36,488 bases of DNA, taken from Candidatus Zhuqueibacterota bacterium (GTDB taxonomy: Bacteria > Zhuqueibacterota > Zhuqueibacteria > Residuimicrobiales > Residuimicrobiaceae). This document shows positions 1-36,488 of the stretch, piece after piece. Location: the NCBI GenBank assembly GCA_963169875.1, contig CAUJEL010000062.1, positions 1-36,488 of the forward strand, given 5' to 3'. The translations under genes and the position numbers were made by a program. Every line of letters begins with the position of its first letter. Within the stretch, counting starts at the first letter, position 1. The notes beneath the pieces are model-generated. The model saw only the letters and a program-made list of their open reading frames with translations, was not told where the DNA came from and made no database searches.

Positions 1-276
1 CCCCTCTGGGCCTACAGCGATGAATTTTCGGACGATCCCATTCTGCTCCGCAGCGCCAATCCTGCGGTCTGGGATGCTACAGAAGCCACCATGCATTGGG
101 CGGCATTTTTCCGCTTTTGCAAAGAAAAAAATCCATCGCAATGGGATGCCTTCCTGCAGCAAATAAAGCTCCTTGCCGCATCACCACAGGCGGCTACACC
201 TACGGTATTATATCCAAAATCAAAAACAGCGATTCTGTCCCATGCCCTTAAAAACTATCTGAACTATCAGCCGTGA
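1..276 (+). CDS. 3' end of an unknown gene, paralogous to the middle of the protein at 1883-4009
   Basis: The reading frame is open from the first base of the window and ends with TGA at 274-276, so only about 91 C-terminal residues are visible. An internal ATG at 91 is not the start, because the similarity below begins upstream of it. The visible part aligns with about residues 370-450 of the protein at 1883-4009: both share NPAVWD, then a hydrophobic FFR(F/Y)C segment, then a Trp-containing stretch and a TPT motif. Unlike that paralogue it stops soon after this region and has no Ig or C-terminal sorting domain. The TIR gene begins 23 bp downstream on the same strand, so the two are probably co-transcribed. 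Function is unknown. Confidence 0.75.
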   Translation, partial: PLWAYSDEFSDDPILLRSANPAVWDATEATMHWAAFFRFCKEKNPSQWDAFLQQIKLLAASPQAATPTVLYPKSKTAILSHALKNYLNYQP

Positions 277-299
277 ATGTATAAAAAGGAAATGCATCG

Positions 300-1847
300 A
301 TGTATCTCTTCATCAGCTTCTCTTCGCAAGATAACGCTGCAGTTCGGGAACTCATGTCCGGATTAAAATTGCAGGAATTCGACTTTTGGGATTATTCCGA
401 TCAGGTGGAGGCCATCGAGATCGGCAAAAATCTTCCCGGGAAAATGCTGGCGCAAATTGACAAAGCCGACTATTTTGTAATCCTGCTGAGTCCCAACAGT
501 ATGAGCCCAACCTCCGGTCAATTCGTCAAATTGGAGCTGGAATATGCCATCAATCAGGGATTCTTGCAGCAAAACCGAATATTGCCTCTCATTATGGCGG
601 AAAAAGAGATCACATCCTGGCCTTCACCCTTTAATAAACTCAGTGAAATCAAGCATATAAACCTTGATGTATCCGATCTGATCCAATTCCAGCAAGCATT
701 GGCACTTTTTTGTGAAAACCTCGGCAAGCCTTACCAGCCCATCATTGATCCTCACCCGCGATTACCCTTCTGGAAGCTTTTCCGTGATGAAGCGATGGCA
801 TTGAAGCACAGCCGCTCGGTCCATATACAACTCATGATGATGCTCACTCATTTTAACCGCAAATTTCAAGCAGGGGAAATAACCGAAGCGTACGAAATTA
901 TCTCGCTTTTCATCGCTCTTGCCCGCTACTGGATACCCGGGCAAACATTTTTCTATCCCTGGATCGTCAAGTCCGTTTGCGAGCGTTCACTGGATTTATG
1001 GGATGAAGCGGAGAAAAGCCTTCGTGAGGCAGAAAAAGTGAAGCCAAACAGTGAGAATGCCTATGGTGGATTGGGCAGCATCTATTTCCATCGCAAAGAG
1101 TATCTCAAATCTCATGAATATTTCAAACGTTCTTATGAGCTATGTCCCGAAAATCAGAATCTCGATGAGGTGCTGAATTATGCGGTCAGTTTCATCGCTC
1201 TGGAACGCGAGGTCCCGCAGAAGCTGGTCATTCGCATCCTCCAGCTGGATGATGCGTTATATAAAGACGAGCGTTATGTCGACGAACGCTGTAAAATCAT
1301 AAACACGCAGGCGATCCTTCTGCAGCAATCCGGCCGCAGAGATGAAGCCGCCGCCAAATTTGCACTCCTGGAAAATACGGGTTTGGCCGATCTCACGACC
1401 TTTACACGGCACTATAACCTCCTTATGGAAGAGGGAAAAAAATCAGCTGCATTGAGTGTGCTTTTGCATGGCATTCACCTGCTGGCTGACAAAAACGCCG
1501 CTCATCACATCTATCTCTACAACCGGTTGGCAAATCACTATTGGGACACAGGCGACTTTGAGCTGGCGGAATCCATCTATAAAAACAAGCTGCTGCCGCA
1601 TCCAGCGATTGATCCCTACACCCTTCTGCGCTTTGCTCAGTTCCAGCAACTTCGCAACCACGCGAACGAGTGCGAAAAAATCTGCCGGTCATTTCTGGAG
1701 AACAAGAAATTCCTGCCTGCCAATTCCGCCGCCTACTTTTATTATAGCGGTTATGCCCACTATCTGCTGGGCCAGGAAGCCCTGGCACAACACGATTACG
1801 AACGCTGCGGCCATTTCGACGATTATTACTCGCAGCTTGTACAATAA
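300..1847 (+). CDS. TIR-domain protein with C-terminal TPR-like helical repeats
   Basis: 515 residues. The N-terminal ~140 residues read as a TIR domain: a first strand LFISFSSQD, a central strand YFVILLSPNS (about 58-67), and FVKLELEYA, in which Glu79 sits where the catalytic Glu of TIR NADases such as SARM1 is found. From about residue 200 to the end the sequence is helical and repeat-like (WDEAEKSLREAEKVKP, GSIYFHRKEYLKSHEYF), typical of TPRs. Such TIR proteins commonly cleave NAD+ or make cyclic ADP-ribose signals, with the repeat domain sensing or docking; that is family knowledge, not shown here. An AAGGA site lies 9 nt before the ATG. The gene sits between two paralogous unknown genes. 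No signal peptide, so probably cytoplasmic. Confidence 0.82.
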   Translation: MYLFISFSSQDNAAVRELMSGLKLQEFDFWDYSDQVEAIEIGKNLPGKMLAQIDKADYFVILLSPNSMSPTSGQFVKLELEYAINQGFLQQNRILPLIMAEKEITSWPSPFNKLSEIKHINLDVSDLIQFQQALALFCENLGKPYQPIIDPHPRLPFWKLFRDEAMALKHSRSVHIQLMMMLTHFNRKFQAGEITEAYEIISLFIALARYWIPGQTFFYPWIVKSVCERSLDLWDEAEKSLREAEKVKPNSENAYGGLGSIYFHRKEYLKSHEYFKRSYELCPENQNLDEVLNYAVSFIALEREVPQKLVIRILQLDDALYKDERYVDERCKIINTQAILLQQSGRRDEAAAKFALLENTGLADLTTFTRHYNLLMEEGKKSAALSVLLHGIHLLADKNAAHHIYLYNRLANHYWDTGDFELAESIYKNKLLPHPAIDPYTLLRFAQFQQLRNHANECEKICRSFLENKKFLPANSAAYFYYSGYAHYLLGQEALAQHDYERCGHFDDYYSQLVQ

Positions 1848-1882
1848 AAAAATGCGGTTCTGATTAGACAACGGAGGCAGTT

Positions 1883-4009
1883 ATGGCGGGTAAACATCTC
1901 TACAAGGTGATCGTCGCAGCAGTTCTCATCACCATGCTGTTCGTTCTGACGGCCTGGCAAATACACGGCAACCAGAGCATCATCGGCCCGGAGCCCGAGC
2001 CGTTACGCAATACCATCCGCTTGCATGATCTGCAATTCACCCCGGCCCAGGTGGTCGAGGTCGGCGGTATCGCTTATCTGAACCAGTCGCTGCCAGCAGC
2101 AGGATTCTCCGTGCAGAATCTGCAACTGCATTATCTGCCGGCCAGTCCCGACGGCCAACGTCTGCAAATCATCCTCAATGGGCGGGAGATGAAAAACCAT
2201 CTCTATGACTGGCAGTTTCTCCCCACCGCCCATTATGCCAATTCGGAAACCAACTCGGTCTTTACCCTGTTCGGTGGATTGGTGGAAACCGGATTTATGG
2301 ACACCATCCTGGATCAGGAAGGCCGAATCATGAATTATCATCCTGATCTCTTCAATACCCTGATGGGACTACGAATGTACGAGATGGATATCCTCATCCT
2401 CTACAGTCACTCCGCAGAGCTGCCCCAGGAGGACGGGCAATATCTGCTCGGTGCCGGGGAAATCCCCCCCGATGTATCACGCAACGGCAATGCTTTTAAT
2501 CTCTTTCAGGATTACTGGACGGATCAAATCAACGCACTGGATCAGAAGCACCGTTCCTGGATTGTGTGCGACTATCTCAACAACAGTACCTTCAAACCGC
2601 AAGGGGATTCACTGTCGATAACGGCGACGCCGTACTACTATTTCTGGCGTTTCAAGAAGGACCGGCCCGATTACGATAAAACCACCGCGACCGATTCCAT
2701 CGAGGCGGCTCTTGATCAGGAATACAGCAACGCGCTTGCCTCCAATCCCGCCTTGAGTGTCGATGACTGGATAATGGACAGAATCCTGGCCATGCTCCAT
2801 ATCTATGAGGACGAGTATTTTAAAGCCTTTACGGGGACCATCGAGACTATTCTAGCCCTGCCGGACGACGCCGCTCGGCGTCAGGAGCTTTCCCTCTACA
2901 CCCCCCTCTCGCTCTATGAATACATGCTGGTGCCCGTTCTGGTCTTCATGGATGCCTACCAGGTGGAGCATCTGGAGGAAATAAGCAAGGACATCTCATC
3001 ACGGACGGATCTTTTGCGGCCTATCAATCCCGCCGTATGGGATAATAATCTTCGTTTTATGCAGCTCGCATCCTTTTTCCGCTATTGCAGATCCAGTCAT
3101 CCGGGCGTCTGGGAAGCGTGGCTGGCAGAAATTCAGCATTATGATGCGTTTCCGGAAATCCAGACACCCACGGCCATGTATGACCAGGGCAATGCCGTTA
3201 TCGATGCTGCGCGCACGCAGCGGGGTGCACGGCCGCCCAGGATAGAAACCCTGCCCGATCAAATCAGGATGCGGACTCGAGAATATGTCATCGATCTGAA
3301 CCGCATTGGCGCGGATGAAGATAATAGCTTTGATCAATTGACCTGGCAGGTTGAGGTTTTTCCTGCAATTGGCCGTGCTCAGATGGCTCCCCCCGCACTC
3401 CTGAATCAATCGCCGCGGCTGAAATCGCTGTCCAAAAATCGCAATCTGCCACCGCTCCTGGAAAAATTATCGTTCGAGGCCATCACCAGCCGGCAACGAT
3501 CTCTCGCCAAATTCGGCATCGAGGAAACCGTGGATCTGCAAGCCCATATTGATCCGACAACACACCGTTGCAAACTGACCTTCACAAAAGCGGGGCCCGT
3601 GGAGGCTGCCTACAAGGTACGATTCAGGGTCACCGATCCGAACGGTTACAGTGATACAGCTTCTGTCAAGATAGTCCTCGATCTGGGCACTGGACTCGAT
3701 GAGATGGCTGAACAGCCATTGACGTTCAAACTCGGCAGCAATTTCCCCAATCCGTTCAACAGTGGCACCCAATTACCGATGATACTGCCTGAGAAAAGCC
3801 AGGTAACCCTTACCGTATTCGATGTTCTCGGCAAAGAGGTATTCCGGAGCGAAATGCGGGACATGGCGCCCGGCTCGCAGGTCGTCCATTGGGATGGCTG
3901 CGATCTCAACGGGATGGTCTTGTCCACTGGTGTATACTATGCAGTGGTCGTGGCAGAGGGCAGCGGGTATCGATGCAGGGAGATGCGAAAAATGGTCTTA
4001 ATACGTTAA
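1883..4009 (+). CDS. Secreted multidomain protein with C-terminal FlgD-like/T9SS-type sorting domain
   Basis: 708 residues, with GGAGG 5 nt before the ATG and 35 bp after the TIR-TPR gene. A hydrophobic segment at about residues 9-25 is a signal peptide or N-terminal anchor. Residues ~40-450 match no family I recognise; within them ~370-450 is paralogous to the truncated gene at 1-276. Residues ~445-600 look like a cadherin-like or Ig-like module (VRFRVTDPNGYSDTASVKI). The last ~85 residues, starting near SNFPNPFN and containing TVFDVLGKEV and GVYYAVV, are the classic C-terminal domain that FCB bacteria use for type IX secretion or surface attachment. The protein should therefore act at or outside the outer membrane. 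Target unknown. It converges on the minus-strand chaperone/TIR block. Confidence 0.8.
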   Translation: MAGKHLYKVIVAAVLITMLFVLTAWQIHGNQSIIGPEPEPLRNTIRLHDLQFTPAQVVEVGGIAYLNQSLPAAGFSVQNLQLHYLPASPDGQRLQIILNGREMKNHLYDWQFLPTAHYANSETNSVFTLFGGLVETGFMDTILDQEGRIMNYHPDLFNTLMGLRMYEMDILILYSHSAELPQEDGQYLLGAGEIPPDVSRNGNAFNLFQDYWTDQINALDQKHRSWIVCDYLNNSTFKPQGDSLSITATPYYYFWRFKKDRPDYDKTTATDSIEAALDQEYSNALASNPALSVDDWIMDRILAMLHIYEDEYFKAFTGTIETILALPDDAARRQELSLYTPLSLYEYMLVPVLVFMDAYQVEHLEEISKDISSRTDLLRPINPAVWDNNLRFMQLASFFRYCRSSHPGVWEAWLAEIQHYDAFPEIQTPTAMYDQGNAVIDAARTQRGARPPRIETLPDQIRMRTREYVIDLNRIGADEDNSFDQLTWQVEVFPAIGRAQMAPPALLNQSPRLKSLSKNRNLPPLLEKLSFEAITSRQRSLAKFGIEETVDLQAHIDPTTHRCKLTFTKAGPVEAAYKVRFRVTDPNGYSDTASVKIVLDLGTGLDEMAEQPLTFKLGSNFPNPFNSGTQLPMILPEKSQVTLTVFDVLGKEVFRSEMRDMAPGSQVVHWDGCDLNGMVLSTGVYYAVVVAEGSGYRCREMRKMVLIR

Positions 4010-4011
4010 TC

Positions 4012-4073
4012 CCCATAATGGATGAATCCCGGGTTCGCGCATCTGTCATGGCGGACCTGGGATTCATTATGGG
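4012..4073. terminator. Long imperfect inverted repeat downstream of the secreted-protein gene
   Basis: CCCATAATG-gat-GAATCCCGGGT (4012-4034) pairs with ACCTGGGATTCATTATGGG (4055-4073), with one mismatch and a 3-nt bulge. The loop is about 20 nt. It begins 2 bp after the stop codon of the 1883-4009 gene and lies between convergent genes. There is no T-run, so it is a hairpin that may stop or protect the transcript rather than a textbook intrinsic terminator. Confidence 0.5.
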
Positions 4074-4203
4074 TCAAGTAATCTCGTTCGCGGTAAAAGG
4101 ACGCACGGATTCTGTCCGGGAAAAAATTCCCCGGGCAAACATGTATCACACCGCGTCGACTAAAAATACCTTCAACAGGACATCGAGCATTATATTGGAA
4201 TAT

Positions 4204-4294
4204 CACCCTGAAAGGGCCTTATAGCATCCGCGGTCAGTTCCTGAAAATGCCACCCTGTAAGAGCCTTGCAGCGTTCGCGGCCAGATATTGAAAA
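4204..4294. repeat. Two tandem imperfect ~47-bp repeats
   Basis: Copy 1 (4204-4247) and copy 2 (4251-4294) both begin CACCCTG and end TGAAAA, with shared internal segments such as CCTT, CGCGG and CAG. I count roughly three quarters identity over 44 bp. Upstream sequence (about 4160-4203) may be a more decayed third unit. They occupy the gap between convergent genes. The rest of the 4074-4336 gap shows no gene that I can support. Confidence 0.6.
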
Positions 4295-4336
4295 CAAACA
4301 CCGAGTTTGGCCCGGCGTTCCCAAAAACAGCCTGGG

Positions 4337-7300
4337 TTACAACCCCATCTTTCCCATTTGTTCTTTGATGCTGCGCGCAAAATCAAGCTGGTTTTTATCC
4401 TGTGATGCCGCCAAAATGCGTTCCGCCCATAGCCCGGCGCTACGCAACTGCTCTTTTGCCACAGAGGCATCCCCCCGGCTCGCCGCTTGCGCCGCCAGGC
4501 GGTAATGCCCCACCATGGCCATATAGATCGCTTCCAGGTGATCCAAATCTATTTCGATCAATCGATCCATTTCTGTAACGATCTCCTGCCAGGGTGCGGC
4601 ATCATTCAATTCACCATATGGCGCCAATGCCGCACGCACCTGCAAGCGCCGCCGATCATTGATGATATCCTGCCGCATCTCATCGCTCAGCGAAGCACCC
4701 ACCTGTTCCAGCCACCAGTCAAAATCAGCCTGAATCCGCATCTCCAAATCTGCCGCTGTCCCGGGCTCTGCCTGAATCCATTGCATATAGATACCGCTCA
4801 GTTGCTGATATTGCTCCGGCTTGCTGGTATCCTTGAGCATGACTTTTTTGACAGCGGCCAGAGATGCTGCGAAATCCTTTTTACTCAATCCATCCTGCAC
4901 ATTTAATGTGCCGAGCATGTTGTCACACTCCTCCCGGCCCTTGTCATAAAAGCCGTCTTCTCTGGCCTTGTTGAGCACCTCGATGGCCTCTTCGCCGCGC
5001 TGCAGCGACATGAGCAGATGCGCCCGCCATCGAGCCGGTCCAGTGGAACGAGGAAAAAAAGTGCACCATACCGCCAGTTCTGCCTCTGCGGCAGCCGGAT
5101 CGCCTTTACCCTCCAATGCTGCCCGGATCACCTCGGAATAGCCATCCTGCGGATCATCGAGATACAGCAAATAATCTTCCATCAATGGCCGTTCCACCCA
5201 GTGTTCGATAACCAGCTGATATGGCGCCCGGCGGCGTTTCATGATTTCGGACTCTTCAATGGTGAACATATTTTTTAATGCCAGGCGCAACAGGGTTTTT
5301 TTGAGATTCGTGAAGGTTTCGTAGAGCGCTTCGGGTGTGTGTGTTTGCAGGGAAAGCGCCGCCGAGGTGAGCATTTTTTCGCTGAGATCCGCAGGTATTG
5401 CCGTGAGTCTTTCCAATTGTTCGATCAAGGCGTAATTGGCTGCCGCATGGGCGACCGATTCTTCGGAATGGATGAGAACAATAAATTTGAAAATGAGGTG
5501 ACAGATATCGGTGACCCACTGCAATTGCACAGGATACTCCTTATCATAGTTGGGGTCACTCTTGAGTGTCAACTTTTCGACCCGTATGGAATAATCCAGT
5601 GCTCGCTGGAAATGCGTCTTGCACAGCCTGGCAAACGCGTGCGAAAGTTCGGGAGACAAAACGGCCAGCACTTCTTCGGTGAATTTTTCCAGAACCAGCT
5701 GCGCATGCTCTCTCCTCTCCCTGGTATCTGAGCGTTCCACGCCCAGAACCAGTGACGGATTGGCCACCATCAACTTGCGGTTGAATATCTCCAGCAGCTT
5801 GTGTTCGAAATAGCTGGCAATGCGCCCCGGACTTTTGAAAAAGGAAATGACGGACTCATCGGTGATCCTGCCCCGCCATTCGCCATCGAGTTTGCCTTCC
5901 AGATAGGCTGGCGCGTAGGCGTTGGCAAAATCCCGATGGAAATCCGCCCGCTCTTTGGCGAGATGGCCGGGATCACCGGCAATGATGGCGCGATAATAGA
6001 GCATATCGCAATAGGATTGCCACGCTCGCAAACCAGCACCGATATCGGGATCCTGGCTGTCGCAGATTGCAATATTCTTCAAAACACCGAGATTCAGCCG
6101 GTCCTGTTGCAGGATATTGTTCCAGATCGACCGCGCTTTCTTGCGCTGGCCCATCCGGTACAGCGTTTCCGCTTCCCGGCCAGCGACCATCTGTGCCAAA
6201 AGTCGTATGGGATAGAGCTGTCGCACGCCGGGCGGGTATTGGGCAAAAGTGGCTTTGGCGGCGGCGAACAACTCTGTGATGGTATCATCGACTGCAGCGA
6301 GCGTTTGGGCGAGCTGATCCATGGTATCGCCGCTATTCTCTTGTACATCATCAGCGGCAGGAGCAGCGGTGACAGCCGCGCTTTCCCCGTCGCAGGCCTC
6401 CGCTGGCAGTGTTTCCACCGGCTCGCCATCCCCGGAAAAAATGGCGCGTATGTCCCGCAAAATGGCATGGATGCCTTCACCTGGCTCAAGACTCTTGCCA
6501 TTGGCTTCCAGACCGGAGGCCGCCGCCTGCGCCTGCAACCGTTTCATAACTTTTTTAAAATTGCCGGTTTTGGCGACCTCCACAAAATCGTTACGGCACT
6601 TTTCCAATCTGGGGCCGAGGTTTTCAGGCGAATCTTTGGGATCAATGCCCTTGACCTGTAGTTGATATTTTTCGATGCGTTTCAAACCGCGATCAGCCAC
6701 CTGCTCAAGTGCCTGTACGATGGCATCGAGTACTTTTAAGTCTGCACTTGCCTGCGGGCCGCTGGTTTGTATCACCTCTGCCTTGAGCCCTGGTTCAATC
6801 CCATCCTTGAGATATTTGTACGCAGCGGCTGAAAAGGAGCGTACCGCCTCCCCGGCCTCCTCATACTGCTGCAGGGTGGCCGCGGCACTCTCACCATCCA
6901 GGGTGGCGATCTCTTGCGGGCCCTGGCTATCCTTCATGGCTTCGGGCGCTTTGGATTGCAGTAATTTGAGGATATTCCGCGCATTTTTGAGATGCGTAAG
7001 TGTTTCAGAGTCAAGATCCGGTTCCTCGTCTTTTTTCCCACCACCGCCCTGCAACCGCAAAAAGGCCCGCGCCGCGCGATAGGAAACCAGATAATTAAAT
7101 TCGAGGGGCCGCCACAGCAAGCGTTGGCGATGGATTATGGCGCCGATCAGAGGGGGAATTTCATCGTTTTCCAGCGCCTTGGCCAGAGCACCAGGCAGTA
7201 CATCTTCCGGCGTCTTGTACAAATCCAGAACGGCGTGCACGAGTTTGAAAGAGGGTTGCGCCGCATATTCCGGAAATCCTTCCAGGAGGCGGCCGATGAA

Positions 7301-8104
7301 CGGCGGAGGATACCCCAGGAGCATCCAGTCAATGCCCAGAACCGCAAGTGCAGAACTCCTGTCCGGTTTGGCCGCAGTGCGTTCGATCAAGGCGTTGAAC
7401 AGAGGTATGAGTTTATCGCGATTGCGTTCGCTGCTGCTGTCTTCCAACGCGATTTCCATTTCCTGATCGATAACCCCGCTCCAGCGGCAGCGGCCTTTAT
7501 CGAGCAGCCGTTCAGCGTACTCGATGGTCAGCGCAGTTTCGCTGAGTAATGCATTGTTGTCCGCTTTAGGCGATTTTTGTGATTCCCGCTCCTTGCGGGC
7601 TTTTTCTTCGAGGTAGGCCCGGCTGATCGGCGGAGAATAATTGAACAAATCCGCTTCGAATTGGTCCTGGCCATTGCGGATTTTTTCAACGATGCGCTCC
7701 GCGCGAACTTTCAGCGCATCCGGTTCGTATTTGCTATTGCCGGCATAGATCGCATTCAGCTCCCGTTGCAACATGCTGATATGCGTCCAGATGCGATGGC
7801 TGGTCGGACATAATTGTGCTGCCGAACGCAGCCATGTCCCGGCTGACTCGAACTGGCCATGGATAAAATGAAGCCGGCCAAGATGGTATGCATATTTGGG
7901 ATTGGTGCCGTCGATTTTGCAGGCCCACGCAAGAGAAGCCAGTGCCTCATGGAAAGGGGTATCAGCATGCACGGCATAGCGGAAATGCGCTTCAGCAAGC
8001 GCCTCCTGCACCTCCGGCGAATTTCGCTCCGCCTTGCCCAGTTTGTTCAGCGTTTCGATTTTATACAACAGGGTTTTACGATCACAAAGCAGGTGCCGGG
8101 TCAT
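4337..8104 (-). CDS. Very large helical-repeat (TPR-like) protein, last gene of the chaperone/TIR block
   Basis: 1255 residues from the chosen ATG at 8104, which has AAGGGG 6 nt upstream and overlaps the end of the TIR-propeller gene by 23 nt. A longer in-frame start at 8215 would overlap that gene by 134 nt and lacks support. Residues ~20-115 contain TPR-like helix pairs (AYHLGRLHFIHGQFESAGTWL). The rest is almost entirely predicted helix, including Ala/Glu-rich middle stretches and another TPR-like patch near the C-terminus (STGPARWRAHLLMSLQRGEEAIEVL). No signal peptide or membrane segment, so cytoplasmic. No enzymatic motif was seen. By position it may be a scaffold or sensor partner of the overlapping TIR protein. 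Function unknown. Confidence 0.8.
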   Translation of the reverse strand: MTRHLLCDRKTLLYKIETLNKLGKAERNSPEVQEALAEAHFRYAVHADTPFHEALASLAWACKIDGTNPKYAYHLGRLHFIHGQFESAGTWLRSAAQLCPTSHRIWTHISMLQRELNAIYAGNSKYEPDALKVRAERIVEKIRNGQDQFEADLFNYSPPISRAYLEEKARKERESQKSPKADNNALLSETALTIEYAERLLDKGRCRWSGVIDQEMEIALEDSSSERNRDKLIPLFNALIERTAAKPDRSSALAVLGIDWMLLGYPPPFIGRLLEGFPEYAAQPSFKLVHAVLDLYKTPEDVLPGALAKALENDEIPPLIGAIIHRQRLLWRPLEFNYLVSYRAARAFLRLQGGGGKKDEEPDLDSETLTHLKNARNILKLLQSKAPEAMKDSQGPQEIATLDGESAAATLQQYEEAGEAVRSFSAAAYKYLKDGIEPGLKAEVIQTSGPQASADLKVLDAIVQALEQVADRGLKRIEKYQLQVKGIDPKDSPENLGPRLEKCRNDFVEVAKTGNFKKVMKRLQAQAAASGLEANGKSLEPGEGIHAILRDIRAIFSGDGEPVETLPAEACDGESAAVTAAPAADDVQENSGDTMDQLAQTLAAVDDTITELFAAAKATFAQYPPGVRQLYPIRLLAQMVAGREAETLYRMGQRKKARSIWNNILQQDRLNLGVLKNIAICDSQDPDIGAGLRAWQSYCDMLYYRAIIAGDPGHLAKERADFHRDFANAYAPAYLEGKLDGEWRGRITDESVISFFKSPGRIASYFEHKLLEIFNRKLMVANPSLVLGVERSDTRERREHAQLVLEKFTEEVLAVLSPELSHAFARLCKTHFQRALDYSIRVEKLTLKSDPNYDKEYPVQLQWVTDICHLIFKFIVLIHSEESVAHAAANYALIEQLERLTAIPADLSEKMLTSAALSLQTHTPEALYETFTNLKKTLLRLALKNMFTIEESEIMKRRRAPYQLVIEHWVERPLMEDYLLYLDDPQDGYSEVIRAALEGKGDPAAAEAELAVWCTFFPRSTGPARWRAHLLMSLQRGEEAIEVLNKAREDGFYDKGREECDNMLGTLNVQDGLSKKDFAASLAAVKKVMLKDTSKPEQYQQLSGIYMQWIQAEPGTAADLEMRIQADFDWWLEQVGASLSDEMRQDIINDRRRLQVRAALAPYGELNDAAPWQEIVTEMDRLIEIDLDHLEAIYMAMVGHYRLAAQAASRGDASVAKEQLRSAGLWAERILAASQDKNQLDFARSIKEQMGKMGL

Positions 8105-9833
8105 TGCCATCCCCTTCAAATTGCGTGAGCAGTGTCTTTTCGTCAAAAATGGTAACGCCTGTGGTGTCACCTGATGCAAAATATTTACCGGATGGTGACA
8201 CCGCGAAGGGACCATTGAGATGGCTCAGGACGATGCGCTGGTTGACCATCAGCGTGCGGGCGCCATCTGGATAGCGGAAAATACAGTAGAGGCCTTTTTG
8301 ATCATAAGAGACAGGAAGAGCACCCTGCTTCGTATGGAAACGCGAGACAATCGCAAAATCGTGATTATAGACAAAACCTTTCCCTGAAGCATCCATCACA
8401 TACAAATGCTCACCGCTGGCGAATGCCGCGGAAGCACAATCAAATGGCAGTTTTTCATCAAGAAGTTGCGATTGATGAGGCCGCAACAGGTAAAGCTTTT
8501 TTTCACTGATGGCTATCAAACCCTGCTTTCCAGGCCTGCAGAGCAATACCTCGGACTCGATTCTGTGGGATTGGACCAACTTGTCACCCTGATATTGACA
8601 TAAAGCGCCCTTTTGATCAATCAGGAAAAGGTTATTATCATGCAACGCAAGCTTTTGAATTCCGGCCGGATGGACAAACACCAGCTCAGGTGCTTTGCCC
8701 ATCACAATACGGTAGACCTCGCCATTCCAAAATCCGATCCAGAGTTCCTCCCTGCTGGCTATCATATCACCCGGTATGCAAAAACCCATCCGGTTTGCAC
8801 CGAGTGAATGCGGCGTTATCTGGCCATTCGCTTCAACAACGACGACATCGCCGTACCAATCAGCCAAGGCCACGTAATCACGGCTGCCTTGCACGATCTT
8901 TATTTTGCGTAAAGAATTGAACTCGGTTACTTTTTCCCCGTTGACTCTGAACAAGTGCAGCCGCTCTCCCGCCATGAGTGCCAGCGAGAGATCGGATGCA
9001 AAAAAGAATATCTCGTCAGCGGGTAAGGGCAGATGCACAGGCTTATCTTCGACGCGGAATTTCTCTTTGATGGGCATGGCTTCCTGCTGCAGACTGATCA
9101 CCGCAAAACTCTGACTCATGGCATCCTGGTGCCCTTCGGATCTGGCGACGAGCCGCGTTGAAGTGACTGCGCTGCCGAAAGAGAGATCCACAAATGCGGC
9201 CTTGCCTTTACTCGCTTCCAGTGAGAGCGTGCCAAGCAGCTCACCGGGTTCCGCCGACAAGGTGATCAGATCATCAACGCCTTTGATGCCATTGTCATCT
9301 TTAATGGCAATGACGATGGGGGGCAACGTATGATTTACGGTGATGTTCTGCGGCTGATTGAGAAAATCCAGCCGTGTCGATTTTTGCTCCGGTTGAGGGG
9401 TCAGATCGAGGTTTTTCACCAGCCGGCTGAACCAGTCCGATTGCGTCGTGACATCGAGATACTGAATATCATTGATATAGAACGGGATATCCTCGACAGC
9501 ACCGGGTTCGATCAGAATGGGATTGATTTTACCTTTTTGACCGCCTGCATCCAGCTGAAAGACCTTCTTGAGTTCCCAGGCGGCCATTGACTTTTTAAAA
9601 TAAATTTTTGAATAGACGGGAATGACTTTGGGGCTGTTTTGAATGGCTTCGGCGAGCGCATCGACAAAGCTCTGCCCCTGTATCACACCATCCTCCGATA
9701 CATCGTAAAAGATCACCGGCCGGCGTTTGTCCGCCGTCTGACAGGCGAGCAGGGGTTTGTAAAGATTCGCTTCAACCCAGGCGGCGTCTTCACGCGCATA
9801 ACTGATGAAAATGTCGTAGGCCTGCTGTTTCAT
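8082..9833 (-). CDS. TIR-Ig-like-beta-propeller protein
   Basis: 583 residues, with GAGG 5 nt before the ATG. Residues 5-140 are a TIR domain: strand YDIFISYARED, then VIPVYSKIYF, then AAWELKKVF, in which Glu87 lies at the NADase catalytic position. Residues ~170-260 form a beta-rich Ig/filamin-like module with the pattern common in bacterial Ig domains (DDNGIKGV, GTLSLEASKGKAAFVDL). Residues ~275-583 are a run of short beta-strand repeats with W/D-rich turns (VALADWYGDVVVVEANG, WIGFWNGEVYRI), read as a beta-propeller. A plausible architecture is sensor propeller plus NAD-cleaving effector. No signal peptide. The gene end overlaps the next gene by 23 nt, suggesting coupled translation. NADase activity is inferred from the family. 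Confidence 0.85.
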   Translation of the reverse strand: MKQQAYDIFISYAREDAAWVEANLYKPLLACQTADKRRPVIFYDVSEDGVIQGQSFVDALAEAIQNSPKVIPVYSKIYFKKSMAAWELKKVFQLDAGGQKGKINPILIEPGAVEDIPFYINDIQYLDVTTQSDWFSRLVKNLDLTPQPEQKSTRLDFLNQPQNITVNHTLPPIVIAIKDDNGIKGVDDLITLSAEPGELLGTLSLEASKGKAAFVDLSFGSAVTSTRLVARSEGHQDAMSQSFAVISLQQEAMPIKEKFRVEDKPVHLPLPADEIFFFASDLSLALMAGERLHLFRVNGEKVTEFNSLRKIKIVQGSRDYVALADWYGDVVVVEANGQITPHSLGANRMGFCIPGDMIASREELWIGFWNGEVYRIVMGKAPELVFVHPAGIQKLALHDNNLFLIDQKGALCQYQGDKLVQSHRIESEVLLCRPGKQGLIAISEKKLYLLRPHQSQLLDEKLPFDCASAAFASGEHLYVMDASGKGFVYNHDFAIVSRFHTKQGALPVSYDQKGLYCIFRYPDGARTLMVNQRIVLSHLNGPFAVSPSGKYFASGDTTGVTIFDEKTLLTQFEGDGNDPAPAL

Positions 9834-9882
9834 CCCATCCTCTTGATCCGCTCGGTGTTAAGGTCATGACACAAATTCACGG

Positions 9883-11700
9883 CTAATAACCGTTCAACTG
9901 GTTAATGACATTTTGAATAGCTGGCAGCAAATTATCCAATGCCTCACGAGCCTCACGACTGGTCACCTTCTGCCGGTCTCTTTCCACAGAATCTTTCATG
10001 AATTCAAACGTCGAAATCAGGCCTTTGAGTTGCTCCCGGGTTGTGATTTTGACATTTCCCGAATTCAGGGCATCCATCATGGTCTTGAAGGTATTATAAT
10101 GAGAATTGACTGTCTCGACGTCGTGGGACTGGGCGATTTGTTCGCGAATGTTGTCTACTTCGCCCAAATTCCGCTGTATGGCCTCGTTCAGCTGATCCAG
10201 AGGTTGCTTGATATCCTCCTGGGTGATGTCTGGCAGCACATCCTGCAGGTCGCCATTGAGCCGCACCAGCCGGCTGGCCAAAGAGTCGAGATGTTGGGCA
10301 CTTTTGATGCCACCCTGGGCCTCATTCATGATTTCCTGAAATTCACCGATGAGACGGTTGCCGATTTGAATTTCTTCATTTCTGCGCCGGAGTGCCTGGC
10401 GTAACGCATCCAGCACTTGCAGGAGTTGGCCAATGGCGTTGAGCAATCTCGGGGCTTCTTCGTTGCTTTCGTCCAGCGCACCCAGTTTTGCATACACCTG
10501 CGCTTGCCGGACCAGATCATACGTCTGATCGATATTTTTTTGCCCGCTGGTGAGCAAATGTTCCGAGAAGCGGTAGATGAGGCTGCCGAGCATAAAATTA
10601 ATCAGAGGATAACGGGGCGTATAAGCCCGTCCTTGCAGCAGCATGGCGATGGAAGCATCGGGCCGCCCGGACTCGAGCCACTGCATGGCGAGATCGATCT
10701 CTTCCTTGACGATCAGCTGGAACAGACTCTGCACAGCATCCTCATCTCCCAGGAGCGGCGGAAGTTCATCGTGTTTTTTCGAAATGAATCCAAGCAGACC
10801 CGGATCCAGCACTTTTAAATATTCATCAAAAACAGCTACCATCTCATTATTTCTAAAGCGCTCCATCACGGGTTTAAGGGCGTTGCGTGCCTGGCGGTAA
10901 TGTCCTTTCTTGAAAGCGGCCACGGCCGGCTGCAATTTTTCGCCCATGACCGCCTGTTGAATCTGAAAACGAAAACCGGAGAGCAGGTCGGTCATGCCTG
11001 TGGCATCCATGCGCAGGCCATCGTCCAGCACCAGCAGGGCATCATCTCCTCTGCCGCGCCGCATCAACCCGCCCGAAAGGAGAAAATAGTAAAGCCCCAT
11101 CTCCGGATCCAGGCTGATGAGACGCTCCATATAATCAATCAACATGCCGTTCTGTCCCCCCTGTTCATCGGCGACGCTGATGAGCAGAACATGTAGAAAC
11201 AGCCCATTGCGGATCGTGGTGCGCAGGTTTTCTATCAGAGCCGGCAGTTGATGGGAGAGATTGACTGCCCGCAGAGGGAAAATGATCTCCAAAGCTTGAT
11301 AAAATTCGCCCAGACCGGCCAGGCAGTGGCCTTTGAGGTAAACCGCTTCATGGACATTCGCATCGATGACCAGGATTTCGTCCAGGGGATCGATGGCCTC
11401 TGAAAATTTCTTGTCATTGATAAGCGCCTTGGCCTGTGCCAAGAGTTCTTCGACGCGATTGAGTTGAACAAGGCCCTCAAAGCTTTCGCCAAAATCAATT
11501 TCACTGATTTTTAAATCAACGCTGCTCTCCGCACCCTGTTGCTGGGCATTGTTGAGCATTTCCTGCAATTTCTTCTGATAATCAAATTCCTCTTTGGGAA
11601 CATCTATCGGGATATCTTCCACCTCGATGGGTATGTCTTTATGAAAATCGGAATCATTGATCAGAGTTGGACCGTTATCCCTGCTGAAATTGACAGCCAT
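9883..11700 (-). CDS. TPR and coiled-coil cytoplasmic protein
   Basis: 605 residues, with AGAGGA about 8 nt before the ATG; 11 bp downstream of the 78-residue gene. The first ~55 residues are acidic and low in hydrophobics (PIEVEDIPIDVPKEEFDY). Residues ~80-290 contain TPR-like helix pairs (ALINDKKFSEAIDPLDEIL, YLKGHCLAGLGEFYQALEII). Residues ~420-600 are long amphipathic helices likely to form coiled coils. No membrane segment. No enzymatic motif. Its place between the chaperone genes and the TIR gene suggests an adaptor or scaffold role, which is inference only. Confidence 0.78.
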   Translation of the reverse strand: MAVNFSRDNGPTLINDSDFHKDIPIEVEDIPIDVPKEEFDYQKKLQEMLNNAQQQGAESSVDLKISEIDFGESFEGLVQLNRVEELLAQAKALINDKKFSEAIDPLDEILVIDANVHEAVYLKGHCLAGLGEFYQALEIIFPLRAVNLSHQLPALIENLRTTIRNGLFLHVLLISVADEQGGQNGMLIDYMERLISLDPEMGLYYFLLSGGLMRRGRGDDALLVLDDGLRMDATGMTDLLSGFRFQIQQAVMGEKLQPAVAAFKKGHYRQARNALKPVMERFRNNEMVAVFDEYLKVLDPGLLGFISKKHDELPPLLGDEDAVQSLFQLIVKEEIDLAMQWLESGRPDASIAMLLQGRAYTPRYPLINFMLGSLIYRFSEHLLTSGQKNIDQTYDLVRQAQVYAKLGALDESNEEAPRLLNAIGQLLQVLDALRQALRRRNEEIQIGNRLIGEFQEIMNEAQGGIKSAQHLDSLASRLVRLNGDLQDVLPDITQEDIKQPLDQLNEAIQRNLGEVDNIREQIAQSHDVETVNSHYNTFKTMMDALNSGNVKITTREQLKGLISTFEFMKDSVERDRQKVTSREAREALDNLLPAIQNVINQLNGY

Positions 11701-11711
11701 GGTCTTTTCCT

Positions 11712-11948
11712 CTATTCATTTTCCAGGTTAATTTCATCCGGTTTGGGCACATCCAGTAAAAGATGTTCGGCCAGAGATTGCACCAGGGCAAATTCGTGCT
11801 CCGGCGTTATGTCGGTGATGGCCAAAAGTGCACCCGACATGTTGATTTTATTCAGATAAGAGCTTTCAACCCTGGTGTCCTTTTTGTAGGTGACCGGTGT
11901 CAGCTTTTCCAGCAAGGCCTTTTTATGAATCGATATGGGTTGCGGCAT
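11712..11948 (-). CDS. Small unknown protein (78 aa)
   Basis: The chosen ATG at 11948 has GAGG about 8 nt upstream and lies 28 bp after the stop of the membrane TPR gene. An upstream in-frame ATG at 12008 would overlap that gene. It is followed after 11 bp by the TPR/coiled-coil gene. The sequence is soluble, with a basic N-terminal part, one hydrophobic core (SGALLAITDI), a helical HEFALVQSLAEHLLLD and an acidic tail. I do not recognise the family. Tight packing in the operon supports it as a real gene. Confidence 0.6.
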   Translation of the reverse strand: MPQPISIHKKALLEKLTPVTYKKDTRVESSYLNKINMSGALLAITDITPEHEFALVQSLAEHLLLDVPKPDEINLENE

Positions 11949-11976
11949 AGAGAGCCCTCTTTCGGGAATAGTAGGG

Positions 11977-13854
11977 TTAACCTTCTTGAACGGCTTCAGA
12001 CGCAGCACTTTCTCCGGTTTTCTCCTCTTCCATGAACAAAAACTCGCCCGTACGCACCATTAATTTTTGTTCGGTCACTTCAAGGTTCCTGGTTTCGGAC
12101 TCGAGGTTGGCGGTTGATTTCTCCAGGCTGGCCAGCAGTTCCTGGATGCTTTTGACGTCTTCAGCCGATGCTGAACTCACTTTGGGTTTGACGATATTAT
12201 CGATGCGCTTCTGCAGCAGCTGCCCCCGCGTCTGCAGATCTTTGATCGAAGGCGCGATTTCCTCTTCACGGCGCTCTCCCTTCAGCCCCTCTTCGAAATC
12301 CTTGAATCGGGCATATTTGCGCAGTCTCTTCTTCAACTCTTCCTGCAACGCTTCCGGGACCGTCTCATCGGTGAGGTATTTTTTGACCAGATTGAGAAAG
12401 AGTTCCAACGCCTTGGCTTCCTGCTCCATGAGTTTATTTTCACGATCCACCAGACTCAGGACTTCGGGGACATTAATGCCCTGGTCGATAGCCTCCTGCA
12501 ATTTTGCCACTGCTTCCTTGCGCAGCTTTCTATAACTGAAAAAATACATGACCAGCCCCATGAGAAGATGAGGGTCAGGCATCTGCGCATCTTCGTCGAT
12601 CACCTTCTGCAGGCGAGCCTGGAGCGCTTCTTGTTTTTCATCCGCCAGGCCTGATTTTTCCTGCGCCGCAAAAAGCCTATAAATCATGGAAATGGCATGC
12701 CAGAGCAGGAGATTCCGCAACAGCGGATCATGTGGCTCCAACTCTCCCTCTTTTTCTGTCTCTTCCGGTTCGCTGGAGGCCGTGGATTCGATCTCTTCAA
12801 TCAGCCCGGCCAATTCATCGTCAATTTCCGGAAAATCGCTCTCTTTCCAATCGCAGAGCAGCATGCCGATGCGACCGTGCAGATCTGTTTTGCCTTCATT
12901 TTTAGCGGTGGTGATGGCGCCGCTGAAATGACGCCGCGCTTCATCCATATTCTTGTCAAATAGATCCATGATCCCCAGTACGACTTGATGATTATCGATG
13001 TGCTTGGGGATGTATTCATGCAGTACGTCCAGATTCTGCAGCTGGTTGAAATAATAGACCGCCATCTCAATCTCGCTCTGATCCCAGCGCTTCTTGCCCA
13101 GTTCGAGGCAGGCGATTCCCATGATCATTTTGGCATCGAGCAGGTCATCCCATTTCGAACCGTACTGGTTGTATATTTTTTCAATGTTCTCGTAATTCTC
13201 CAACTGCAGCTGAATCCACATGTCGAGATAAGCCGATTCACTGTCGAGTTCACCGAGGTTGCGCAGTTCCGTGATTGCGGCGTCAGCCTCCGGAAATTTC
13301 CCGAGCCGGGCGCGAACATAGGCCTGCAAAAAGCGGGCGACCGCGATGTCTGATTTTTTCAGACCCGCTGTCAATGCCTGGGTCAGCTTTTCATCCGCCA
13401 ATGGAAACTCGCTCTCCGTGTCCGCTTCGACGATCTTCACAGCTTCGAGCAGAGGCTTGCGCTTTTTGGCAGGCTGCAGCAGGAACAAGTAGGCCAGAAG
13501 TGCGGCAATAATGAACACACAAATCCCAATGACCACAAATAACATCGTCTGATCGCTTTTCGCCGTGGTCATTGGCTGTGAAGGAGCTTCTTCGCGGGCG
13601 TCACCGCCCCGGGGCGGCAGTACCTGGGTCTGGTCGTGGCGTGGCAAGTCCGTGCGTGGAATCGTTTTTTTGCAGTACGGACAAACAATGCTGTCTGCTG
13701 TCGCCGTGGTATTCCCGGCGGACGAAAAAGTGCGTTCGGCGGTTTGCGCGCAGGTGAGGTCCGGCATCATCAACGGCAGAAGCCCCAGAAACAAGGTCAA
13801 TAAGCCCAGAGCAGGGATCACTTTTCCAATGATGCCAACCTTACAGATTTTCAT
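11977..13854 (-). CDS. Membrane-anchored TPR protein with periplasmic CPYC motif
   Basis: 625 residues from ATG 13854, which has a strong AGGAGGG just upstream; an ATG at 13869 would place that site inside the gene. Residues ~8-36 are a hydrophobic signal sequence ending near CAQT. Residues ~58-73 hold C58-x2-C61 and a nearby His73, a zinc-ribbon or redox-like fragment. Residues ~104-127 are a clear transmembrane helix followed by basic KKRK. The remaining ~490 residues are helical and TPR-like (AYVRARLGKFPEADAAITELR, ACLELGKKRWDQSEIEMAVYYF). Predicted topology: short periplasmic part, one helix, large cytoplasmic TPR domain. It could tether the otherwise soluble complex to the inner membrane; that is inference. 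Confidence 0.8.
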   Translation of the reverse strand: MKICKVGIIGKVIPALGLLTLFLGLLPLMMPDLTCAQTAERTFSSAGNTTATADSIVCPYCKKTIPRTDLPRHDQTQVLPPRGGDAREEAPSQPMTTAKSDQTMLFVVIGICVFIIAALLAYLFLLQPAKKRKPLLEAVKIVEADTESEFPLADEKLTQALTAGLKKSDIAVARFLQAYVRARLGKFPEADAAITELRNLGELDSESAYLDMWIQLQLENYENIEKIYNQYGSKWDDLLDAKMIMGIACLELGKKRWDQSEIEMAVYYFNQLQNLDVLHEYIPKHIDNHQVVLGIMDLFDKNMDEARRHFSGAITTAKNEGKTDLHGRIGMLLCDWKESDFPEIDDELAGLIEEIESTASSEPEETEKEGELEPHDPLLRNLLLWHAISMIYRLFAAQEKSGLADEKQEALQARLQKVIDEDAQMPDPHLLMGLVMYFFSYRKLRKEAVAKLQEAIDQGINVPEVLSLVDRENKLMEQEAKALELFLNLVKKYLTDETVPEALQEELKKRLRKYARFKDFEEGLKGERREEEIAPSIKDLQTRGQLLQKRIDNIVKPKVSSASAEDVKSIQELLASLEKSTANLESETRNLEVTEQKLMVRTGEFLFMEEEKTGESAASEAVQEG

Positions 13855-13880
13855 GCACCCTCCTATCACTAAAAATCCAC

Positions 13881-15383
13881 TTATTTCACTGTGAGCAAAA
13901 ACGTTTCCAGGTCTGAAAGCCGCGAGCCATGGGCGTGTATTTCGTCAATCGGGACCGACTGGTTCTCTCTGACAAGACGGAGCTTTTCTTTCATCAAGGC
14001 AATCATCTGCGCTGCATTTTCCCGTTCCTTGAGGCAGATCAAGGCTTCGATATAATCCAGAACGAGGGGGAATTTCCACCAGATGAATTTGTCCCCCTGC
14101 ATGATCCGCGGATAGATGAAATGGGCGGCATCGAGGTTTTTGCCCCTGGCCATATAATACCTGGCCAGGTCTCTCTCCAGTTCCAGTTGCCGGTTGACAG
14201 TCAGGGCGAGAAAATCCCTCTGAATACGATTATCGAGCTGTCCGAGCAGCTGTTCCTTATGCAGTCCCACACTCGATGCGATGACATCGAACTGGGCATC
14301 GTAAGCATCGGGAATTCCGCGCTGTTCATTGATGGCGTTCTCAAGCAGATCGATGGCCTCCAAAGGACGCTGCAGATCTTCCCACGCCATTTTTCCACCC
14401 AGCAGCAACAACTCATAAGAAGGCCTGGTGAGCAGAATATCCTGGAGCAATACAAACGCTTCCTCAGCCTTGCCCTGGTCTCGCATCGTGGAAATGATTT
14501 TTTCCGGTGCAAGCTGGATTCGATACTCGTCCAGTTTGTTTGCCACCAGAACGACATCCACGGCGCTGCGCTTTCGCGGATCATGATCAGCCATCTGATG
14601 CAACATGGCGATCATTTGCTGGCATGGAGCGATTTTTTCCAGCCAGAAAGGCAGACGATTTCTCAGCACCGATTCGGATGCAAAGAGCGAGCCACAGGCA
14701 ATCTGGGTCAGAAGCCGGGCGACGGACTCTATCTCCTGCACCGTATAAACGGTTTGCAAACACATCATGCCCATGGCGTATAAATCGAGGTTCTCGCCGA
14801 ATATATTTTTCTGTTGTCCGCAGATATATTCCGGGGCGAGAAAAAGTGCACGATATGGCTGTTCCCAGATTACGTCCAGATCAATGGGACTCAACATGGG
14901 CGTGAAAAGCAAAAAGGGCTGATTCTCCTCAAAGATGATATCCGCCGGCATGAAGAGCAGGCACTTGCCGGGATCGCCATTGAGCAGCTCTTTCCAGATC
15001 AGATAATTTTTCAGGGTGCGATGCGCCGAATCTAGCCGCACCGCCAAATCCGGATTGGCCAATAAATCCTGCCACGTCTGCGTGCCCTGGCTTTCATATT
15101 GAATGTAAAAATAATCCTGCCCGGTGCCCTTGATGAAGGCATGATCCGCGGAAACGATCGGCGCCACGGCCTGTTTGCGCGGCCGGCCGGGATCGGGATA
15201 CTTGCGGACTTCTGTGCGAATATCCAGCGGCACTTTTGCCGTCGGCAAAAGACGAAAATAGGCGGGTTTGTCGACCGATCTGTAGACCATTCCATTGAAG
15301 CTCGGCCCCACGCAGACTATCTTGTGGATCTCGCCATTGCTGAGCTCAAGCTCCAGCGCCTGTGTATTATTTTCGAGCATCAT
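13881..15383 (-). CDS. Degenerate protein kinase (pseudokinase) with C-terminal helical repeats
   Basis: About 500 residues. The end LAPEY...GENLDLYAMGMM (about residues 185-215) is the APE motif and the DxYxxG helix F of Ser/Thr kinases. The preceding region keeps the order of a kinase fold, with a glycine-loop-like GPSFNGMVY near residue 30. However, the HRD loop is replaced by a segment around MPADIIF and the DFG by FTPML, so catalysis is unlikely. From residue ~290 onward TPR-like helices follow (GKAEEAFVLLQDILLTRPSYELLLLG). The start is ambiguous: ATG at 15383 overlaps the Hsp70 stop by 17 nt; ATG 15392 and GTG 15407 are alternatives. Operon position suggests an allosteric or scaffold subunit acting with the Hsp70. 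Confidence 0.72.
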   Translation of the reverse strand: MMLENNTQALELELSNGEIHKIVCVGPSFNGMVYRSVDKPAYFRLLPTAKVPLDIRTEVRKYPDPGRPRKQAVAPIVSADHAFIKGTGQDYFYIQYESQGTQTWQDLLANPDLAVRLDSAHRTLKNYLIWKELLNGDPGKCLLFMPADIIFEENQPFLLFTPMLSPIDLDVIWEQPYRALFLAPEYICGQQKNIFGENLDLYAMGMMCLQTVYTVQEIESVARLLTQIACGSLFASESVLRNRLPFWLEKIAPCQQMIAMLHQMADHDPRKRSAVDVVLVANKLDEYRIQLAPEKIISTMRDQGKAEEAFVLLQDILLTRPSYELLLLGGKMAWEDLQRPLEAIDLLENAINEQRGIPDAYDAQFDVIASSVGLHKEQLLGQLDNRIQRDFLALTVNRQLELERDLARYYMARGKNLDAAHFIYPRIMQGDKFIWWKFPLVLDYIEALICLKERENAAQMIALMKEKLRLVRENQSVPIDEIHAHGSRLSDLETFLLTVK

Positions 15384-17406
15384 GATAGGCATCTTCAAGT
15401 TCGTCACTCAGGTCCTGCAGCTCATCGATACTTTTGTTCTCATTGAATGCCTGAACAAAGGCATTATACGCGCGGGCGAGATCGGCATTCATCTCAACCA
15501 GGAGCTGTTTTTTGGCGCGCCTGACAATCGATTTGAATTCATCTGAAATGTCTCCTGCAGGCTCGAGAAGCTCCACCGCGTCCGCGGTTGGCACGGGCGA
15601 AGGTTGTGGTGCCGGAGGAGGTGGCGGTGTTGCCGGCGTGTAAACATCCGGGGCCGCATATCCCGGTGGCGGTGGAACAGCGCCGGGCATTGGCGGCGGT
15701 GGCGGCACGGCACCAGGGCCATAGCCGGCTGCTGCACTGGCATTGACCTGCGCAGCGGCGGAAAGGTATAGTTGCAGCAGCTTTTGCCGCATCGGAATGA
15801 GTGCGGCATCTCCACCAACGCCGGTTTTGTGTTCGAAAACCGCCTGATAGGAGCGGCTCTCGTTGACATGATTGATGGTCATGGACAGCAAACCATTCAT
15901 GTCCAGCTTGAAGGTCACCTCGAACTTGTGAAAACCCTCAGGCTGTGGCGTCATGGGGCCGATATTGAGCACGCCAATGAGGGTGTTCTCATAGACATAG
16001 GTGCCCTCGCCCTGATAGACCCTGACGGGAATTTCCGCGGCCATGCTGCCGTTGGTGTACCCACCCTGGGTGATCTCGATGGGAATGCCCGTGCCCTGGT
16101 CGACAATTTTCGAAAAGATCTTGTTCTGCACCTCAACGCCCAGCGAGTGTTCGGTGATAAGCTGGATATTGGGTTGATCGACCGCATCCACATTCATCAG
16201 GGTTGATTCCTGCTGCTTGGTGATATCAAATGGCGGCGGCGAAGCGCTGAAACGGTAGGCGATGATGGCCGCGCCACGGGCCACCACTTCATCCGGATTG
16301 AGATCCGAGCGCACAAAATCCTCGTTTTTGCCAAAATGATCGAGGAGCATGCTCTTCACTTTGGGTATTTTGCTCGATCCGCCCACCAGCAGGATGGCGT
16401 TAATATCCTCACGGCGCACCCCTTTCTTGGATGCCCCGTCCAGCGCCACGTCGATGTAAGTGATTGATTTGATCAGGAGTGGATGGATGAGCGCTTCGAA
16501 CTCCGTTTGGGTTATGGTAAGGAGCGGCGCCTGTGCCGGCGCCAGCTCAGCCAGGTTGAGTTGTGTCGAAGCATGGGTGGAGAGATTGATTTTAGCCTGC
16601 TCAGCCAGATTTTTTATCCGCGCCTTGGCGCCCGGATTTTCAGCAAAATTGATTTGAAATTTGCTCTGCAGCTCTGTGACCGCCCACTGCGTCAGCAGGT
16701 CGTCGAAATCACCGCCGCCCAGACGCGGATCACCGGAAGTCGCAATCACCTCAATGTCGGTGCCTTGTACCTGAATGATCGAGACATCAAAGGTGCCGCC
16801 GCCGAGGTCGTAAACCATGTAGACGCGGCGTTCTTCCTCGGCGCGATCTACACCATAGCAAATCGCCGCCGCCGTTGGTTCCGGAATGAGCTGCCGCGGA
16901 TAGAGGCCGGCCAGCAGGGCGGCCTCCTTGGTCGCTTTGCGCTGCCGTTCCGTAAAATAGGCCGGCACCGTGATCACGGCATCGCGGATTTCCTCCCCGA
17001 TATCCGCCTCGGCGATCTCTTTCATCTTCATGAGAATCAGGCCGCTGATCTGCTGCGGCAGCAGCCATTGACCATTTAAAAAGGCTTTGACCGGATCGCC
17101 GGCGTTGAAGATATTTTGCGCATTATACTTCTCCAGGGTCTCCGGACGGAATTCTTCGCCCATCTCACGTTTGATTTCAATGATCGTATTGGCGGGGTCC
17201 GCCGGCAGATTTTGTTTGGCCGCTCTGCCCACCATGGCTTTGCGCGTCGCCGGATCCAGGCTCACAACCGAAGGTGTGGTGGCAGCATCCGCGGTGAAAT
17301 GATCCACGATGATTTCCGCCTGCTCCGTATAGGTATTGTAGGCGGAAACAGCGCTGTAGGTAGTGCCAAGATCGATGCCAATGACTCGATGCAGATTAAC
17401 ATTCAT
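15367..17406 (-). CDS. Hsp70 (DnaK-family) chaperone with proline-rich linker
   Basis: 679 residues, with AGGA 8 nt before the ATG. All nucleotide-binding signatures are present: IDLGTT (11-16), VITVPAYFTERQR (144-156), LIPEPTAAA (173-181), YDLGGGTFDV (199-208), GGGDFD (230-235) and ILLVGGSSKIP (338-348). A substrate-binding beta domain follows (~415-525), starting HSLGVEV. The usual hydrophobic interdomain linker is not conserved. Residues ~560-605 are an unusual Pro/Gly-rich stretch, and a short helical lid ends the protein. It should hydrolyse ATP to cycle client binding with the J-like and GrpE-like proteins encoded just upstream. It is a dedicated operon paralogue rather than the housekeeping dnaK, judged by its neighbours; genome-wide comparison would confirm. 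Confidence 0.95.
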   Translation of the reverse strand: MNVNLHRVIGIDLGTTYSAVSAYNTYTEQAEIIVDHFTADAATTPSVVSLDPATRKAMVGRAAKQNLPADPANTIIEIKREMGEEFRPETLEKYNAQNIFNAGDPVKAFLNGQWLLPQQISGLILMKMKEIAEADIGEEIRDAVITVPAYFTERQRKATKEAALLAGLYPRQLIPEPTAAAICYGVDRAEEERRVYMVYDLGGGTFDVSIIQVQGTDIEVIATSGDPRLGGGDFDDLLTQWAVTELQSKFQINFAENPGAKARIKNLAEQAKINLSTHASTQLNLAELAPAQAPLLTITQTEFEALIHPLLIKSITYIDVALDGASKKGVRREDINAILLVGGSSKIPKVKSMLLDHFGKNEDFVRSDLNPDEVVARGAAIIAYRFSASPPPFDITKQQESTLMNVDAVDQPNIQLITEHSLGVEVQNKIFSKIVDQGTGIPIEITQGGYTNGSMAAEIPVRVYQGEGTYVYENTLIGVLNIGPMTPQPEGFHKFEVTFKLDMNGLLSMTINHVNESRSYQAVFEHKTGVGGDAALIPMRQKLLQLYLSAAAQVNASAAAGYGPGAVPPPPPMPGAVPPPPGYAAPDVYTPATPPPPPAPQPSPVPTADAVELLEPAGDISDEFKSIVRRAKKQLLVEMNADLARAYNAFVQAFNENKSIDELQDLSDELEDAYHDARK

Positions 17407-17415
17407 ATTATTATC

Positions 17416-18159
17416 CTATTCTGATTGGGTGTTCGCCTTGTCTGAATTTCCAATGATGACGCCGCACGGCCGAAATATCTGCTCGCCGAACTTGTATCCT
17501 CTGCGGAGGGTTTTAATGACTAAATTGGCCGGCCCTTCCTCCTGGCCCAGGCACTCCATGATCTGAGGATCAAAAGCGGCGCCCGCGGCAGATTCATATT
17601 CCTGGATGCCCAGCGTTTGCGTGATGGTGATCAAGCTGCTTATAACCGCGTCCAGCATCATAAAAGCCGGATGTGACGCACCTCCCGGCAATTCAGTGCG
17701 CAAGATCAGGAGAGAATCCAGGTTTGGCAAAATCGCATTAAACGTGGAGCGAGCGGCCAGCGCCTTGCGTTCACTCAATAAATCCTTGCGCAGCTTGTCC
17801 ATTTCATAGGCGTGCTGATGCAATTGGTCCTGATTAATCCGGGACATTTCTTGCATCTGCTGAATCACCGCCGTTTGATTGATCTCAAGGGTTTTTACTT
17901 TTTGCAGCAGTATCAGCAAATCCTCAGCCAGTTCCTCGAGCAATTCGTCCGTTTTGCCGTTTTTTAATCCTGATTCCAAAGAAGCTGATTTCAGATTGGC
18001 GAGGTCCAGATGCAGTGGCTTCTCAGGCATTGGGCCAATGGATGAAAGTTTTTCCAGACTCTCTTCGTGGGCGTTTGCGGAATCGGACAGCTTCGTCTCC
18101 TCTTGGGATTCGGGCTCATCCTCAGGCGGGCTATTTGACACGCCGGGTTGTTCGGCCAT
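17416..18159 (-). CDS. GrpE-like nucleotide exchange factor
   Basis: 247 residues from ATG 18159, with GGAG 9 nt upstream; ATGs at 18168 and 18174 are possible. It overlaps the J-like gene by 29 nt and ends 9 bp before the Hsp70. The N-terminal ~80 residues are acidic and disordered, then a long coiled coil (~85-140), then the GrpE head: FNAILPNLDSLLILR, AAFDPQIMECL and the C-terminal LRRGYKFGEQIFRPCGVII, which matches the family signature (GY..G...LRPA.V.V) with Cys in place of Ala. Longer than typical GrpE (~190-200 aa) because of the N-terminal tail. It should release ADP from the adjacent Hsp70. Confidence 0.88.
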   Translation of the reverse strand: MAEQPGVSNSPPEDEPESQEETKLSDSANAHEESLEKLSSIGPMPEKPLHLDLANLKSASLESGLKNGKTDELLEELAEDLLILLQKVKTLEINQTAVIQQMQEMSRINQDQLHQHAYEMDKLRKDLLSERKALAARSTFNAILPNLDSLLILRTELPGGASHPAFMMLDAVISSLITITQTLGIQEYESAAGAAFDPQIMECLGQEEGPANLVIKTLRRGYKFGEQIFRPCGVIIGNSDKANTQSE

Positions 18160-18805
18160 GTTGACCATCTCCATCTAAAAGTTGATTGGCGCTAAAGTCA
18201 TCCATAAAATCAGAACGGGTGAAATCGGTCGGATGATAGCAAACCTCACCCCGTTTTTCCAGAAACGCGATGATCTCCTGACGCAGACAGTACAGCAACA
18301 GCTTGCGGCCTCGCTCTGTGAAAATTTCTTCATCACACGATTCCAGTTTGATTTGCGCCAGGGGGGCAATCGCCTTGTCATAGTTCAATCGCTCGTTCGG
18401 GTTCTCCAGAATGATGCGATTAATCTCGAAAATATTCTTCTCCAGTTCGGCCAACTGCACCAGCAGAGAGCGGTATTGTGGATTCAGGGCCATGGCTTTC
18501 GCCTCCAATTGGCCCAAACGTGTTTGTGCATCGGCCAGTTCACCCGCATTCACATCGCTGCCCTTGCATTTGAGAGCGTGAAGGCGCTCCTCGGCAGCCC
18601 GGAGCCCATCTACCTGATTGTATATACCGGCCAATTGTTTGTGGATGAGGTTTTGCTGCTTTTTGATGCGATTGACCTGTTCCGCTTTCGCTTCGCGGAT
18701 TTCCAGACTCGTCGCTTCGGGGGAGAGACCCAACTTGTCATATTGGGTGTTTTCTCGAAGTGGAAGGGGGTAACGAAAAATCCGATTCAACGTTTTGGTA
18801 AACAT
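18131..18805 (-). CDS. J-domain-like protein with coiled-coil insertion and no HPD
   Basis: 224 residues from ATG 18805, preceded by GGGGAG; a GTG at 18817 is an alternative. Residues 19-48 resemble helices I-II of a J-domain (QYDKLGLSPEATSLEIREA, compare the family pattern YxxLGLxxxAsxxEIkkAy). Residues ~125-146 resemble helices III-IV (IFEINRIILENPNERLNYD, compare L.dP..R..YD). Between them, where HPD should be, lie about 75 residues of coiled-coil sequence with no HPD. HPD is what normally stimulates Hsp70 ATPase, so this would be a J-like protein with altered function. Location immediately upstream of GrpE and Hsp70 supports the reading. First gene of its transcription unit. Confidence 0.7.
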   Translation of the reverse strand: MFTKTLNRIFRYPLPLRENTQYDKLGLSPEATSLEIREAKAEQVNRIKKQQNLIHKQLAGIYNQVDGLRAAEERLHALKCKGSDVNAGELADAQTRLGQLEAKAMALNPQYRSLLVQLAELEKNIFEINRIILENPNERLNYDKAIAPLAQIKLESCDEEIFTERGRKLLLYCLRQEIIAFLEKRGEVCYHPTDFTRSDFMDDFSANQLLDGDGQHGRTTRRVK

Positions 18806-19089
18806 GGCGCTCCCCACCTACGTTAAACGGCAAAAGACTTGTTTGCATAACTATGTTAAGCTGAATTAAGCACCGCCAAGAGCGCGGTGATACGCAAAGA
18901 AAATATGAACATTAAAACAGGATCAACAGCAACTTTTGAGAAGGGGATGAATTCTAATCAAACTTGTTCGATCATCCCGACAAAAACAACTCGGCGGGCT
19001 CTGCGCGCTCGGCGGTTTAAGACTTGATCGGGTTAAAACGTTTCAATTGTTTTATCCAGGCAGGCATCTTTTCGAAAATAAACAATCAA
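18806..19089. promoter_or_regulatory. Gap upstream of the J-like/GrpE/Hsp70 genes; promoter expected
   Basis: No gene is visible here. A promoter for the J-like gene should lie here on the minus strand. I found no sigma-54 GG-N10-GC pattern. The best sigma-70-like candidate on the minus strand is TTGATC and TATTTT spaced 15 bp (about 18915-18940), which is weak. Two features stand out: a small hairpin CACCGC/GCGGTG at 18871-18889, and a direct repeat CTCGGCGG at 18990-18997 and 19008-19015 (18-bp period). Either could be regulatory; neither is proven. Confidence 0.3.
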
Positions 19090-19124
19090 CTGCAAATACG
19101 CAACTATTTTCTTATCATTTGCAG
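19090..19124 (-). terminator. Hairpin after the AAA+ gene
   Basis: CTGCAAAT (19090-19097) and ATTTGCAG (19117-19124) form a perfect 8-bp stem with a 19-nt loop, 28 bp past the stop of the AAA+ gene. On the minus strand it is followed by a T-rich stretch (TTGATTGTTTATTTTC). It probably ends the Hsp90-like/AAA+ transcript and separates it from the J-like/GrpE/Hsp70 transcript. Confidence 0.5.
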
Positions 19125-19151
19125 GTGTATTTTATGAGCACTGCCAGCCCA

Positions 19152-20891
19152 TCATTTTGCGGTCAGCGTATACTCAACCACATTGCTGGCCTTCGATTCG
19201 GGGCTGTGCAAATCCAGTTTGGTGCCCACCAGTAAAAATTTGGCAAAGTTCCAGTGATTTAACATGACCAGCAGGGCATCCAGACAGGCCTGGCGTCCCA
19301 GAGACTGAACATGATCGAGAATGATGAGGGGGCGCTCATCCCCGGAGAAAAATTGCGCCAGATACCCGGTCAATAAGAGCACACAATCTGCCTCACCAGG
19401 TTGCTCCGTCTGCACGGTCCCACTCAACAGATGTTCCTGCTGCAGCCGCTCAATCAACCGCTGCAAAAACGCCACCATGCCATGCTCATCGAATGGATAA
19501 TAATAAACCGCCCGTTCGGCGCTGAGTATTTGTCCCACCATCAGGGCGGTAGGCGTTTTGCCGGATTTATCGGGTCCGCCAAGATACAGATGCGGGCCCT
19601 GATTCAACATCGCGATCACAGCGGCCACTGCCTCCGGACGGACCACGGACTCATCCTGAATGGCCGGCAAGTTCAGAAAAGCATCGGCATGTTTGCGCTG
19701 CACAGGCATCGCTCGCCGGGATTGCACACGACGGTAATACTGCTTCTTGGGGCCGCATTGTTCAAGTTCGCCCGCATCCACCAGGACGCTGAGCCGGTTG
19801 AGAATGGTGCGGTAGCCCATCGTAGCAAAGAAGGGTTCCAGATCGCTGCGGGTGAACATCTGCTCCGGATGGCTGTGCAGCCATTCCGCCCATTTGCTCA
19901 ATTCGGTGTCTTTTAAATTCTGCATCAATCCACGCAGCCGTGCGTAGAGTGGGTCCTGCTGATTGATGACCAGTGGGGCTTCGGGATCTGCTGCGGCTCC
20001 TTTGGGAGGCAGAGGCAGTGCATGGGCGCCCGAGTGCGCAGTGAAATAATGGGCGCATTGATGGATGAAATCGTCCCGGCCTTTATCCGGAGAAGATCGT
20101 ATCACCGCCACATCGATGGCCACGCGCAGCATGCGAAAATTTCCGGGCCAGGTTCGCCCCTGCACCAGCGGACGCAAGACAGTGGAAATTTGATCGCAGA
20201 ACGCCATCAGGGCTGGTGCTTCCTCGATTTTTTTCTGCGCCGGATCCAGCTTGAGCAGATTCTGGCATATTTCGCTAAAATCCTGCCGTTTGTGCAGGGC
20301 GAGGTTTACAAAATAGGAAATGCATCCGTCGCGATCCCTGGGTCGCTCATCCAGCGAAGGAATTTCAATTGGAATGCCCAACCGGTTCAGCAAGGCTGGT
20401 CTGATTTTATCACGGTGCTGATCCGTGGCTGCCAGGACACGAATACCTTTCGTCGAGTACTCTTTCCGGCTCCCCATGCGCGTGGCCCACGCCGTTCCCG
20501 GATCAATGGCACGCAAAAGCATGGGCTGGACAGACTGCGGCAGATCTGCAATTTCATCCAGAAAGAGCACACCTTTATCGGCTGTCTGGAACAGACCCGG
20601 CATGGTCGATTTTGCGTCGGTATAGGCGCCCTTCTCATGACCGAAGAGCTCCCTGTAGGCGATATTATCGGTCAAACCCGAGCAATTGACGCGGTGAAAG
20701 GGACCAGGATGCGCGCGGTATTTACACCAAATCTCATAATAGTAAGCGGCCGCATACTCTTTGCCGCAGCCCGACGGCCCGAAGAAAATGCAGGGCATGT
20801 CATGATGGGCATAATCGTATATTTCCTTGTAGAGTTCGATCATACGCGCATCTTGTATTTGAAAACCTGGTTCGGAAAGCTTTCTTTTCAT
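19152..20891 (-). CDS. Sigma-54 activator-type AAA+ ATPase fused to winged helix and a second P-loop domain
   Basis: 579 residues from ATG 20891 with GAGG about 5 nt upstream; an upstream GTG at 20921 lacks a site. Residues ~15-260 are a bEBP AAA+ domain: Walker A GPSGCGKE (38-45), ELFGHEKGAYTDA (81-93), Walker B GVLFLDE (107-113), and RPALLNR (164-170). The sigma-54-contacting GAFTGA loop appears as GAYTDA, keeping Thr91. There is no N-terminal receiver or GAF domain and no C-terminal Fis-type HTH. Residues ~325-390 look like a winged helix. Residues ~430-560 hold a second P-loop, GGPDKSGKT (438-446), with a Walker B-like PLIILDH (521-527). It probably activates the sigma-54 promoter at 24865-24880, possibly gated by the two Hsp90-like neighbours. 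The second ATPase may be a sensor; inference. Confidence 0.85.
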   Translation of the reverse strand: MKRKLSEPGFQIQDARMIELYKEIYDYAHHDMPCIFFGPSGCGKEYAAAYYYEIWCKYRAHPGPFHRVNCSGLTDNIAYRELFGHEKGAYTDAKSTMPGLFQTADKGVLFLDEIADLPQSVQPMLLRAIDPGTAWATRMGSRKEYSTKGIRVLAATDQHRDKIRPALLNRLGIPIEIPSLDERPRDRDGCISYFVNLALHKRQDFSEICQNLLKLDPAQKKIEEAPALMAFCDQISTVLRPLVQGRTWPGNFRMLRVAIDVAVIRSSPDKGRDDFIHQCAHYFTAHSGAHALPLPPKGAAADPEAPLVINQQDPLYARLRGLMQNLKDTELSKWAEWLHSHPEQMFTRSDLEPFFATMGYRTILNRLSVLVDAGELEQCGPKKQYYRRVQSRRAMPVQRKHADAFLNLPAIQDESVVRPEAVAAVIAMLNQGPHLYLGGPDKSGKTPTALMVGQILSAERAVYYYPFDEHGMVAFLQRLIERLQQEHLLSGTVQTEQPGEADCVLLLTGYLAQFFSGDERPLIILDHVQSLGRQACLDALLVMLNHWNFAKFLLVGTKLDLHSPESKASNVVEYTLTAK

Positions 20892-21052
20892 GAAGCCCTC
20901 GCGTCTGGGAGAATTTTGCACCTCGCAAAGGCAGCAAACCTTCGCAAGGTTATCCAGTCAGATAATTGCCATACTATTAATTAACAAGACGCAGAGACAA
21001 TATACAAGGAAAAAAACAAATAAATGACGCCGCCCCCACGGCGTCTCTCCCC

Positions 21053-22942
21053 CTAGGCTGCCCGATGCCGTTTACTGATCTCGTTGATCAAGGCCCGGCG
21101 CATGCTGGCGGCCAGTTTTTCTTTCACCAGATGATAGAATGGAGAATAAGGCACCAGCATGCGCTGCGATAACGCCAGTTCATGGGAGACGTAGGTCAAG
21201 GAATAATAAGCACGTTGGGCGTTATCGCACCCGGACAGGTATTGTATAAAGGGATGATCCAGGGAGAGCCCCAGAAGCAAATCCCTCGATTCGGCAACGG
21301 CCTGCGGCCTTTCATCGCTGGACAGATTGGTTATAATCCGGTCTGTCAGGGGAATGCCCTCGCTGTCAAAAATACCCGCCGAAATATAGGCATTGCCATC
21401 CTCGATATGAATGAAAACCGGGCGAATGCTGCGAATGGAGAGGTTCAGGTTCTCCTCAATCGCCTTGTGGACGCCGGCGTCCTGAAGCACCGCGGCCACT
21501 TCGTCCAGGAAAGCCCCCTGCTCTTCATTGAGGTGCCGTTCACCCACGATTTTGCAGGTTGGCGACAAAGCTTCTGCAGCGACGACGCCCGCCTCGACCA
21601 GCTCCTTGAGCCGCTCATGGTTGCTGTTGATGGCATCCAGGTTGACCACCTCTTTGTACAACGTTGCGAAGAGTCGGTCATAAAACTCAGGAGCGCCTCC
21701 CCCCCTTTCGCATCGATCCGGCAGAACAATGAAATCGTGTTTGAAATTGCCTCCCAGCCAGCGTAAATTTCGCTGCGTCGGAGAATAGAATAAAGGCAGA
21801 CCGGGTGAGAGCCGCTCTTTGAGATCGCGCAGAGAAGACATGCCGCGCTCCCCGCTGATCCTGTAAACCCTGGCCTGCAGCAGTTTTTCCAGCACGGGTT
21901 CGGCCACAGCGGAGTCGCCACCGTGCAAGAGCGGTTCGAGTTTATCGCGCAGGATGTACTGATTGGCCAATATCAGGGCGGGATCGGATTTTGTATCGAT
22001 CATGCCATTCAGATAATCCATCAGCACCTCCGCCAATTCCGCCTTGGCCCGGTCCCAGACCCAGTTGAGATAAAAAGAGTCCCGGCTGATGGTCACATTG
22101 AGCTGGTTGCAGTTCAGGCAGATGTGTATATTGGGAACCCAGGGCAGACGGCTGAGATAAAGGTCGTCGAGATTATAACGCATGTTATGGCCGCCGGTGG
22201 AGAGGGCATCCAGCGACAGGTTGAGGATCAATTCATATTTGCACAATACGCTGACGTTGTCCCAATACCGCTCCGGTTCGATGAAACCCTCGATATAGCT
22301 CTTCTTGAACATGAAGGCGCCGTTTTTTTCGGCATTTTCCCAAACCGACACAAACGGCTTGCCGTTCACCTTGATCCGGCAGGGATAGTATTTGAGTGCC
22401 TTTGCAGCCGCTTGCAGGCAGCTGTCCACCGCATCGCTTCCCGCGAATTTGACCAGAATTCGGGTGCTGTAAGGAACAGCCGTTTTTTGGGTTTCAGCCT
22501 CGAGGCGCGGTGGCGCATCGGGATCCTCCACGATGAATCGCAGGAGGACCACTTCGCCTTCACAGCGTGTGGTGATCTCCACGGATTGTGTATGCAATTT
22601 CGGGTTGAACATGCTGAAAAATCCAACCCCGAATGTGCCGATCTTGGCGGGATCGTCCGCCTTGTCGGTTCCGCCCAGGGTGGTGATCAATTGCAGTTTT
22701 TCGCGGTTCAATCCACTGCCATAGTCGGTGATGCTGATGGAATCGCGCGTTGTTTCAATCTCGCCCTTGCGCCTGGGCCAGGGCACACCGGTTTCATAGC
22801 TGTCGATCAGGTTCTGGATCAACTCGCTGAATGCGCGGCCGGGATTGCCGCCGAACTGGCTGGAGATTATTTTTCTCCAGCCTTCGTTGACGTCGACTTG
22901 CAGACCGTTTTTCAACACCATGGTATCAATAACAGAGTTCAT
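21053..22942 (-). CDS. Hsp90-like GHKL ATPase (first type)
   Basis: 629 residues. Three consecutive ATGs (22948, 22945, 22942) follow GGGAGG; the third has the best spacing. Numbering from it, the Bergerat fold is complete: N-box FSELIQNLIDS (Glu40, Asn44, Asp47), D73-x-G-x-G in ITDYGSGL, and the lid GTFGVGFFS (~102-110), nearly identical to Hsp90 GQFGVGFYS. After an S5-fold-like middle, NVTISRDSF (~282-290) matches the Hsp90 middle-domain motif whose Arg contacts the ATP gamma-phosphate. The last ~300 residues are unfamiliar. It therefore belongs with Hsp90-like/MutL-type ATPases rather than histidine kinases. 15 bp after the other Hsp90-like gene and 161 bp before the AAA+ gene. Likely an ATP-driven conformational switch. 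Confidence 0.85.
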   Translation of the reverse strand: MNSVIDTMVLKNGLQVDVNEGWRKIISSQFGGNPGRAFSELIQNLIDSYETGVPWPRRKGEIETTRDSISITDYGSGLNREKLQLITTLGGTDKADDPAKIGTFGVGFFSMFNPKLHTQSVEITTRCEGEVVLLRFIVEDPDAPPRLEAETQKTAVPYSTRILVKFAGSDAVDSCLQAAAKALKYYPCRIKVNGKPFVSVWENAEKNGAFMFKKSYIEGFIEPERYWDNVSVLCKYELILNLSLDALSTGGHNMRYNLDDLYLSRLPWVPNIHICLNCNQLNVTISRDSFYLNWVWDRAKAELAEVLMDYLNGMIDTKSDPALILANQYILRDKLEPLLHGGDSAVAEPVLEKLLQARVYRISGERGMSSLRDLKERLSPGLPLFYSPTQRNLRWLGGNFKHDFIVLPDRCERGGGAPEFYDRLFATLYKEVVNLDAINSNHERLKELVEAGVVAAEALSPTCKIVGERHLNEEQGAFLDEVAAVLQDAGVHKAIEENLNLSIRSIRPVFIHIEDGNAYISAGIFDSEGIPLTDRIITNLSSDERPQAVAESRDLLLGLSLDHPFIQYLSGCDNAQRAYYSLTYVSHELALSQRMLVPYSPFYHLVKEKLAASMRRALINEISKRHRAA

Positions 22943-22957
22943 CATCATGCCTCCCGG

Positions 22958-24835
22958 TTAATTTGAAAGCGAACGCCAATCATTCGCAGAACGGATGAAT
23001 TCCCAGGCCGCGCGGTCTTTTCCGCCGTCGTCAGAGGCGCGCTGATTCGGCCGGGGGCGCAAACTCCCCTCTGTGAGTTTGGCCATGGCATCGATCAGCA
23101 ACAGGTCTTCCCTGGTTTCCCGCGTGATGTGCGGTAAAAGGGTGCTGTTTTCGCTGATGCACATGGCCACGGCCCAATGTCCTGCCAGGGCTGGCATATG
23201 CCGTGACAACTCAACCAGTTGTTTAATGTCAGGATGATAGAGGTTGAGGATGACATCATTTCCCTTGACCATGAAACGATGGCGCATGCAGGGCGTTTTT
23301 CCGTCGCGTTCCACCAGATGATGCACACGCCAGCGAATATCCTGGATGTCCTGGGAGGCATTCTCCATCTCCTTGCGAACATGGGTCAATCGTTCCATGT
23401 CCTCTTGCGAAAAGGATCCTCTATTTTCGGCGAGCACGTCTGAATCAGTTTCGGCCAGGACGTGTGGATGAAAGCCCAAATGATCGGCGAATTTTTTCTC
23501 CGCATCCGAAAGATCCGGACTCAGATCTGCGGGTGCTTCGATGACCACATCCTGCAGTTGCAGATTGATCAACTCTTTTTTGAAGAGCTGATTGATGACT
23601 TCCAACCCGTTGGGCATCTGTTCACCGCTCAGTACCGGGCCGTCAAAGAGGGTATAATCAGCGCCCGGCTCATCGGCGCGGGCCAGATAAAGCTTCCCGT
23701 GTTGATTCACTTTTTCGCGCAGTTCATTCAGGGAGAGCCGGCCTCCCTGTGCCAGACGGAACAGCGGCATCTCAGTCCAAATATCGCCCGCCATCGCCTG
23801 ATAATAATTCAATGCCATGGCCAATTCCTCGATTTCGTACACCGCGGAACGGGAATCCGCCCGCATGTAATAGGCAGCCAGCGTGCGAAAATATTCGGGC
23901 AGGATCCGCTGGCGTATGGTAGCGGCGAGAGGCGGCAATATTTCCTCATTGCGCAGGCAATGACGGCCAAAGGGCAGCTCAAAATCACGGCAATCCACAC
24001 GGATGTGAAGATGTGGCAATTGCCACTGGGATTCCTGTCCGCTGGAGACAAGATTATAGCGGTTGGTCACGAAAACCCGATTTTGGTATATCTCATGATT
24101 GCTTTCATCGAGACTGAGCACCATGTCAAAAGTGGAATCCCCCAGCTGGATATGATAGCTCTTGCCGAAGGTCTCGGTGAAGGGTTCCCAATCCGAGCGA
24201 AATGTCTCCCATTGTCCGGGAATGCTTTTGGAGGCATCCTCGGGAACGTATACCTGCACGTTCAGGGGCAGATAGCGGACATAGGTTTTGAGGACTTGCA
24301 GCAAATGCAGCATTTCCTCCCGCAGCGGCACACTTTTTTTAAACTCGATGCAAAATTCGCTGCCAGGTTCAGGCACTTTTGCCAGGCGCTCCAGTTCGAT
24401 GGGCTTCTCTTCCAACAAGGAACCCGTGGTGGCGCGCCAGGCCTCTTTTCCGTCGCAGGTCATGACTGCAAAGCCGCATTGACCAGGGATGGCTGCCACA
24501 GAGAGCTTGCCGATGCCATGCTTGCCGACCATTTTGGTCGCATCGCCGATCTTCACCGAGCGATACATGGTGAAAAAATCGACCAGGCGCTGACGATTCA
24601 TGCCATGCCCGTTATCACGAATGTAAATACGCAGGGTTTGGGATCCCTCGTTGCCAAAAATCGAGCAGAACGTGGCGCCCGCGTCATAGGCATTGACCAC
24701 ATATTCACGGATCCATTCGCGTGGATCCGCAAATTGCGAACACATATCATGCTTCAGGCGTTGAACGTCAGCCTGGATGCCCTGCCTGGCCAAATCCTGC
24801 AAGGCTTTTGCCAAATCAGTTGATTTCTTTTTCAT
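22958..24835 (-). CDS. Hsp90-like GHKL ATPase (second type)
   Basis: 625 residues, with AGGAGG 5 nt before the ATG; first gene after the sigma-54 promoter. GHKL motifs: N-box WIREYVVNAYDAGA (Glu44, Asn48, Asp51), IRDNGHGM (Asp74), and the lid GKHGIGKLS (104-112). The second domain ends in FELPFGRHCLRNEE (~285-298), with an Arg in the position expected for the ATP-contacting arginine of Hsp90/MutL proteins. A helical C-terminal half of unknown type follows. It is clearly divergent from its neighbour (lid GKHGIGK against GTFGVGF), so this is not a recent duplication. The pair may act as a heterodimer. No signal peptide. Confidence 0.85.
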   Translation of the reverse strand: MKKKSTDLAKALQDLARQGIQADVQRLKHDMCSQFADPREWIREYVVNAYDAGATFCSIFGNEGSQTLRIYIRDNGHGMNRQRLVDFFTMYRSVKIGDATKMVGKHGIGKLSVAAIPGQCGFAVMTCDGKEAWRATTGSLLEEKPIELERLAKVPEPGSEFCIEFKKSVPLREEMLHLLQVLKTYVRYLPLNVQVYVPEDASKSIPGQWETFRSDWEPFTETFGKSYHIQLGDSTFDMVLSLDESNHEIYQNRVFVTNRYNLVSSGQESQWQLPHLHIRVDCRDFELPFGRHCLRNEEILPPLAATIRQRILPEYFRTLAAYYMRADSRSAVYEIEELAMALNYYQAMAGDIWTEMPLFRLAQGGRLSLNELREKVNQHGKLYLARADEPGADYTLFDGPVLSGEQMPNGLEVINQLFKKELINLQLQDVVIEAPADLSPDLSDAEKKFADHLGFHPHVLAETDSDVLAENRGSFSQEDMERLTHVRKEMENASQDIQDIRWRVHHLVERDGKTPCMRHRFMVKGNDVILNLYHPDIKQLVELSRHMPALAGHWAVAMCISENSTLLPHITRETREDLLLIDAMAKLTEGSLRPRPNQRASDDGGKDRAAWEFIRSANDWRSLSN

Positions 24836-24864
24836 GGCGGCCTCCTTTTTCTGTCAGATATAAT

Positions 24865-24880
24865 TGCAAGAGGCATGCCA
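24865..24880 (-). promoter_or_regulatory. Sigma-54 (-24/-12) promoter for the Hsp90-like/AAA+ genes
   Basis: On the minus strand the bases read TGGCATGCCTCTTGCA, a full match to TGGCAYR-N4-TTGCW. The GG and GC are 10 bp apart, as required. Transcription should start near 24854, giving a ~19-nt leader that contains the AGGAGG of the gene at 24835. The operon encodes its own bEBP-type ATPase. Confidence 0.85.
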
Positions 24881-24930
24881 TGTTTTATATGATATATCTA
24901 ATTGATTTTATTGATCCGTTTACATGCATT

Positions 24931-24970
24931 GGTCAAGCAGGATCAGGAAGAGTCAGGAAGGTTCATGAAG
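24931..24970. promoter_or_regulatory. Four phased 10-bp repeats, candidate enhancer site
   Basis: Four consecutive decamers, GGTCAAGCAG, GATCAGGAAG, AGTCAGGAAG and GTTCATGAAG, share TCA at positions 3-5, G at position 7 and AG at positions 9-10. Each repeat is about one helical turn, so a bound protein would contact one face. They lie ~50-90 bp upstream of the -24 element, the usual range for an upstream activating sequence of a sigma-54 activator. Confidence 0.6.
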
Positions 24971-25035
24971 CGTATGCAGGCGTTCAACGGCCGCATTTCC
25001 GGGCGAGAACGGATGTCATGGTATTCCCTGCAAAT

Positions 25036-25075
25036 GGGCACAGAGCCGCCGATACGGCCGGCAGGCCCTGTGTCC
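25036..25075 (-). terminator. GC-rich hairpin downstream of the secreted LamG/Ig-like gene
   Basis: GGGCACAGAGCCGCCG and CGGCAGGCCCTGTGTCC pair over about 16 bp with two mismatches and a bulge, loop about 7 nt. It sits 20 bp after the stop of the 25096-26583 gene on its strand and lacks a T-run. It probably insulates that gene from the sigma-54 promoter further on. Confidence 0.5.
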
Positions 25076-25095
25076 TTGTCCATAGAAAGCAGGGA

Positions 25096-26583
25096 TCAGT
25101 ACTTGACGATCACTTTTACGCCTGTGGGTGCAGCTGGAGGCAGATCGACCTCGGTGGTGGCCAGGGGCTGCAGCAATACCAGATACATGCTGCTCGATGC
25201 ATCCATGCCATTGCCGCTGAGCGTCACTGTGCCGGGCGGAAAATCCTTTTCATAGAGTTTGAATTCAGAATCCGTTGTCGTGATGCGGTCACTGAGCGGA
25301 ATCCACGTGCTCGTCCATGAGGGTGTTGGCTGCCCGTTGGCATCGACAGCCACGATCACTTTTATCAGCTTTTTTGCATAGAATTCCAGAAAATTGGCAA
25401 AGCTTGCGCCTTTGTCCTCATTGGCGGTGACGATCCAGTAAAAGGTTGAAAAGCGTTCCGGGATTTGCACAAAAGTGAAATTGCGATCAAAGTAGACGGA
25501 ATCACCCGGAGAGCGGCCTGCAACCAGACGATATTTTGGCAGGGAAATGGCAGTCACGGGCACGTCCTCGTAGCGATAGCTCATGCTGTCCACCGTAGTG
25601 ACGGCACTGGGTATGCCGGTATCTCCAATCGAATAGACCTTCAGTTTATAGCTGGTACCCTCGCGATGAGGGGCTGTGGTCAGGTAGATCTTGTTGGGAT
25701 TGTCCGAATGTTCCGCCTTGGTAATGGCTGTGGCGGGGATGATTTCGTAATGGTCCAGTTGTATGGCGGAAATGCTTTCAACAGGCTCATTGAAGAGCAC
25801 CTGGACCCTATCCTGGGCGAGCGCAGCGACAGAGGCCAGTTTCGGCCCGACCGGAATCTGGTTGTTTTCGCCAGTACTGAGAATGCGTAAATCAGAAAAA
25901 ATCGGACCTGGTTGGGCTGTGTAACCCCACATCAAATTATCTTTGCCGAGAAAGACATACTGAAATTTGTCCACCTGGCCTGCAAAGGGCAGCTGCATTT
26001 GCAGTACACCGTCGACCATGAAATATAATTTCGTACCGCTCCAGATGAATTTAAACTCATAGGTCTGGCGTGGATCCCAGACCGCTTCATGCATGACGCG
26101 TTCCTCCTCCTTGCTGCCGACGCCCTTGGAGGCCGCCCACAGCTTAAAGCCCGCTTCATTCGGCCGCCCGGACACATAATTGGTGCCGCTGATGAGATGA
26201 AACCAGGCGCCGTTGGTTTCATAAATATCTTTATTGCCGCAGCGGCATGAATAGAGATCGATGATGGGTTGTTTGGTGGAAATGTTCTGATTAAATGGGT
26301 CAAAATTGGTGACCTTGACGGAGAGGGTGCCTTCGAACGGCAATCCTTTGGGCAGTGCAATAAACAGCTGGCTGGTTGCCTGTGTGGATTGCCAGCCTTG
26401 CGCGGTGAACATGCCGTCCGTATTTTCGATGATCAGACCCTGGTTGCTTTGCAGGCCGGTCAGCGGATGAGAATAAAGAAGCTTTTGATGAACTGGCTGT
26501 GCAGAGGCGGTCAAGCACAACAGGGACATGAGCGCCAGGCTGCTCAGTAGAGTAGTGTTGAAAATCAATCGAGTCGACTTCAT
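25096..26583 (-). CDS. Secreted protein with LamG/concanavalin-like and Ig-like domains
   Basis: 495 residues from ATG 26583, with GAGGG about 7 nt upstream; a longer start at 26628 would put basic residues and this site before the signal peptide. Residues 1-28 are a signal peptide ending TASAQ. Residues ~30-225 form a beta-rich jelly-roll-like region (AWFHLISG, YEFKFIWSGTKLYFMVDGVLQMQLPF), as in LamG-like carbohydrate-binding folds. Residues ~230-320 look like an Ig-like module of the kind seen in bacterial surface proteins (RVQVLFNEPVESISA). The C-terminus ends VKVIVKY without an obvious sorting domain. Ligand unknown. It appears to be an independent transcript with its own promoter at 26710-26718. 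Confidence 0.75.
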   Translation of the reverse strand: MKSTRLIFNTTLLSSLALMSLLCLTASAQPVHQKLLYSHPLTGLQSNQGLIIENTDGMFTAQGWQSTQATSQLFIALPKGLPFEGTLSVKVTNFDPFNQNISTKQPIIDLYSCRCGNKDIYETNGAWFHLISGTNYVSGRPNEAGFKLWAASKGVGSKEEERVMHEAVWDPRQTYEFKFIWSGTKLYFMVDGVLQMQLPFAGQVDKFQYVFLGKDNLMWGYTAQPGPIFSDLRILSTGENNQIPVGPKLASVAALAQDRVQVLFNEPVESISAIQLDHYEIIPATAITKAEHSDNPNKIYLTTAPHREGTSYKLKVYSIGDTGIPSAVTTVDSMSYRYEDVPVTAISLPKYRLVAGRSPGDSVYFDRNFTFVQIPERFSTFYWIVTANEDKGASFANFLEFYAKKLIKVIVAVDANGQPTPSWTSTWIPLSDRITTTDSEFKLYEKDFPPGTVTLSGNGMDASSSMYLVLLQPLATTEVDLPPAAPTGVKVIVKY

Positions 26584-26709
26584 TAATTGTCCCTCACAAG
26601 ACACACAAAGTGAATGATAAAGCCTCATTTTCGAGCTTTTACCTGCTCCAGGTTCATTTTTCCATGCTCAGAAATGAGATGCTTGCAAATATCCTCGTTT
26701 TAAGCAAAA

Positions 26710-26718
26710 ATTATACCA
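26710..26718 (-). promoter_or_regulatory. Extended -10 promoter for the secreted-protein gene
   Basis: The minus strand reads TGGTATAAT, a perfect TGn-TATAAT extended -10. No good -35 is present, as is usual for this class. It would give a leader of about 120 nt for the gene starting at 26583. Confidence 0.5.
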
Positions 26719-26749
26719 TATTAAACTGTTCTCGGAGAAGTAAATGCGC

Positions 26750-26778
26750 TTGATAATGAGCCTGTTGATGATTATATT
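26750..26778 (+). promoter_or_regulatory. Sigma-70-type promoter for the TrkA-N/SLOG genes
   Basis: TTGATA (26750-26755) and TATATT (26773-26778) are separated by exactly 17 bp, each one or two bases from consensus. The start codon at 26808 follows, with AGGAG at 26797-26801. It is divergent from the extended -10 promoter at 26710-26718. Confidence 0.55.
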
Positions 26779-26807
26779 TAAGTCAATCAAATTCCCAGGA
26801 GAAATGC

Positions 26808-28115
26808 ATGCGTAGATTGCAGCGGTATTGGCGTTCCACGTTGATCGTGATCGTTTTCTGGACTGCATTTGGCGCTTTTTTGGGCAGCGGCATGCTTTCA
26901 GGTACGCTGTTCCATCGCGTAGCCACAGGCCTTTATTACGCCGGCGCATTGTTTCTTCTGGGTGGACTCGACGCAGGCCTTCCCCATGATGTAAACGCTC
27001 CGTCAACCATCATTCTTTGGGTTTGCTATTTTGTAGCGCCGCTGCTCACCGCCAGCTTTGTCTATGATTTCATACAGGCAAGAATTCTCAACCGCATTCC
27101 CCGCAGATTATCAGGGCACACCATCATCTGCGGCCTGGGCCGCAATGGCCGGTTGATCTATGAACTCGCCAGACAATCGCTCCCCAAAAATCACCCGATC
27201 GTAGTCATCGAGCAGAATGAAAAGAACCCGCACCTGCAGATTCTTGAGAAGGATCCTTCAGCCTGGCGCATCAAGAATGACTTCACGCAGATGCCGGTCC
27301 TGCAATCCGCCCGTGTGGAGCAGGCCAGCCGCATCATTTTCTCCACCAACCAGGATTTGGAAAATCTCAATGCGGTGGTCGCCCTGCAATCCTTTGCCAG
27401 CAAACACAAGAAACCCGCCGTTTTTTGTCATTTGGGCGATCTGGAGATGCTGGATAATTTCAGCCGCACCCTGTTCCGGGAGCCGGCCTATGAGCGGGTG
27501 CATGTCTTCAACGGCTACCAGTGCGCCACGCGGCGTTTGATGCATCGCATAAATAGTGAGAAATTGCTCTCCGATTCCGGCAATGTTTTTATCCTCTTCG
27601 GATACGGCCGATTTGCGCGCATGCTCTTCTCCCACATCGCCCGTGTTACAGAGCGCACCCCGGCCGATGAAATCATCATCGTCACGGAAAAATTGGCTTC
27701 CGGGTATGATCTGACTGCATTACTATCGGACCATTCGGAGACACATCCAGCACTGGGCTGTCATCTGCATCAACCCATTATCGGGGACATGCACAATCCG
27801 GAAATTTGGGAGCAACTCGATTCCTTGCTGGTTAATCCTGAAAAACGGGTCATCGCTTTTGTGTGCCGGGATCACGATATAGCCAACCTGGACCTGGCGA
27901 TTTCCATCAAACTCAGGGGCCCGCAACAGCTGCAGAAAGCCACATTCATCTGCCGGATTTATGCCCATACGGTTAAAGAGATCAATGAAATGCTCGACCA
28001 CCGGTTGACGCCGAACCAGACCCATGATGTCATTTTATTTCCCCTGCAAGCGGAATTAAAAAATGCCTTCGATGAAGAAATTTTTTCAGCAGCATCCGCG
28101 AGCGAAGCAAAATAG
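26808..28115 (+). CDS. Two-TM, double TrkA-N (RCK) NAD-binding protein
   Basis: 435 residues; AGGAG 6 nt before the ATG. A hydrophobic helix at ~10-33 and another at ~66-90 flank LYYAGALFLLGGLDAGLP (~42-59), the place of the K+ channel pore loop. It has a GGLD motif instead of the TxGYG filter, so potassium selectivity is doubtful. The cytoplasmic part has two Rossmann domains: IICGLGRNGRLIYEL (~106-120, GxGxxG) and VFILFGYGRFARM (~260-272). TrkA-N domains bind NAD(H) or other nucleotides and gate channels. It is followed 50 bp later by a SLOG gene, and the pair is probably one operon. Similar RCK-type membrane proteins are found in nucleotide-signalling and conflict loci. Confidence 0.8.
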   Translation: MRRLQRYWRSTLIVIVFWTAFGAFLGSGMLSGTLFHRVATGLYYAGALFLLGGLDAGLPHDVNAPSTIILWVCYFVAPLLTASFVYDFIQARILNRIPRRLSGHTIICGLGRNGRLIYELARQSLPKNHPIVVIEQNEKNPHLQILEKDPSAWRIKNDFTQMPVLQSARVEQASRIIFSTNQDLENLNAVVALQSFASKHKKPAVFCHLGDLEMLDNFSRTLFREPAYERVHVFNGYQCATRRLMHRINSEKLLSDSGNVFILFGYGRFARMLFSHIARVTERTPADEIIIVTEKLASGYDLTALLSDHSETHPALGCHLHQPIIGDMHNPEIWEQLDSLLVNPEKRVIAFVCRDHDIANLDLAISIKLRGPQQLQKATFICRIYAHTVKEINEMLDHRLTPNQTHDVILFPLQAELKNAFDEEIFSAASASEAK

Positions 28116-28165
28116 CACCCCGGGAGAAGAGTTCCTAAAAAAAGCGCCAAGTGGAGGCATCCGTC

Positions 28166-28822
28166 ATGCACCAGTTTGTACCTTTTCGCATCCGCATAGG
28201 TGTCAGCGGACATCGCGAGCTGCCAGACGTCAAGAGTCTGCATGAAAAACTCGACGTTGTCTTCGAGCAACGCCTCCATGAGCTCTTTGACGAACCCCAT
28301 GACTTTTTTCAGCCTCTCACAAACTCGGCCAGCAAAACCCGGATCCGCTACACAATTCTGACGCCGTTAGCCGAAGGCGCTGATCGCCTCGTGGCAATGC
28401 ACTTTCTGGGTTACGGAGACACGCGTCTTGAAGTGGTACTTCCCATGGCCAAGGAAGAATATATGCAGGATTTCACAACCGCAACATCCCAAAAAGAGTT
28501 TGCGTCATTATTGCGGTTGGATCCTGCCCCGAAGAGTCTGCGGGCTGAATCCTTGTTTGCTAATCTGCCGCAAGAAATGGCGGAGACAAAACGGCGACAG
28601 GCTTATCTGGCGGCCGGTAAATATGTCGTTGAGCATTGTGATGTGCTTGTGGCGATCTGGGATGGGAAAAAGGCGCGCGGTGCAGGCGGAACAACAGAAA
28701 TTATCAACTATGCCCGGCGGCGGAGATGCCCTCTGGTGGTTGTTTTCATCGACCAGAGGCGCACCAGGATATTCAAAGGGGATGGGTTGCGAATGCAGAT
28801 GCTGCAGAGGCTGGAACGCTGA
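28166..28822 (+). CDS. SLOG-domain nucleotide-binding protein, possibly truncated
   Basis: 218 residues from ATG 28166 with GGAGG 8 nt upstream; a GTG at 28151 is an alternative. Motifs of the SLOG (DprA/lysine-decarboxylase-like Rossmann) superfamily: RIGVSGHRELPD (10-21), TPLAEGADRLVA (66-77), and HCDVLVAIWDGKKARGAGGTTEII (157-180). SLOG domains bind nucleotides or NAD/ADP-ribose derivatives and are often linked to TIR or channel proteins. It ends at TGA 28820-28822, right after the Rossmann fold. Members of this family often continue into a further domain. The same frame continues to be coding-like past the stop; see 28823-29026. Confidence 0.78.
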   Translation: MHQFVPFRIRIGVSGHRELPDVKSLHEKLDVVFEQRLHELFDEPHDFFQPLTNSASKTRIRYTILTPLAEGADRLVAMHFLGYGDTRLEVVLPMAKEEYMQDFTTATSQKEFASLLRLDPAPKSLRAESLFANLPQEMAETKRRQAYLAAGKYVVEHCDVLVAIWDGKKARGAGGTTEIINYARRRRCPLVVVFIDQRRTRIFKGDGLRMQMLQRLER

Positions 28823-29026
28823 AACGCTGTCGCCTGCGATCATGATATCCAGGACGATGGAGAGTATCCGGACCGTGATCCACTTATTTGAGCGTTTGAT
28901 CATGCCGAGTTTTTGCAGAAAATGGCCGTCAAGTCAGCCACACCCGCATTGGGCGCGGCCGCAAAAAGTTTGCGCAGCCATGTTGTGCACACCCGGCTCG
29001 AAATGAGCAACCGCGATGACGAATAA
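28823..29026 (+). pseudogene. In-frame coding-like extension of the SLOG gene beyond two TGA codons
   Basis: After the TGA at 28820-28822 the same frame runs 66 sense codons, interrupted by only one more TGA (28889-28891), to TAA at 29024-29026. The translated text looks like protein (DHDIQDDGEYPDRDPLI, then AFDHAEFLQKMAVKSA). Interpretation: the C-terminal remnant of a longer SLOG protein after nonsense mutation, or readthrough. Other genes here use TGA as a normal stop and TGG for Trp, so recoding of the whole code is unlikely. No other gene is seen in 28823-29091. Confidence 0.4.
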
Positions 29027-29053
29027 AAAATAACTGCAAAGGAATCGCGAAAA

Positions 29054-29079
29054 GTTTATACAACAGACTATAAACCGTC
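29054..29079. terminator. Weak hairpin between convergent genes
   Basis: CAGAC and GTCTG flank TATAAAC, and GTTTATA/TATAAAC overlap as an alternative stem. It lies between the SLOG gene and the PPIase-like gene, which converge. No clear T-run, so the terminator role is tentative. Confidence 0.3.
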
Positions 29080-29091
29080 TGAAAAGGCCCT

Positions 29092-30621
29092 TCAATCTTT
29101 CTTCTTATCCATCTCCCTCCCATAATCCAGCCGGAAACTCGTCGTCACCAGCGGGAATCCGGGCACCACCTTGACGTAGGGCACAATCTCCTGGATCACA
29201 CTCATATCGATCCGCGTCAGCCTGATTTTTTCGAATGCCTGCAAATCAATTTGAATCTGGCCGCTGTGCTTGCGCTGCAGCGAGTCCACGTAGGCGTTCA
29301 AGTAGCGGTCGATGACGTCGACATAGTGGGGATTTGCAGCGAGGCTGTCGCCGCGGGCGCGCAAAAATGCGTCCTTGTGAAACAGGTAATTGAGATGGTC
29401 TCGCCACATGGCCACATCGCGCTCCACGGCGGGCAACGCATCGTAGCCCTGCTTATAGCACTCTTTGGTCAAAAAATGATCGCGCATCATGTCGATGATC
29501 GCCAGCTGCAGCTGTTTGCCAAACTCTTTGTTCTTGATATTTTTTTCGCGGAATACCAGCGGATGGATCTGAACTTCGCGAAAAAATCGCTCCACCGTCC
29601 ATACCTCATCATCCACCTTAAAAAGGGACTCCCCGGCCATGGCCTTGACCTGGCTGAGATAATCTTCCCAGTTGATATCCTGTTCCGGACGATCCCACAT
29701 GCGCTGTTCAAAAGAGGCCTTTTGTTCATCAAACGAGCGCAGATAAACCGGCCCCAGCAGATTGGCGGTCTTGAAAAAAGTATCGCGGTTGAACTCGATG
29801 CGCTTGCCCTTCATCACCGAGAGGACATGCTGGTCCCAGCGCGTTCTGGCCACCTTGTCGGTGAGGCGTTCCTGGACCTCTTTCCAGCGCTCGTGCAGCT
29901 GTTCGTTGGTCATGACCATCTCCTGCTCGATGCCGTGCACCTGCAGAAACATGAACTGATCTGGCGAAATCTTGATGGGCCCGATCACATCCCCCTGCTG
30001 CCGCCGGGTGACAAACACAGAATCGATGATGGCGTTATGCTCGGACTTGGCCCAGACGATCTCGCGCTGCGGCAGCGAATCGACCGCTGCATAGGACTGC
30101 ATGGCATACAGCATGGGTTCGCGCTGGACGCGCAGCCGCTCGTTGATCCTGCGCGCCGAGCTGCTGTCGTTGACGCTGAAATACTTAACCTGATAGCGCC
30201 TTGAAGCATTCACCACCGTTCGCTTCAGCGTCGTCGTGTCGATTTCAACCCCTTCATATCCCTCCTTGAGAAACAGATACTCCCGCATGGTCTGCTCTTT
30301 GCGGCCCTGCAAATAGGCCTGGATTTTCGGCGATGTGATGAGGGGATTGTTCTCGCCGGCTTCGAGGGCGAATAACTTTTCCGCGATCAGGGAATTGAGG
30401 ACAATTTTTTTATGCGGGTAGGTTGAGGTGTTGCAATACGGCGGCCTGGGGGTGTACTCTGCCCGACGGATAAATTCATTCACCGTGATGGATTTATCAC
30501 CAATCCGTGCCAGCATCTTTTCCGGCCGCTCCATGTCCGGTGTCCGACTGCAGCCGCTCAAGCCCACAACAAGTGAGACGAGCAGAACAGGATATTTCTT
30601 AATCAGTGACAGCAATCGCAT
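29092..30621 (-). CDS. SurA/PpiC-like peptidyl-prolyl isomerase lipoprotein
   Basis: 509 residues. An N-terminal hydrophobic stretch ends in LSGC (lipobox, Cys24), so it should be a lipoprotein. Residues ~30-130 resemble a SurA-type N-terminal chaperone domain (ARIGDKSITVNEFIRRAEY). Residues ~140-270 resemble a parvulin/PpiC domain (RRYQVKYFSV, QGDVIGPIKI). The C-terminal half is helical. Family members help fold outer-membrane proteins in the periplasm. This fits the neighbouring operon of a TonB receptor, a PorV/PorQ barrel and a large secreted protein. The RBS is weak (AGAG about 10 nt upstream). Confidence 0.75.
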   Translation of the reverse strand: MRLLSLIKKYPVLLVSLVVGLSGCSRTPDMERPEKMLARIGDKSITVNEFIRRAEYTPRPPYCNTSTYPHKKIVLNSLIAEKLFALEAGENNPLITSPKIQAYLQGRKEQTMREYLFLKEGYEGVEIDTTTLKRTVVNASRRYQVKYFSVNDSSSARRINERLRVQREPMLYAMQSYAAVDSLPQREIVWAKSEHNAIIDSVFVTRRQQGDVIGPIKISPDQFMFLQVHGIEQEMVMTNEQLHERWKEVQERLTDKVARTRWDQHVLSVMKGKRIEFNRDTFFKTANLLGPVYLRSFDEQKASFEQRMWDRPEQDINWEDYLSQVKAMAGESLFKVDDEVWTVERFFREVQIHPLVFREKNIKNKEFGKQLQLAIIDMMRDHFLTKECYKQGYDALPAVERDVAMWRDHLNYLFHKDAFLRARGDSLAANPHYVDVIDRYLNAYVDSLQRKHSGQIQIDLQAFEKIRLTRIDMSVIQEIVPYVKVVPGFPLVTTSFRLDYGREMDKKKD

Positions 30622-30674
30622 GATCTTGATACTCTGTGTAATTGATCAGTCAAAACTGGAACCACGAACACGGG

Positions 30675-30790
30675 CGTTTGCAGTTCCGCTTCAGGCGGAC
30701 TTGTACCGGCTAAGCCAGGCCTGCGATCAAGCCCGTTCGTAGTTCAGCCTTCAGGCGGAATTTGCGCCAGCTAAAGCTGGGACTACAAAC
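30675..30790. repeat. Two REP-like palindromic repeat units
   Basis: Unit A (~30675-30729) and unit B (~30737-30790) are direct imperfect copies. Each holds two small palindromes: CCGC-ttca-GGCGG with CCGGCTAaGCCAGG in A, and GCC-ttca-GGC with CCAGCTAAAGCTGG in B. The layout TAGTTC...TTCAGGCGG...GCTAAAGC...GACTACAAAC is typical of dispersed extragenic palindromes. They fill the 213-bp gap between the secreted protein and the PPIase-like gene. Confidence 0.65.
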
Positions 30791-30794
30791 TTTG

Positions 30795-30821
30795 GGCTGC
30801 CAGAATATGTTTCTGGCAGCC
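30795..30821 (-). terminator. Perfect 11-bp hairpin after the Asp-rich secreted-protein gene
   Basis: GGCTGCCAGAA and TTCTGGCAGCC form a perfect stem with a 5-nt loop, 13 bp past the stop codon of the gene ending at 30835. The following minus-strand bases CAAAGTTTG are only modestly T-rich. A strong stem of this kind is likely to end or stabilise the operon transcript. Confidence 0.6.
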
Positions 30822-30834
30822 AGCTATTCGATTC

Positions 30835-33800
30835 TCATTTGATGATCGCAAATTTGCCCATCTTGACGTCACCGGTGAGCACCGACTCGACGCGGTAGAT
30901 ATAATAGCCCGCGGCAACATCCAGACCTTCCTTGGTGCGCAAATCCCAGAAAGCCGTTCCGTTCGCTTCATTGTTCGAATCAAAGGAAGTGGCGCGTGAA
31001 GCCACCGCATTATTCACTTCGAGCTCGTCGACCAGCAATCCCGATACTGTGAATATTTTGATTGAGCACTGGGCAGGCAGATGGCTGAACATGATGCGCC
31101 GCGGCTGATTGCGCTGCCAGTTGCCGATGGCCGGCTCCATCAGGTTGGTGACCACATAGGGATTCGGGACCACCATGATCTTGTCCATATCCTCTTTGAT
31201 CAGCGTTTTTTCCACCTGCGTCGGCCCCACCGTCGTGAACGTCAATGAATCACTGGGGAAGAATCCGCGGTCATACTTGAGCTGATAAACATCCCCAGCC
31301 TTGGGCAGGACCGCCTCGCTCGCCGCATTCTGGAAATCGATGATGAACGCCAGACCCGCCCACAGATTCCTGCGACGACCCATGTCCGTCAAAAAACCCA
31401 CCAGCACCCGGTCCACCAGCCAGTTGAGCTTGCCGTCCCGGTCCACATCGTGCACCACCAGATCCGCCTTCAAATTGGCGCCCGTCGAATCCTTCACATT
31501 GGGCGTCTCCACGTAAAAATCAAACGGATATTTCAGGATCAGTTCCTTCGGATCCAGACGGCCGAATTCCTCATCCTTCATCGTCGCCGCCAGGGCTTGG
31601 CCCGTGTAGGCCCCTGCCTGTCCCGTGAATACAATGTTGTAATCGTACGGGAAGATGCGCGTCAGCGAATCAACCGGCTGCGTGATGCGGATCGGCGCGG
31701 TCCCGGTGACCCAGCCCGAATTGAGGTAATCGATGTCCGGCTCCCGCGTCGGGATACGGAAATTAAGCATCAAACCGTCGAACTCCGCGGTCTTTAAGTC
31801 CTTGTCGATGCGGAAACGGTAGCCCTCTTTGTAATTGAGAACCTCGGTGTCCTGGCGGTAGTACTCGAAATTATCGCCTGCAAAGGTGCTGTCGTTCTCT
31901 TCATAGATGAGCGAATCGCCGCCGGTCACATCGTAGATTTTAATGCTGTTGTTGAGATAACAGAGTCCGTGGCTGATATTTTCGCCGCGCGCCGTGATCT
32001 CAGAACCGAATTTGACCTTGTAGATATTGGCCGGTTTGACAAACGGCGGGAAAACCACCTCCGGCCACGCCGTGTTTTTGCCGTAGGCATTGTTATAACT
32101 CAAATCCTTGATCGCAGGCGGCAGATAACCCGCGGCGTACTGGTGCGGCTGGACGATGGCCACGTTTTTCGATACTTCTTCGACCGATTCATCGCGGCCG
32201 ATGTTGAGGGTATAGGTGTTGAACGAGGGACCAACTTTGATGTCGCCGGTGTTGATGCCGTAATCGTAGGCGACCAGCACATAGTAATAGGTGCGTCCGT
32301 TGGTGACGTCGGTGTCGATATAGTAATTGGTGATGCCTTTGTCCGAGCCCAGGTAATAGCCGGCGCCGTTGATGAGACCGAAATCGGTAAAGCCTTTCTT
32401 GCCGTCCACCAGATCGCATTCAAAGATCGGTTTGATGAGCGTGGGGGTACCGAATCCGTCAGTGATGATCTTGTCGTCGGAGAGATAGGGATCGGTGGAC
32501 TTGTAGAGTTTATATCCCTCGAAATCATTCTCGTTGTCGAGCAGCGGCTCGTAGGTATATTTTTGCGAGATGTCGTCCCATGAAAGATAGATCTTGCCAT
32601 CGCCCGGCAGCGCCTGCAAAGCTGGCATCAAAGGCGGTTGCGCGAATTGATAGTCGGTTTCATAGATGAACTGGACGACTTCTTTCAGCTTGAACAGGGC
32701 GGGCGCGCTGTACGGCGGCGCCGACTGCTCATGCAGCCGTTCCATGGCATGCAACTCCGACATGGAGATGCGCTCGGTGCGGCCTTTGTACAAAGTGAAG
32801 ACACCGGTTGCAAACTGCTCGCAGAAATTGATGGGGGTGGTCTGCGCCTCATCAAAAAGGCCTTCGGTCAGGAAAAACCATTCTTCGCGGTCGCCCTGGA
32901 GCAGATAGATGCCCCAGTTGAGGTTATAACGGAAGCTGGTCAAGCCGAGCATGTCTGATTCGCCGACATCGGTGAAGCCGAAATTGGGTTCACTGCCCAG
33001 ACCTTCGATGAGATCGGGCTTGTGATTGCACTCGGTGCCATTGGCATCGGGACCCGGATAATCCAGATCAAAGGGGCCGGAGCCATCGGTGCCGACATCG
33101 TCGCCCGGAAATTCATCTTTCTGGTAGATGCCATCGCCGTTCTCGTCGATGCCATCGCGCCAGTCCTGGTCTTCATCGGCGTCCCAGTGTTCCTTGAACT
33201 CGAATGTTTTAACGCCGTCGCCGTCATCATCTTTGCCGAAATAGTTGGTGAATTTGCTGAGATCGGCGATGCCGTCGGTGGGACCCACTTTTTGCGACGC
33301 GGCATTGTCGCGTTGTTCATCGATGATCCCATCGTCGTCATTATCCTTGCCATCGGTTGGCACACCGGGACTTTCGAGGAAGGCGATACCCATGCAGCCG
33401 GGGACACCGCCGCCGCCGACCATTTCGCCGTCATAATCCCAGGTATAGGCCATATCGAGGTATCGATCGTAATAAGCAACATCGTCGGCCACGTGGTACT
33501 CTTCACCGCCGACCGCCATGTCGATATGATAACCAAAATACATTTCGGGGATGTCATAGTCAGAAATGTTGGCGATGGTGTACTCCCAGAAGATGCAGTC
33601 CGCCGCTTCGGGATTTTTCCATTGAAAACCGCGCACTTCGACGCGCAGGCCGAGGCCGCCCCACGGCAGTCCGTTTTGAATGGATGGCATCGGGCCCTTA
33701 TCGCCGATGTGCACGCCCGGACGGGGATAATATTTAATTTTATCTTCAGGTCCGAGATATTCCTGATCCTGCGCATCATTGGCCACAAAGTAGCTTTCCA

Positions 33801-34389
33801 GATCAGCCTTGGTGATGCCGAGGCCGAAACGGCCATTCCACACGCCGGGCCATTTCACTTCATCGCCCGTGGCCGGCCAGCCTTTGGTGGGCCAGGAATC
33901 TTCCTTGTTGCTCATGGCCGGTGTCGGATTGGTCTCGTTGAAATAGCCAAACACCGGGTAGAGACCCCAGCGCACGCTGCCATCGGGGCTGGTATCCATG
34001 TGTTCGCGGTAATAGCCCTGGCAATAAAAGAGCGTATCAAGATCGCTGCGGGTTTTGATGACCGCCAAATCCGTCACCGGGATGGAATCGTTTTCCACAT
34101 AAACGCGGCCGCCGAGCAGCACCGCGATGCCGTCATTCATTTTGGAACCGCTGTAATCATTGGGCCAGCGCGACACCCAGTAACCCAGATCGCAGCAGTC
34201 CGAAAGTTCGGTCGTATTGGCAAACTGCAGCAGCACATTGTTGCCATTCATATATCCTTTACGAATGGCTTCCTTGTCGCCGGCCGGGTCATCCGGTCCA
34301 GCATATTCTTTACCGTATTGCGCCAGAACCGGGTTTGCCCATGCGACCGCCAAGAGCAGCGCGCAGAGCAGTGAGAATAGTCGTCTCAT
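30835..34389 (-). CDS. Giant secreted Asp-rich repeat protein with C-terminal FlgD-like domain
   Basis: 1184 residues from ATG 34389, with GGAG 9 nt upstream; an ATG at 34404 is less likely. Residues 1-24 are a signal peptide ending NPVLAQ. Residues ~350-460 hold many Asp-rich calcium-binding-like motifs (DGKDNDDDGIIDE, DDDGDG, DENGDGIYQKDE), resembling thrombospondin type 3 or dockerin loops. A fibronectin-like segment follows near residues 595-740. The last ~85 residues (KIFTVSGLLVDEL, GYYIYRVESVLTG) are a FlgD/T9SS-like C-terminal domain. It lies directly after the TonB receptor and PorV/PorQ-type genes, so it is probably a surface or secreted partner of that transport system. Substrate unknown. 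Confidence 0.78.
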   Translation of the reverse strand: MRRLFSLLCALLLAVAWANPVLAQYGKEYAGPDDPAGDKEAIRKGYMNGNNVLLQFANTTELSDCCDLGYWVSRWPNDYSGSKMNDGIAVLLGGRVYVENDSIPVTDLAVIKTRSDLDTLFYCQGYYREHMDTSPDGSVRWGLYPVFGYFNETNPTPAMSNKEDSWPTKGWPATGDEVKWPGVWNGRFGLGITKADLESYFVANDAQDQEYLGPEDKIKYYPRPGVHIGDKGPMPSIQNGLPWGGLGLRVEVRGFQWKNPEAADCIFWEYTIANISDYDIPEMYFGYHIDMAVGGEEYHVADDVAYYDRYLDMAYTWDYDGEMVGGGGVPGCMGIAFLESPGVPTDGKDNDDDGIIDEQRDNAASQKVGPTDGIADLSKFTNYFGKDDDGDGVKTFEFKEHWDADEDQDWRDGIDENGDGIYQKDEFPGDDVGTDGSGPFDLDYPGPDANGTECNHKPDLIEGLGSEPNFGFTDVGESDMLGLTSFRYNLNWGIYLLQGDREEWFFLTEGLFDEAQTTPINFCEQFATGVFTLYKGRTERISMSELHAMERLHEQSAPPYSAPALFKLKEVVQFIYETDYQFAQPPLMPALQALPGDGKIYLSWDDISQKYTYEPLLDNENDFEGYKLYKSTDPYLSDDKIITDGFGTPTLIKPIFECDLVDGKKGFTDFGLINGAGYYLGSDKGITNYYIDTDVTNGRTYYYVLVAYDYGINTGDIKVGPSFNTYTLNIGRDESVEEVSKNVAIVQPHQYAAGYLPPAIKDLSYNNAYGKNTAWPEVVFPPFVKPANIYKVKFGSEITARGENISHGLCYLNNSIKIYDVTGGDSLIYEENDSTFAGDNFEYYRQDTEVLNYKEGYRFRIDKDLKTAEFDGLMLNFRIPTREPDIDYLNSGWVTGTAPIRITQPVDSLTRIFPYDYNIVFTGQAGAYTGQALAATMKDEEFGRLDPKELILKYPFDFYVETPNVKDSTGANLKADLVVHDVDRDGKLNWLVDRVLVGFLTDMGRRRNLWAGLAFIIDFQNAASEAVLPKAGDVYQLKYDRGFFPSDSLTFTTVGPTQVEKTLIKEDMDKIMVVPNPYVVTNLMEPAIGNWQRNQPRRIMFSHLPAQCSIKIFTVSGLLVDELEVNNAVASRATSFDSNNEANGTAFWDLRTKEGLDVAAGYYIYRVESVLTGDVKMGKFAIIK

Positions 34390-34415
34390 GCTACAAATCT
34401 CCACGATATGATCAG

Positions 34416-35474
34416 TTAGAAAAGAAAACTCAAGGTATAGGTGTGCATGCCGCCGAGAAGGCTGACATCCCTGAACGCATAATCAATCATCAGGCTTTGG
34501 TTGCGCAGATAATCCAGGCGCATGCCTCCGCCGGCAGTGAGGCCGTAATGGGAATCCTCCATGAAAATCCCCTTGTAGCCGCCGCGCAGATAGAATTCAC
34601 CGACCGCAGGAATGTGGACGCTGTACTGGGCACCGACATTCATGGACTCGCTGTTGTTGTTGGCATGAAGAAAATCGGCCGCTACGGTGAAACGGTGATG
34701 TCCGGTGATCAAGGGATGAACCGACACACCGATGCGGGCCACCAGCGGCAGTTCCCAACCCTCGGTTTCAAAACGGGTCGGGATATAGGCATAATTACCG
34801 TTTTCGTCCGGTTCGATATCAACCGTCTCTTTGAGATCGATGCCGTCATAGGTCATCTTGGTGCCATAGTTGGAAATGCTCATGCCAATGTTGAGACCAT
34901 CGCCGGGCGTTTCGGACCATTTGAAAAAGGGTGTATTGACAATGGCGCCGAGGTCCACGGCCATGGCACTGGCGCGTTCATGCCAGATGCGCGACGTGAT
35001 ATATTTGGCAGTGGCGCCGAAAGAGAACCATTGCGCCAGTTTGCGGCCATAGGTGATATTGACGGCAATGTCCTGCCCGTCAAACGTCTCTCCGGTGCCT
35101 TCCTGCATCAAGGTATTGGTCACTTTTTCTTCGCCATAGCCGGTCTGGTAAAAGGTCAAGGCAAAGACGCCCAGTTGTTCATTGGCAAAAGCGGCGCTGA
35201 CGGCGGAGGTATTGATATCCAGAATCCAGGGTTGGTAATTGATGATGACCTGATTCCGGGTCATATACCCCAGACCGGCCGGATTCCAGTAGACGGCATT
35301 GAGATCGCGGCCCATGCTCACATAGGCATCCCCCATGGCATTTCCGGCGCCGCCAAAACCCATCTCGAGAAAATTGGCGGTCGTGGTGCCGACGCGTGAA
35401 TCAGCCTGGGCGAATACCCCTCCGGCGATGAGCAAAAGCGCACACGCACTGATCAAGATATTTCGGCTAAACAT
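34416..35474 (-). CDS. PorV/PorQ-family outer-membrane beta-barrel protein
   Basis: 352 residues, with GGAG 7 nt before the ATG. A signal peptide (~1-22) ends GGVFA. The start of the mature protein, FLEMGFGGAGNAMGDAYVSM...NAVYWNPAGLG (~34-68), is the recognised PorV/PorQ (UPF0164-like) signature. Alternating amphipathic strands follow, and the protein ends in aromatic LSFLF, a beta-barrel assembly signal. PorV-type proteins act as shuttles of the type IX secretion system; others are general barrels. 26 bp upstream of the secreted protein gene, probably co-transcribed. Confidence 0.85.
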   Translation of the reverse strand: MFSRNILISACALLLIAGGVFAQADSRVGTTTANFLEMGFGGAGNAMGDAYVSMGRDLNAVYWNPAGLGYMTRNQVIINYQPWILDINTSAVSAAFANEQLGVFALTFYQTGYGEEKVTNTLMQEGTGETFDGQDIAVNITYGRKLAQWFSFGATAKYITSRIWHERASAMAVDLGAIVNTPFFKWSETPGDGLNIGMSISNYGTKMTYDGIDLKETVDIEPDENGNYAYIPTRFETEGWELPLVARIGVSVHPLITGHHRFTVAADFLHANNNSESMNVGAQYSVHIPAVGEFYLRGGYKGIFMEDSHYGLTAGGGMRLDYLRNQSLMIDYAFRDVSLLGGMHTYTLSFLF

Positions 35475-35494
35475 AACTAATCTCCGTGAAAAAG

Positions 35495-36488
35495 TTAGAA
35501 CATGAACCCGACACCCAGCTTAACCTCGCGCGGTGCGGAGTACATGGCCGGATTTTGGTATTGGTCTTCGATGGTGTTGAAATTGCTGCGGAACGTCTGC
35601 ACCTGCGACGGATAGATGATGGTCTCGTACGCATGGCCGGTGTAAGGATCCACATACATCTCGTTGCGCGTATCCAGCAGGTTGCGGATGTAGCCAAAGA
35701 GCCGCAGTTTCATGCCGCGATTGAGCGAAATATCGTACTGGCCCTGGACATCAAAATTAAAGTTAGCAGGCCGTTTGCCGTTGTTGGGCAGCAGGTTCTG
35801 CCGCGCCAGCCGGCTGGTCGGGATGGGCGTATAATTATACGGAAATCCCGAATTAAAGGAGCCGGTGATGCTGAGCGACAGCTTGCGGATGCTGTAGCCC
35901 AGTGTGCTGTTGAGCGTATGACGCTGATCCCAGCTCATCGGGATGAGCTTGGGGACCGGATCGATATTGTTGGCGATGCGGTCGTAGGTGGAACTGGGAT
36001 TGTCCGCATTGCCGCGGGTGTATTGCAGGGTATAGTTGAGATTGCCAAAGATCGGCCCGCTCTGGTAGTCGAATTTCAGTTCAAGACCTTTGGTGTTGCC
36101 ATAATCTTTGTTATCATAGACGCCATAGCGGGTCTCGTTATAGGTGGTCCACACCACCGCGCTCTGCAGATCATAAATATCGCTGTAGTAGACGGAGACG
36201 TCGATGCCCAGGCCGGGCATGAGTTCCTGCCACAATCCCATCTCATACTTGACCGTCTTTTGCGACTTGATCAGCGGATTGCCATGGGTCGTGCCAAAAT
36301 TGTTGGTGGGAATCAGGAAACGGTAATTGGCATACAGCGAGTACATGGGCGGCATCTGGAAAAAGTGTCCATAACTGAAGTGCAGCACCGCGGCTGTGCC
36401 CAGGGTATACGAGAGTCCGAAGCGCGGGCTGAGCTGTTTTTGCGCCGGCGCCTTGATCATTTTGGACATCATATCCGGATTGTCATAC
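35495..36488 (-). CDS. TonB-dependent receptor, C-terminal part
   Basis: The frame is open to the window edge, so the N-terminal part lies outside. About 331 residues are visible: repeated beta-strand pairs (AAVLHFSYGHFFQMPP, GLGIDVSVYYSDIYDL, GLELKFDYQ) and LFGYIRNLLDTRNEMYVD, the typical penultimate-strand region of TonB-dependent receptors. It ends in VGFMF, a terminal aromatic residue required for barrel assembly. It lies 20 bp upstream of the PorV/PorQ-like gene, so these form an outer-membrane transport operon. Confidence 0.9.
   Translation of the reverse strand, partial: YDNPDMMSKMIKAPAQKQLSPRFGLSYTLGTAAVLHFSYGHFFQMPPMYSLYANYRFLIPTNNFGTTHGNPLIKSQKTVKYEMGLWQELMPGLGIDVSVYYSDIYDLQSAVVWTTYNETRYGVYDNKDYGNTKGLELKFDYQSGPIFGNLNYTLQYTRGNADNPSSTYDRIANNIDPVPKLIPMSWDQRHTLNSTLGYSIRKLSLSITGSFNSGFPYNYTPIPTSRLARQNLLPNNGKRPANFNFDVQGQYDISLNRGMKLRLFGYIRNLLDTRNEMYVDPYTGHAYETIIYPSQVQTFRSNFNTIEDQYQNPAMYSAPREVKLGVGFMF

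Follow-up and report, generated by a model that had tools for sequence, protein, structure and literature searches.

The minus-strand element at 24865-24880 can be taken, with very little doubt, as a real and conserved sigma-54 promoter. It lies in the 36,488-nucleotide stretch of DNA analysed here (the window), upstream of a gene set whose conserved transcription unit, judged from synteny, is GHKL1-GHKL2-AAA: two HSP90-like ATPases followed by a bEBP-type AAA protein. The complete model joins the sigma-54 promoter, the conserved three-gene unit and self-activation by the AAA protein, and is considered slightly better than an even proposition. The features are listed in Table 1.

The sigma-54 promoter and its conservation

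A scan of the window found a single 0-mismatch match to TGGCAYRN4TTGCW, the 24865-24880 element, which has the -24 GG and the -12 GC at 10-bp spacing. The first-pass annotation had described a full-consensus element here, suitably spaced from the start codon and with transcription expected to start near 24854, and these claims agree with the present results. Counting by the -12 geometry from the C of the GC (24866) leads to the same predicted start. The resulting leader is 19 nt long and ends at the ATG at 24835, with a ribosome-binding site upstream of it. The genome also encodes rpoN (sigma-54). In the whole 5.0-Mb genome, the consensus has 25 exact matches, whereas the reversed pattern has 3. 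A plausible gene start follows about 20 of the 25 sites.

GHKL1, the first gene, has orthologs in six relatives (G001, G006, G009, G013, G018, and G080), and the full-length ones are 47-52% identical. In five of the six operons, a -24/-12 element is located 27-40 bp before the start codon. These elements were scored with an independent matrix built only from dnaK promoters; the combined Fisher P value for the six orthologs, with the failure in G009 included, is 2e-7. The exception, G009, has no -24/-12 element upstream of its GHKL1 gene (L061, upstream of 272), though both GHKL1 and GHKL2 are kept. Four of the five relatives with the element have GT instead of GC at -12. This change, also seen in the main dnaK promoters of G003 and G005, may make the promoter weaker. 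A chance match would agree with the finding that some of the 25 exact genomic sites have no downstream gene. However, it would leave the conservation, at the correct distance in five relatives, without a cause, and is therefore very improbable.

Table 1. Features of the sigma-54 locus in the window, with the corresponding elements of the relatives.
Feature	Position	Strand	Sequence or remark
Sigma-54 -24/-12 promoter element	24865-24880	minus	TGGCATGCCTCTTGCA; exact consensus; conserved in 5/6 orthologs
Predicted +1	24854	minus	an A; position inferred
Ribosome-binding site	24841-24846	minus	AGGAGG; 5 nt before the ATG
Four phased 10-bp repeats	24931-24970		forward GGTCAAGCAG/GATCAGGAAG/AGTCAGGAAG/GTTCATGAAG; minus CTTCATGAAC CTTCCTGACT CTTCCTGATC CTGCTTGACC
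Enhancer candidate A, two central decamers	24941-24961	minus	-81 from the -24 start, the position of the relatives' element; 7.4 bits against the relatives' motif
Enhancer candidate B	24987-25007	minus	CTCGCCCGGAAATGCGGCCGT; at -127; 10.8 bits, P 0.054; picked by the de novo motif search
GHKL1, HSP90/gyrase-type ATPase (HATPase_c_3), first gene	22958-24835	minus	625 aa; Pfam PF13589, E 2e-10
GHKL2, second HSP90/sacsin-type ATPase	21053-22948	minus	631 aa; weak Pfam matches
AAA, bEBP-type sigma-54 interaction ATPase core, winged helix (predicted) and C-terminal P-loop AAA	19152-20921	minus	GAYTDA loop; PF00158, E 6e-34; PF13401
Gap of about 335 bp, AAA gene to J-like gene	18818-19151	minus	from ORF coordinates
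Chaperone/TIR module: J-like, GrpE, DnaK, kinase-like, membrane, TPR, TIR, TPR	4337-18817	minus	eight genes; an independent syntenic block in G078 and G080
TrkA-N (RCK-type) putative channel gene	26808-28115	plus	Pfam
Ortholog -24/-12 element, G001			TGGCACGCCGCTTGCC
Ortholog -24/-12 element, G013			TGGCACGGGAATTGTC
Ortholog -24/-12 element, G018			CGGCACGGGATTTGTC
Ortholog -24/-12 element, G006			TGGCATTATTTTTGTC
Ortholog -24/-12 element, G080			TGGCACGGGCCTTGTC
Enhancer element of the relatives, four versions			CTTTCCGGAAAATTCCCGAT, CTTGCGCGCAAATGCGCGAT, TCTGCGCGCAAATGCGGTAT, CTTTCGCGAAATTCCGTTCA

Upstream decamers and enhancer candidates

The four decamers share 44 of 60 pairwise identities and rank first in the window among four-copy arrays with a period of 10. 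When the intergenic region was simulated 2000 times with a Markov model, no array as good arose. Among 657 windows of 260 bp from the same genome, one scored as high; it is probably the array itself, because the site's own locus was in the set. The array is absent from the output of Tandem Repeats Finder at a score of 30.

A de novo search of four diverged relatives identified a common 20-bp element, which starts 69-83 bp upstream of the -24 start. No null among 300 reached the score of this motif, and none of the 300 gave positions within 15 bp. The motif reads as two adjoining decamers. Its sequence differs from that of the window decamers, which occupy the place of this conserved element. 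When seven genomes were scanned with up to three mismatches, one exact hit (in G013) and three hits in the present genome (G000) were obtained; none of the latter is beside a sigma-54 element, and at least two fall inside long coding frames. The G013 motif has no other copy within three mismatches, as expected for a local regulator.

The first-pass annotation had placed the decamers at a typical enhancer distance and proposed a comparison of orthologous upstream regions. The array and its position were borne out, and the -24/-12 element is kept as described above, but the decamers as written are not conserved; the relatives carry a related two-decamer element instead. The decamers were also considered as a regulon-wide conserved box, and this was rejected, as they were not found in the relatives.

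The enhancer of this genome is ambiguous between 24987-25007 and 24941-24961. Candidate B is the window's best match to the conserved motif of the relatives. Candidate A agrees with the congener G001 at 15 of 21 bases at zero offset (P about 0.01), compared with only 23 of 100 further upstream. Since the central decamers have the same position as the G001 element and most of its bases, they may represent the conserved enhancer in its local version, as far as sequence comparison can indicate. Alternatively, the decamers might have arisen by neutral tandem duplication and play no part in regulation, with the enhancer at 24987-25007 or another place. The absence of the decamer sequence from the relatives and the better motif match at -127 agree with this explanation, whereas the shared position and the bases kept in the congener speak against it; its probability is put not far short of even.

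The AAA protein and the activation of the promoter

The first-pass annotation stated that the operon encodes a bEBP-like ATPase, and the sequence comparisons support this. Residues 23-195 of the AAA protein form a bEBP core according to Pfam and PDB profiles, and the PDB profile search matched NtrC1 and PspF (E about 1e-34 to 1e-37). The Walker A and B motifs, the switch Asn, and both arginine fingers are conserved; N79, D122, E123, R174, and R180 are invariant. The sigma-54 loop is GAYTDA here, GAFTDA in G001, GSFTQA in G006, and GAFTGA in G013 and G080, so that two of the five orthologs keep GAFTGA and three do not. Activity was obtained in NorR with D, N, Q, S, C, or M at the second glycine of the loop, and Tyr was the only residue tolerated in place of the Phe in PspF (PMC2941729). 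Since D and Q in NorR and the F-to-Y change in PspF are individually functional, the contact loop is probably still functional, its variants being mostly within the published functional single substitutions. Literature searches found no report on the Y and D double change, nor on the A-to-S change of GSFTQA.

The remainder of the AAA protein is distinct. Pfam identified no Fis-type HTH. For residues 316-407 (approximately), the prediction is a winged helix (pLDDT 82) whose best structural match is Fur (Z 9.4 over 83 residues) and which could read the enhancer if the predicted fold is correct. Residues 408-589 form a second P-loop AAA domain according to Pfam and the fold prediction. The full-length model is poor (mean pLDDT 60) and unusable for the first AAA domain. 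Searches for an AAA ortholog found none in G009, whose genome gave only ordinary bEBP matches, or in G018, a 91%-complete draft that keeps the promoter element and whose contig ends inside GHKL2. These absences are weak evidence, because the contigs of both drafts end near the expected place. G009 thus lacks both the promoter element and a detected AAA ortholog. Outside the phylum, a contig scan gave one hit, an ordinary bEBP core with 26% identity. This deltaproteobacterial MAG hit was rejected as a relative, as its neighbours are unlike the module.

In the proposed mechanism, sigma-54 RNA polymerase would be held as a closed complex at the promoter. For the complex to open, a bEBP hexamer on the enhancer region, 51-127 bp upstream, would have to hydrolyse ATP. 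The likeliest activator would be the third product of the operon, the AAA protein, because it has a bEBP core, the catalytic residues, a loop close to the known functional variants, and a predicted winged helix. Leaky expression together with a signal might then switch the operon on fully, and the signal might be relayed by the two GHKL ATPases or by the C-terminal AAA domain. Binding of the AAA protein to the enhancer, with activation of its own promoter, is plausible by inference from these features.

The main rival to self-activation is that the promoter is real and activated in trans by another bEBP, the AAA protein being a former bEBP that works as a remodelling ATPase with the GHKL pair. 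There are about 26 other bEBP-type proteins in the genome, and the paralogs TyrR, DhaR, and HupR have lost the sigma-54 contact (PMC3162934). The departures from GAFTGA, the missing Fis-type HTH, the extra AAA domain, and the promoter element of G018 without a detected AAA ortholog might be explained in the same way. However, the loop changes are mostly published as functional, the catalytic residues are invariant, the enhancer motif is locus-specific in G013, and a DNA-binding fold is predicted in the AAA protein. Activation in trans is thus regarded as a serious possibility of clearly less than even probability.

The organization with self-activation resembles PspF-psp, NorR-norVW, and RtcR-rtcBA, which also have a -24/-12 element, an upstream enhancer region, and a bEBP AAA core at the locus. 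In contrast to these systems, the candidate activator here is encoded third in the unit that it would control, it lacks a Fis-type HTH and has a predicted winged helix and a second AAA domain, and the genes under control encode two GHKL ATPases. NorR (G266D and related variants) and PspF share the residues of the AAA core, and in them the single changes of the second glycine to D or Q and of F to Y are known to work; here the loop changes occur combined, whereas the published ones are individual, and there is no GAF domain.

GHKL2 orthologs were found in the same six relatives as those of GHKL1. The GHKL unit of the relatives lies near RyR(-AAA), RelA/SpoT-SLOG-RyR, NUDIX, and TrkA-N genes (L076:5465-8230, L077:8896-14225, L107:1242-5641); the linked TrkA-N gene of the window has counterparts near the module in G001 and G013. 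The NTP- and nucleotide-dependent conflict systems of the class described by Kaur et al. (2020) have RyR, SLOG, RelA/SpoT-like, NUDIX, and TrkA-N neighbours in common with the relatives, and also chaperone-like ATPases. Their core is MoxR-vWA, whereas the core here is GHKL-GHKL-bEBP, and the defence role is putative. It is proposed, tentatively and as a less than even prospect, that a self-activating sigma-54 switch with a bEBP of new architecture controls an HSP90-like ATPase pair within a nucleotide-signalling (RyR/SLOG/RelA-SpoT) stress or defence network. If true, the remodelling ATPase of a sigma-54 circuit would belong to the regulated protein module, and an on-demand promoter would be tied to a putative conflict system. 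No GHKL1 ortholog was found outside the phylum in a 388-genome sample (E 1e-30). The PADLOC anti-phage families gave no match over most of the protein, only partial matches to the ATPase parts, and no published operon combining sigma-54, an HSP90-like ATPase, and anti-phage function was found in the literature.

Chaperone genes, the chaperone/TIR block and other sigma-54 sites

The first-pass annotation had placed the TIR/chaperone block under sigma-54 control and called this unusual; neither part agrees with the comparative results. The eight genes occur in the same order in G080 and G078, where the stretches read lack a sigma-54-like site as well as homologs of the GHKL and AAA genes of this operon. 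Moreover, the block is not beside the GHKL module in G001, G006, G013, and G080. Based on this synteny, the block is a separate module outside the conserved sigma-54 unit, and the GHKL operon and the block were rejected as one conserved unit. The promoter might nevertheless drive one long operon including the block, since all genes from 24835 to 4337 are on one strand and no minus-strand terminator was predicted in the 335-bp gap. The free-standing block of G078 and G080 and its absence next to the GHKL module elsewhere make the long operon unlikely; the block may or may not receive read-through from the sigma-54 promoter. The J-GrpE-DnaK-kinase-like-membrane-TPR-TIR-TPR block (L138, L139), syntenic in two distant relatives, is itself a candidate chaperone/TIR conflict module.

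Judging from the upstream regions, the main chaperone gene is as a rule under sigma-54 control in this order. The main dnaK gene has a sigma-54 element at all 22 loci examined in 21 genomes (upstream regions L109-L130); 17 of these elements are exact and 5 have one mismatch. In this genome, the main dnaK (G000:C152:66318-68231) and the neighbouring htrA each have an exact element. An enhancer common to these two genes and the promoter studied here was considered, but by eye dnaK and htrA share other elements. As 20 of 22 genomes also encode HrcA, sigma-54 is probably not the sole heat-shock control. Reports on Bacteroidota and Planctomycetota describe chaperone regulons linked to sigma-54 (PMC12316311). 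Those regulons and this order have heat-shock genes with sigma-54 promoters in common, with the difference that here, in another group, the element precedes the main dnaK and does so at all loci examined. The conservation of the dnaK element across the whole order makes the stress-control logic there directly testable.

Other sigma-54 sites were also observed. A one-mismatch sigma-54-like element, TGGTATAATTTTTGCT, is located at 26703-26718 on the minus strand, about 75 bp before the start codon of a secreted-protein gene (25096-26628). Several of the 25 exact sites (L002, L003, L009, L020, L023, and L026) precede similar secreted proteins, which share an 'M.(V/I)T..G..GIG' start and are perhaps a sigma-54-controlled surface-protein family.
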